Below, in pieces: positions 1-64,000 of a stretch of 64,000 bases of DNA (positions are counted from its first letter, which is position 1; each line of letters starts with the position of its first letter). The position numbers and the translations under genes are program-made. Origin of the DNA: Brachypterus glaber (lineage: Eukaryota > Arthropoda > Insecta > Coleoptera > Kateretidae); the NCBI GenBank assembly GCA_958510825.1, contig OY294051.1, positions 32,863,667 to 32,927,666 on the forward strand, given 5' to 3'. Below the pieces are notes generated by a model that was given only the letters and a program-made list of their open reading frames with translations, did no database searches and was not told where the DNA came from.

Positions 1-668
1 TTTTAACAAAGAAAACCTTTAAAAATAACATTGTTTAATTTACTTAAAATTTATCGCCTTTGTCCATTTTTTCGAACTGACGTATGTTTCGACCATATTA
101 AAAAACAATTAAAATCGCGATAGCCTTGAAACTGACTTTTCGCAAATCACTGGCATCTTTATTAAATAACAAAAATAAAACACCCTATTTTAGATGCATG
201 GTTTTTAATTTTTATTTTATCTACCTACCTAAATAATGTTAGTCGTGCAAAAAGTAGTGTATATACCTCAGGACTAAAGGTGGCTGTTTTAGTCCCTTTT
301 AGTCATGCAGCGGGACTAAACCCGCCAGTTTAGTCCCTTGGCATATAAATAATTATTAGTACTGTGCGATTATAAAGTGCCGAACAGTTTGAAAAGAAAA
401 TACTCTTCGTTTGAAGCCACTCCTCTGTTAGAGTTGTGCGCGACAAGCCCAAAAGCTTTCTTGCATTTTACTTTACTCATCGCTAATGCCAGTTTTGCAT
501 TAAAAAGTGTTCGGCACTTTATAATCGCACGGAATATTTAGTACGGATATCTTATTAATTAAGAAAATTATCCAGTTTTTTCAAAACTAGAGCCAATTTG
601 TGGAAACGGGCTTAGGTTAGTGTTCAGGGGAGCCATATGAATTAATATGTTCATATTAATTTTTCTAG
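1..668 (+). other. HACL1 intron (3' part)
   Basis: AT-rich sequence upstream of the first visible HACL1 exon, ending in the acceptor TTTTCTAG at 661-668. I see no coding sequence in it. It contains a small inverted-repeat element (364-530, listed separately) and short self-complementary GGGACTAAA motifs around 271-343. The exon that precedes this intron lies outside the window. Confidence 0.7.
364..530. repeat. MITE-like element with 23-bp terminal inverted repeats
   Basis: The left end (364-386, starting GTGCGATTATAAAG) and the right end (508-530, ending CTTTATAATCGCAC) are perfect inverted repeats of 23 bp about 120 bp apart. The interior has no coding potential. I could not find a convincing target-site duplication, so no superfamily is assigned. 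Confidence 0.6.
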
Positions 669-910
669 GTTGGTCCAGGTTTTGCTATAGCAGCAGCGTT
701 ATATTGTAGGCATTACCAACCTAATAAAAGAGTGATTTGCGTGGAAGGGGATTCCGCTTTTGGATTTTCTGGGATGGAAATAGAAACAATGGAACGCTAC
801 AAATTACCAATTACAATTATTGTTGTAAATAATTCTGGAATCTACTCTGGAATGGATGAGGAATCATTTAAGGATATTCAGTCGGGAGAAATAAATGACA
901 TAACAAAAAT
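669..910 (+). CDS. HACL1: 2-hydroxyacyl-CoA lyase, penultimate coding exon
   Basis: Peroxisomal thiamine-diphosphate (ThDP) enzyme of fatty-acid alpha-oxidation. It cleaves 2-hydroxyacyl-CoA to formyl-CoA and an aldehyde one carbon shorter. The exon gives 80 codons plus two bases. The frame reads a GPGFAIAAA segment, then [20 protein letters not shown] and [14 protein letters not shown]. This is the GD(x)n-NN ThDP/Mg-binding motif of this enzyme family in its HACL1 form. The start is fixed by the acceptor AG at 667-668 and the end by the donor GTAAGA at 911. The last codon is split (AT|G) and completed by the next exon. Only about the last quarter of the usual roughly 570-residue protein is in the window; the N-terminal exons lie upstream. 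The strong, continuous match to the family makes this an intact gene end. Confidence 0.93.
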
Positions 911-1313
911 GTAAGAATTTTTGCAAATTATGTAGGAAAAACCGTCCAGAAAAAGAGCATAAAGCTCAATTATTCGAACTTTTCAATTAAAAATTTACAA
1001 CTTCTTTATCATATCCAAAAAAACATCAGCTCCGCATCGTTGCCAAATACTGCATTGGTATCAGATGCCAACTACAAAAAAAAAAAATTACATCTATACC
1101 GTACTATTACAGCTAGCAACTGGCAATAAAATCCAACTTCTTTAACTTACCAACTTTTTTTAGGTGGTTGATAATTTCATGAAGTAAGAATACAAAACTT
1201 TGCAATTCTATAAAAAAACAAATTTTAGATTTTTAAATGCCAATTTTTAATTTATGAATTTTGAATTATTTTTATGTTATTTTTCCAGCCTTAAAATGTT
1301 TGTATTTTTTTAG
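911..1313 (+). other. HACL1 last intron
   Basis: A 403-bp intron with donor GTAAGA and acceptor TTTTTTTAG (AG at 1312-1313). It is AT-rich with a run of A at 1074-1087. Nothing else is recognised in it. Confidence 0.85.
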
Positions 1314-1533
1314 GACCCCAACAACCAGTTTGACTTACGCTACTAGATATGATAATATGATGCAAATGTTTAACAAAAAGGGATTTTTCTGTAAAACTGT
1401 ACCAGAGATCAAAAAGGCCATGGAAGAAGCTTTAAAAATAACAGATGGGCCCACTATTATTAATATTATCATTAGCCCAGAGGCTGACAGAAAACCGCAA
1501 ACATTTAACTGGTTAACTGAATCAAAGTTATAA
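1314..1533 (+). CDS. HACL1: 2-hydroxyacyl-CoA lyase, last coding exon with PTS1 signal
   Basis: C-terminal 72 codons plus stop of the lyase begun in the exon at 669-910. The first base completes an ATG codon split by the intron. The protein then reads PTTSLTYATRYDNMMQMF, a middle part GFFCKTVPEIKKAMEEAL, and GPTIINIIISPEADRKPQ, all typical of the HACL1 C-terminus. It ends in ...LTESKL followed by TAA at 1531-1533. The terminal SKL is the canonical type-1 peroxisomal targeting signal read by the PEX5 receptor, in keeping with the enzyme's location in peroxisomes. Frame and splice sites agree across the intron, with no sign of decay. The gene is convergent with the CDK5 activator, about 8.8 kb from its 3' end. 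Confidence 0.93.
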
Positions 1534-2820
1534 ACATGTGTGAGTTTATGGTACGATTTAACGCAACTAAGAAGACAAATTATTTACACCTGCCCACAAA
1601 AAAAAGTTAAATTTCTATTAACAAAACTACATTTTTCTTAGGTAATTTTGTGCGCTAAAAACGAATTTGATAATGAAAAATCTAGCTTAAACAAAAATAC
1701 GAAAAATTTAGAGGGATTTTTACTAAATTAGAAAAACGATAGGCATTAAAAATGTCTTATGGGAATTTTTATATATTATTTATTTATATAAACCGCGGTA
1801 GAGAAGTCTATTATAGCCTCATATTCTTATATCCCTATGGCCCTCGATACTACGCATCTCGGGATACATGGTAACGCTTTTCAATACAAAATCGTGGCAA
1901 AATTCATGGGTTCCGAGCCATAAGACATTTCCAATGTAAAAATGTAGTCTGGTTAAGAGTAATAAACAATTTTTTTTGTTGGCCTGTTTATTATTACAAA
2001 AGAGCGCAGGTTTATGATAGTTAATATTTTTTTTCTGTTAGCTCGGGGGTAAATAAACCATAATTTATTCTATTTTCAATACATGATAAAAACGATGGGT
2101 TGCAAAGATGTAACAACCAATTTCTACACACATAAAACAGGGTGGTTGATTTTACTATAGGTATGCGCAAATGTCTTTCGGTCCCATTTCAATAATTGTG
2201 TTTTAAGAATATTATTCAAAAAATTAAAATAGTGGGTATATTATTATTTTGAGTTAAAATGACATATATTTGGGCATATGAGTATAACTAGCTATATTCA
2301 TGGAATAGTTTTCAATTCATGTGTGCATCTTTAAGGAAAAAAATTCACTTAGCTTAAAAAGCAAAGAATGCATTTTGTTTTTATATCAAAATAAAATTGT
2401 ATTTTTTATTAGGTTAAGGGTTATTCAATAAACAAATATTTAAATTAATACCTACATTTATTTTTATCGATCAAAAATCACTTCACAATATCACTCACAA
2501 CATATTAAACAAAAACGTTTTTCAATTTTATATAACATTTTATCCTTTTAAATAAAATTTATCACCATTCTTGTCAAATCTTATTTGACCAAAATTAAAC
2601 TAGACAGTATTATAAATAGAATACGAGGGTTAGACAAAATCAACTGACTTATTTAGGTATCTATAGTCCCTCCAGTCATGCGTGATAGTAAGAGACGCGG
2701 CCTGTTTTACACTACAGAGCGCTTGAAAATCTACATGCATAGAGATAAAGAAGATTGCATAAATTGTAGTGTATCAAAAATTTAACAAATGTCGGTACTG
2801 TTTTCCTGCATATTTTACCG
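1534..2820. other. HACL1 downstream region, no gene seen
   Basis: HACL1 3' UTR and intergenic DNA. An AATAAA lies at about 1962, but I cannot say which polyadenylation signal is used. A stretch near 1789-1830 resembles part of the dispersed repeat seen at 14391 and 41090 (the TAGAGAAG...TATAGCCTC hairpin). No gene is recognised. Confidence 0.5.
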
Positions 2821-2924
2821 GGCCTATCCAGAGATCCTTATAACAAGCATAGTACATAAGAATGCGATGCCGTGATTGGCTTGATCGGATTCTTATGTAA
2901 CATGCCTGTGCCTCTGGATAGGCC
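2821..2924. repeat. Inverted-repeat element with GGCCTATCCAGAG ends
   Basis: GGCCTATCCAGAG at 2821-2833 is repeated as its reverse complement at about 2912-2924. The interior carries ACATAAGAATGCGATGCCGTGATTGG-like sequence. Related interior sequence occurs near 13570-13660 and 23066-23125, so this is a small dispersed family. Confidence 0.5.
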
Positions 2925-5144
2925 TTGTCATTGTAACCTAAAAATTTGACGTTTTGATTGTTTTCAATATAATTTACGTTTGTACAATATGTTAATATGG
3001 ATAATATGTGAATGTATGAAGAATATACCAAAAAATAAACTTTTTCAATAGTTTTAACGACCACTCGTTGTGAAAAAATGTAAACAAATATCTCAATATG
3101 TTATAGTCTAAAAGGTACGTGTTTTTAACCAATCATATGGCCTAAAAATCGCGGGAATTTTAAAACTACTATCTTGCATGAATGGATGGATGGACCATAG
3201 GTGGCCTACCTACCTACCTACCTACCTGAGATAGGTATTTTAAAGAAGTAACTGTCAATCTCAAAATATATGGTATTCCAATACGATTTCGTGATGAAAA
3301 TGTTAAAGTTAAAAAACTTATGCTTAATTTAATGTAACTATCCTTACTTTGACCAAATATTACCTTAAATTAAGCATATATTGTAAATACATGTACCATA
3401 ATCTTCTACACAATTTAAGTCCGTTAAAATCCAAAACTTTACAAAATTTAGTGGTGAAATACAAATTGTATTTTTATAATAGGTGATATAAAAAATGCAC
3501 CCTATGGCTAAGATTTCTGAAAATACTAATTATTATTTGCATTTTTTCTAGAAAATCTAAACACAAGGAACAATTAAAAAGTAAAATAATTTTTGATGAT
3601 TATAAATTATTGCTCTATTTTTTTTGTAAAATGTTGTATTTTAATTTTGATATTGTATACCCCTCGTATTGGTCAACAATAATATTATAATAAAAATAAC
3701 AAGCATACACAACAAAAAAAATGACTAGAACAGTATACTCATCCATGTTACAAGGGACAGTCAAAATGTAGCTATACGAGGTACATACACAAAAAACGTA
3801 CAGTTAAACCAACAATGCCGTTTTTGTTATGATCAGATTAACCATATGCTATGTTTATTAAGCATTCGTATGATTGAACCATGAACCATTTTATAGTCAC
3901 CACAGCTATATTTTATTTTTAAATCCAGTATTTTTGTGGTTAAGCCAACCATAATAAAAAAAAAACAGTATGTTTGGTCAACTATAAGATTTTTTGTGTA
4001 TACATTTTAATCACCCATATTGCTAAGAATTTTATACAACAGAAGAAAAAACATAACATTTTTAATAAACATTCTTTCTATAACCATGGCAAGTAAGAAA
4101 GTTAACTTACATTTTACAGTTACGGTTATGTTACGTAAATTTGTTTTAAAAAATTCTTAATGCCTATTTTTCTCATCTCACGAGGTACCTTCAAAAGTAA
4201 TGCATTTTACACAGATATTTTTGCATTGAAAACATGATGCAAACGTAACAGTGTAATGCATTTAAGGTATTTTCTACTAGGGTGGTCCTATTTTTTATTT
4301 TGGTTTCACCCTATTCTGCTACATGTAGAATCTACATTACTACAATTAGTAATGTAACTTTACGGCTTAATAATAATATTGCACTAAAAAATATAATTTT
4401 GTTACATTTTTTACTGTGATATTATTTTTACGATTTTTTTTTTCGATAATGACTAAATTACTTATTTTTCTAATGGTTAATTTAATCCCAATTTATTTCC
4501 ATTAAGTTAAAGATTAAATAATATTTAATTATTTAAATACGATTGTTTTAAACATTTCTTTCCTGTTATTTTCTCTATAGACAAAATAGTCATTGGCTAA
4601 CAGCCAAGCACGTTAACATCAAGTGGTGACACGTGATACGTAGTTCAAAAAAGTCCAATGCCACGTCAAATCATTTAAGAATTAAACTTACTTTTAAAAA
4701 AAATTGTCTGGTTAAATTATTATATTCTTACATTTTAGAAAATATTCATACTTATCGGCAACGCCGCTCATATGCTGATTGGCAACAGTGAAAAATTCCC
4801 CCTTGATTTTAAAATTGGACACGTTTATTTGCCAGTGTTAGTACTTGGTGTAGAATTAATTTGGCTAACGCTAATTACCGGTATTTTTTTTTCTTTTACC
4901 AGTAGTTTGTAAATTTGGTCAACCAACCTTACTTTCAATTGACTTTTTTATAATAACCAGACCCCGGAACTAATATGACAAATAAAAAAATACAGGATCG
5001 CACTCGTATCAATATACAATATATCAATACAGTTGATAGATATTGTTTTATCTTAGTAACTAACTGATATGTAATATATTTGAGAAAAATGCTAACTTTG
5101 AGAATAAAAGTAATATTTTTTATTAAATTATAATTTAACAACAC
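2925..5144. other. Intergenic, no gene seen
   Basis: AT-rich non-coding DNA. There is a short tetranucleotide run (TACC)n at about 3206-3227. Repeated ACCATA/ATGG-type motifs occur at 3740-4000. No exon-like open frame is recognised. Confidence 0.5.
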
Positions 5145-5388
5145 TGTTTTTGTAAGTATGTTGATTTATATTTAAAGAATACAATTTTTTTTTAGATTTT
5201 TTAAGTGCCATTTTTTTGCTATAATTTTTTTTTTAAAGGCCAAAAAACGGTGGAGACTTCTATACTGAATAATATCTCGTTTTTTTTTTTATGGCGACCA
5301 CCGTTTTTTGATGTTATGGCAAAAATGACAAAAATCTAAAAAAAAAAAAAATCTAAAAAAAAATTAAATATAAACATACCTACAAAAT
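5145..5388. repeat. Foldback element
   Basis: The outer ends TTTGTAAGTATGTTGATTTA (from about 5148) and their approximate reverse complement at 5362-5388 form terminal inverted repeats. Inner inverted pairs are AAAAAACGGTGG (about 5243) with CCACCGTTTTTT (about 5299), and TTAGATTTTTTAAG with its complement near 5330. Almost the whole element can fold back. There is no coding capacity. Confidence 0.55.
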
Positions 5389-6271
5389 TTCACAATATTT
5401 TTTTCTTTCTATAAAAAAATGTGAAAACAAAATATTTTTAAAAATCGAAGGTAGAAAGACTTCCTTTAGCCAATGATCGCGTTTATTGTATTGATTCTTA
5501 AAATTCGTTACCTTCATGAATAAATCCATTACATTAACGATATTTCATTAATTAAATAAAATTAACGTTAATATAATAAATAAATGTTAAGCACTGGTAT
5601 GCTAAAACTTTCTTTGCTGCATTTCATCGGCTCAAAATGAATAAAATTTTTGTTGATATTACGTATACGCGTACACTTTTAGCAGTGTAGGCAATATCTT
5701 AATATTTAAATTATTAAATATTCAAAATATTTAAAAAATGGAAACTTTTTTAAGGATTAAACAACTTTTTAACACTATATGGATTGCACTTCCCGGCCAA
5801 ACGGTAGTATTTTTTGTACTACTTATAATAAATTTCTAAATCAAAAAATAAATTTAATATTAAATAATATAAGTTATAACCAGTGGTCGGCTAGAATAAT
5901 TCATTTACTGGGGGCTTTTGTGACAAAATGGAAAAATTTCAAAAGTATTTTTCAATTTTTTTTATATTCCAAATGACTTGCTATGGAGTGTCGACATGAA
6001 ATAACGGTTAGTGAAATGTAATTTGAAATATCTATTTAATTTAAAAATTAGTTTTTTTTATTATTCTGTTGAGAACTCCCGGTAAATGAATACCTAGATC
6101 CGAGCATTTGTTATTATATAACGTTACAGCTCGTGCTTTTAATCTGTCTTCTGAAGTTAAAAAAATATGGAAGAAATTTGAGATGTTTACATGAAAAGGT
6201 ACCTACCCTATGATATGAAGTTAAAATTTCTATCAGTGATTTACTGTAGAATTGTTATTTATGTAAGTATA
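5389..6271. other. Intergenic, no gene seen
   Basis: AT-rich sequence with short random open frames only. No repeat ends or conserved protein segments are recognised. Confidence 0.45.
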
Positions 6272-6273
6272 CC

Positions 6274-6324
<51 letters not shown>

Positions 6325-6328
6325 CTGT
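6272..6328. repeat. (CTGT)n microsatellite
   Basis: About fourteen copies of the tetranucleotide CTGT, with one C substitution near the right end (GTCCGTCTG). Confidence 0.95.
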
Positions 6329-6487
6329 ATGTACATTTTCCTGCCTGTCTTCTTTTTAATTTAATGCAGATTACTTCACCAAGTGCACATTAGTTCTTTA
6401 TAATATGCTAGCATCTTTTCGTGCAAATATCACAATTAAGATTTATACTAAACAATAACTAAAAATAAATTATATATAACCTATTGA

Positions 6488-6600
6488 AAATGACGGGTCT
6501 GCGCGGGTATAAATGTTGCATAGACCGGACTTGAGCGGGTGAATTTCATCCGCTCAAGTCCGGTTTATGCACCATTTATACCCGCCCAGACCCGTCATTT
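6488..6600. repeat. Perfect-type hairpin, about 54-bp arms
   Basis: AAATGACGGGTCTGCGCGGG... reads into a centre at about 6544 and then back as ...CCCGCCCAGACCCGTCATTT, with only a few mismatches. The arms are GC-richer than the surroundings. It is a short foldback with almost no loop, probably a solo MITE. Confidence 0.8.
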
Positions 6601-8327
6601 CAGCAGGGTAGACTTAAAATTGTTATTTCTAAATCAGCAAGAATAAAGGTCGTTTTACATAAGATACATGTTACGGATATCATGTGAACAGACCTTTAGG
6701 TTTATGTTAAATGGTATGTAAAATTTTTCAATGAACACAGTTTTTAACTAGTTTCTCTCTCCCTAAAGACTAGAATATATATTTTTTAAATTATTTTTGC
6801 CATCGTTAGAGCAAAAAAAAATACATTTACAAAATTTTTACTCCGTTTTCGCAACATTTCCTAAAAATTGTTCCCAACTTAACATTGATATAATATAAAA
6901 AATTGAAAATTTAAATTATATTTTTTTAAATAAGTCGCTAAAAGGCATCAGAAATTTTATCCTATCAAAGCGAATTCCGTAAATTCAAAATTTAGAAAAA
7001 TCTAATCTTAGGTATATTTTTCTATTAAAAAGGTACAGCTTTCATAAAAGTCTACAAAACTATAGTCTTGAGCAGATTTGACTTTCTTATTACCGTATAC
7101 GCGTATCAGTCAAAAGTCAAAAAAAAAATAGTATAAGGCATATAATTCATTTCAATAAAAATATAGCTAGGTTTTATTTTCATAATTTATATTATATCAA
7201 TATTATCGATCCTAAATAAATATAATAAGTATGCTAAAATATTTTTTTGTATATTTTTTCTATTATCACTAAATTTCACGTTCAAAAATCTACATTAATA
7301 CAATAATAATTATAATTATTATTACTATTTTATTAATTTTCTATAAACCAAAACTTATCCACGGATAAAACAAATTTTCTAAAATTTTCTACATCCATTA
7401 TTTTTCGTACGCTTCTAATTTTTAATACGTTAAAAATGTCAAAAAAAAAATATCTAAATTTTATACAAATCAATTTATTTAATTGAAGCCTTTATGCGAA
7501 AAAGAGATCAAAATAAATTACCAAGAGTTTCATTTCATACGGTTGTTTTAGAGCTCTAGAGGTATGAAAAAGTGACTTTCGAACTTAAATTACGTATTAA
7601 CCTATTTTGCTTCATTCCGATTATCATAAAAATGTATTTTTTTTAAATGATGGCAGTCACATGTGTGTTGTAAGACAAATTTCATATTTTACAGGAAAAA
7701 ATGGCATTTTAAATAGCCTATTTTTATATCTTTATATATCTAGGAAGAAAAGAATATATTTTCTGCGTTTACTTTGCTGCACGAGTTGTCAGCCGAGGGC
7801 AGCAACAAGACAAGGAAGAAAATGATCCTTTACTTCTAGGATATACAACTGCTTTTTTACCACCTGTATAGAAGGTAAACACATGTTTAGTATTTAAAGT
7901 TAAAAACATTAAGTTATTATGAAATAAACATGTAGGCACTTTCTATGAAGGTCGTAGAAAAAATATATTACACTACTGAACACTTTAATTGCATGTTTCA
8001 CAGATTTATAAAAAAGAGTCCTAGTTAAAATAGAAATATTTATTCTTTCGAATAGGACTAGCTTGCAAAATTTGAGTTTTCCATGCATACAACACACAAA
8101 AAAAACGTCCGTTTTATTGATTAATTTACCAACGTATTATAGTCAATATTTTATTTAACAATATTTTATGTCAATTTAATTATACATTGGTTAATTTAAA
8201 AATATGATGGTTCAATTAACCATATGGTATGTTTTAATATTTACAACTAAACCATAGAGTTGTTGATATCGGAATACATCTTAATTCAACCATACGGTTG
8301 GAATGACTATGTGGTATAGTTATACTA
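6601..8327. other. Intergenic, no gene seen
   Basis: AT-rich sequence with no recognised gene or element ends. Short open frames at 7607-7825 and 7909-8097 show no family resemblance and are treated as chance. Confidence 0.45.
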
Positions 8328-8330
8328 TAA

Positions 8331-9042
8331 GGGGCTGTCTATATATTACATAACGCGCCTAGGGGGGGGGGGGGTGTTGGAGAAATTGTTACAGTTTGTG
8401 ACAGGGGGGGGTCTAGGTAAACGTTACGTAACGAAATTTAATAAATTTAATGTTTATTTCCTAAGCTTGTCAGATGTATTTTTATTTCAACATAAATTAC
8501 TATTTAGTTGCCCATAATTCCCTTTTTCACACAAAAATTGACGAAACTATGCATATTTAAATAATATTGTAATCAGTAAAAAAACTGTTGACATTGATAT
8601 TAAAAAAAAATCTTACGACCCTGTTCTTGCGTGATCTTGCCGATGAATCATCGGCGATGATACATTTTCTCGCGGAATGTGAACACCAATGTGTGTACTA
8701 TTTTGTGTACCTGTGCATAAACAATACACGTGTTATATGTGACACTCAGTGTAAAAAGTAGTATTTTTTCCCTGTGTGATATTGATTATGAATATTTTTT
8801 TAAAGTTTGAGTGATTTTTTGGTGTAAATTTTTTTTAAGGTTATGTTATACTATATTTTAGATTCAAGTTTGTTTTGTCGACAAAAACGAATCAATAGCG
8901 AGAATACAGTTAAATTTATTGCGAAACAAAAATTTTATATTGTTACGCGTTACACAGGGGGGGGGGGTAAATGTGACAGTTAGTTAACAGGGGGGGGTCA
9001 ATTTTTTTGAAAAATTGCGTTACATAATCTATGGATAGCCCC
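8331..9042. mobile_element. PIF/Harbinger-like non-autonomous element, TAA target duplication
   Basis: The terminal inverted repeats start GGGGCTGTC at 8331 and end GATAGCCCC at 9042, each followed inward by a TTACATAACGCG-type segment. The element is flanked on both sides by TAA (8328-8330 and 9043-9045). A 3-bp TWA target duplication with G-rich ends is characteristic of PIF/Harbinger. The 712-bp interior has long G runs at 8350-8364, 8404-8410 and 8957-8966 and no transposase. Relatives in the window are at 15027, 36298, 36689, 40087 and 42552. Confidence 0.75.
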
Positions 9043-9326
9043 TAACAAACGAGATAGCTGGCTTAAACATTTTTTTCTGTGTATATTTCGCAAGTTTTTG
9101 CAGGCTAGAATATTTCCTCCTAATATGGCCTTTATTCTAAACTATCCTAGCGTAAAGGCCATAACTATCCCAAAGATAAAATTGAGGCGTTTATTTTTAA
9201 AATTCAATTTAATTATCAATACAGGTTGTCTAAAAACTTTCCTGTCAAATAGAAACCCCAGATACTAGACATCATTTTATGTTGATTTAATCAAAATAAG
9301 ATTTATTCAAAAACCTAAGGTAGCTA

Positions 9327-9444
9327 CAACGAACTAATAACTCTTCTCTCTAAAATACGAGTACCGTTAATATAAAGTATCGCCAACATCTCGGTTTGTT
9401 TGTAAAAAGTCCAAACAAAACATCTTATTGCATAAATAAACGCC

Positions 9445-9477
<33 letters not shown>

Positions 9478-9645
9478 GTAGGTGTATTCAGGCCTGAACA
9501 ATAACAGTTACCAGTAACTGTTATTGTTGTCTCTGTTAGAACAAAGCTGTGCGAGTAAGACAGACAAATGTATATGTTGGCTACGTTTTTGTCAGTTTTT
9601 ACAAATGAAATGCCTACTCTAGAGAGAAGAGTTGTTAGTTCGTTG
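9327..9645. mobile_element. hAT-like MITE with 8-bp target duplication
   Basis: The ends CAACGAACTAATAACTCTTC and their complement (9620-9645) form about 26-bp inverted repeats with one mismatch. GGTAGCTA stands immediately outside both ends (9319-9326 and 9646-9653), a perfect 8-bp duplication as made by hAT transposases. The interior holds an (ATT)n run (about 9448-9476) and a short AACAGTTACCAGTAACTGTT palindrome. Confidence 0.85.
9448..9476. repeat. (ATT)n microsatellite
   Basis: About nine uninterrupted ATT triplets inside the hAT-like MITE. Confidence 0.9.
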
Positions 9646-9653
9646 GGTAGCTA

Positions 9654-10322
9654 GGCTCTTTGAAAATGGTGGCCTTACTTCAATTTGTTTTAAGTATCTC
9701 AAAAAATACATTATTTAAAAATTTTAAACTAAGCTACTGTACATTTTCTATAACGAGATCACAAGTATCTTATTTGGGTGGGGGGCAATAGGTATTTTAA
9801 ATTATAATTTTGTATCTTTCAATTTTTGACATCTGTTATGTCAAATTTTAAAAACTTTTTAGATTTTTTTATAATGTGTTTGAAGTCGCTAGGATGCACC
9901 GGTTTCGAGAAAAATCAATTTATACTTTTTGTGTTTTTTGCATAAAATCCCATGTACATTTTTTTGATATATATATATATATATATATATGAAAAAAATT
10001 GACGTTGCGCTATCTTCAAATAGCTCTAACTGCAGTAGGAAGCACTTTTGGATAAAGGTAACTTAGGTTAAATGAATATAAAATCACGTCTAGTATCTGG
10101 GGTTTCATTTGACAGGAGATTTTTTGAACACCCTGTATACATATTGATTGATTTTATGTCTTCTAGTTTTTCTGAACAGCCTAAATTATACATTTAAAAT
10201 CCAGTAGTCTTTGATTAAAAATGTTGTCAAAATATGTAATTTGTTTAAACAAACTTTCAAACTTGACAAGGAATGGCAGGTGTTTCAGCCATTTTAAGTT
10301 TAACTATTGTTATATCCTTACG
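9654..10322. other. Region 3' of the CDK5 activator
   Basis: Holds a (TA)n run at 9968-9990 and otherwise AT-rich sequence that probably includes the CDK5 activator 3' UTR (- strand). A CACCCTGTATAC motif near 10127, common in arthropod repeats, is present. No separate gene is seen. Confidence 0.5.
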
Positions 10323-10715
10323 TCAAGCCATCGCAGTGCCGGTATTACAGGAAACTACGGGTACCGTCTGACACGCCATAGCAGACATACTAGCAGTTAA
10401 ACTAGCTATACCACAAGCTTTCAGTTCTGTGAAGATTTCAGTGAAGAAACCAGGTTCTGAGTTTATTCTTAACATGTGTGAAGACAGTCGGTTAACTATT
10501 TCCAAACATCTGTCCCAGAATTTTTCTTTGCAGTCCTCCACGAGGAATGGTTTGAGGGGGTACGATATTTCATTGCCCATGTAGGAATAGGATAGGTATA
10601 AACACGTAAGGACTACGGCTTGGAGGTCCTGTTCGCTGTCGATGTCTTCTTCGACGAGTTCTCGGACCAACATGTAGACGAAAACTACGTTGGCTGGGTT
10701 TATGAAGGCTACATC
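10323..10715 (-). CDS. Cdk5alpha: CDK5 activator (p35 type), last coding exon
   Basis: Encodes the C-terminal 130 residues of a p35/Cdk5alpha-type activator of cyclin-dependent kinase 5. The protein starts [20 protein letters not shown] and continues with [40 protein letters not shown] and a FTELKACG segment. This is the cyclin-box-like fold that binds CDK5 and holds its activation loop without phosphorylation. The acceptor (AG at 10717-10716) falls exactly before the Asp that follows GWQ in the family, and GWQ ends the exon at 62437. The stop is TGA at 10325-10323. The open frame is intact and well conserved; the last ~25 residues (poly-Ala/Thr-like) are less so. Confidence 0.95.
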
Positions 10716-10717
10716 CT

Positions 10718-12165
10718 GGAAAAAAAATCAATTTAAGGAACTTTCTTACATAATAATCCTAAAAATTTATTTATTTTTTAATATTTTCGCAGTTATGCTA
10801 AAGTTGTCCTTTCATCCGGAAAGTTGGCAAAATTGAATTGAAGGGGGATAATACCACAGTTCATAATAATATCAGTTGCAAGCAGGCCAACTGCCCTTTG
10901 TGGACCACCGGATTATAGTGACTTCCGGACCACTACCCCAAGTAGCATAAGTAGCTATAAATTCTCTCTCACTACGTCATCCTTGTCAAATTAAAGCCAG
11001 CTTGGCTGTAATAGCTTTCTATAAACGAGATGTGCAGAGGTTGTGCGATAGTATTTGGCCAATTTAGGAGAGTCAGTACATAGTTGCTGTGCGGGTTTCA
11101 CAGAATCTGGAAAATCCGTTTTAGAAAGGTCCTAAAGATAGACTACAGCTATATTCTGTATTTTCGTTTGGACTTATAAATGTTTTTATAAAAATTTAGG
11201 GAATTTAATAATATATTGTCATAAACTTTGTTCTAGAAATATCTTTGTTAGATGAAATAACAATATATTATTTATTGTGATAATAAATGGACTTTTATGA
11301 ATCGTTTGATAAATAATTTAAGTTTAAGATATTATTGTGGCGACGCTATTACACCAAATTGATTATAGCTATTACAGTGGATGTAAAGTGTTAAGAACAA
11401 CTTAATAAAAAATCCTAAATACAGGAAACTAAATTACCGAAATAAAGCTAAAAGCTGGTTTAAAATGCGGTGTACAGCCAATTTAAGCTGTAAAATCTAA
11501 GCGCAAGATACTGTCGACAGATTCTTGCTCAAAAATTGTAACAGATACTTCGTCAAGATTCTTGGACAAGTCTTTTCAGTGCATGTACCTAATGGTGTTG
11601 GAACAAAATGTCTAATTTTATAATTTTCCATCTCTATTATGTAAAGTGCTCTTTCTACAATAGGATAGGTAATAGAATATTATTCTCTATCTAGATCTAT
11701 AGAGCACTGAAGTACGTACCTATGTACTTAGCTAGCTTTATGCATAGTAGGTACAGTATAGACGTAAAAAAGGTTTCATATTTACCTGTGTCTATAGACT
11801 CTGGAATGTTGACAGTATTTTATATTTCTAGAGTGTATTTGATTTTCCATACAAAAGCTGAATTAAATTCATTTTTCTTTTTTTTTATGAAATACCAAAT
11901 AAAGCTGAGATAAAAGTGCTTCAGTGCTCACATTATTCTGCATAGAGTAAATATTTCTCTTTTGGCAGAAAGAAAATACGAAATATATACATAGTATGCA
12001 TATTATATTTTATCTACACTGCCGCACAGTAAATTCCGGACACCTAAAAAATTGACATTTTTTAAATTCAAATATTTCGAAAACTAATTAATGGATTTTA
12101 CTGATTATTTTTTTGTTTTTAAGCTTAAAAATTCTCTACTTTTGTTTGTTTTAACAATGATTAAA
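10718..12165. other. Intron, nothing recognised
   Basis: AT-rich intron sequence. A weak hairpin lies around 11635-11715 (GTAAAGTGCTCT...AGAGCACT). No genes or clear element ends are seen. Confidence 0.45.
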
Positions 12166-12950
12166 TTCTTTTTTTCGTATTAACAGCAACAAATAATGTA
12201 CAACTATGTTTTTTACCCCATTTTCTAGTACTTGCATGGTACGCCACTGCAATTGTTTATCAAATTATTAAAGTCTTTCTTATTGCCGCAGTTTTAATGA
12301 ATATTTTCTTTTTTATTATTTTACATTTTTACTTTTGTTTTAGGAGATATCAGGATTTTCCTGGAAGTTGTCATTTTTTCAGTTAACTAAAAAGTACAAC
12401 ATGAATTTGATTCATTATGTGCTTTAAATTTGAAGCTTAACCGAGTTACGGTTTTCTTCTAATCAAGTTCATCAAAAACATAAATTGGGTTTGAAAAACT
12501 TAAGTAGAAAAAAAATAGGGTCATTCCGTCCAGCGGCAATTCTGCGAAATCACCGTTAAGCCTCCATCAGACGGCAATAAAAAGTTGCCACGGGATGAAG
12601 AAACTGTAGAAGAAGAAGTAAAAGACATGAGAGTAGAAGAAGAAGTAAAAGACATGAGCGTAGAAGAAGAAGTAAAAGACATGAGCTTCAAATAAAAAAC
12701 TCTGCTGATTTAGTACTTTTTGAGTTGACTGAAAAAATGACAACTTTCAGGAAAATCCTGATATCTCCCAAACCAGAAGGAAAAAAGTAAAAAAAATAAA
12801 AAAGAAAATATTCATTAAAACTGCGGCAATAAGAAAGTTTTAATAATTTGATAAACAGTTGCAATCGCGTACCATGCAAGTCCTAGAAGATGGGGTAAGA
12901 AATATAGTTGTACATTATTTGTTGCTGGTAATACGAAAAAAAAAATATTT
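12166..12950. repeat. Long inverted repeat, ~230-bp arms
   Basis: The left arm (about 12166-12405) and right arm (about 12706-12950) are imperfect reverse complements. Matching landmarks are TTGTACATTATTTG, TACCATGCAAGTCCTAG, ACTGCGGCAATAAG and GGATATCAGGATTTTCCTG read on opposite strands. The 300-bp spacer contains a short coding-like segment with a 27-bp tandem repeat (12533-12695). The arms show scattered differences, so the element is not recent. No target duplication was found. Confidence 0.75.
12533..12695 (+). pseudogene. Coding-like fragment with VEEEVKDM repeats
   Basis: The + frame reads SVQRQFCEITVKPPSDGNKK, then LPRDEET, then three copies of VEEEVKDM(R/S) and a TAA stop. The 27-bp repeat (GTAGAAGAAGAAGTAAAAGA plus CATGAG) makes an acidic, helix-prone tail. 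It is preceded by AAAAAAATAG, a possible splice acceptor. I do not recognise the protein. It may be a host-gene end captured between the arms of the inverted repeat, or chance repeat sequence. Confidence 0.35.
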
Positions 12951-12987
12951 TTTCTTTGTCGAGTACAGGCCTGGTTGCCACGACATC

Positions 12988-13014
12988 CGGGCCCTGAACA
13001 ATACTCAGGGCCCG
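12988..13014. repeat. GC-rich short hairpin
   Basis: CGGGCCCTGA, then a 7-base loop, then TCAGGGCCCG. It is a perfect 10-bp stem and unusually GC-rich for this DNA. Confidence 0.8.
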
Positions 13015-13179
13015 AAAGTGAATATTATGTAAATTTATACATGTGTATTTTTTTTACTTGTTACTAATGATGTAAAAATACATAAAAGCATAAGTCATAT
13101 TTCGGTTTCTGTGAATTAAGTGTAAAATATATTTTAATACTTTTAAAAATGTAGTAGATAGTATTTTAACCTATTACTC

Positions 13180-13318
13180 GTCAAACAGCATGAGACGTGG
13201 AAATGTAGGAGAAAGTATTCGGAGGAAGAAAAATAGGCGATATGCGATCCTCTAACAACTGGTGAAACCAACCACGTGGTTTAAGGGGCGTGTCCACTAA
13301 AGTCTCATGCTGTTTGAC
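13180..13318. repeat. Small element with 17-bp inverted repeats
   Basis: GTCAAACAGCATGAGAC at the left end and its exact reverse complement at 13302-13318. The length is 139 bp and it is non-coding. No target duplication was recognised. Confidence 0.7.
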
Positions 13319-14390
13319 AATCTGTACTTTTTAACGTAGGTACGCCTTCGCCAAAATTGCAAATAATCTCGCTGAACAGAATATTTGATGCATTTTTTCG
13401 CATTATGTTTTTGTAAAAATTTCCAAAATTGTATTGAAAGTTACACACATTTTTAATCAGTGGTATAAAATTTAAAGCGTTTACTATTGATTGGCTACTT
13501 AGTACCTACGGTTCAAAAGAATATAACACGAAAAGTGGATGTTTTAAGGCATATCCACAGCCTCGCATAACATGCATAGTACATAAGAATGTGATACAGT
13601 GATTGGCTTACAAGATACATGACGGCACATCAATCCAATCACGGCATCGCATTCTTAATCCCTTGCGATTCGTTCTGAGTAGTAGTAAATTCTTAAAAGC
13701 TTATTTAATAATATACTACTTATTGTTTAAACCAACAAAAATCATATATTCAAATATAAAATATCACAAACAAACATAAGTAATAAAAATTATTAAAAAT
13801 AGATACTTAAATATAATAAACGTATATATTTTAATCGATAGACATTCTAAAAATACCTCACCATCTATATATAGACGTGTTATTATATAAACGAATTAGG
13901 TTTTATGTTAATAGAATCCATAATAGCTCTCTTGACTGTTAGCTTAGATATGATACACTACGATCCAAAATTCAACCCCCCTCTTAACTTTTGATCGAAC
14001 TGACATATACACTTCAAAATTAGAACACTCAAATTAGACTTAAGCTATCTTTTGGCATATATTTGATATTTCTAACTTTTAAAATGCGGGTAGGGAAAAA
14101 AACATTTAAAAGCAAATACAATTCTTTATTTGACTACCTATATATTTTTTAATGTTTTTTAAAACATAAAATATTTTTGGTTTTAAAGTTTAGAATTTTT
14201 ATTTTTTTTTTTGCTAAAAAATGGGATTTTTTAAGATTTTTTTTTGAAATTTTTATTCATCTCATTTAAAATTAGATAAAAAGTATAATTTACGTTTTTG
14301 TATCATAAAATTAATCATTTATCAAAAACTTGATTTACATTTTGTTTTATAGAAAATTTGTAATTTTGGCGAAGGCGCCAAACCAGTCGT
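13319..14390. other. Intron with a half copy of the CGGTCCAAAAGT family
   Basis: 13962-14240 resembles the left half of the foldback element at 18024 (ACGATCCAAAATTCAACCCC, then CTCTTAACTTTTGATC, then the TTAAGCTATCTTTTGGCATA segment), but no right half follows. 13560-13665 resembles the family at 2821. The GGCGAAGGCGCCAAA motif at 14368 recurs near SINE tails elsewhere. No gene is seen. Confidence 0.45.
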
Positions 14391-14950
14391 AAAATAGTAA
14401 TTATATACCAAGGTAGAGAAGACATTTTTTTATAGCCGAGCGTATTAAAGAGTGCGAGGCTATAATAGTCTTCTCTAACGTAGTTTATATATAAGTTTTC
14501 TCACTACTAGCACTATTTAAGTATTTTTATTCAAATAATAAAATAAATTATTAACAGAAATTATATTTCTTGAAATTTTCATAAAAATCAAGTAGCCTTG
14601 ATCTATGACATTTACTCAAATAAATACTTTGAACTGACGTTCAAAAATTTAGTTTTTTTTAATTTTTTTTCATAATATTTAGCTAATTATTCATTGTATT
14701 AATTGGTAATAATTAAAATTAATTATATTTAATAAATAAAAAGTTATTTAAAGGTATTTTCTTGGGTTTAATTAGTAAAAATTGCACAAAAAAATGAAAC
14801 ATCTAAAGTGACAGAAATCAATTGTTTATAAAATTTACTCCTACTAGGAGAGAAAAAATTATTATTGCTACAGGTGAACAAAATTGATTTCACAGTCTGA
14901 AAACATGATAAATAATGGTATGTTCTAAAGCTAGTAGTGAAAAAAATCAA
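14391..14950. repeat. Dispersed repeat, copy 1 of 2, with inverted-repeat ends
   Basis: Closely matches 41090-41645 in the same orientation. It begins with a hairpin (GTAGAGAAGAC...GTCTTCTCTAAC), followed by a MITE-like body with ends TTTTCTCACTACTAGC (about 14496) and GCTAGTAGTGAAAAAA (about 14930-14946). Non-coding. The copy at 41090 has a 30-bp insertion in the hairpin loop. Confidence 0.75.
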
Positions 14951-15026
14951 CTATCACCATTTTAAAATGAAAGGTCTTCTCCGCTTCAGTGCGCCAGTTA
15001 TTCAGATGAATTCTTAGAGCATTTTA

Positions 15027-15261
15027 GGGGCTGTCCATATATTACGTAACGCAAATTGACCAAAATTCATACACTTCACACCCCGGTTCTCGCGTTATTA
15101 AAGGCTGTAGGGAGTTTATATTTTGGCTACCCCCCTAAGACCCCCTATTTGAGGGGGGTAGCCAAAACATGAAATCTCTACAGCCTTTAATAACGCGAGA
15201 AACGGGGTATGAAATGTATGAATTTTGGCCAATTAGCGTTACGTAATATATGGACAGCCCC
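15027..15261. mobile_element. PIF/Harbinger-like foldback MITE, TTA target duplication
   Basis: A full-length palindrome of 235 bp. The ends are GGGGCTGTCCATATATTACG and its complement, and the centre is around GACCCCCTATTTGAGGGGG. It is flanked by TTA on both sides (15024-15026 and 15262-15264). The interior carries the same TTCATAC, CTCGCGTTATT, AAGGCTGTAG and TTGGCTACCCCC segments as the element at 36689, so the two are subfamilies of one group. Confidence 0.85.
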
Positions 15262-16092
15262 TTATGACTTTTACTATAGATCCCCCCTTTTATTTTTGTA
15301 ATATAACACTTTATTAAAATAAAAAAGGTCTAAGTGCCTGTAATTTGATTTTCAAGCACCCTTCAAATACTTTTTATTTGCCAATTCAAGACCCCAAATT
15401 GCATTCTTAAAAAAGCCAACAGTACTTCTAACTCAAATATTCTATATCAGAATTTTCTCAATATTCTCTGTATAAAAATGTTTGTATTACGAGAATTGTT
15501 AGCTTTGCAATATAAAATTTCCTCGTAAGATATGTAAATGTTTGAAACAATAATATAAAAAGACATTGGCGTATCGCTGGGCATACTAAGAAATGTTAAA
15601 TTGAATACATTTTTTTAATGACATTTCCCATCCATTTCTTTTACTTTCTTTTTATTTCGAAACATCCTATCTAAAAAACATCAATTTTCGGTTTCTCTCA
15701 ATAATTAACCCCTTCGAAGTGCAGTGAAAATAAAGTTTTCGTGCCAAAAATGTGCTATATCGTCATCTAAAGGCTCTAACGGTCTAACTCCAAAACGTCA
15801 TATTTTTCAGGAGACGTAAAAAACGATTTAAAACTTAATTATAGCAATTTAGAACTTTAAAACTAGCTTGTTCACAGGTAAAAATGTTTGAAATGTGTTA
15901 ATGTATTTAAAACTTTTCATTGTTATCTATTTTATATAAATTATTTGAAAATTAAATTTTAACCACAAATTCTAAATTCACTAATGGTCTAACTCCAAGG
16001 AAAGATAAAAGAGGATACCTATCGTATTATATCGCGTAATATTATTACAAAAAATTTATATTTTTATATTTAATATATAATATTTCTACTAG

Positions 16093-16722
16093 GTAGGCAT
16101 AATATATATACATTATTAATGGCAATAATTATAATTATCATCAAACAGTAAATTAACAAATATTTGAAACGGGATCCCCTGTTGTCGAGAAATAGTTTGA
16201 CATTAGTGACAGTTCTCATTTAATTGTTTTCTCACAATCATATGATGGAGTTAGACACTTAGCGACTTAAAATATTTACATTTTTGCATTTTTTGAGGCT
16301 GATATTGNNNNNNNNNNNNNNNNNNNNNNNNNNNNNNNNNNNNNNNNNNNNNNNNNNNNNNNNNNNNNNNNNNNNNNNNNNNNNNNNNNNNNNNNNNNNN
16401 NNNNNNNNNNNNNNNNNNNNNNNNNNNNNNNNNNNNNNNNNNNNNNNNNNNNNNNNNNNNNNNNNNNNNNNNNNNNNNNNNNNNNNNNNNNNNNNNNNNN
16501 NNNNNNNGTAGGCATAATATATATACATTATTAATGGCAATAATTATAATTATCATCAAACAGTAAATTAACAAATATTTGAAACGGGATCCCCTGTTGT
16601 CAAGAAATAGTTTGACATTAGTGACAGTTCTCATTTAATTGTTTTATCACAATCATATGATGGAGTTAGACACTTAGCGACTTAAAATATTTACATTTTT
16701 GCATTTTTTGAGGCTGATATTG
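16093..16722. other. Assembly gap (200 N) flanked by near-identical 215-bp copies
   Basis: 16093-16307 and 16508-16722 are the same sequence, with two differences noticed (GTTGTCGAG/GTTGTCAAG and GTTTTCTC/GTTTTATC). The 200 N between them start exactly where the first copy stops. This is the usual signature of two contig ends or haplotypes that failed to merge, rather than a real duplication. Open frames running through the N block have no meaning. Confidence 0.85.
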
Positions 16723-16836
16723 GTTTAATGCAACTTTTTTTTTTTGAAGTATGTTGGTAATCAGATAATGAAGCAAATTTGATAAAAATCTCATTTTTGA
16801 AAAATTTGGAGTTAGACAACTAGAGCCTTTAGTGGA

Positions 16837-16839
<3 letters not shown>

Positions 16840-16886
<47 letters not shown>
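16840..16886. repeat. (AT)n microsatellite
   Basis: About 23 AT dinucleotides in a row. Confidence 0.95.
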
Positions 16887-16889
<3 letters not shown>

Positions 16890-16920
16890 AAACATGATAT
16901 TATCATATTGTATGTTTTTG

Positions 16921-17460
16921 GGTCTGAATCAGAATCCAAGGTCAGAATTTAAAAGTTAGCGTTCAAAATGGCGGATCCAATATGGCGGATTAGATTTCTT
17001 AAAGTTGTTCGGATTTGCTTGAAACTTATTACTCGGCGGTTTTTGGGGCCGCTGATTACGAATCGAGTGCCAGTTTTACAAAATTCAAAATGCGGATCCA
17101 ATATGGCGAATTAGAATTTTTAAAGTTGCTCGGATATGCTTGAAACTTGGTACTCGGGGGTTTTTGGGGTCGCTGATTACGAATCTGGTGCCAGTTTTCC
17201 AAAATTAAAAATAGCGGATCCAATATGACGGATTAAATTCTCAGAGAAACTTTAAAAAATTTAATCCCCCATATTGGATTCGCCAATTTGAATTTTGGAA
17301 AACTGGCACCAAATTCATAATCAGCGACCACAAAATCCCCGAGTACCAGGTTTCAAGCAAATCCGAGCAACTTTAAAATATCAAATTCGCCATTTTGGAT
17401 CCGCCATTTTGAATTTTGGAAAACTGGCATCAGATTCGTAATCAGCGACCCCAAAATCAT
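16921..17460. repeat. Foldback satellite block 1 (GGATCCAATATGGCG unit)
   Basis: Three direct units of about 120-125 bp start near 16965, 17088 and 17208. Two units in reverse orientation (about 17265-17460) follow. The unit runs through GCGGATCCAATATGGCGGAT, a GCTTGAAACTTGGTACTCGG segment, and GTCGCTGATTACGAATC with GTGCCAGTTTTCCAAAATTC. The same unit forms the block at 22463-23056. Confidence 0.8.
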
Positions 17461-18023
17461 AGAAAATAAACTAATGGTAAACTGATAATTTTAGATGCTT
17501 CTATAGCGGTCATACACATTAATGGCACGAACATTTTTTGCCTCTATAGAGGTCAAACTCTGTGAAGGGGTTAACTCTGTACATGATAAATGATAACATA
17601 TAGAAACTCCAATTAACTATTTCATTTAGTTTATAAGTTACGTTATATTCGAGTAATAAAGTCATTATGTACAGAGTTAATTAGTACAATAAACCAAAAA
17701 TTATTTTTTTGAGATACGATGTTTTAAAATTTACAGGTCGATATCTAGTTCTGCTTTTCTAAGCAAAGTTTCATCGTAGAAAATAATTTACTCGATGCGT
17801 TAGTTTGAGTCGAGATTTCTTGTCGTCTCGACTTAAAATAACAAATCTCGCAGTTGAACTGTCTCTTGAGTGTAGTTTAAAAAATCATTAAAAAACGAGG
17901 CACGTCACAGAGAGTCGAGACTCTTAATCAAGAATCAAGACTTCTCAGCTGTTGACTAACTTTTTTTTACTTTTCATCCAATACTTTTTAGTAAGTTCTC
18001 TGCACACAAGTTACGGAAACATA

Positions 18024-18739
18024 CAGAGCGGTCCAAAAGTCACCCCCCCCCCTCTTAACTTTTGAACCAGTTGAGATATCGACTTCAAATTTGGAACTTT
18101 TAAATAAGACAACTTAAACTATCTTTTAGCATATATTTAATACTTTTAGCTCTTAAAATGTGGGCAGGGGTCATGGGGGTATTTTTTTTAAATAGAAAGT
18201 GGGGTCGTGTAATACATCATTTTAAAGCTTATAAAATTCTCCATTTAACTCCATATTTTTAAATTAAAAAAAAATTGGGTTTAAAATGGGGTTGAAAATG
18301 GGTATTAATGTCAAAATTCCCCTAAAAAAAAACAAATAATTTTTTAAAAATGCCTAATTTCATCACAAAAAAATGTTAATTATACTTTTAAACTAATTTT
18401 AGTTGACATAAATAAAAATTTATAAGAAAAAACTTAAAAAATCGAATGTTTTAGCACAAAAAATGGAAAAATCAAAACCTTAAAAAACATTTTTAAAAAA
18501 TTAAAAATATTAGTTTAAATAGATAATTTTATAAGCTTTAAAATGATGTATCACACGACCCCCCTTTCTATTTAAAAAAATGTCCCCCCATGCCCGCTGC
18601 CCACATTTTAAGAGCTGTAAATATCAAATATAAGCTAAAAGATAGTTTAAGTTGTCTTAGTAAGAGTTCTAAATTTGAAGTCGATATCTCAACTCGATCA
18701 AAAGTTAAAAGGGGGGGGGGTGACTTTTGGACCGCACTG
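18024..18739. mobile_element. Tc1/mariner-like foldback MITE, TA flanks
   Basis: CAGAGCGGTCCAAAAGTCAC at the left and GTGACTTTTGGACCGCACTG at the right, each next to TA (18022-18023 and 18740-18741). The arms stay complementary for more than 200 bp (CTCTTAACTTTTGA, GATATCGACTTCAAATTTGG, AGACAACTTAAACTATCTTT, ACATTTTAAGAGC). A TA duplication with CAGNGCGGTCC ends fits Tc1/mariner MITEs. There is no transposase. Confidence 0.75.
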
Positions 18740-18741
18740 TA

Positions 18742-19204
18742 TAATCATTGTCAATAATAAAACTTGTCTGGCTTACTGTAGGGATATTTTGACGTGGCTT
18801 ACTAGGGTAAACCAACCTTGTAGATAGTAACTCGAACTTCTCATATGCCACCGCCTACTGTCCACTTTTCAGATACGCCTATGTTTAAAAATAAGACAGT
18901 AAGTATAGGGTGTGTCCTTTTTAGGCAATAAGTAAATATTACTTTTACTTGTATTTATTTTAAAAGTTTTCTAGATGAGAAAAAAGTAATTCAATAAAAT
19001 AATATAGTGAAAGTCCCTCTCTGGAACTCCTATTACGGGAGTTACCGTTAAAACTCTTTTACAAATAGTGATATTTATTTTTAGATTCCTAAATTATAAA
19101 AGATTAGTTTTTTAAGGTTTCATTTCTAAAGAAGTTCAATTGGGTGGTCTTAAATGTCAACTGCTTTCTACCCACTCTACACAAAAAAAGATCGAACAAT
19201 TATA
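18742..19204. other. Intron, nothing recognised
   Basis: AT-rich. No gene or element ends are seen. Confidence 0.4.
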
Positions 19205-19385
19205 TAGTTTGACGCACGGATCTGTGCATACGGGAAATATGTTTGGAATGTTTGTGCAAGTGGGAGGCCCGATGTAAGCACGCACGACTTATAACGCTCT
19301 TGACGGAAAGAAGAAAGCGCGAATGATTCCTCCTCCTTCCGTCGGAGACTTTCTTTCATGCGGAGAACTATACTATCCACTATTT
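19205..19385. repeat. Dispersed repeat with TTTGACGCACGGATCTGTG start, copy 1
   Basis: Shares TTTGACGCACGGATCTGTG, GTGCAAGTG(G/A)GAGGCCCG, ACGCACG, CTTATAACGCT, TTGACGGAAAGAAGA and GCGCGAATGA with 39938-40083, and its first half with 41812-41892. It is GC-richer than its neighbours. There is no coding frame conserved between copies. Confidence 0.7.
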
Positions 19386-20007
19386 TACATTTATCCATTA
19401 CCTGTAATTATATTTTCGTTTGGCACTTTTCCTCTGAGTGAAACATACTATTTTTTCTTCAAGTATCCTATATATATATATTTTATTTTAATTTTTGAAT
19501 TTAATTTATTCAGTAATAAAGTATGTTTTTTAAATTAAAATAGGCCAATAAAACTCTTTCGAAATAAACTTAAACCTTCCTTAGCTCATTTTAAATTTTT
19601 TCGTACACTTTTCGCGATTTCGATGGTAACTTGTCTAATGTAGCATTTGCAATTTAGGAGAGATTTGTAGGTGTATAAACCATATATTCTTCAATAATTT
19701 TTAATCAATTTCACACAAGGTTTTTGCACAGAATCTCGAGTCAACCTCCTGTTTACATAATAAACAAACAAGTTAAAAGTATGACTGTCATCAAAGTCAA
19801 AGAGTGCTGCCGCCAGTGGTGGTTTTGATAACTAACTTTTTTTTACGGCGTACAACAATGAATTCATTTCTTTACTGTAAAAAAATAGATCACTTCTAAC
19901 TAGTGTGTTCAGTTATAAATAATGAACATTTTAGTACGCCTGAAGAAAAAGATAATTACTTTCCCATCATAAGATATTTAGGATAATTAGTTATTCTAAT
20001 AATGCTA

Positions 20008-20040
<33 letters not shown>

Positions 20041-21568
20041 AAAGCCTCAAAAATACATAATAGATAGTATATAATAGCCTCAACTATATGACTATGAAAT
20101 AATACATATTTTAAACACCAATAAATTTTATATCCATGCCATGGATTCCATGGCAAATCTAATAAGCGAATAATTGGTTTATTCGTACAATTCAAAATTA
20201 GTATTTAATTCATTTTATTAATCATAATTAAACATTTCAATTCAATTCAATTTATTTATCAAAAAGTTTTACAATATAAATATATAGATAGATTGGGATA
20301 CTATAAATGAACAATTTATTTGGTTTTGTCGGGAATATTTAAGGCAAATATATTTTATATTGAAACTTTTACAAATAGTGATAAGACGTGTGCAAACTGA
20401 CGGCATTAGGCTGACATTTTAACGTAACTGCGACGTCAGTTACGTCATTAATATAACGTAAAATCGACGTCTTTAAAACGACACCTTGATACATGGGCAT
20501 GTTTACTCATAAGAATGCATTTTAATCTTTAAATTCCTGATTAAGTTCAAGTTACGTTACTTGAAATACAAGATTTTATTAAATTTTACAATCAAGATTA
20601 GAAAATAGATTGATGGAATAATATATTTTACAATATTTCATCATATTTCATAAGATTTTATGCGGTTTTAGAATTTCCATATGAAGATTCTTAAGATTTC
20701 GTGAATTTTTATATGCCTATTGGACTTTTTTGTCAGAAATCTAGTTTATTAGTAATAAATTATTAGTAATAATTTATTTCAAAATGTTTCAAATTTAATT
20801 TATTACAAAATGTTTTAAAACACGTATCTTTCATAAATGTATCAGTATGGCAACCGTTCCACCAGAATAAACGATTTTCATTTGTTTTGACATTTCGTTC
20901 CACATCTGTTTTGTTTATAGTTTTTAATCAGTGTTAATTTAGTTATTTTAAACAGTTATTTACCGAAATTAATGGGTTTATGGTTTTTGGATAATGCTAG
21001 GTGTTGTTTTAATAATAATTCAGTAGTATTTTAGCAATTGGTAAGTGTTTTTTATAATTATTTATTATTTTACAAAATTCTAACCTCAAAATCTAAATTT
21101 TCACATAATTCCATTTATTTGTATCGTTTTGTTTGTTTTTGTATTCATTATTTTTGAGAAACAATGAGAATGGCACAATGTACTACTTTACTCTAGTGTA
21201 GAAAAGTCGTGCGTAAATAATATAGATAGCTACAGATACCTATGGGGTCGTCCATAAAATACGTCACGCAAATTGACCAACATTCATATACTTCATACCC
21301 CGTTTCAAAGGGCCATATATGGTTGGAAGCTATACTGCCTTCCTTGATTAGAAAGCAGTAACAGAATTTTCAAAATATATGAGTTGCTTCTTTAGTGAGG
21401 ACGTTAGTATAGCTTTCTTGGATAGGATTGTTTTTGGTACAAACTGGGGTCCCTCAATCGGTTTGACAGTTTGTGGGTTTTTACTTAAAATAAACAGAAG
21501 AAAGTGCTTTTGCTCATCCGATTCTATCCCATCTTTATTTGTTGATAAATGTAAAATCCTTTAAAAAG
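19386..21568. other. Intron, mostly unassigned; (TA)n run
   Basis: Includes a (TA)n run at about 20010-20040 and an AATTCAATTCAATTTATTTA stretch at 20237 that looks like the tail of a retroelement. A partial copy of the PIF/Harbinger-like end (GGGGTCGTCCATAAAATACG) lies at 21244-21300. No gene is seen. Confidence 0.45.
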
Positions 21569-21576
21569 GTCATGTA

Positions 21577-22351
21577 CAGTACCCGGCGTATTTCTAGTTA
21601 TAGTCCAGTCTTCAAGTTAATAAAAGAGGGTTTACCTGAAAATAATTCAGGAAGTTTAGATTTTTGGTTTATTGGGTAGGGTTTAAGGCCGCAAATAAAC
21701 AATTTTACGACATTGAACTCGATTTGGAACTCATTTTTTTAACGTATTTTTCACAAAAAAACGGACTTTTTAAAATATCTCAAGATTGGTACATCCTATG
21801 ACAAAAAAAACGTTTGATATAAAAATAAAGCGGACCAAATCTCCAACATTTTTTGTGTCGTGTATTTTTTTTTTTGTACGACTTATAGCTAATTCACGGC
21901 ACCGCCTTAAACGTTACATTGTAGGGTTTTAGATTTTTCTTTATAACTTGGTTAGGAAGGTTTTTTTATGCTTAATACAATGGTGATTCAATCGAAAATC
22001 GGTTTACTCGAGATAATGGGGCACAAATGTGTGAATTATTTAAAAAAAAAGAATTTTACGTAAATTAAAAAGAAAGCGCCAGATAGTTTTTTTTTTATTT
22101 TCAAAAAAAATTAAAAATCTAAAAATCAATAGTGTAACGTTTAAGAGATATTTTAAAAATCCGTTTTTTTTTGAAACCACGTTAAAAAATAAGAGTTCCA
22201 AATCAAGTACAACGTCGCAAAATTATTTTTTTATTTGCGGCCATTAACCCTACCCAATAAACCGAAAACAAAACTCCCTGAATTATTTCCAGGTAAAGGC
22301 TCTTTTATTGACCTAAAGACTGGACTACAACTGGAAATACGCCGGGTACTG
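21577..22351. mobile_element. hAT-like foldback element with perfect 8-bp target duplication
   Basis: CAGTACCCGGCGTATTTC at 21577 and its complement ending at 22351, with GTCATGTA directly outside both ends (21569-21576 and 22352-22359). The arms remain complementary for about 200 bp or more, with landmarks AGTCCAGTC, AAAAGAG, TTATTGGGTAGGGTT, GGCCGCAAATAA and GATTTGGAACTC. An 8-bp duplication and a CAG start point to hAT. The interior is AT-rich without a transposase. Confidence 0.85.
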
Positions 22352-22462
22352 GTCATGTATAAATTTTAATTTAACGCAATATAGAGAAATAACACCGGCA
22401 CACAAAAAACAAATAATCTTGAGTGCGGCAGACCAGACTAGTCAATTCTTCCGTATTTCGGG

Positions 22463-23056
22463 TCGCTGAATCTGAATCCGAGGTCAAAATTTAAAAGTTA
22501 GCTTTCAAAATAGCAGATCCAATATGGCGGATTATATTTTTTAAAGTTACTAGAATTTGCTTGAAAGTTGGTACTCGGAGGTTTTTGGGGTCGCTGATTA
22601 CGAATCTGGTGCCAGTTTTTCAAAATGGCGGATCCAATATGGCGGATTAAATTTTTTAAATTTGCTCGGATTTGCTTGAAACTTGGTACTTTGGGGTTTT
22701 TGGGATCGCTGATTACGAATGTGGTGCTAGTTTTCCAACATTCAAAATAGCGCATCCAATATGGCGGCTTAAATTTTCCGAGAAACTTTAAAAAATCTAA
22801 TTCGCCATATTGGATCAGCCATTTTGAATTTTGGAAAACTGAAACCAGATTCGTAATCAGCGACCCCAAAACCATCCAAATACCAAGTTTCAAGAAAATT
22901 CGAGCAACTTTTAAAAATCTAATAAGCCATATTGGATCCGCTATTTTGAATTTTGGAAAACTAGCACCAGTTTCGTAATCAGCGACCCCAAAAACGTTAG
23001 TACCAGGTTGGATCCGCCATTTTGAACGCTAACTTTTAAATTATGACCTCGGATTC
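22463..23056. repeat. Foldback satellite block 2 (GGATCCAATATGGCG unit)
   Basis: Direct units begin near 22506, 22623 and 22745, and are followed by inverted units near 22800, 22930 and 23010. The outermost sequences (GAATCCGAGGTCAAAATTTA and its complement ending GACCTCGGATTC) match each other, so the block is one large palindrome built from about 120-bp repeats. The open frame on the - strand at 22498-22893 is only repeat sequence. Confidence 0.8.
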
Positions 23057-24300
23057 ATGTAAGTCAATCACGGCACCGCATTCTTATGTTTTATGTTCTT
23101 ATGCAAGCTTCTGGGTAGGCCTTTAGGGGTTAGAAAGTTTACTCATTTTATCTTAATGTTAACCGTGGCGTGTCATGCTTTAATCTGACATTAACCCAGC
23201 TATGTTTAATCCATCTTTTACCCTAATTATGATACCACGAAAATCTTAAAGCCGAAATTTTCATTCTTAAACCTAATTAAGAAAAATAATGTTATAATCC
23301 ATTAAGGAATTAATTATGCGACCAGCTATTTTTATACTTTTAGGCTCTCTCTCTCCCTCAAAAACATTTTTTTAATAGCACACTTCTTAAGTTGATAAGG
23401 TCAGCATATTTTAGCTTTCCCATTTTAAAAATTTTCAAAATGTTGGGAAAGCCTTTTTTAACTTTACTTGCATTAAATAGAATTCGTGTTCCTTTGTACT
23501 GAGAATTTGTTATAGGTAGAATCATGTCTATTCGAACTGACGTCATCACAATATAATGCTGTCGTATTTGGTGTTTTTTCCCATTTTACCATGGTAATAT
23601 GCTGCTGTGAATTATCTGTAAAAGCTGTACTACCATGGTAAAATCGATGATAATATCATATTATGCACTGTGAAAACAATCTGGTTTGGACAATCAATTG
23701 TTAAATACAGAGCGACTATTGTTGCTTTAATCAGAAATCTGTCAAAAAGTCAATTTTCCAAATACAGGGTGAGTTTTTTAAAGTGTTACAAGGGAATATC
23801 TCAAAAACAGTTAAAAAATTTTTGTGAAATTTATAAGTCGAGGATTTTAACAGTTTGGCGATTATTTCTTAGTTTATTGCTCAATTAAACATGGAAAATG
23901 TTTGGAAGTTGAAGGGGGACATTTTGAACAATTGCTCAAACATTTTTTTGTATAATATAATTTAATTAATCATAACTCCATAACCTAAAGAGCAAATCAA
24001 TTTTTTTTTGCATACATACCTTATTTTTTACAAGATATTGTATACAATACTTGCATTGTAGTATTTAATATCACAAGCAAAGTATTAAATACCAAATGTC
24101 GTGATTTGAATAAAAATATGTATTTACAAATAACATTCAGTATTAAAACTACAATGACATTTTCTGAATGTATTTTTTGTTAAAAACGTTGACCTCATTG
24201 CATTTTTTAATTACATTTAATATTAGTGATGTTTTTGGTAAATATATCGCACATATAAATTACTGCCTGGGGATCTGTTTACACAAAAGCGCACGCACAT
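23057..24300. other. Intron, nothing coding recognised
   Basis: 23066-23125 resembles the family at 2821 (CACGGCACCGCATTCTTATG, then GGGTAGGCC). A short inverted pair, TTACCATGGTAA-type, lies at 23586-23640. The rest is AT-rich. Confidence 0.45.
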
Positions 24301-24302
24301 TA

Positions 24303-24517
24303 GGGTGGTCGCGAAAATTCAAATTGAATATACGAATGCTACCCACACAAAAATTTGTTGCCCTTTAGGGTAATATGAATTATCCAAAATTTGAAGTCAA
24401 TCGAAATACTTTAAGGCACCGCACAGTGGTCCTAAAGTTTTTAAACTTACCTATTTTACCAGCTTCTTTTTGTATGAGTAGCATTCGTATATTCAGTTTG
24501 AATTTTCGCGACCACCC
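24303..24517. mobile_element. MITE with ~41-bp inverted repeats, TA flanks
   Basis: GGGTGGTCGCGAAAATTCAA and its complement, extending through TGAATATACGAATGCTAC, with one mismatch. TA stands directly outside each end (24301-24302 and 24518-24519). The length is 215 bp with no coding capacity. Confidence 0.75.
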
Positions 24518-24819
24518 TAACGCACATTTAAATAACTTGCATGTATTTTACAGTAGCTTTTTTTATTTTCAGTGGGGGTTCTTCAGGGAAAAAACAATAC
24601 TATTTCCGCGGTTTGGTTACATAAAATAACTCCTTAAAAACTTTAAAATGCCTTAGAGATAGTGCCAATATTTCCTACATTGACCAATGTTGGCAAACCC
24701 ACATTGGGTCTACATATTGAGAAGGCATCAGCCGCCCTACGGCCAGTTTAAAAAATAAACTTTAGGATAAAATTAAAAAAAATTTAAATCACATTGTTAT
24801 TGTAAATTAAAAAAGTTAA

Positions 24820-24914
24820 ATTTCCTATAAAACAGTAAACAATCGTTTTAAATCATATAAATTTTACAGTTTTATCTTAATGCTACTCTCTAATTTTACC
24901 TTAATCTTTTACAG
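24820..24914. repeat. Partial copy of the CACTGTAAAAA MITE (right part)
   Basis: Resembles the right part of the outer element at 38543-39303: TATAAAACAGTAAACAA, AATCATATAAATTTTA, ATCTTAATGCTACT, then TTTTACAGTGTA. It lacks the second inner insertion found there, so it acts as an unoccupied reference site. Confidence 0.6.
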
Positions 24915-25094
24915 TGTATCTAATATTTTGTTGAAATTTAATTTTTGCCAAATTTACTTGAATTAAGAACATATTTCTTTATGTTTACTTGAATCTGCTC
25001 CAAATTCTCAAATTAAAGAAAGATTTATTCGTCTTTGTTTCTGTAAAACTATTTTATTTACCTACAAATAAAATGTAAATTTTATAGATGTAGG

Positions 25095-25603
25095 CAGGGC
25101 CGGATCGAGCCAGCCGAGCTCCCTCGAAACTTTCTTTCCCGGGCCTTCTATTTTTCCAAAAGATGTATTCCCCACTAAGAGCTAAGGGACTTGTACCGAG
25201 GGACGGGCCTGATAAAAAACTGACGACTAAAAAAACGTTCGTCAGCCCTTTATTAACTATATTAGCGCCGCGGGGAAAATTTCTTACGAATTCTATTAAA
25301 GTTCTAATTTCTTCCATTTTTTTATAATTTAATTTAAGATTGTAAAACACATTCAAGTTACAATGATAAAAAATCGGAAGAAAGTTCTAGCGCCGCAGGC
25401 GAAAATTAAAAAAAAATGATATACATTTTTTAGGAAAAACGTCCGTTTTAAACGACCCTGCTAATTTGCTCGTTTTGTCGCCCTTGTCGTTCTAGGGGAG
25501 GGGGGTATAAATAAATAAGTTATAAACTGTTTATTATAAATTAAAACAAAATGTCGATGCCGGCCTAGCCCGGCATGTCAAGCCATCCTCAAGTCCGGCC
25601 CTG
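25095..25603. mobile_element. hAT-like non-autonomous element
   Basis: CAGGGCCGGATCGAGCC at 25095 and GAGG..CAAGTCCGGCCCTG ending at 25603. Direct repeats GATGTAGG (25087-25094) and GATGTATG (25604-25611) match at 7 of 8 positions. CAGGGCCGG ends and an 8-bp duplication are typical of hAT elements. The - strand open frame at 25054-25356 crosses the left end and is not considered real. Confidence 0.8.
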
Positions 25604-25814
25604 GATGTATGTACTAGTTTCTAGATTTTATTTTGCTGGCCTTTGGCGAAATACACGTATAATAAACAATATGACTCAGAGTTTAATATCGATTAAGTAT
25701 TAATATTTATAATATTTAAATGAATTACCATGTTGGTAATTGTGAACGTAATTCCGTTTTTATTTACTGGGGGCAACCGGATCAATAATTATAATTAAAT
25801 ACGGACCAACTTAT

Positions 25815-26060
25815 GGGAGGATTGGTGTAGTGGTCTACCGCGTCTGTACATGATTAGTCTACTAGCTAACTACGGTGAGTTCGATTCTCACTGGCGCCGA
25901 TTTGCCTTTTTCAGTTAATTAATAATTGAAATTTGCGAAGGCGATAAGTGCACTCCCTAGAAACTGGTTTGAAAGTCAGTATAAGCCGGTGGTTCCCTCT
26001 ACTACTAGCCCACAAAAGTCCAGGACTTAGGCGATGCTTAATTAAGTAGAAGAAAATAAA
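25815..26060 (+). mobile_element. tRNA-derived SINE, copy 1
   Basis: The head GGGAGGATTGGTGTAGTGGT resembles a tRNA 5' end with an A box. GGTGAGTTCGATTCTCAC at 25874-25891 is a complete T-arm with B box. These two boxes make an internal RNA polymerase III promoter. The body (GGCGCCGATTTGCCTTTTTC, GCGAAGGCG, CTACTACTAGCCCACA, GTCCAGGACTTAGG, GCTTAATTAAGTAGAA) is shared with the copies at 33175 and 56878. There is no acceptor-stem 3' half, so it is not a functional tRNA. Confidence 0.85.
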
Positions 26061-26171
26061 TTTTTCGAAACGTCGGAAAGTTATAAAACGTGTTTTTCTG
26101 AAGGACAAAGACCTATACCCACCATTTTAAAAGTTATAAATAATAAAATAAATGTTAAAAGGCTACTATCC

Positions 26172-26718
26172 AAAGAACTTTTACCTCAAGAAGGAACATG
26201 ATGAAATCTACCGTATGCTTTGTTTGAAGCGTGAACCAACTACGGTGAGGGGCTGGTGGGGAGTGACTATTGTTTACACTTAGTACGAGTAAAGAGAGAG
26301 AAAAAATCTGTAAACTCACAGTCTAATGTCGTAAAATGACTGACAGGGGTACAGTGTTGCCGATTGGAAACATATACTTTGGATATTTTATTGTAAATTT
26401 TAAGAAACATTAGTTCTGTATAAGTTTTATATAAACTAGTAGTTTAATTTTAATAGATTTAAAAATACTATATTATTAAACATAATTATACTATACACAA
26501 TAAAGTTTTTTACATTTTTAATTTAAGTATAATGATTTGAATTCATGATAAGATGGAAACTTAACAACATGGCTACTAGGTAGCCTGAAAGTCGACTAGC
26601 GACATCTACATTTTACACCACAAAGCTGTATCGCGTTTCTGTTATTAAATAAACAAATAAAAAGATGACACCTTCATAAACATTGGTCTAAAATTACTTC
26701 TTGAGGTAAAAGTTCTTT
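26172..26718. mobile_element. Non-autonomous element with perfect 10-bp target duplication (Mutator-like?)
   Basis: AAAGAACTTTTACCTCAAGA(AG) at the left and its exact complement at the right form 22-bp inverted repeats. GCTACTATCC stands immediately outside both ends (26162-26171 and 26719-26728). Ten-base duplications are in the 8-11 range of Mutator-like transposases. The interior (547 bp) is non-coding. Confidence 0.8.
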
Positions 26719-27081
26719 GCTACTATCCTAATATAAAGATTAAGCCTATTTAAGCTTACTTATGCATACAGCATAAACTTAAAAGGTTGAATAGTTGTGG
26801 AAATCGTTTTCAACTTGAAACTTTCGAGTTGAAAAAAAAACAAATATCTAAAACTAGATAACTAATGAATTAATTAAAGGTTGTGCTGTTCTTTGTTATT
26901 TCTCTTCTAATGCCAGTAAAGTTCAACTTACTAATAGTTTGTGATTTTATGTTTTCATTAAGGAAAGCTATTAGGTATACCAAGTAAGAAACGGTTCAAG
27001 ATCTATTATGAGTCACCACGGGATTTAACACGTATAGCTACCCATTACCCAAGGGGTTTAAAACCACCCACGTCAAATGCC

Positions 27082-30000
27082 AAACCCAAAACTTCTTCCT
27101 TAATGTAAAGGAGACATTTATTTCTTTGGAAGGAGCTTAATTTTGCAATTGTCTTATATACATTTACATACCCCGGGCCTGGGAGGCCCGAATACAAAAA
27201 TTAATGGTTTAATAGGTATCATATAAGATTAAACTATTATATTGATGTTTTAATATATTTTTATTTCTGTATATAATAAAAACTCAAACGAAAATGTAAC
27301 AAAACCCTTAAAAATATCTTAATAAATATCTTAAAATAATCAGTAAAAAAATACTAGAAAAGCAATTATTACAGATTTTGGTACAATGTTCATTGAAAAT
27401 ATTATTTTTACATTATTGACAAGTCATTTTGCTTTTTCTGTCCAATTTTTGGTACAATGTTGTAAATATTATTCGGGGTGTGCATCCTAGGGTTAGCCCT
27501 AGTAACTTAAAAACCACTGAAGATAGACATTAACTGTATTTCATTAAAATAAAGAAAATTTAATGCAAATTTCCAAAATAAAAAATATATCTACAGGGTG
27601 TTAGAAAAATCGAAACAAAAATAAAATTTTGGACCACCCTAATGGCGCGATTTTTTTTATGTTTTGTTATTTTATTCGAAATCAGAGGTATCAAAAATTT
27701 AGAATTTTATGATTATGATTATTTTATAATTTTGTCCCTGTTTTATTTTTCGTGGCTCACTGTGCGGTTGTTCAAAACCCTTACATGGTGGACAAAAACC
27801 GAAGTTATATTCGAAACAACAACATAATTAATTTACTCAAAATCAGCTGTCATGTCAGCTGACATGTCAGATCCAAATCAACTTTCAGAAGTTGGCCAGT
27901 GTTATTTGAAATTCTGCCGAAGGCGCCAACTGCACGGTAAAAAATGGATGTAAAATACATTCATTTACGTGGTTTACTAAGTAATTTTACTGTACTTGAC
28001 TATGTTTAATTCAAGAATTTGTGGTGAAATATTGTAAAACCTAGCATTTATTTTGTAAAATAATATAATTTGTAAATAAATTTAATTTAGGTATTGTAAA
28101 ATAGTATAAATTTTGTAAGGCGCTGTAATATAATTTAAAAACCTATAATATAGTTTAAAATTACACAAAATTACAACATTCATGTAAAATTATTTAAAAT
28201 TACATAGATTTACATGGATTTACATCTATTGACATTTACGGATTATATAATTTAGAGTCGATCAGATCATTCGTTCTTGAGTTATCGTGTACACAAAAAA
28301 GGTGACATCAGACCATAGACAAAGAACATAGATGAGATGTCATCTCAAGGTTATATACAAATTTACGAGTCCTCCATTTTGATCGGAAGTTACGTCAGAA
28401 ATCAGCCGGGAAATTTAAATTAGTTGTTAAAATGTAAATAAATAAACGACATAACCTTACTTTTTAATGTTTTCTTATGTTATATTAAAAAAAATCAAAC
28501 TTACCTAAAAAATATGATACTGCTGTCTGCAGCTAGCAGTCGTTTTATGTTTCTACAACTTTTTATAAAACACGTCATTGCAAAGACTTTACTAGTTCTT
28601 TGAAAAAGCACTATAAAATATACAAAAAACACAGAAAGACTTTAAAAGTTCAAAAACCCAAAAACCCAAAACTTCTTCCTTAATGTAAAGGAGACATTTA
28701 TTTCTTTGGAAGGAGCTTAATTTTGCAATTGTCTTATATACATTTACATACCCCGGGCCTGGGAGGCCCGAATACAAAAATTAATGGTTTAATAGGTATC
28801 ATATAAGATTAAACTATTATATTGATGTTTTAATATATTTTTATTTCTGTATATAATAAAAACTCAAACGAAAATGTAACAAAACCCTTAAAAATATCTT
28901 AATAAATATCTTAAAATAATCAGTAAAAAAATACTAGAAAAGCAATTATTACAGATTTTGGTACAATGTTCATTGAAAATATTATTTTTACATTATTGAC
29001 AAGTCATTTTGCTTTTTCTGTCCAATTTTTGGTACAATGTTGTAAATATTATTCGGGGTGTGCATCCTAGGGTTAGCCCTAGTAACTTAAAAACCACTGA
29101 AGATAGACATTAACTGTATTTCATTAAAATAAAGAAAATTTAATGCAAATTTCCAAAATAAAAAATATATCTACAGGGTGTTAGAAAAATCGAAACAAAA
29201 ATAAAATTTTGGACCACCCTAATGGCGCGATTTTTTTTATGTTTTGTTATTTTATTCGAAATCAGAGGTATCAAAAATTTAGAATTTTATGATTATGATT
29301 ATTTTATAATTTTGTCCCTGTTTTATTTTTCGTGGCTCACTGTGCGGTTGTTCAAAACCCTTACATGGTGGACAAAAACCGAAGTTATATTCGAAACAAC
29401 AACATAATTAATTTACTCAAAATCAGCTGTCATGTCAGCTGACATGTCAGATCCAAATCAACTTTCAGAAGTTGGCCAGTGTTATTTGAAATTCTGCCGA
29501 AGGCGCCAACTGCACGGTAAAAAATGGATGTAAAATACATTCATTTACGTGGTTTACTAAGTAATTTTACTGTACTTGACTATGTTTAATTCAAGAATTT
29601 GTGGTGAAATATTGTAAAACCTAGCATTTATTTTGTAAAATAATATAATTTGTAAATAAATTTAATTTAGGTATTGTAAAATAGTATAAATTTTGTAAGG
29701 CGCTGTAATATAATTTAAAAACCTATAATATAGTTTAAAATTACACAAAATTACAACATTCATGTAAAATTATTTAAAATTACATAGATTTACATGGATT
29801 TACATCTATTGACATTTACGGATTATATAATTTAGAGTCGATCAGATCATTCGTTCTTGAGTTATCGTGTACACAAAAAAGGTGACATCAGACCATAGAC
29901 AAAGAACATAGATGAGATGTCATCTCAAGGTTATATACAAATTTACGAGTCCTCCATTTTGATCGGAAGTTACGTCAGAAATCAGCCGGGAAATTTAAAT

Positions 30001-30237
30001 TAGTTGTTAAAATGTAAATAAATAAACGACATAACCTTACTTTTTAATGTTTTCTTATGTTATATTAAAAAAAATCAAACTTACCTAAAAAATATGATAC
30101 TGCTGTCTGCAGCTAGCAGTCGTTTTATGTTTCTACAACTTTTTATAAAACACGTCATTGCAAAGACTTTACTAGTTCTTTGAAAAAGCACTATAAAATA
30201 TACAAAAAACACAGAAAGACTTTAAAAGTTCAAAAAC
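27082..30237. repeat. Perfect tandem duplication, 1,576-bp unit
   Basis: 27082-28657 and 28662-30237 appear identical; I noticed no difference, and they are separated only by CCAA. The junction lies in an AAACCCAAAACCC-type short repeat. The unit is AT-rich and contains a small GTCAGCTGAC palindrome, a CCCGGGCCTGGGAGGCCCG hairpin, the TATGATTATGATTATTTTAT region, and a GAGTCGATCAGATC...GTTATCGTGTACAC segment that also occurs inverted near 55000. Short identical open frames at 27642-27827 and 29222-29407 do not resemble any protein I know. Confidence 0.9.
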
Positions 30238-31277
30238 GCTATTATATAGTCTATAATAAAATAAAATGTTCACCCTTCTAGCACAAAACACCAAACGCGT
30301 AGAAAAAATAACAGAAAAACCTCGAAAACAAACTCAAAACATACATAAATTAGGTTATGTTAACCTGTTGCACGAATATGTTAGAGGTGTGTGCAAAGAA
30401 TTATATTTTTATTGTTAAATTACTGGTAGAAATAAATAAATATCTGTGTAGTATAATATATTGATTTAGTTTTTACATATATAACAAACTGTTACAACAA
30501 AACAACGACAAAAAGAAACTTTTACTGACTACTGAAGTGAAATGAAAAGACACATCTCTAACAAAGAAAATATTCCTATCTAACGCAACACAGTGTTACC
30601 AACATAAAATATATATTTTTTTACTTTATGTTGGACAATTGGAATCAAAATGGAGGACTCATTTAGTCGGGACGCAGAAGTATGCGCAGACGGTCAAAAA
30701 TCAATCTATTTGTTTATTTTGTCTATGCATCAGAGGGACAGACGAATATTTTTAAATTTTCTTATTTTTTCACCAAACACATTTGTATCCAAGATTTTTT
30801 TGTTTGGACTTTTTTAGTTGATCTAGCACAACAATTCCCCTTTTCCTTATAAAAATATAATCCCTATGATCTTACGTATAAAAGTAACAAATGGTTTAAT
30901 CTCGCGAGCTATTTCAAGAAAAATCAATAGAAAAATGCATCTAGCAACACATGTTTTCATGGCCTACGTAGAATTAAAAATCTACCCTTGACACTAGATC
31001 ATTCAACACTCTTTATGTCTAGTTTAAAATAGGTTAAGCACAGCGACACCATTTCTTAACAATTGTCCTTTAGTTGACACCATATTTCTGATTAAGGTCA
31101 AGATTGTTTAATAAAGAAGGTTTTTAAAACGAGTAAAAAGCTGCAAAATCATTGACCTTTCCCAAGTTGCTAAATTTCAGCTGAAATATTCTACATGAGC
31201 CTAATAAGAAACTAATCAAAAAGCCAAAAGTCTACATAGGAGGTCAGTTTAAGTCATTATCAGTGCTTAAACTTAAA
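30238..31277. other. Intron, nothing recognised
   Basis: AT-rich. AAAATGGAGGACTCATTTAG near 30650 is an inverted echo of a segment at 28374/29954. ACACTAGATCATT...TAGTTTAAAATAGGTTAAG at 30988-31040 recurs at 35554-35588, on the other side of the palindromic locus. No gene is seen. Confidence 0.45.
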
Positions 31278-31280
31278 TAA

Positions 31281-32131
31281 CACAGGCCCACAAAATAAAA
31301 AAAGTGGTCTGTGCTGGGGTTGAGACCCCCCTACTCTTATGTATTTTGGGGTGCTGAACACGAATCTGTCATAAAAAGAGGCACTTCATGGGCTCATCTC
31401 TTTGCTACACTGAAAAAACTGTCTAAAATGGTAAAAATCTCATATTATTTCAGTGTAACAAAAAAATGAGCCATTGAAGTGCATTTTTTATGACAGATTC
31501 TTTTTCACCATCTCAAAATATATAAGAATAGGTGGCTCTAAACCCCAGCACAGAACACTCTTTTTTTTGTGGCCCAGACAGTTTTTCCAGTGTAGAAAAA
31601 AAAGAGCCTATGAAGTGCCTTTTTTATGACAGATTTGTGTTCAGCATCCCAAAATACATAAGAATAGGTGGGTCTCAACCCCGGCACAGACGACTATTTT
31701 TTTTATGGGCCCATGCTGTTTTTTCAGTGTAGAAAAAAAATGAGCCGATGAAGTGCCTTTTTTATGACAGATTCGTGTTCAGCATCCCAAAATACATAAG
31801 AATAAGTGGATCTCAAACCCAGCACAGATCACTTTTTTTTTTGTGGGCACAGACAGTTTTTTTGAGAGTAAAACAAAATAAGCCCATGAAGTGCCTTTTT
31901 TTATGGCAGATTCGTGTTCAGCATCCCAAAATACATAAGAATCCGTGGGTCTTAACCACAGCACAAACCACTTTTTTGTGGGTCCAGACAGTTTTTTCAG
32001 TGCAGAAACAAAATAAGCCCACGAAGTGCCTTTTTTATGACAGATTCGTATTCAGTATCCGAAAATACATAAGAATAGTTAGGTCTCAACCCCAGCACAG
32101 CCCACTTTTTTTCTTCTTTTGTGGGCCTGTG
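31281..32131. mobile_element. PIF/Harbinger-like MITE with one arm amplified five-fold, TAA flanks
   Basis: CACAGGCCCAC at the left and GTGGGCCTGTG at the right, flanked by TAA (31278-31280 and 32132-32134). The left arm (31281-31430) is single. The right arm is about five direct copies of a roughly 135-bp unit (TGAAGTGCCTTTTTTATGAC near 31613, 31749, 31889 and 32022, with a variant at 31476). The normal two-arm form is seen at 45314-45610. Open frames here (31532-31732, 31748-32134) are repeat sequence. Confidence 0.8.
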
Positions 32132-32170
32132 TAATCATTACGTAAGCAAATCATGTTTTTTTTTAATTTT

Positions 32171-32399
32171 AAAGGGCGCTTAGTACATGTCATAAAAGTT
32201 ATGGGGTTGCTATTTAAGATTTTGGAGTTGGAGTAGTTGGTTATATTATAATATGGTTATAGGCATAAAAGTATGGGGGTTGCTATTTAAGATTTTTGAG
32301 TTGGGGTAGTTGGTTATATTATAATATAACCAACTACCCCAACTCCAAAATCTTAAGTAGCAACCCCCTTACTTTTATGCCATGTACTAAGCGCCCTTT
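32171..32399. mobile_element. Foldback MITE with GGGCGCTTAGTACATG ends
   Basis: AAAGGGCGCTTAGTACATG at the left and its complement at the right. The segment GGGGTTGCTATTTAAGATTT, TTGGAGTTGG and GTAGTTGGTTATATTATAAT occurs twice in direct order and once inverted. No target duplication is clear. Confidence 0.75.
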
Positions 32400-32934
32400 G
32401 CCTCCCTAGAGTTATTTTAAAATTTAAAAAAATATGATTTATTACGTAAAAAGGTATTATATGCAATCTACCTGTTATACTAAGATATAATATCCTTAGT
32501 CAAATTAAAAACCAATAGCAAAAACAGTACCGTTTGTTGTGTTTTGATTTATTGATATTGATTTAGTTTGACAAGCTTTACCACAATACAAATAGACCAT
32601 ACGGCTATCGAATATGAGAACAATAATACACGTATAATACAATGTATACAATCTCATTACATACATACGATTTAAAGGAAAGTCAAAACTTTAAAGTGAG
32701 TATCTGAACAATAAACATGATGTTGGTTGGTCTGTTTGTATTCCCATATATTTTATGTTACACTCTTATGATATAAACTATATTTTTATATATAATATAC
32801 AATAGTTTTAAAGTATATGTAGGGTAGTTACTTTTATATAGGGGAAAGTTAGCTAAACGAATTACATTAACTAAAGAAACAACTGTAAAAATATGTTGTT
32901 TGGTTTTTTGTTTTAGCAGAATCTTTGGTATTCA
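32400..32934. other. Intron, nothing recognised
   Basis: AT-rich sequence between the foldback MITE and the palindromic locus. No gene or repeat ends are seen. Confidence 0.4.
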
Positions 32935-33174
32935 CAGGTGTCTTCAGGCAAGCATAGGTTTGACAAAAATGTCACCAATAACTGTTTAGGGGACTTTGTA
33001 GTAGACGTACTGGAGATCATAGAAATGCATCCAACAAAATCGTAGCTGCTCACTTAAGACATTTATTCAATTTTATATATTTAATTACACATGTAGTGAT
33101 GAAAATTGAACAACAGCTTTCTTTAAATGATTAATGTAGCTAGGATCGTCTAAACGGTTTATTTTATATCTATT

Positions 33175-33440
33175 TTATGTTTGTTTGTTTGTTTTTAACC
33201 TCGTACTATTCTACTTAATTAAGCATCCCCTAAGTCCAGGACTTGTGTGGGCTAGTAGTAGAGGGAACCACCGGCTTTAATTGACTTTCGAACCAATATA
33301 TCTAGGGAGTACGCCTTCGCCAAATTTCAATTATTAATTAACTGAAAAAGGCAATCGGCGCCAGTGAGGTTTGAACTCACGATCATTAGTTCAGTGTCAG
33401 GCTATATCGATGCCATTGACCGCTGAGCTAAATCTCCCAT
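33175..33440 (-). mobile_element. tRNA-derived SINE, copy 2, inserted in the left arm of the palindrome
   Basis: On the - strand: the head GGGAGATTTAGCTCAGCGGT (A box), then GTGAGTTCAAACCTCAC (B box, T-arm), the shared body GGCGCCGATTGCC and so on, and a tail ending in AAACAAACAAACA. The right arm of the palindrome gives the exact empty site (TATATCTATTCCAATAAG), so the inserted segment is defined. ATT is present on both sides. The tRNA head differs from copies 1 and 3 while the tail is the same. Confidence 0.9.
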
Positions 33441-33998
33441 ATTCCAATAAGTAAGGATTTTTTTGTGAACAGATTCACCAGCCTGTTCTGACCATAAACC
33501 TAGTCCTTTATTTTTCAGCAATTTTAACGAGTCTTGAAGGGGATGGATAATTACATGAATTTTCAAAGTTTCAGATACACCCGTTGCTTTGAAACATTTC
33601 GATAACATATTTATATCTCTTTGACAATCATAATCTGAAGGAACCTTCCCAGTGGTGAAGCATTTTTCAATAATTTTGTTCATGATTTGGAAGGCGGATA
33701 TAAAATGAATAACTTGAGGTACTCCTACATCCTTAACAATTTCCAGATCGGTAAGCGCGTTGCTCTATTTTAAAAGTTTTCGGCAGGCATTCCCTTCAAA
33801 GATCTCGCCTTGATAACTTTTAGAGATTAAATTTAGTTTTTTGGGCCACAGTAAGGCTTTATCACGTCCAAGTAGCGGCACAAGACCTACCCAAAATAAA
33901 TGATTGACGAATCCTTGGAGTAGATGGAGTTCTGGGATGATGCACTTCTTGATGACATACATATTATCATCTTCTTCGTTTGGACTTTCGATTTCCAT
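33441..33998 (-). pseudogene. Inverted, deleted copy of the unrecognised protein
   Basis: The - strand frames (about 33998-33765 and 33683-33441) encode the same segments as the right-arm gene: EEDDNMYVIKKCIIPELHLL, FVNHLFWVGLVPLLGRDKAL, CFTTGKVPSDYDC, LKNKGLGLWSEQAGESVHKK. A stop after KLLK and small changes near 33700-33765 break the frame. The SINE removed the end (after LTYWN). It is a degenerate mirror copy, not an independent gene. Confidence 0.75.
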
Positions 33999-34271
33999 AT
34001 GATCGTTTTCTTCCTCTTCCTGTTGAATTAATTCTGTATTATCTATTTAAATCGGGCGAATAGTTCTATGGGAGAATGGTAATACATATTTTGAAAAAAC
34101 CTTGACCTCCGCGGAGGATTTAAATAGCGGTTTAGATAATACAGAATTAATTCAACAGGAAGAGGAAGAAAAGGATCATATGGAAATCGAAAGTAAGAGA
34201 AGTCGTTACGTTGATGGAGGGTCCATTGGAAAGAAAGGAAAATTAACAAGTGTTAATCGACTTATAATGCT

Positions 34272-35201
34272 TTGCATTGTACCTCAAGTAAAAGAAACTT
34301 ATCAAATGTGGAGTTGATGTTTAGATTAACGAATCTTAATGCAATTGCTTTTAAATTTGTTTGCGATTTTAAACTTTTACTGTTGATCAATGGCCAGCAA
34401 ACGGCTACAGCCACTTATCCGTGTCCGTACTGTTTTATCACCTTGAAAGATTTGCGCCTAGGTATGACAATAAAAGACGATCATGATGAAATAGAAGAAA
34501 AAGATGTGACTACTACTACTTTAAAGACATATGAAGATTTGAAAAGAAGTTACGAAAAATTTTGTTCTGAAGGGAAAGACAAAAAGTTTGCGAAGGATTA
34601 TTATAGCACAATTAACCTCCCTCTTTTCGAAGAAGATGATAATATGTATGTCATCGAGAAGTGCATCATCCCAGAACTCCATCTACTCCAAGGATTCGTC
34701 AATCATTTATTTTGGGTAGGTCTTGTGCCGCTACTTGGACGTGATAAAGCCTTACTGTGGCCCAAAAAACTAAATTTAATCTCTAAAAGTTATCAAGGCG
34801 AGATCTTTGAAGGGAATGCCTGCCGAAAACTTTTAAAAGAGAGCAACGCGCTTACCTATATGGAAATTGTTAATTATGTAGGAGTACTTCAAGTTATTCC
34901 TTTTATATCCGCCTTCCAAATCATGAACAAAATTGTTGAAAAATGCTTCACCACTGGGAAGGTTCCTTCAGATTATGATTGTCAAGCAGATATAAATATG
35001 TTATCGAAATGTTTCAAAGCAACGGGTGTATCTGAAATTTTGAAAATTCATGTAATTATCCATCACCTTCAAGACTCGTTAAAATTGCTGAAAAATAAAG
35101 GACTAGGTTTATGGTCAGAACAGGCTGGTGAATCTGTTCACAAAAAATTCCTTACTTATTGGAATAGATATAAAATAAACCGTTTAGAAGATCCTAGCTA
35201 G
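34272..35201 (+). CDS. Unrecognised protein fragment, probably transposon-derived
   Basis: A 309-codon open frame on the right arm of the palindrome. Visible features are a CPYC pair near residue 50 (TYPCPYCFITLKDL), a charged stretch of D/E/K around residues 75-115, a conserved-looking core from EEDDNMYVIEKC to FEGNACRKLLK, and a C-terminal LKNKGLGLWSEQAGESVHKK followed by FLTYWNRYKIN. I do not recognise a named family. The C-terminal E-x2-H...W pattern resembles uncharacterised multicopy proteins I associate with invertebrate mobile elements, but that is a recollection, not a match. The start codon is uncertain, since the first Met residues lie in sequence that may be an intron or UTR. The frame may continue upstream (34102-34317 in another frame), suggesting a frameshift. 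Confidence 0.5.
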   Translation: MHCTSSKRNLSNVELMFRLTNLNAIAFKFVCDFKLLLLINGQQTATATYPCPYCFITLKDLRLGMTIKDDHDEIEEKDVTTTTLKTYEDLKRSYEKFCSEGKDKKFAKDYYSTINLPLFEEDDNMYVIEKCIIPELHLLQGFVNHLFWVGLVPLLGRDKALLWPKKLNLISKSYQGEIFEGNACRKLLKESNALTYMEIVNYVGVLQVIPFISAFQIMNKIVEKCFTTGKVPSDYDCQADINMLSKCFKATGVSEILKIHVIIHHLQDSLKLLKNKGLGLWSEQAGESVHKKFLTYWNRYKINRLEDPS

Positions 35202-35404
35202 ATTAATCATTTAAGGAAAGCTGTTGTTCAATTTTCATCACTACATGTGTAATTAAATATATAAAATTGAATAAATGCCTTAAGTGAGCAGCTACGATTT
35301 TGTTGGATGCATTTCTATGATCTCCAGTACGTCTACTACAAAGTCCCCTAAACAGTTTTTGGTGACATTTTTGTCAAACCTATGCTTGCCTGAAGACACC
35401 TGTG

Positions 35405-36297
35405 TATTCTTGTGATAAAAGCTAGAAATATTTTAATCCTGAAATTTATTTTTAGAAAAATCCATACAAAAAATGCCTTTCAAGTTGAAAGGCAAGTTTT
35501 AACTTATGTTTCTATGTTTAATGCGGAATTAAAACTAGTCGACACTAGATCATTGTTCTTGGATATCTAGTTTAAAATAGGTTAAGTGGACTTTTAAATC
35601 TGCGGACATCTTTAGCTTTTGGATTAAGGTGGCCTTCAATTTAAAATAAACTGGTTACAGAAAGTACTTTCAAGGACCATATGGTAATAATTAAAAAATT
35701 TAGATAAACTTGAAGTACAACGCTGAGATGGATTTATTTCAGTTTATGTTTTCTAGATACGATGTTAAATGGTAAAAACAATGGAATAAACCCATGCCTG
35801 TGTCAGACGCAACAGATGTATGGATCCAGTGTTAAAATAAAAACCATTTTTTGTCAAAAAATGTTGTTTTATCATATTTATTTTTTTTTTTTTTTGAAAA
35901 AGAAATATTTTTAAAAACGAAAAAAATAAATAAAAAACAACATTTTAAATTAAACCTGGATACGACCAGTGATAAAAGACACAGCGACAAAAATATGAAA
36001 ACCGAGGATAAAGAGATTTAGTTAATGCGAGGGAGAAATGCTGCGTAATGTTTTTTACCCTTAAAGGGTAGGAAAAGCATTAAGGGTTTTGAATTCGTTA
36101 TGCAAAAATGTACATTGCGTGCTATTATTCAAGAATAAAAAGCCTCGTTGAAAAATTCTTTAGATTTATGGAACAGTTAAAGTATTTATGGGCAATTGTA
36201 AACTAAATAGGGTTGGTAAGACAATAGTAATATTTTTCGTTTGTAAAGCTATATAGTACCTGTAATTACAGCTACTATTTTAGCTATTAAAATTAAT
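35405..36297. other. Intron, nothing recognised
   Basis: AT-rich. The pair TTTGTCAAAAAATGTTGTTTTATC (about 35850) and AAAAACAACATTTT (about 35933) forms a weak foldback. No gene is seen. Confidence 0.4.
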
Positions 36298-36945
36298 ACA
36301 GGGGGGGGGGTGGGTGTCAGTAAAAATGTTACGTAACACTTAAAAAATTATAAACTTATAAAACATTTATTGGATCACGTTTTTAACAATGATCTATACC
36401 TAAAGAGACGAATTCCTTGCAAATTTTATTGCACACGGCGTGGTTAACAGTTTACAAAATCCTCTAAACAAAAACAAATTAGAGATGGAAAACCATCAGA
36501 CCGGTTTTCGGTTAAAACACGGAAACAATAACCGGTTAAAAACCGGATAAACCAAAAAGAACACTTTCCCTTCAATTTGTTTACTTTTTGTAAAAAAAAA
36601 TGTTACGTAACAAATGGGGGGTCTCGAGAATGTTACGCCGCGTTACAGGGGTGGGGGTGGGGGTCAAAAAAGTCCAAATTTTGAGTTAGGGAACGTTCAA
36701 GTATTACGTAACGCAAAATGTACCAAAATTAATACACTTCATACCTCGGATCTCGCGTTATTCAAGGCTGTAGAGATTTAATATTTTGGCTACCCCCCTA
36801 ACACACCCCCTATTAGGAGGGGTAGCCAAAATATGAAATCTCTATAATTTATAATAACGCAAGAATAATGAAGTGTATGAATTTTGGTACAATTTGCGTT
36901 ACGTATTACTTGAACGTTCCCTTACGTAATACTTTAACGTTCCCT
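36298..36945. mobile_element. PIF/Harbinger-like element, truncated on the left, split by a nested MITE
   Basis: The sequence from GGGGGGGGGTGGGTGTCAG (36301) onward matches 40105-40541. Its right end, ACGTTCCC followed by TAA, is at about 36945. A related MITE (36689-36921) is inserted near its right end. It contains AACCGGTT/ACCGGTTT motifs at 36510-36550. Confidence 0.65.
36689..36921. mobile_element. PIF/Harbinger-like foldback MITE, TTA duplication with empty-site proof
   Basis: The ends GGGAACGTTCAAGTATTACG and their complement give a nearly full palindrome. TTA is present at 36686-36688 and 36922-36924. The homologous position at 40513-40530 reads TTTTGCGTTACGTAATAC with a single TTA, showing the pre-insertion site. 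Confidence 0.85.
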
Positions 36946-37125
36946 AAATGGAAATGGGTAAAAAAGTGAAAAGTGGGATGTCGTTTACGGTTTTCTATGA
37001 ATATTTTTGTAAAAAAAATATATTTTTTTCATATTTGCCCCCCTTGTCGCACCCCAATATTCACCAAAAACAATCCAGAGCAATAACTTTTGGTAACATA
37101 CCTGTATGCCAAATTTAAAGTCTCT

Positions 37126-37330
37126 AGCTTAAACCGTTCTTAAGTTATCGTGCTTACAAGATATCCCGGGCAGAACGACCGACCTGGCGACAATTTTTTT
37201 TTTGCTCAAAGTTGATTTATATCGACCTGAAACGTCATAAAACGTAAAAAACGAAAAAAAAAAAGATTTTTTTTACGAATACAAGGCTTTCCCGAAATTT
37301 TGAAAAATTTTAAAATGGGAGAGCAAAATA
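37126..37330. repeat. Dispersed repeat, copy 1 (AAGGCTTTCCCGAAATTTTG)
   Basis: Shares TTAAGTTATCGTGCTTAC, CGGGCAGAACGACC, TTTTTTTTTTGCTCAAAG, GAAACGTCATAAAACG, GAATACAAGGCTTTCCCGAA and TTAAAATGGGAGAGCAA-type segments with 58287-58530. It is probably the 3' end of a non-LTR element, but this is not proven. Confidence 0.6.
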
Positions 37331-37619
37331 TGTATGTATATATTTACAAATAATATTAAAGAAGATAACTAAAACAATATTTATTTAAACTACAATAACA
37401 TTTCTGTGTGTTGTTTTAAAAACTAAACAATATTAAATAAAAATTTATACAAAGTAGAAAATTTACAAATCCAAACTTTTGATAATTTGATTACATTGCT
37501 TTGAATGCACACTTAAAACTTAATGCCCTATTCATGATAGTCTAGACTGTTTTTTCTTGTATATTTTTTACCGTTTTCAATTGTATGATTTATAAATATA
37601 TATATTTTTTATTCGATTG
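37331..37619. other. Intron, nothing recognised
   Basis: AT-rich sequence with no recognised feature. Confidence 0.4.
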
Positions 37620-37621
37620 TA

Positions 37622-38357
37622 GGGAAAAGTAGGGCAACGGTGCGCAGAGGGTAACCGTGCGCAGTGGGTAACCGTACGCACCACCGAAAATTCATATTAC
37701 GAGGTATTCTGAGAGATCTCTGGCATCCATGCTTGAGGGGCGTGTATAACAATTTGTTAGCACCAAAAACGGCGACTGACAAATAAAAGTTGTTCACAAT
37801 ATTTAAATATGTGTGAATTAATGTTTGTTGTTATTATTTTGCACGTGTGCGAAATAGGAAGGTTAGTTTATTGACCGATTGACCGATTATTTTAAAATAA
37901 ATATATTCTTGAAGAATATGATAATTTGCATTTATCCATGGAATTTTGTTAAATTTAATTAAACATTTTTTGTTATGTAAAGTGATTTATTTTATTTAAG
38001 TTAATGATGGGGTAATGTTGCGCATTTCCCTCATTCAATTAAAAAGTTTTTAAAAACCTGTATACATATCATGTGTTTAATATATATTTTTGCATTATTT
38101 TCTGTTTTTATCTTTTGTGCATAATTCCCCAACAGGTGCGCACCATTGCCCCTTGGGGTGGGGAATTGTGCGCAAATGCACTTTTGTAGTTTTTCATTTT
38201 TATTGTGATTATGGTAAAAGCTACCTAAGTTTTGGTGATACGTAATGATAGTCTAATAAGTAAGGCTTCTTTTGCCATTTATAATTTTTTTTGTAATATT
38301 CATAAGGTGTCAGTCATCAAGTTTCACCTAGGTGCGCACCGTTACCCGACTTTTCCC
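37622..38357. mobile_element. Non-autonomous element with GGGAAAAGTNGGG ends, TA flanks
   Basis: GGGAAAAGTAGGGCAACGGT continuing GCGCA at the left, and the complement of GGGAAAAGTCGGGTAACGGT at the right. TA stands outside both ends (37620-37621 and 38358-38359). The subterminal GGTAACCGTGCGCA repeats and an internal GGTGCGCACC motif (38131) echo the ends. There is no transposase frame. Confidence 0.75.
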
Positions 38358-38670
38358 TATCTAAATGCGCCACTTTTTGTAGGTACCTATAATAAATCTG
38401 TTCGAAAAGTTTGATTTTTCACACTAGTGCGAAAAGTGAAATAGTTGACGTGGATTGGTTAATTGATATTAAAACTAATGACTAACTAATTTGGCTCAAA
38501 CGTCATTTTTGTTGTAAAAATAGAAATTTATTTAAGATATTACACTGTAAAAAATATTTCCTGCAATTAAATTACCGGAATTTTAAAAGAAAATTTTAAA
38601 ATTTTGTCGAATTTCATTCCATAATTTTAAAATATGTATTGTAATTTTAAAACTTTATTTTAGAATATTA

Positions 38671-38914
38671 CACTGATAAAACACTTTATTTGTGTCAACA
38701 AAATATTTGTTTGGATATGGCCAATTGAATTATTTGGTATTGACAAATAAATTTTATTTCTGTCAAATAAACGATTTTGTTCCCATTAATAAATCATTTT
38801 GAAATTAAAATATTTGTTTACATGAACTAAATATTTATTTGACTCAAATAAAATTTATTACTCACAAACAAATAATTTAATTGGTCATATCCAAATAAAT
38901 CGTTTTTATCAGTG
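38671..38914. mobile_element. Inner MITE 1, CACTGATAAAA ends, TA flanks
   Basis: CACTGATAAAA at the left and TTTTTATCAGTG at the right with TA on both sides. The 244-bp body is palindromic overall (CAAATATTTGTTTGGATATG and CATATCCAAATAAA on opposite halves). Confidence 0.85.
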
Positions 38915-39011
38915 TACGTCGTCATCGTAAATTTGAAAGGTAAATTTTCAGATTGAGTTAAATGTCTTATAAAACAGTAAAAAACTTGGTTTGAATCATA
39001 TGAATTTTATA

Positions 39012-39253
39012 CACTGATAGAATAATAGCTTTATTAATACAACAACATAGTGTTATATATGCGCCAACCACAAATTGTACTATAGTATAGCACTAACTAT
39101 GACATAAATAACATTTGTTTTTGTATTTATTACAATATGATGTTATTTACCTCTTAATTCTACAACTGGTTGTTGTATCGTATAACATATTTAGGTTATA
39201 ACATATTACAAAATATAGTTGGCGCCTATATTACAACAACATTTCTATCAGTG
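39012..39253. mobile_element. Inner MITE 2, CACTGATAGAA ends, TA flanks
   Basis: CACTGATAGAA at the left and TTCTATCAGTG at the right, with TA on both sides. Inner inverted landmarks are AACAACATAG, GGCGCCAACTATA-type and AATACAACAAC. The length is 242 bp. Confidence 0.85.
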
Positions 39254-39324
39254 TAATTTAATCTTAATGTTACTTTTTAATTTTACCCTAACTTTTTACA
39301 GTGTACACGCAAATAAAAAACTGT

Positions 39325-39560
39325 TTTAAGGGCGACTACGGTTTCCAACTCTTAATCACTGTGGCGTTCGGAAGGCATTAGGTTCAAATCCTGGTTATGG
39401 AAGAATCTTTTTTTATTTAATACTGACTGATCGGAGAATTTATAACATGATGGCAGAATCTTGATCGAAGTGGTGCCAAAATCCCGTTTAATTAAATTTA
39501 AATAAAATAAATTAATATTAACTAAAATTTTTCTTCTTGTGTGGGATGCTTAAGAATTAA
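39325..39560 (+). repeat. Possible second tRNA-like SINE head
   Basis: GGTTCAAATCC at 39381-39391 matches a pol III B box inside a wobble-paired T-arm (TTAGG...CCTGG). The upstream A box is not convincing. The tail GGATGCTTAAGAATTAATTC vaguely resembles the SINE tails at 25815 and 56878. Low confidence. Confidence 0.35.
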
Positions 39561-39937
39561 TTCAATCTAATGCAAAGTATATAAATTCGCAACACGGAGT
39601 AAGTAAAAAGTCCCATAAAAAAGGGTTCTAAAACATTTATGTGCTAACACTAAACGTAAATATCTGAAGTAAAACATTTAGACTGCTGAGTCGAAAAACA
39701 CAGTATATGAAAAGAAATAAACGCAAACTAATTAGAAATTTAAAAACCGAAAAATTAAAAAAAAAAAATTGTATTTTAGGATTTAGAATGTCATGAAACA
39801 TTAAAAAATGTTGCAATAGTGTGCGTTAAATAAATGTTGGTTTGTTTCTCAGTCTGTTTGTCGGTCTGTCTGTTTGTAAACCCAATAACTTTTAAACGGA
39901 ATATATTCCTTTCAAAAGTTATATATATAAAGTATAC

Positions 39938-40083
39938 TTTGACGCACGGATCTGTGGCTACGGGAAAAATGTTAGAAATGTGTGTGCAAGTGAGAGGCCC
40001 GTTGTAGACACGCACGCCTTATAACGCTTTTGACGGAAAGAAGAGAGCGCGAATGAATCCTCCCCCTTTCGTCGGAGACGAAA
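39938..40083. repeat. Dispersed repeat with TTTGACGCACGGATCTGTG start, copy 2
   Basis: Same segments as 19205-19385 in the same orientation. It abuts the truncated PIF/Harbinger-like element directly at its right end. Confidence 0.7.
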
Positions 40084-40086
40084 ACG

Positions 40087-40541
40087 TTACGCCGCGTTAC
40101 AGGGGGGGTGGGTGTCAGTAAAAATGTTACGTAACACTTAAAAAATTATAAACTTTTATATAAAATGTTTATTTTATTAGATCACGTTTTTAACAATGAT
40201 CTAGGCTTAAAGAGACGGATTCCTTGCAAATTTTATTACACACGGCGTAGTTAACAGTTAACTAAATCCTCTAAACAAAAACAATTAGAGATGGAAAACC
40301 ATAGCCAATAACCGGTTTCGGAAATTACATCAGACCGGTTTTGGGTTAAAACACAGAAGCAATAACCGGTTAAAAACCGGTTTAAACCATAAAGAAAATT
40401 TTCCTTTTATTTTTTTTCTCTTTTAAAATGTTACGTAACAAATAGGGGGGGGGGTCCCGAAAATATTACGCTCGTTAAATGGGGGGTGGGGGTCAAAAAT
40501 GGCCAAATTTTGCGTTACGTAATACTTGAACGCTCCTTAAT
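40087..40541. mobile_element. PIF/Harbinger-like element, left-truncated
   Basis: Matches 36298-36945 without the nested MITE. The right end TACTTGAACGCTCC is followed by TTA. It contains four AACCGGTT/ACCGGTTT-type motifs at 40309-40388. Confidence 0.65.
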
Positions 40542-41089
40542 GTGTTAAATATACTTTATAGAAATGTAATCACTCTTAGTTTTTTTAGATTGATACAAAC
40601 AAATGAAAATCGAATTTTCTTAAAAAGCGCACTGAGGATTTCTTTGCTCCTAAAATAATCAGGGGATGTCCTCAAATCAATTTCTAAAAAAACTAGGAGT
40701 GATTACATTCCTGATTTAAAGTTAGTCCAAGCTCGCCGTGTATCTGTTTTAAAGTTAAAAGTTAAAATCATAAAAAAAAACATGCACTGGCGCCTTCGCC
40801 AAAATTTCAAATAACTCGACTTTCCAATGTTTGGATTCAGAATCTAATAAATTGCAAAAATTTTATTTTTGCCCTTAATTCCAACTTACTAGAAAATGTT
40901 TTTGCCATGTTTCTCCTTGGTAGGCGATAGGATATAAAGTAAAACATTTGGGTTAGAACCTCGATTCAAAGTAATTTGTCTAAAACCTAACGAAACATTT
41001 TTGCAAATAAATCCAACTTCTTAAATAATAAATAAACAAAAAACCCCTTAAGTGTAACATTTTCTACGAGGTAGTGCATCGTAATAGTA
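40542..41089. other. Intron, nothing coding recognised
   Basis: A loose inverted pair, GTAATCACTCTTAGTTTTTT (40567) with AAAACTAGGAGTGATTAC (about 40688-40705), suggests another foldback of about 140 bp. GGCGCCTTCGCCAAAATTTC at 40791 is the motif also found by SINEs. No gene is seen. Confidence 0.5.
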
Positions 41090-41645
41090 ATTATATACCA
41101 AAGAAGAGAATACATTTTTTATAGCCTAGCGTATTAAATCCCGAGCTGCGTAGCAGCAAGGGATTTAAGAGTGCGAGGCTATAATAGTCTTCTCTACCGT
41201 GGTTTATATATTAGTTTTTTTACTACTAGCACTATTTAACTATTTTTATTCAAATAATAAAATAAATTATTAACAGAAATTATATTTCTTGAAATTTTCA
41301 TCAAAAGTAGCCTTGATCAATCACATTTGATCAAATAAATACTTTGAAATGATTATTTTTTTTATAATATTTAGCTAATTATGGATTATATTAATTGGTA
41401 ATAATTATAAGTAATTATATTTAATAAATAAAAAGTTATTTAAAGCTATTTTCTTGGGTTTAACTATTAAAAATTGCGCAAAGAACTGAAACATCTAAAG
41501 TGACAGAAATCAATTGTTTATAAAATTTACTCCTACTAGGAGAGAAAAAATTATTATTGCTATAGTAAGTGAAGAAAATTGATTTCACGGTCTGAAAACA
41601 TGATAAATAATGGTATGTTCTAAAGCTAGTAGTAAAAAAAATTAT
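41090..41645. repeat. Dispersed repeat, copy 2 of 2
   Basis: Matches 14391-14950. The hairpin loop carries an extra AATCCCGAGCTGCGTAGCAG-type insertion. The body ends TTTTTTTACTACTAGC and GCTAGTAGTAAAAAAA correspond to the inverted ends seen in copy 1. Confidence 0.75.
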
Positions 41646-42551
41646 ATTTATGTACAAGGACTAAGCATAATTCTAGTAAGCCTTCCACCATCAATATTAA
41701 AAAAAATCAGTTGTGTGGTAGCTTATTTTCAAAAAAAATTTGTAGCGCAGTGCATTTAATTTTACTGCATATTTTTTAAGAAACTATGTTGCAAAAAGCC
41801 TCATTGATATTATTTGACACACGGATGTGTGGCTATGAAAAATATGTGCGGAATGTGTGAGTCTCTCACACGCACGCCTTATGACGCTTAACAATCAAGT
41901 CCAAACTATTTAAATTTAAATAGTTAAGAAAAACTTTGTTTTATTAACCCTACGCCCAAGAAAATTTTATACATTACTAAAGGGTAAAAATGCATTTAAA
42001 GATTAAGAATTATATTTTATCCGGGTATAGAAAACCAAAACAGTATAAAATGACTATGGTAATTTTTAAGAAATAAAGTCCATTATCTTCCGAAACCTTG
42101 CACCTCAGATTTTACTGTTTATGTTTTTATAATGTGTAGACCTCCTACCGACAGGATTAACTCTTTGCTATGGCAGGTCACTTAAACTTAATGTCTGTTC
42201 AGGATCAGTGTGCCCTAACCGTTTGCTACGTGCTTGGAATAAATCTCTTACGATGCTTTAACTTGTAGAATAGAAGACGATAACTCCGATTTGGACTTTT
42301 ATAAGGCAAACGACTGCGCTGGAATCGATCCGGACTTTCCAGTCACCCAGTTTTATGTTGAACTTGGTCCTCTTGCAAGGATAACGACTTAACTACACAG
42401 TGCAGTCTGCACTCAGTTCAGCGTTTAGAATTTACAGGGTTGAAGAATAAGGGCGGATGTGCAAAATACATTTTTGGAGAAAACCTCCACAATTTTTAAG
42501 GTATTTTTATTTCATTTATTAACTGTTTTACAGATTAGTATAAGTACTTGA
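41646..42551. other. Intron; partial dispersed repeat at 41812-41892
   Basis: 41812-41892 is a partial third copy of the CACGGATNTGTGGCTA repeat. The rest is unassigned. No coding segment is recognised. Confidence 0.4.
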
Positions 42552-42699
42552 GGAACGTTCAAGTATTACGTAACGCAAATTTTGATCATTTTGAAACCCC
42601 CCTCCCCCTGTGACGCTATTTTCCTATACCATTAACATAGGCGTAACACTCCAAAATGACCTCCCCCCTAGGACCGTTACGTAATACTTGAACGTTCCC
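42552..42699. mobile_element. Short PIF/Harbinger-like MITE
   Basis: GGAACGTTCAAGTATTACGT at the left and its complement ending at about 42698, with a GAAACCCCCCTCCCCCTGTG interior. It is a 150-bp foldback of the same family as 36689. The flanking repeat is unclear (TTGA on both sides, offset by one base). Confidence 0.7.
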
Positions 42700-45310
42700 T
42701 TGATACAAAATAGTTATTTTTGAGAGCAAAATTACTGATTTCAGCTTGAGCGTGGAGTTTGCAGCAATCACGCGAAAGCAGAAGTCACATTTTTCGCTCG
42801 TAATACAAACAACATTTTTTCTACGATCTAAAATAAATAAATAAATACATTTTAGACAGTAAGTTACCTTACAAGGTCGCAGCACTTGAGTACAATTTTC
42901 TGCAAATCTGTTGATGTAAAAGTAAAATCCTAATCACAGTAACTCTCCATAATTCCTTCGTAACAGCAAATATATAGCACACAAATATTTAGTACACGAA
43001 ATTAAAATTTGATTCAAAATAAATAATAATTTTATATTAAAAAAATGGCGTATCAACATCTCGTCGCATATAACTGACAGCTGTTTTACGATTAACATGC
43101 CGGTTGCCTATACTGTGGGAGCGAAAAAAATCACTTTTCTGTCATAGTAACGAGCAGAAAAGTAAAATACTAAGAAATAGGTTATTTTGAAGTCTGAAAC
43201 TTCATTTGTTTTTGTAGAAATGTTAACCTTTCTATTAGAAAAATATTTTTTTTTTGCATTTTTTGAAACATTGGACATGCGACTCTTGTACTCCATCCCG
43301 GAGAATTAGGCCCGTAACTTACGGGTGGCTACACGATTGAAATCTGAAAGTGTCGGTGTCTATCTTTCTGTCTGTCCGTCTCATTTTTAAACTTTTAAAG
43401 GAATATCCCATTAAAAAATTCTTTTACTAAACAATTAAGGACCTTTGTAGTTTACGTCACTTGAAATATGGCTAAAATTGCGGTAGTATAAAGGGGACAA
43501 AGGAAGAAAAAACTATGATTTTGGCGAAAACTCGTTTAATTTTTATTATAACAAACGTCCTTTTACAGTTAGAACGCATTTTAAATTTCCTACAAAAACA
43601 TTTTTAATATTTTTGTGTAGTAGAACTATTATAATAACAATGATTTTTATAGGTATAGAGATTTTAATATAACTTCAACCGTCTAGAATTATTTACATTT
43701 TTTCTTATTGTTGATTATAGAGGTTCTAAACATCGAAAAAAGTAAAAAAGTATGATGAAATTTTTTGACCCATCGAGCATAAATGCAAAATACGCAGAAG
43801 TAATGTTAAAAATCCTGTTATATCCTACTTTATACCCTACGTATCCTGCAATATTAGGATAAGGACTCCATGTCTGAGATACTTTTGTGGAGTCAGTCCA
43901 GTGATCATTTGGGATTGGGCAAAGCCAGATAGGGAGAATAAGGGGACCAGGACATCTTTCCCCAATTATTTATCATATCAGTACACAACTACTTGTACTG
44001 TAAATCAAAGGAGGTACGACAGAAAGTGGTAAATAATTCACTACTTCTCTTCAATAATAAAAAAAGTTATTGGATTTACTCCAATAACTTTACAAAAAAA
44101 TATCAAAAAATAGAATAAAAATAGAAATATTCATAATAAGTTTTAGAAAGATCCATTTAAAAACAAAAAAGTTATAGGGAGCTCCACTTATTAATATAGT
44201 ATAAAAAATGCGCAGTTGAGCTAAAATTTTGGGAAGTTTCTCGACAAAAAACGCAATATATTATCTACTTTGAAGATAATAATATGGAGTGCGTATCAAT
44301 ATTATATTTAAGTCTGGAAATAAGCTCACTGAAACCCTAAAAATAATATAAATTAGAAACAATTCAAAAACCTTATTTATTTATAGCTTTGGCTCAATAT
44401 TTATTTATTTATTTATTTATTATGTTTAAAGTCATTCTGGGACCTTATTTAAGGTATTTGGTACCATATTAGACTGTTTAACAAAACTAGTATAATTTTG
44501 AAGTGCTCCAAGTCTATAGCCATTAAGCGAGGTATGATTTTTTAGCTAACTACGTTCTGTCAACCACCAGTTAAAGTGATCTGATCGAGGGAAAGGATAA
44601 GATTAAACCGGGATTAAAACCACGATTAAATTTCGACATGCGACAGATAAAAGCATTATTTAATTAATATTTGGCAACATGTAATTCATCAAGATTACGG
44701 AATTATTATTTTGCGTTCTAAGCCACAAAAAAAGTTGATTAAAATCTACCCCCTTCTAAAACATTCCTATTTTAGTTTTCTGCGTGTTTTTAAATATTAA
44801 ATTTTTAACTGATACACATACAGGGTGTATTTGAAATAGGGTCCGAAATGTTAAGGGGTGATTCTAATAAAATAAAATAAAATATGTTTAAAAATGTTAA
44901 AAAAAATCGATTTTGTTTAATAACTCGGGAACCCTTTGAGATACAGCAAGGCGGTTTTGCACATGAACTTATTTTAGGCCCATCTTCGTATGTTGTTTTC
45001 ATGTACTTATTTTAACCAGGGGCGTGCGAAATAGGGGGCTTTGTATCAGTTTTTTGTGCTAAACTTTTTTCTGTGTATTTTTTTTGTAATTTTATTTTTG
45101 GAATATGATTCCTCAGGTCAAAATACATAAAAAAGTTACTTTTGTTGTAATACTGTAGGATTAACCATTTTCGAGAAAAATGTTTTGAAGGTAAAATTTC
45201 ACGGTTCAAGGACGAAAAATTAAATACTAAAATGTTGAATTAAACCAAAATCCAAACCAAAGATAGTATACGTAATATAAAGGTATTGCAAAATATTAAG
45301 GACTTTTTGA
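42700..45310. other. Intron, mostly unassigned
   Basis: Contains a (TTTA)n run at 44398-44421 and an AT-rich remainder. CAGGGTGTATTTGAAATAGG (44820) and GGGGCGTGCGAAATAGGG (45019) are loose direct echoes. Short open frames here do not resemble known proteins. Confidence 0.4.
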
Positions 45311-45313
45311 ATA

Positions 45314-45610
45314 AAAAGTCCACAAAAAAAGAAAAGTTATTTGTGCTGGGGTTAATACGCACCTATTTTTATGTATTTTGGGCTACTGGACACGAATCTG
45401 TCATAAAAAAGGCACTTCATGGGCTTATTTTTTTTGCTACACATTTATTATTAAAATGGTAAAAATCTCATATTATTTCAGTGTAGCAAAAAAATGACCT
45501 CATGAAGTGACTTTTCTATGACAGATTTGTATTCAGCATCCCAAAATATATAAGAATAGGTGGGTCTCAACCCCAGCACAGCCAACTTTTCTTTTTTCGT
45601 GGGCCTGTGT
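45314..45610. mobile_element. PIF/Harbinger-like MITE, ordinary two-arm form
   Basis: Relative of 31281-32131. Left arm: GTGCTGGGGTTAATACG, TGTATTTTGGGCTACTGGAC, GAATCTGTCATAAAAAAGGC. The right arm is inverted and ends GGGCCTGTG followed by TAA. The outermost left end is missing or diverged. Confidence 0.7.
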
Positions 45611-45750
45611 AATTTACACTAATAAATGGTAGTTTATATCAGCACTTAATATTTAACGATAAGTTTGTGATGGGTATAATAATCTTTTATGTTTTACTAT
45701 TCAAAACTGTAGTTAACGCATTTATCAACTAACTTCTTTACTTATAAAAT

Positions 45751-46001
45751 AAATTAAATTGTTTGATATTTACAAATTTAAAAAATCTATATAAAAACTC
45801 CATATAGAGATATATGGAAAGGATTTGATTTTCGTAGTTGTCCCTACTACCGATATGTGGCTCTGAAGAGTGCTAAAAAGCACGAAATCGATCAGTCACT
45901 TCGGAGGGACGACTGCGTTAATCAAACAAAAGTCGTTTTAAGGAATAGTAAAATGTTTTATATAGATTTTTTAAATTTGTAAATATCAAACAATTTAATT
46001 T
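45751..46001. repeat. 45-bp inverted repeats surrounding hammerhead copy A
   Basis: AAATTAAATTGTTTGATATT and onward at 45751-45795 is exactly repeated as its reverse complement at 45957-46001. The first ribozyme lies in the roughly 160-bp loop between the arms. The second ribozyme copy has the ribozyme and 37 bp of its upstream sequence but not the left arm. Confidence 0.85.
45833..45917 (+). ncRNA. Type-I hammerhead ribozyme, copy A
   Basis: A self-cleaving RNA fold read directly from the + strand. The core boxes are CTGAAGA (45863-45869) and GAAA (45884-45887). Stem II is GTGC/GCAC closed by a TAAAAA loop. Stem III is the minimal palindrome ATC/GAT with no loop. The cleavage triplet is ATC with C17 at 45893, so cleavage is expected between 45893 and 45894. 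Stem I is GTGGCT/AGTCAC, then a TAT/T internal loop, CCGA/TCGG, an ACTA bulge, and a 13-bp outer helix CGTAGTTGTCCCT/AGGGACGACTGCG with two G-U pairs. All invariant core bases of the hammerhead (C3 U4 G5 A6, G8 A9, G12 A13 A14, A15.1-U16.1, H17) are present. The near-absent stem III is typical of animal retroelement hammerheads, which cleave best as dimers. It is antisense to the CDK5 activator transcript. Confidence 0.85.
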
Positions 46002-46268
46002 AGTTTATTAATTCAGATACCACTGTAAAAGGTGCCCTCCTAGCGTTTAGGATTCAATTGGCGGCAATGTCCACCGTGGCATTGATTAATCTGCCCCCTA
46101 TCGACAGCGTGCAATAGGTTCTTGAAACCAATAAGTGCTTCCTTTTTTGGACTGTCGATAGGTTTATCCAGTCTCTGCTTTTAGCAGTAGATGTCGCTAA
46201 CTGTTTTTGCTTTTCCTTACAACGACTTTTAAACTCCATATAGAGATATATGGAAAGGATTTGATTTT

Positions 46269-46353
46269 CGTAGTTGTCCCCACTACCGATATGTGGCTCT
46301 GAAGAGTGCTAAAAAGCACGAAATCGATCAGTCACTTCGGAGGGACGACTGCG
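46269..46353 (+). ncRNA. Type-I hammerhead ribozyme, copy B
   Basis: Same fold and same core as copy A, 436 bp downstream. CTGAAGA is at 46299-46305, GAAA at 46320-46323, and the expected cleavage is between 46329 and 46330. The only difference noticed is T to C at the inner end of the outer helix (CCCC instead of CCCT), which removes one base pair. Cleavage at both sites of a dimeric transcript would release a 436-nt unit, the substrate that retrozymes circularise. The BEL/Pao LTR begins three bases after this copy. Confidence 0.85.
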
Positions 46354-46356
46354 TTT

Positions 46357-46996
46357 GTTGTGTGACGTCGAAAGGTCCCATTCGGTGATATGGGATTGCC
46401 TCCGTAACATCGCCTTTATGATATTAATTAAGTGGACTGCGAATAGGTATTAATGATTGAAAAGAATATTAAAGACAAAACGACAGTTCCAATAGTATAT
46501 ATGGTAATCCTACCTTAGTTACAGCATTCAGCACGACAGGTCATGACCGCCATTTCTTCACAGGAGACACCACATAATTGGAAACTGATGTACGCGAATT
46601 AAAGTTTGTTTTTGACCAGTGTAGGTATACACTACTAATTATTTAAATACATATGTGTATATGGAACTTATTTCTATAGTTTGCAGCCGTAAAATATGGT
46701 AAATTCTAACGAATGCCCGCGCTTGGTATATTCGTCAGCTGATTTGAGTATATTTTTATTGACACGCATCTATCGTTCTAGAGCGTCAAATTGATACTAC
46801 TGTTCGGAAGGCTGGTCCCGAACGAACTCATGCGCAGAAAAGCTAGGATGTTTTCAGCGCGTTACTTACAAAAATACAATTAATTTAAAATAAAATATTA
46901 TTTTTGAATTATAACTAAGTAAAGAAATTAAATGAAATTATGTATAATAAAACCCAAATTAAAAATAAATACAAACACCGAAATGTGGTTGTAACA
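46357..46996 (-). mobile_element. BEL/Pao element, 3' LTR (640 bp)
   Basis: On the - strand the LTR begins TGTTACAACC at 46996 and ends CACACAACA at 46357, giving matched TGTT...AACA termini. It is repeated at 52505-53131 with only one difference noticed (G/A at 46362 versus 52510). Near-identity of the LTRs means a recent insertion. The upstream purine-rich GGTGGGCGG (minus, about 47000-47008) is a weak polypurine-tract candidate. Confidence 0.9.
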
Positions 46997-47031
46997 TTAC
47001 CGCCCACCAAAACACACAAAATTAGAGTGTT

Positions 47032-48230
47032 TTAACAACACATAGGTAATATACATAATTTTACTAAGGGCCTCTTTAGGACACCTTGAGCTGTACGGAC
47101 ATTTACTACTCGGATCACACCATCAGCACCTGGAAATAACTCTATTACACGACCTATCGACCAACGAAGAGGGGGCTGTAAATCGTTCTTTATCAGCACC
47201 ATAGAACCAAGTTCTATCGGTTTAGAGGGTTCATTCCATTTAACTCTTTGCTGTAAAGTACATAAATATTCGGAATGATACCTGGCCCAGTAGTCCTGAT
47301 GCATACGTTGAATGAGCTGCCACCTATTTAGACGATTAAGAGGCAAGTCTTGTAGATCAGGCTCTGGCGGGGCAGAGAGTGAGTTCAGGGTAAGAAAATG
47401 TCCGGGAGTTAAGACCGATAAATCATTTGGGTCAGAGCTAACTGGACAAAGAGGTCTCGAGTTCAATAAGGCTTCTATTTGAACTAAGAAGGTTGAGAAT
47501 TCCTCATATGTCAGTCGTTGTAAACCAACTACTCTATATAAATGAGTTTTTACCGACTTAACACCAGATTCAAACAGACCACCAAAATGTGGGTCTATGA
47601 AAGGATTTAATTTACGTAAAGTTTTATTAACCGGCTTTTGTTGCTCGATACGTACAATATCTTCCTTAAAATATTGGTGTTGAACAATTTTAACCAAAGT
47701 CATTAAGGACACTTGTAAATCATTTGCAACTAAAGCAGTAGTAACCTTTTGATTAGGATTACGTAAATTGAAACCAAAACGAAAAATATATGAGACAACA
47801 CGTATTAGACGTGATAATCTAGAATATTTGTTTAATAGGGTATCAATAAATTGATCAGTCTCTATTAAAACTAGGGATATAATCTTGGCCTCATCTGGAG
47901 ACGTAACGGGTGTAAAACTATCCGTATCAAGATCCAGGGAGGTAGACAAGAATTCTGGTCCCGCCCACCATTGGGTACACTGCATAAGCTCGCTGGGAAA
48001 AAGCCCACGTGAACCATGGTCAGCCACGTTGTCCGCAGACTTAACATGATACCAACAATCTGGTGGTACCAAATCTTGGATGTGGCTAACGCGATTTGCG
48101 ACGAATGTTTTCCAACGATGGGGCGGAGCCTTAATCCATGATAAGGCTACCATGGAATCTGACCAAGCATATGTTTTTCTGAAAAGTAATGCTGTTTTTA
48201 TAAGTGTTGCGAACAAACTTTATTAAATTA
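47032..48230 (-). pseudogene. BEL/Pao pol remnant: RNase H end, integrase flanks, DUF5641
   Basis: The frame starts in the RNase H region (TYAWSDSMVALSWI and HVKSADNVADHGSRG are typical BEL motifs). It passes the region before the integrase zinc finger (LRKLNPFID) and then jumps straight to PHFGGLFESGVKSVKTHLYR, which carries the third catalytic Glu of the integrase. The H2C2 zinc-binding motif and the first two catalytic Asp residues are missing, so the integrase core is deleted in frame. The C-terminus (LTPGHFLTLNSL, LNRWQLIQRMHQDYWARYH, WSIGRVIELFPGADG, RPLVKLCILP) is the conserved DUF5641 tail of BEL polyproteins. It is out of frame with the upstream segment by a frameshift near 48225. 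Not functional as an integrase. Confidence 0.85.
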
Positions 48231-49368
48231 CTTAATAAAACAGCAGCGCACAATTCCAAGCGGGGTATTGATAATTTTTTTAAAGTAGCAACTTTTGACT
48301 TTGCACAGATTAAGGAAACTTCAAACTTTCCATCTGGCAGAGGTTTTCGAAAGAAAATTATAGCACAATAGCCCTTCTCAGAACTGTCACAAAGCCATGC
48401 AATTCTAAACCACTGGCGTTTTTTATATCAAGAAAACGGGAAATTTTTAAATCTGCTAACATGTGCAATTCAGATTTAAATTGTAACCACTTTGTTACCA
48501 CTTCATTGGGAAGTGGCTGGTCCCAATCACAACCTAGTGACCATAAATGCTGTATTAAATGCTTGGCTACAAAGGTTATTGGACTGAGATATCCAAGTGG
48601 ATCCCAAATACGCGCAATATCCGATAGGATAGAACGCTTAATTTTTACGGATTCATCTTGCAAGCATCGTTTTTCTAAAGAGAAAAAACGCTTAAGTGCG
48701 TTTGTGCGAGAATCACCCATAAACGTAGGTTCCATTTTTTTGAATGGTAGGGCAACCATGTAACGTCCATCGTTTGTTCGTGTACATGATTCAGTATATT
48801 GTTGTTCACACCATTTTTCCTCAGGAGTTAATTTTTCCTGTTGAGGTACCTGCTCTAATTCCCAAAAGGACTTTAGATCAAAGGTTTCCATGGATGTGAC
48901 AAGTGCAAAATTTGTCGGGGAGGGATAGGATATTTTCCCCATTAGTATATATCCGAAAACTGTCTCAATGGCTACCGGTTGACTCAGATCCCCTGCTACT
49001 TTATTGCTGAGCAAAATCTGAGCAAACACCTCCGCCCCCAGTAAAAGCTCCACGGCTTTTACTTTATTAAATTCGGGATCTGCTAAATTTAGCTGGCGTA
49101 TGTGATGCCATTGGGTAGTATCGAGTGCGCATGCCGGCAACCGTTCAGGAAGATTCGGCAGCACAACTGCATCAATATTAAGAATAGGATTCTTAGCTTG
49201 AGTGGGCTTTATTACGCATTGAGTAATGCCCTTGGATGTTACCGGAGAATTAGGATTAATGCCCGTTATGGTCTTATGAAAAGACGAACGGTGTAATCCT
49301 AGCCGATTCAAACATCTTTCTGTTATAAATGAACAAGTAGAGCCATTATCAATTAAAGCACGTATTAA
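48231..49368 (-). pseudogene. BEL/Pao protease and pol remnant without reverse transcriptase core
   Basis: Continues in the gag frame after one in-frame TAA (49371-49369). It begins with the aspartic protease (ALIDNGSTCSFITE, where family members normally have D-S-G; here the middle residue is Asn). It passes through VVLPNLPERLPACAL and VAIETVFGYILMGK to the segment just before the reverse transcriptase (GRYMVALPFKK, ALKRFFSLEKRC), and then continues with IKRSILSDIARIWDPLGYLS, which normally follows it. The reverse transcriptase palm and YxDD-type region are absent, an in-frame deletion. A one-base frameshift near 48400 (after LELHGF) shifts the RNase H part into another frame until about 48231. 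Confidence 0.85.
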
Positions 49369-50796
49369 TTAATAGTGCCCACGACCATCCTTTACGTGTA
49401 CCATAGCAGTAGCCAATAAAATTGGCGCTGGTACTGTCGTTATGGATGTAAAAACGTTAGGATCATTAGACTCGACGCTAGAGTCATTATTTCCTACGTA
49501 GTTTTGTCCCGATGTACCGGCCATTTGGACCGATAAGGGAGGGGTTACGTTATTTTCACCAGAATGTGATAAATTTACTTTAACTGCCTTGTTATTTGGT
49601 TTGTCAAAATGTAAAGTGGAATGATGTCGCTTTTTACATATTTTGCATAAATGAGTAGAATTGCAAAACTTAAAGTTGTGTGAATGGCTAAGACAATTGA
49701 CACATAACCTATGCTGTTTAGCAATTTCATATCTCTTTTTTGGAGCTTCTGATAAAAACGACCTACACTGAGAAACATGATGATTTGACTTGCAAACAGG
49801 GCAAGATAAAATATCAGTATTTGTCACAAAAGAAGAATTATTATATGAATCTAACTTAACATGTTTTGATACTGGCTTTTGAACATTGTTGATTGGTGCT
49901 TTTTTAGAAGATAAAGCCTCAACAGTTTCTAAAGCCTTAGCATGTGCTGTCAAAAACAGTTTTAATTCGTCAAATGTGGGAAAACCATTTTTTTTATTTT
50001 GTTCCTCAAACTTAGCACAAAGATTTTTTGGAATACGTTTGTACACCATATCTACAAGAATAAAGCTCCACTCGTTTGTTGGAAGACCCAAGGCCCCGAG
50101 TGCCGCTAAATTTTCGACAAGAGTATTCAGGAAAATAATCAAGGCTGATGATGTGTCAGAGATGTTTGGCAGTTGACATATTGCCTGCCAGTGCGTATTA
50201 GCCAATAATCGTTTATTGTCATACCTCTGACGCAGCTGATTATAAGCTACAGAGTAGTTACTTCCCGATAATTGAACACACTTAATGATGCTAAGTGGTT
50301 CCGGAGTTAATAATAAATGTAAATGAGAAAATTTTTCAATGTCTGAGAGTTGGGGATTTGTATGTATAGCAGAATCATACAAATCTATAAAAGTTTGCCA
50401 GTCTGGAAATTTTCCGCTAAAAGGTTTTAAATTCAACTTTTGAAGCTTGACATTTGAAGTCGTAGCATTTGAAGAACTTCCAAATAATTGTACATAAATA
50501 CCTTGGATCTGCCAAAACATTTCATCAATCACCGTAGCAGCTTCCTTTTCTTTAGCTATATCCGTTTTTCGGATAGCATCCGTACGTCCAGGATCTGATA
50601 TGACGAAAGCGAGTATGTCATCAGCCAGCTTATGCCATTGCTTATAAGTCACATCCAGCTGTTGATAACAAATTTTAAAATGTTGCTGTTTTGTGATATC
50701 TTTTTGAGCGGCCACTGCTGCCTTTTGAACTCGCTTTAGCCTATCATATTGCAACTGCCTACGGTTGTCCATAATACAATATTCGTTTAGATCCAT
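49369..50796 (-). CDS. gag: BEL/Pao Gag polyprotein (DUF1759, zinc knuckles)
   Basis: An open frame of 475 codons from ATG at 50796. Residues about 115-270 (KLNLKPFSGKFPDWQTFIDL, FSHLHLLLTPEPLSIIKC, AYNQLRQRYDNKRLL) are the DUF1759 capsid-like domain of BEL/Pao elements. Residues about 335-405 hold cysteine/histidine clusters (CPVCKSNHHVSQC, CVNCLSHSHNFKFC, CKICKKRHHSTLH) that are the zinc knuckles and nucleic-acid-binding part. The frame ends at the start of the protease (VHVKDGRGHY, then TAA). The next codons continue the protease in the same frame, so the stop is a break in a normally single gag-pol frame. Gag itself looks intact and could in principle still package RNA. Confidence 0.88.
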   Translation of the reverse strand: MDLNEYCIMDNRRQLQYDRLKRVQKAAVAAQKDITKQQHFKICYQQLDVTYKQWHKLADDILAFVISDPGRTDAIRKTDIAKEKEAATVIDEMFWQIQGIYVQLFGSSSNATTSNVKLQKLNLKPFSGKFPDWQTFIDLYDSAIHTNPQLSDIEKFSHLHLLLTPEPLSIIKCVQLSGSNYSVAYNQLRQRYDNKRLLANTHWQAICQLPNISDTSSALIIFLNTLVENLAALGALGLPTNEWSFILVDMVYKRIPKNLCAKFEEQNKKNGFPTFDELKLFLTAHAKALETVEALSSKKAPINNVQKPVSKHVKLDSYNNSSFVTNTDILSCPVCKSNHHVSQCRSFLSEAPKKRYEIAKQHRLCVNCLSHSHNFKFCNSTHLCKICKKRHHSTLHFDKPNNKAVKVNLSHSGENNVTPPLSVQMAGTSGQNYVGNNDSSVESNDPNVFTSITTVPAPILLATAMVHVKDGRGHY

Positions 50797-52504
50797 GGCT
50801 TATAAAATTTATTTATTGAAAGGTAAAAGAAAAAAAAATAAAAATTATAAAAAAAAAATATAAACTGAATAATTTTAGGAAAATTACACAATTTTTTCTC
50901 AAATTTTATTTCTTAAATTGAATTTATTGTAGAAGAAAACCTCCAGATATAATGGCTAAAATATAACTTATACCTCAGTAATGAATCACCCTGTAAATAT
51001 TTTCAACAAAATTCAAAATTCCAAATTATAATCCAAACTATGAGTTACCCTGTATATTTGCACAGAGTTTTCCAAAAAACCAAATTCAAAAAATTACAAT
51101 TTAATTTTTAAGTCACCCTGTATATATTCTGACAGAATATAAAAAAAACAAAAACAAAAACTCAAAAGTACAATTTAAGACCCTGTATATATGGACTGGA
51201 TACTCAAAAAGGCAAAATTCAAAATTACAATTAAGCTTTAGGTTACCCTGTATGCATATATTTGACAGAATATTAAAAAAATTCAGATTATAATCTAAGT
51301 TCAATTCTCCTGTATGAAAATATTTTGAAATGGGCTAAATTTATTTTTAACCTATTCTTTGAAAATTACAATTTTTTTTTATGTACCGATAGTATTTCCA
51401 AAAAATAAAAAAGAAAATAAAATAAAAATTAAAATTATATTTTTAAGTGTTTTCTACTATTTTTCAACCTGGTATACACTAAAGATACAGCTCAAGATTT
51501 CCCACTTGCATAACCCTGTATACATTCGAAAAGTACAAGAAAAAATACCTAGATATCCAATATAAAAAAATAAGTTTTACAAAAGTTCCTAATTATAAGA
51601 ACTCCCTGTATAATAGTAAAACTAGAATTTGGACAAGGTATCTTATTTTTGCGCGCAAAAAATATATCAAATTAGAAGGAAAAAAATCAAAATATAAAAG
51701 TAATTTTGTTTCCACCCTATATGTAACTTTACTAGCAATAGGTAAATTTTTAAATCTATTACTACTAGATAGGTATTTTAATAATAATATCTTGCTCGCA
51801 AATAAGTTCTATCGAATGTAATTAATTATATGGATAAATTTTAATTTATTTTTTTCAAAGCACAGAAATATTTTTAAGAATCTTTCTACGCCCAAATAAA
51901 TCACCAGTTTTAAAATAATAATTTTCAAAAGGCAAAGTTAAATAATATTTTTATTTTAACAATAAACTGTATTTTTTGCAAAATAAAATAATAATTGCGG
52001 TTTTGATTGTGTCCAAAGAAAAAGGAAAAAAACGCTTGGATACAGCTGATAATTTTTTGCCTTTTTTATACAGCACAAAGTTTACGATTTTATCGGTTTT
52101 TAATTTTTCAACCGAAAAATCCAAAATATATTTTTAAAGCGAATTACCCTATTTGAAAATAATTTTTATTCAAAATAAGATTTTACGCGAGATTTTTTTG
52201 TTAATAAATAATGCAACACTCAAATATGATATATTTATTTATAACGAATAATTTTAATGTTAATAAATAAGCTATCTTCGAATGCTAAATCCAAATATGA
52301 TATTGTTATTTATAACAAATATGTAATTTTACAACTTGCAAAAGAAAGTTACCACACACACACTGTAAAATTAGCAAAATCTAGTTAAATGAATTTAAAA
52401 GCTATGAAGCTATGTTAAATAGTTATACTAGTGCCAAAATTCCGGTTCAAAACGGACCATGTTATAATGGTTCTGCTAGCTTAGATCCGGTTCGAAAGGG
52501 CCAT
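50797..52504 (-). other. BEL/Pao leader with ~65-bp tandem repeats
   Basis: Between the 5' LTR and gag. A CCCTGTATA motif recurs near 50988, 51047, 51115, 51180, 51245 and 51308, spaced about 59-68 bp. Weaker copies lie near 51513, 51604 and 51713. The shared unit is roughly ACCCTGTATATATTTGACAG, then AATAT, A-rich sequence and AAAATTACAATTTAA. The rest of the leader is AT-rich and non-coding. Confidence 0.75.
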
Positions 52505-53331
52505 GTTGTATGACGTCGAAAGGTCCCATTCGGTGATATGGGATTGCCTCCGTAACATCGCCTTTATGATATTAATTAAGTGGACTGCGAATAGGTATTA
52601 ATGATTGAAAAGAATATTAAAGACAAAACGACAGTTCCAATAGTATATATGGTAATCCTACCTTAGTTACAGCATTCAGCACGACAGGTCATGACCGCCA
52701 TTTCTTCACAGGAGACACCACATAATTGGAAACTGATGTACGCGAATTAAAGTTTGTTTTTGACCAGTGTAGGTATACACTACTAATTATTTAAATACAT
52801 ATGTGTATATGGAACTTATTTCTATAGTTTGCAGCCGTAAAATATGGTAAATTCTAACGAATGCCCGCGCTTGGTATATTCGTCAGCTGATTTGAGTATA
52901 TTTTTATTGACACGCATCTATCGTTCTAGAGCGTCAAATTGATACTACTGTTCGGAAGGCTGGTCCCGAACGAACTCATGCGCAGAAAAGCTAGGATGTT
53001 TTCAGCGCGTTACTTACAAAAATACAATTAATTTAAAATAAAATATTATTTTTGAATTATAACTAAGTAAAGAAATTAAATGAAATTATGTATAATAAAA
53101 CCCAAATTAAAAATAAATACAAACACCGAAANNNNNNNNNNNNNNNNNNNNNNNNNNNNNNNNNNNNNNNNNNNNNNNNNNNNNNNNNNNNNNNNNNNNN
53201 NNNNNNNNNNNNNNNNNNNNNNNNNNNNNNNNNNNNNNNNNNNNNNNNNNNNNNNNNNNNNNNNNNNNNNNNNNNNNNNNNNNNNNNNNNNNNNNNNNNN
53301 NNNNNNNNNNNNNNNNNNNNNNNNNNNNNNN
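52505..53331 (-). mobile_element. BEL/Pao 5' LTR running into an assembly gap
   Basis: 52505-53131 matches the 3' LTR. The last 13 or so bases and the flank fall into 200 N at 53132-53331. Open frames reported across the N block are artefacts. Confidence 0.9.
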
Positions 53332-56300
53332 TGCTAGGGGGTGCTCAGCGCCCCTTGGCATGATTTTGAGCACCCCCTGGCGAAATAAGCTCTAAGCACC
53401 CCCACAGGGTATATGGTATTTACCTATATAATAATAATAATTATAATTATTTAAAATTCTCACAAAACAGAAAATTAATTAATATTATTTTTAGTTTAAT
53501 TTTTCAGATGTGAGGACCTTTTTCTTTGTCATTAAAATTTTCCGTCCGGTGGTAGTAAAGCTTTTTTTGAGTTGGGAATTTTTTAGAGGTGAGGACTTTT
53601 TTAGGCTGCAAAATTTCACGGTCAGGGGTAAAGCTGTTTTTTTTTATTTAGGAAATTTTTCTGTTTTTAAATTTTTTGTTGGGAAATATTTGCTCTGTCC
53701 CCCCCCCCCACACACAAGAAAATGCTTTGGAGCACCAATGAAAATATTATAAAAAAAAATTGTCAGGTGGTGCCCAGCACCCTCTGGATTGTTTTCCAGT
53801 TACGGGCCTGAAAGTACTTAAAATTACTTAAATCAAATGTTTTGCTTGATTAAAGTTGAATAATATCTTACTTAGACAAAGCGGTTAAAACTTGAATTAA
53901 ATAAAAGTGTTTGATTTGAATGATAACATTTCTTGTATTTGGACAATGAAAAAAAAAATTGTGCCTGTCATAACGCCTAAAACGAAGCAATGTAGTGCAT
54001 TTTCGAACTTAAAACGTCCCGGCTCGCCATTTTGAAATAAAACATTCTGATTTTTTTTTGAGGTTATCCACTTACTATCCCTTTATACCGTGCCGTATTA
54101 AAAAGATTTAAATAAAAAATCCTTCGGCCTTAAAAATAATAAAAAAGAAAAAGAAACATGTCTTTTTAAAAAATAGCTGTGAGCGACCTTTAGATTTTTT
54201 TAAAAATTCTGAAAAAATTCTAACCCTAATGAAAAAAGACCTCCAAATTTTTCAATTGAAATTTTGGTGGGAAAAAACTTGGGGTTTCAGAATTTTTGAT
54301 CAGCAGCCTAATTTCCTACATGCCAAGTTTTTGATTTGTTTTAAAAGTATGCATATATGAATAAAACTTCTGGAAGAATAGACAGAGAGACACCTTATTG
54401 ATTTTAATATACAGATATTTTTTTCTTAAAAATCAAGAAACTTATTATAACTTATAAGTTTTAGGATTGAAAACCTATAAACATGTAATAGGCGACATAA
54501 TAGGCAATTTCTTTTTATGTTATACGACGATATAAATTTAGAGTAACTAGCCCTTAGTCTGGTTAAAGAACGCAACAGAAAACAAAGACCTAATAATGTA
54601 ATAAAATTTTCTTGAACCTCAAATAAATTAACAGACGTCTGGAAAACATCTAGATGCTGATAATTTGTGGAAAAACAAATCAAATTACCAATGTTTTTAG
54701 GTTAATAAGACAAAATCACAAAAAACGTTGTCGCCAAATAAATATAGAGCAAACACAAATAGAATAAACTCAAAATTGTATGGTTCCACCACACGTACTT
54801 TCTCGCAAAAAAGTGCCTATATTTTGGGTTTTTTAAATTTAATTTATTGTTATTATACTGTTCACAGCGCCTGCGCTAGAATAGTATAATAAGGTGGTTT
54901 CAAATTTCCGAAAATCGCCAAAAAATGTCCCAGACAAAAAATTCTTGGATACAACTGAAAAAATAAGAACCTGAAAATGTCCGTCCTTCTGATGTCACGT
55001 TTATGTGTACACGATAACTCAAGAACGACTTATCCGATCGACTCGAAATTTTTAGAAAAAATCAAGTTCTATGAGGGGAACACCCCTATTGTTTTTAATA
55101 GTAATCCCCCTAAAAACATAAAAAAAATTATGGGGGGTTAAACTTTAAAAAAAATCGAAAAAAGCTGAAAGAAAATTTCGATTTAACCCCCTATAACTTT
55201 TTCAGAAAAAAATACTTTTATTATTAAGTTAAATTCTTTCTTTTGAAAGTAATCCCCCAAATAAGAAATAACACAAAAGTCTTATTTTTTGATTTTTTAA
55301 ATTAAAAGTACACATAATTATTAATTGATCCTGAAATAAAAAAAAAATAAAAAATGGAGTTTTTGAGAAAAATGGCCTTAAAATTTTTCGCCGCCATCTT
55401 GAAGTAATAAACACTGCAGGCATTTTTAAATAAATTGGCTCAAAATAACAATATTTATCCATACGATACTAAATATTATTCTAAATGTTACTGTACTAAT
55501 TTTATTTTTTGCAATGTCACTTTTCGACTGTCTAATTGGGCTTAATCCTATCCGTATGTTAATGGGGACACGACTAGTAATATAATTTCGCTTTTCGCTC
55601 GAGTTATTTTAATTTTAATTCAAACTATTTCTCGTAAGTTATAAATTTGACAGTGCAAACTTTTAAAGTTGTTGTTAAGTTTGGTGTACCAGTTGTGGAA
55701 TTCTTATTGTAATTTTTATCGATTTTACTAGAAGTGGAAAGTGGCACAATAAAATTCAAATTATAATTTCGTGAATTAGAACAGTTTTCCTGTATGCCTG
55801 ATAAACTAACTCTTATTTATATTTAGAAAGAAACGAAAATTGATTAAAAAACATAAAAACCCTCCGTTTGGCACGATTTTATATTAATATATGCGTAGGT
55901 AAAGATGTCAAATGTTCTCTCTCTCTCTCTTTATTTTTGACCTTTGCCTTTGTCAATTGGCCAGCTCGCTGCTCTCTTGTTAGTTGTTTCCAGTGCTCAA
56001 GTACTAATCGGATATGTATCCTGACTTGCGCACTATCACTGACAAATTACTGTTGTAGTAACTTCCACGCTAGTATAAAAAACTTCATTAAAAACACACA
56101 AAAAAATTATCTTCAAACGACCATTAATATCAGCTTAATACTCAACAGTTCACACGATTAATAACCGTATGGTTTAACTTGTACATAAAACATTAATATA
56201 AAAATACTCTAGGCACATCATAAAAGATGGCAAAACAAAAATGCACAAGGCACATCATAAAAGATGGCGAATTCGATGCACTGAATTTAGGTGCCAAGAA

Positions 56301-56877
56301 GGCTACGCCCGTCCCTTTTAAAGGCTACGCTGTAACTGATGTCAAATGTTAAGAAATTCTTAGTATAGGATGCAACTAAATTTCAAATAAAAATGCATTT
56401 CAATATATTTCTGCCAAACAGCATCATTAAAACTTACAAATACTTTTCCAGCAAGGAAGTTTTGTAATAAATTATTAGGATTTTCTATGACTCACCAAAA
56501 AGATAATTCTATCTTACTCCCATGGGATGCAGCTACGACAAGAAAATATCCAATTTTCTTGGCCTAAATATTTATATTTTCTCTGTCAAGATAAAGGTAT
56601 AAACGTGACTTTTTACTTAATGCACTGAATGTATGTTTCAGGCGGTCATGAAAAATCTTGACATTTTTATCTTTTTACAAATAAATAGGGGTTTCTTTAT
56701 TGTGCTCTTTACGTTTACACAGAGAAATATGTTATGCGGAGAATTTGTGATACTTGTGTTAAGCCGGTCCCAAACAACTCATCAGGTACGACGAATATTT
56801 GTCAAGTATAGTAAAGCAACATGCACATGATTATGCGACTAGGTGCGCACTTGCTTTTTTTTACATTACATTACATT
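53332..56877. other. Intron, no gene; GC-rich and dispersed repeat pieces
   Basis: 53332-53410 and 53765-53810 carry GGGTGCTCAGCGCCCC- and GGTGCCCAGCACCC-type segments ending GTTACGGGCC, an old repeat. 54995-55050 holds GTGTACACGATAACTCAAGA, the inverse of a segment in the 1.58-kb duplication. ATGGGGGGTTAAA/TTTAACCCCC at 55130-55195 is a short foldback. GGCACATCATAAAAGATGGC occurs twice (56212 and 56250). No protein-coding segment is recognised. Confidence 0.45.
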
Positions 56878-57140
56878 TTGTTTAACCTCGTACTATTCTA
56901 CTTAATTAAGCATCCCCTAAGTCCAGGACTTGTGTGGGCTAGTAGTAGAGGGAACCATCGGCTTTAATTGACTTTCGAACCAATTTATAGGGAGTGTCTG
57001 CTTCACTTACGCCTTCGCCAAATTTTAATTATTAATTAACTGAAAAAGGCAAATCGGCGCCGGTGAGAATCGAACTCACGCTATTTTGGGTATTAAACTC
57101 GTCCAGTACGACGCGGTAGTCCACTATTCCAATTCTCCCA
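56878..57140 (-). mobile_element. tRNA-derived SINE, copy 3
   Basis: On the - strand: the head GGGAGAATTGGAATAGTGGA, then GTGAGTTCGATTCTCAC (B box) and GGCGCCGATTTGCCTTTTTC. The body ends in CCTGGACTTAGGGGATGC and TTAATTAAGTAGAATAGT. The head matches copy 1, not copy 2. A TTACATTACATTACAT tail lies on the left. Confidence 0.85.
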
Positions 57141-57317
57141 TTTTTACTGTGATTTTTTGTCATTTGACAGGATATTCGTCATACTTGGTGATTGGTGTGG
57201 AATCCGCTTTAGATACCTATTGCATAATATCTTATAAATACTTGTTATAAAAATATTTAACTGATTTTATTTAATAATTTGTTTTAATTTCAATTAGTAT
57301 TTATTTTTAAGCAATAA

Positions 57318-57665
57318 GTATTACAGCCGTAACCAGAAAAAAATCAAGGGGGGGCTCAGCCCCCAGGGTGGTACCCTCAAAAAAAAAGCTTTGTCTGTCC
57401 CTGACGGTTTCAACCAAAACTTGGCGCCCCTACAAAAATAAATTGGCGCCCAAAAAATACCCTCATGAAAAAAAGCTTTGTCCCTGACGGTTTCTACCAA
57501 ACTTGGCTACCCCCTGCAAAAAAAATTGCCTTCAATACAAAGCTTTGTCCCTAACGGTTTCTACCACGCTTGACGTCCCTGCAAAAAAAATTGGTAGGTG
57601 ACTTAAAAAATACCAGAGGGGGCTCAGCGAAAACGCCAGGGGGAGCTCAATCCAAGACCAGGGGG
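57318..57665. repeat. GC-rich repeat with ~80-bp tandem units
   Basis: Three units share AAAGCTTTGTCCCTGACGGT, TTCTACCAAACTTGGC and TGCAAAAAAAATTG, starting near 57388, 57470 and 57540. They are flanked by GGGGGGGCTCAGCCCCCAGG and GAGGGGGCTCAGCG. Related units occur at 61795-62060. This looks like the internal repeat of a non-autonomous DNA element. Function unknown. Confidence 0.6.
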
Positions 57666-59104
57666 AGCTTTTTTGATAATTAAGGGCATTGTTTAGGCCC
57701 TTATTTTTTGTTTATATCTACATAAAACGATGTAAACAATCAAACACTATTAAAATATAATTATTATTAAGTATAAATATAATTAGAAAAAAAATTAATC
57801 ACATTTTTGCTTTTCCTGTAAAATAATAATTTTGTGGGTTAGGCCATTATGTTAGTTCCACTCTTCATATGTTAAAATCAAAACAACAATTTTATAAATG
57901 CTTTTATTTAAAAACAGAGAACGAATATACCGAAAAGTTGACTCGCAGAGTACGTATCAGAGACGGCAGGTCTGTGATTACGGGTTAACCAATTGGATAG
58001 ATAAATATATATATATATATATATATGTAAGGTCGAGATTGCTTTCATACAAACAGAAAATTGTTCCTATTATCACAATAGCATTTTCAAAGACATGCGA
58101 TCAAATAAATAGCTCCTAATATAGTACAAAAGAACAAATGAGAAATGATAAAAAAAAACATATAATGAGATTTCTGTATAAAGCTAGAGTTTGATTATTA
58201 TGATTATTGTTGACATAGTGGGTTATTCCAGAAAATCGTGACATGACTAGCTTTAAATAAAATAGAGATTATTATTAGCTAGCTTAAGGCGTTCATAAGT
58301 TACCGTGTCCAAAATATTTCTCGGGCAGAACAACGGACAAAAATAAATCGACCGACCGATCGACTAAAAAATAGACCAACCGATTCACAGACCGTAATTT
58401 TTTTTTGCTCGAAATTCATTTATGTCGAAACGTCATAAAACGAAAATGTACGCAAAAAAAAATTTTGAAATTTTTTGCACGAATACAAGGCTTTCTCAAA
58501 ATTTTGAAAACCTTAAAATGGGAAAGCAATACCTGACACAACAACTGAAAGTGTACCTTTCGAAGTACACTCTCGTTATTGCAATACATTGTCAAGATAG
58601 TGAGTTTATAATGCAAAAAAATATTGGGACTTTTAATGTAACGTAAGTCCAAACGAATTATAATGTAACGTAAGCAACAGATATTTTATCTTTTAATAGA
58701 TAATTCAGCAATTGTTAAAGATTTAAAACATATTAGCCTGACCTCTTAAACATTTTCAAATACAGAATTAGTTTTAAAAAGATTTTATATTCTGGAATAG
58801 AACAAAAATTTAAAGATACATGTATTGAAGTCACAAAATATAACGTTAGCAGCATTGCATAAAATTATAAATTTATTACTAATTAACGTTATTATTCTAA
58901 TTATAAATATATGTTATATTAGTAAATTTTACTAAAGATAAATATTATATTTAAATATTATGTCTTAATATAACTGACTTTTCTAAGTTGTATTAAACAA
59001 TTATATTTTTCATTAGTTAGATCGCATCTGGAATTTAATTCTACAATGGAGCTCTCTACAACTAGAATTATGAAACAAACGACGTCTACCTCTCTATCTC
59101 ATTT
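57666..59104. other. Intron; (AT)n run and second dispersed-repeat copy
   Basis: (AT)n at 58004-58026. 58287-58530 is the second copy of the AAGGCTTTCNCGAAATTTTG repeat. The sequence CGACCGACCGATCGAC lies at 58348. No gene is recognised; overlapping open frames on both strands at 58416-58652 are repeat sequence. Confidence 0.5.
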
Positions 59105-59198
59105 GTGCTACACTTTCCAGCCAACCAAATAAATACTGTATTTGTTTTTCATACAACAAATACAGTATTTATTTGGTTGGCCGGAAAGTGTAGCACTG
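59105..59198. repeat. Strong hairpin with ~42-bp arms, plus decayed copy at 59288-59376
   Basis: GTGCTACACTTTCCAGCCAA continuing CCAAATAAATACTGTATTTG, an 8-base loop, and then the complement, with one mismatch. A degenerate version of the same foldback (ACACTTTTTGCCCGGCCAAG and so on) follows about 100 bp later. Confidence 0.85.
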
Positions 59199-59395
59199 AG
59201 CGGCACGAACGAACATAGCTAATGTGAATCTGTAGAATAAGATAATTCTACTAAAATTTAGATGGCGCCAGTAGTTTCTTTAATATAGTTACACTTTTTG
59301 CCCGGCCAAGTAAATATTGTATTTGTTCAGCAAAGAACAAATACAGAATTTGTTTGGTTGGGTGGAAGTGGGAGTGTATGTATGTATTCTATCCT

Positions 59396-59981
59396 TTTGG
59401 GTAGAACTTTTGTCCCTGTCTAATCTAACGGGAGAAATCGCCATTTGGTCACCAATCTATAACTATCAGATTGAAATGATTGAAAAAGTCCAAAATAGGT
59501 TTTTAAGATTCCTGTCTTTCAAATCTAGCATTTTGTTGTCGGTGTCTACCTCCAACTCCCGGCGCGTTTACTTTGAAATCACCTCTCTAAATAACAGGAG
59601 AATTAGAGCTGATATGTTATTTCTTTTTAAATTAATAAAGGGGGTTGTGGATGTTCCGGAGGCTCTATCATTGGTGAAGTTCTTAGTTCCATCTTCCACT
59701 AGAAATTCTAGAACGTTCTATTGTAGTGTTCATAGAACAAATTATGCTAGTACTCTCCCATTTATAGGGTTTGCAGTATTGCCAATTTATTAGATTTAGA
59801 TTTTTTTGTTAATTTTAATGTTTTTAAAAGGGACCTGATTAAAGCTATTAAGTGATAATATATTTTAGTTATATGTATTTATATTTATTTTGTGATTTAT
59901 AATTTATATTTATTTTGTGATATGTATTTATATTTAAATTGGAATTACCGTAAATAAAGTTCTATTCTATTCTATTCTATT
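59396..59981 (+). mobile_element. 5'-truncated LINE (Jockey/CR1 type) 3' end
   Basis: The + frame carries IWSPIYNYQIEMIEKVQNRF, LRFLSFK, RRIRADMLFLFKLIKGVVDV and RNSRTFYCSVHRTNYA. This is the usual C-terminal region of Jockey/CR1-like ORF2, after the reverse transcriptase. A frameshift near 59766 moves the final segment (CSIANLLDLDFFVNFNVF) into another frame, which stops at about 59852. The 3' UTR ends in an (ATTCT)n tail (59963-59981). The 5' end, including the endonuclease and the reverse transcriptase, is missing. Dead copy. Confidence 0.85.
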
Positions 59982-61744
59982 GACAAATTTATACATTAAA
60001 AGTTAAAATAGGCGTAAGATGTAACGTAAGCAACGCTGGAATTGCCCAGTGCATTTCGACTGTTTTAGCAAAAATTTTTACAAAATAAATACTATATTTT
60101 CAGAATTAGTTTTTCCATAATTGCAATAAATTTAGTTTCTTTTTATCTAGACACATAAGATGTCAGAAATCGAGACAATAGTCATATTGAAAACAAGCGC
60201 TTAAATTGTATCAATTCACCCTATTATACCCTATTTTTTATTATGTCTGCAATGTAAACTCTACATCAAATTAAAAAATAATTAAAAATTCATTATTTTC
60301 TTTATTAAAAAATGTCCTTTAAATTATTCAGCTAAAGAAAGAAATAAAATGCTTTTTCAAATACAAACATCTTTGAGAAATAGTTTAGCTTGTTAATGAT
60401 CTTACAAATATAGGGTGGCTTTATTTTTTTTGCGGCTTGACCTAATTTTTTTCAGTAAAAAAATATAATATTATGGTAATTTTAGAAATTTTAACTTAAG
60501 AATATAGGTATTACTAGCCGAATACCCGTGCGTTGCACAGGGCATCAAGGTTAACATTTTTTTATGAAAAATAGAGTGTAACTTGGACGTATTAAAAACG
60601 CATCTACATACATATAATATATGTATATTATTAGGATAGGATAGGAAAATAGGATTTTACCTCAACAAATTGATGATGTTATAACGCGATTTTTACCACC
60701 TTAGGGGTCGAATATAGAAAAAATCCTGAAACACGTATCATTTTGATTTTAATAAAGAATATTTTTGTCAAATATCTTGATTCAAGATTAAGAGGTCTCT
60801 GAGATAATTGGCCACTTACGACTTAAATATCACGATTTTTCCACCTTGGGGGTCGAATATCGAAAAATGCTGGAACGCCTATCTTTTCGATTTAAATAAA
60901 GAATATATTTTTTCTACGACTGCTTTAGAATGTAAGCAAATACACACACTTTTCAAACACAGAATGAATCCATTCTAGCTCTAGATGCGGTATGAATATT
61001 CCGTATCAAGTGTTAGAATGAGCACATGTAGTGCCATCTCTTGTTTATAAAACTAAAGAAAACTGTAGCAAAATTAGCAAAAATATATACATTTTACCAT
61101 GAAATATTGAATAATTTAATGCAATTTAAAGTTTTGCGTTAAAATTACACAAAGTTTATTAGTTTTTCTTAATATTTGACCAGTTTTTTATCAATTTAGT
61201 TCAAAAAATTAAAACTGCTCAATCTATTGTTAAATATTTAAATGATATCTGTTACAAAAATCTGACATAACCTTCAATTTTTGCATAATAATTTGTAAAT
61301 ATGTGCTAAAATTAAATAAAAATCTTTTTTAAGTACTGATTTGATAAAATTATTAAATAACATTAATTGCTTTATTTAAAAATATGTGTTTTGTTGCATT
61401 TGCAATGTCACAAAAAACATTTGTCCGCAGTTTAAAGCCATACAGTGTTTCATATTTCCAGTCGAAGAAAAAGTATAGTCTACAACACGTATGGAATAGT
61501 CATTTCGTGCTCTCGGGACCGTCATACTCGCCTGCCGGCTCGTACGACAAACTTTCCGCTCGCGCGGAATATTGTCTATTCCATACTAGTTATAGAATAT
61601 ACTATTCCATATATAGATTCTAGATTAACAGCTCTTTGAGATACGCATATTTTTCAAAAAACGGTTATAATCACAAAATTTACCACTTAAATATCGAATA
61701 TCGAAAAATCCTAAAACTCTTATCTTTTCGAATTTTAGTCAGCA
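59982..61744. other. Intron; decayed repeats, no gene
   Basis: TAGCCGAATACCCGTGCGTT at 60516 is a motif frequent in arthropod repeats. Two loose units of about 130 bp (ACCACCTTAGGGGTCGAATA at 60697 and CCACCTTGGGGGTCGAATAT at 60841), with an echo at 61680, suggest a tandem repeat. A partly inverted segment with TATGGAATAG/CTATTCCATA lies at 61480-61600. No coding sequence is recognised. Confidence 0.45.
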
Positions 61745-62075
61745 TCCAGTGTTGGACTGGGAAGCCCAAGGCTGGTGAGATTTCTAGGCTAGGGGGGCCC
61801 CCGCCTATTAAAATTTTTTATTTTTTTTCCTTTCCCAAAATACAATTTTTCAATCAAAATTTGGCGCCCATACCAAAAAAAAAAAAACACCCTCAGAAAA
61901 AAATCTTTGTCCCTGAGCGTTTCTACAAAATTTGGTGCCCTTGGCGACCCTACCAGAAAAAAAAAACACCCTCCGAAATCAAAGCTTTGTCCCTGAGCGT
62001 TTCTACAAAAGCGCCCACCACCCACCACCTTGGCGGCTCTACCCAAACTTGTTGTGGCTACCAGAAAAAAAAATA
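61745..62075. repeat. GC-rich repeat related to 57318
   Basis: Two units with CTTTGTCCCTGAGCGTTTCT near 61905 and 61985, and AGGGGGGCCCCCG at the left. Overlapping open frames on both strands come from this repeat and are not genes. Confidence 0.6.
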
Positions 62076-62436
62076 AATTTTAAGGCTTTGTTCGCACAAC
62101 AACTTGTCCTGTTGCCCTTTCCAGAAACTGGTAAGGCAACAACTCAATTTGTTGTAGTTAGCAAAAACAAAACTTAGATTTTATATTATACAATAAAGTT
62201 TTTTTCCTCTTTAATTGACGTTTAGGGGCTTTATCAAGCTTATATACAACCAAAAAATTGACCTTTAAATATTTCTTCCTGCAAAAAGTGTTCCTATTTA
62301 CTTTTGAAAGAAGTGTTTCTCACAGGTTATCAATTGTCAATAAAATTGAAAAAAAATATATATGTAACTATCATAAGATTTTAAAAGTATAAAAAATATA
62401 ATATCAGTACTAATATCAGTACTTAAATATGCATAC
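62076..62436. other. Intron beside the first CDS exon
   Basis: AACAACTTGTCCTGTTGCC and CAACAACTCAATTTGTTGTAG lie at 62097-62158. The rest is AT-rich. It ends at the minus-strand donor GTATGC. Nothing else is recognised. Confidence 0.5.
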
Positions 62437-63171
62437 CTGCCATCCCTGCAAAAGGAGACTCCTGTCAACCGTCCTTAGCCACATAACAGCATCTCCAGCC
62501 TGAAAATCCCTCAATTTATAACATTTCGTATGCAAATACATCCCCAAACATTTCAGCAGCTCTGAGGTGGAAGCTTGAATAACAGTCTTTTTCGGCGCTT
62601 GAATCGGTACCACTTGGTTTTGTGTATTCACAGAATTCTGCGATAATAGTATTTGTTTATTGATAACTTTTTCACAATTTATGTGATGGTTAGTATTATT
62701 GTTAGCATTGTTGACTCTGACAATGTCTAGAGCTAACGCTGATGTGCTTTTTGAGTTGGCGTAGTAAGATTTACTTTGTTGGATGTTTTTGTTTTTATCG
62801 ACAATTGGATGTATGTTATCAGTTAAAGGTTGTCGAAACACGGTTATGTTCTTGTTCTTGTTATCCTGTTTTTTCTTGTTGTTGTTTGTTGTTGAAAACC
62901 GTTTCCATGATAAAGCGTTGATAAACAACGAATGCTTTTTCAAATTTTTCTCCAACGCATTTTTTTCCGAGATGATTTTGGCGTTATCATTATTGTTTAT
63001 ATTGTTCAAGTTATGGTTATTCGAGTTGCACAAGTTGGCTTTGATAGCTTCGCGGTTTTTCACGTTATTCAATTGTTCATAGGAAAAGTTGTTTAGGGTA
63101 AAATCACCCGTGGAACTTGAGGTGTACACTGGTCTACGTTCACGGGGGGAGAAACTTAGCACAGTACCCAT
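62437..63171 (-). CDS. Cdk5alpha: CDK5 activator (p35 type), first coding exon
   Basis: 245 codons from ATG at 63171. It begins [14 protein letters not shown], the conserved p35 N-terminus. Gly2 fits N-myristoylation, which ties p35 to membranes. Residues about 25-190 are a weakly conserved linker very rich in Asn ([18 protein letters not shown]) and in Lys/Ser; it contains SWKRFS and other basic patches. From residue 194 the conserved activator domain starts: [46 protein letters not shown]. The exon ends exactly after GWQ with the donor GTATGC. Joined to 10323-10715, the protein is 375 residues, a little longer than vertebrate p35 (about 307). In neurons p35 binds and activates CDK5 without cyclin. 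No internal stop; the gene looks functional. Confidence 0.95.
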
Positions 63172-63560
63172 TGTTTATCAGTATTTCGGTTGTTTTTGTC
63201 AAGCTGTACACTCGGGGTCAGAGTTTAGCACATTTTTAAGAACGGTACACAGTTACCCGGAGTAAACGGATAGATTGTATTTTCTGCAAGGGGTCGATCT
63301 GGTCGGAGAAAATTAAGAGCGCCGGCGCCAGGATTTTCCTAGGCAACCCCCTGTGAAGTCACGGGAAATCAATATAGACACCCTCCGATTTTCATGGCAC
63401 GGCGTTCCTGGAACGAGTTTTTCACAATGCGCCACCTGTCTGAGAGTTTGTGTATACAAGAAGTATACACTGATAAAAGATAATAGTCTAAGAGCTGGTA
63501 TTTCATTATTTGCTCCCAGCTGTATTTTTATACAGTGCGTACATTAAGTCTGGAATCACC
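63172..63560 (-). promoter_or_regulatory. Upstream region of the CDK5 activator
   Basis: Immediately 5' of the start codon. It is GC-richer than the surroundings, with GCGCCGGCGCC at 63320 and GGAACGAG at 63410, which would fit a 5' UTR or promoter. No clear TATA or initiator element can be assigned, so the transcription start is unknown. Confidence 0.35.
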
Positions 63561-63589
63561 CGATTTACTTTTCAATTATAAGACTTTTA

Positions 63590-64000
63590 AAAAAACGCTC
63601 GGACAGGTCGATTTTAATTTTTAATTTTTCAAATTTTGGTGTAAAAAAAGTTATCAAAATTTTCACCCCCTTGCACCCTCCCATCACAACTTTTTTTTTC
63701 AAATAGCAACCTACCTCTTGTGACACATCGTTGGAAAGGTTATTTACTAAGCTTTCTAACGGTGTATGCCAAAGCCTTATTTAAAAAGGGGCTTAGAAAA
63801 AAATTAGTGGCTATTTGAAAAAAAAAATTGAAATAAGTGGGTGCAAGGGGGTGAAAATTGTGATAACATTTGGTGTAAACCAAAATTTGCAAAATTAAAA
63901 ATAAAAATCCACCTGTATGAGCATTTTTTTTTAACTTCCCAGTTACAAGTTAAAGAAAAAAATGCTTAGACAGGTCGATTTTTATTTTTTATTTCGAAAA
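63590..64000. repeat. Foldback repeat, continuing past the window end
   Basis: GCTCGGACAGGTCGATTTT (63597) and TTTTCACCCCCTTGCACCC are mirrored by GGGTGCAAGGGGGTGAAAAT (63839) and AAAATCCACCTGTATGAGC (63904). A second copy of the left end (TGCTTAGACAGGTCGATTTT) starts at 63963 and is cut by the window edge. A tandem set of foldback MITEs is likely. Confidence 0.7.

Follow-up and report, generated by a model that had tools for sequence, protein, structure and literature searches.

The window, as we call the whole 64-kb stretch of DNA that was analysed, holds two hammerhead ribozyme motifs within one insertion of a mobile element, which lies in antisense in a long intron of the gene for a CDK5 activator (p35) and is itself interrupted by an LTR element. 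The features are given below by their position in the window; unit positions refer to the 436-nt unit between the two predicted cleavage sites, and A and B are two putative start sites of reverse transcription within it.

10716..62436, minus strand: CDK5 activator (p35) intron that holds the element in antisense, splice sites CAG/GTATGC and CCAG/GATGTA
45744..46355: surviving retrozyme insertion, from the unit mapping of the window's own locus (L036) and from repeats
45744..45796, minus strand: inverted left arm, unit 63-115, with its outer end at start site B (98.1% identity over 53 nt)
45795..46355, plus strand: forward arm, made of unit 338-436, one full unit and then unit 1-26, cut at 46355
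45833..45917, plus strand: hammerhead copy 1, core 45863-45893, predicted cleavage after 45893
45833-45845/45905-45917, 45850-45853/45901-45904 and 45857-45862/45894-45899, plus strand: stem I of hammerhead copy 1
45894..46329, plus strand: 436-nt unit between the two predicted cleavage sites
45955..45964, plus strand: start site A; A ends most often stop at unit 71 (45964)
45965..46008, plus strand: tail between A and B, 44 nt, unit 72-115, a predicted hairpin
46269..46353, plus strand: hammerhead copy 2, with one base different (46281 C), predicted cleavage after 46329
46356..53131, minus strand: Bel-Pao LTR element interrupting copy 2 (Pfam DUF1759, Peptidase_A17 and DUF5641)

The CDK5 activator gene was recognised by a Pfam match in exon 1 and a PDB match in exon 2, and the best named relatives of exon 1 come from beetles (Anoplophora, 85%; Aethina, 87%; Tenebrio, 86%). 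The first-pass annotation, made from the sequence alone, had placed the ribozymes inside an insect intron. A beetle intron was confirmed, but the ribozymes lie in antisense to the gene that hosts them; none would therefore be formed in its pre-mRNA, and they are part of a mobile element. The tandem is the 436-nt unit of this element, which has many near-identical copies in the genome. The span first marked, 45833-46353, fits both ribozymes but leaves out the inverted left arm (45744-45796), whose exact letter match ends at unit 109 and which forms part of an inverted repeat. The Bel-Pao element, likewise overlooked in the first-pass annotation, is a young insertion into the retrozyme: its LTRs (46356-46983 and 52504-53131) are 99.84% identical over 628 bp, the far one running into a 200-N gap (53132-53331). 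Because it inserted at 46356, copy 2 ends at 46355 and the right end of the retrozyme is invisible. Other repeats in the window include a direct 1576-bp duplication (27082-28657 and 28662-30237, 100% identity, 4-bp spacer), which would be either very recent or an assembly artefact, a palindromic MITE-like element (45320-45602) that adjoins the retrozyme, and a tandem array of a relative of the latter (31448-32112, period of about 138 bp).

The sequence of the two type-I hammerhead motifs is as originally described, with the core, stem II, A15.1-U16.1 and C17 in both copies. CTGAAGA is found at 45863-45869 and 46299-46305 and C17 at 45893 and 46329, both copies have the GTGC-TAAAAA-GCAC hairpin, GAAA and the ATCGAT palindrome, and the motifs are spaced by exactly 436 nt. 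They lie in 125-nt direct repeats (45795-45919 and 46231-46355, starts 436 nt apart) with a single mismatch, 45845 T versus 46281 C; because of this C the outer helix of copy 2 is one pair short. At the same unit position 42 of 42 elements compared have T, and the C may be private to the window's element. The description of stem I in three parts of 6, 4 and 12-13 bp also held, as all of them were recovered in unconstrained folds (z of -8.0 for copy 1 and -4.4 for copy 2). Stem III had been described as a palindrome only (AUCGAU), which is indeed present in both copies, and it would therefore be little more than one pair and a tetraloop when alone. A type-I descriptor (core, stem II, A15.1-U16.1, C17 and a stem I of at least 5 bp), composed once the motif was known, matched only the two hammerhead sites on both strands of the window and had 0 matches in 300 dinucleotide shuffles; the loose core pattern alone is weak, with at least two matches in 4 of 100 shuffles. 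At gathering thresholds Rfam gave no match in the window. Below threshold the two sites matched Hammerhead_HH9 (28.4 and 27.6 bits, E of 4e-4 and 8e-4 in 4.5 kb), both well short of the gathering score of 52. A search of viral_contigs with the 31-base core pattern gave 0 matches.

Further copies occur in the genome to which the window belongs (648 Mb, 842 contigs). The ribozyme part gave at least 42 genomic matches from 721 candidates (40 scored), of which 41 show 100% identity over 131 nt, and the inner part of the unit gave at least 43 from 1179 candidates (40 scored). A genome search with RF00163 listed one other place (L082) and none of the family's copies among the 73 scored of 69482 candidates. 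Our sample comprised 80 loci; with 23 overlapping ones and the duplicates L020 and L077 left out, 55 loci remained, with 61 clusters in which unit pieces within 60 bp were joined. The sample covers only part of the family and favours intact copies, most of which are about 95-100% identical to the unit. The unit is non-coding, as the longest frame in the doubled unit has 84 codons, and its GC content is 37%; a frame with RT and GIY-YIG is absent from it. Mutated cells had a similar frequency in the ribozyme core (6 of 1418) and in the remainder of the ribozyme region (50 of 10586), and numbered 177 of 24985 elsewhere; since loci were selected in part for perfect matches to the ribozyme, we claim no selection on it. 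The element is retrozyme-like, young and non-coding, and the beetle genome contains many copies of it. A long satellite array was rejected as an alternative, the longest arm among 41 classified copies being 1635 nt.

The unit, its arms, their two ends, the target duplications, an ATT bias and the sharing of alleles are all apparent in the aligned copies. Forty-seven of the 61 clusters are two-armed and 14 are one-strand pieces, and in 47/47 two-armed clusters the arms stand head-to-head, with the 5′ ends inside and the 3′ ends outside. The outer ends were classified as A (unit 66-92) or B (unit 105-124), intervals that were set after the ends were inspected. A ends fall exactly at 71 in 21/50 (range 61-83), and B ends at 114-115 in 27/50 (range 103-122). 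Where both ends could be classified, 41/42 clusters have one A and one B end; with a random choice of A or B at each end, 41 or more such pairs would have a chance of about 1e-11 (simple arithmetic, independence assumed). In the remaining five two-armed clusters one end falls elsewhere; the window's own element, with its left end at B and its right end lost, is among these. L076 (G000:C674), on a small scaffold, stands alone among the classified two-ended copies in having B at both ends; it has no clear target-site duplication (TSD) and is possibly a composite. A and B are on opposite sides of the base of a single predicted hairpin, where the pairs 71-113, 70-114 and 69-115 have a probability of about 0.6.

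Target duplications of 8-15 bp, lengths that are upper values with slack allowed at the element edges, were found at 29/42 clusters, while 2.8% of mismatched flank pairs reach 8 bp or more. All of the clusters with a duplication of at least 8 bp are A+B (29/29). At ends exactly at 71 the flank starts with AAT in 11/21, compared with a background of 3.4% in the same flanks, and the priming strand would therefore end in ATT. The 5′ junctions are scattered along the unit, with overlaps or gaps of -15 to +7 nt and two further overlaps of 21 and 29; none of the 42 classified clusters has a junction gap above 15 nt, pieces more than 60 bp apart having been split. Elements with a longer inner sequence are therefore divided by the joining rule: L045 resembles a further A+B pair whose arms are some 200 bp apart, and split elements may likewise be present at L066 and L071. 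Arm lengths range from 71 to 1635 nt, up to 3.75 units.

Alleles were compared at eight recurrent variant sites. Within one element, the A arm and the B arm carry the same allele in 163/173 cells, as against 5641/7449 between elements (0/2000 permutations reach the observed value), and successive units within one arm agree in 143/145. One RNA variant thus seems to have served both arms. The ribozyme cleavage site was passed by 41/41 A arms and 37/41 B arms, and 15 A and 22 B arms (of 41 each) are longer than one turn; a hammerhead-cut linear monomer cannot yield such arms, whereas a circle or an uncut multimer can. Folded as a circle, the 436-nt unit has a predicted minimum free energy of -132.4 kcal/mol (z of -7.4 in 60 dinucleotide shuffles) with 67% of its bases paired; 2/42 other pieces of the window have folds as good or better, both of them in inverted-repeat regions. 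Circular retrozyme RNAs elsewhere have been reported to be more than 70% paired. That junction gaps are short in the 42 classified clusters favours a circle without proving it, and an uncut linear multimer could likewise be the template.

These observations suggest that the ribozymes are probably processing signals of a non-autonomous, non-coding 436-nt retrozyme, whose RNA, a circle or a multimer, would serve as template for Penelope-type machinery primed from both strands of the target. We infer cleavage, circularity, priming of both strands and the use of a Penelope enzyme from the marks left in the copies. A read-through transcript would be cut at the hammerheads, probably pairwise via the AUCGAU palindrome, and the unit would be ligated into a circle. 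A Penelope-type RT/GIY-YIG machinery would then cut both strands of an AT-rich target, and each target 3′ end would prime reverse transcription on the same RNA, one strand at A (unit 71) and the other at B (unit 114-115). Each cDNA may travel around the RNA more than once. The two cDNAs would finally join head-to-head at varying positions of the unit, and fill-in would yield the target duplication of 8-15 bp.

The insertion marks tested (head-to-head arms, a tail at one end, a short TSD and the ATT cut) match the Penelope type. Penelope insertions contain direct pLTRs next to which an inverted pLTR lies, in most cases head-to-head; one of the pLTRs may bear a 31-bp tail, and the TSDs are of 8-10 bp (PMC3846280). 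A purified Penelope protein, PAc, cuts and extends both strands and prefers ATT, and its reverse transcription starts at two adjacent internal RNA sites, the interval between which equals the genomic tail of 30-40 bp; the start site was the same for both strands in vitro, and the tail is called optional (PMC11167929). The beetle retrozyme resembles Penelope in the head-to-head orientation of its arms, the tail at one end, a short TSD, a pair of adjacent putative start sites and ATT cuts (PMC3846280, PMC11167929), and, as in PAc, its predicted hammerhead cleavage site lies upstream of where reverse transcription would start (PMC11167929). It differs from Penelope in lacking an RT/EN frame, in the long stem I of its hammerhead and in a tail of 44 nt rather than 30-40. 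Moreover, one tailed and one tailless end are nearly the rule in the beetle family, whereas the Penelope tail is optional (PMC11167929, PMC3846280).

Potential sources of such machinery reside in the same genome, where at least 31 GIY-YIG matches exceeded the cut-off (150 of 419 candidates scored). One Penelope-like element (L083/L081, G000:C556:5900-9100) has an open frame of 716 aa with RVT_1 and GIY-YIG. The spacer before this frame (L081), the one spacer examined, contains neither CTGANGA nor an Rfam hammerhead, and includes a 25-nt inverted pair between the end of the upstream frame and the start of the downstream one. Compared with the retrozyme unit, this one spacer gave weak AT-rich matches only (E of 0.005 or worse), and no sequence link between the retrozyme and the Penelope element was found by this comparison. 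Elsewhere in the genome, locus L082 (G000:C10:30937700-30939100) carries at 641-687 a canonical type-I hammerhead that scores above gathering with Rfam Hammerhead_1 (45.8 bits). Its sequence is unlike that of the first, it lies within inverted repeats (250-298 versus 754-804), and it may represent another retrozyme family that inserts in the same manner.

Among retrozymes, the closest likeness is to the metazoan non-LTR type, with which the beetle family shares the type-I hammerhead, short tandem non-coding units, a GC content below 50% and a predicted self-paired circle (PMC7229834). The palindromic, single-pair stem III is like that of axolotl Amex1; axolotl dimers cleave better, and in mussel retrozymes most of the conserved contact bases between loop I and loop II are missing (PMC7229834). 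Unlike the metazoan retrozymes, the beetle unit of 436 nt lies at the upper edge of their 150-450-bp repeats and above their 170-400-nt RNAs, and its copies have arms in head-to-head orientation with 3′ ends at two fixed sites, whereas metazoan retrozymes are described as tandem repeats (PMC7229834). Plant LTR retrozymes are likewise non-coding, with direct repeats that carry hammerheads and with circular RNA, which in the beetle is a prediction, but they differ in their type-III hammerheads, LTRs of 300-400 bp, PBS/PPT and 4-bp TSDs (PMC4918200). A plant-type LTR retrozyme was rejected, since the ribozyme is of type I and not III and the TSDs are of 8-15 bp (29/42) and not 4 bp.

Several other explanations were weighed. 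A non-autonomous Penelope derivative with the hammerhead in its pseudo-LTR, copied from linear multimers without a circle, would have the insertion anatomy of Penelope (PMC3846280), and PAc insertion in vitro did not need hammerhead cleavage (PMC11167929). We consider it improbable, as the unit has no coding remnant (longest frame 84 codons) and, split clusters aside, none of the 42 classified clusters has a junction gap beyond 15 nt. Uniform alleles along arms as long as 3.75 units also speak against it, although they fit transcripts of uniform arrays as well.

Mobilisation by a LINE, with the inverted arm arising from L1-style twin priming, is an unlikely explanation. Twin priming likewise yields inversions, but its second end is variably placed. 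In the beetle family, both outer ends are fixed internal sites, A+B in 41/42 clusters, and they fall at the unit's own AT-rich sites; the ATT preference and the one-sided tail are Penelope-like. On the other hand, LINEs and PLEs have both been suggested for animal retrozymes (PMC7229834), and TSDs of 15 bp have been reported for Nematostella repeats.

The second arm could instead have been made from the first by fold-back, self-primed copying, with no further priming on the opposite strand of the target. For the inverted pLTR and head-to-head palindromes of Penelope, the authors of PMC3846280 prefer self-priming on an antisense template, and this likewise predicts the sharing of alleles between arms. 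However, each arm of L001, L029 and L067 has stretches of the unit that are missing from the other, as read from the alignment rows, and therefore neither arm was copied from the other; in many other elements, where the shorter arm lies within the longer, this comparison is silent. The fixed A and B ends on both sides would also be left unexplained, and we regard a fold-back origin as very unlikely.

A MITE-like foldback DNA transposon that happens to carry a hammerhead is suggested by the window copy, an inverted repeat around the hammerhead with a strong fold, and by the presence of TSDs, but it is barely credible given the unequal ends, arms of 71-1635 nt, junctions spread over the unit, tandem units and lack of fixed symmetric TIRs. 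A role in the host pre-mRNA as a conserved hammerhead of the intron, like amniote HH9/HH10, in favour of which are only the intronic site and HH9 as the best Rfam match, has next to no chance of being correct, as the motifs are antisense to the gene and below gathering and have many near-identical dispersed copies.

Copying of the retrozyme RNA from both target strands by Penelope-type machinery is our preferred reading. Counting against it are the Rfam scores below gathering, the absence of the family's copies among the 73 scored RF00163 candidates, the B+B copy L076, the five two-armed clusters with one unclassified end and, in vitro, the use of the same start site on both strands together with the optional tail (PMC11167929). 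Mobilisation of retrozymes by Penelope was proposed in 2020 on the basis of shared ribozymes, tandem copies and co-occurrence, with LINEs or PLEs as the candidates (PMC7229834). In our literature search, which did not reach the main Penelope-hammerhead papers, no retrozyme report with such an insertion structure was recognised. The insertion scars provide positional evidence for Penelope machinery as the route by which animal retrozymes enter genomes. They agree with the published in-vitro Penelope reaction on several independent points and predict two starts on the 436-nt RNA. The scars also suggest that both target strands were primed on one RNA, a point not settled in the excerpted Penelope work (PMC3846280, PMC11167929). 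We lean slightly towards the more general view that animal retrozymes may stand to Penelope elements as SINEs do to LINEs: an RNA circle made by the ribozymes, with two fixed start sites across one hairpin, would be copied by a Penelope RT/EN from both cut strands, one per site, for several turns, and the cDNAs would be sealed head-to-head.
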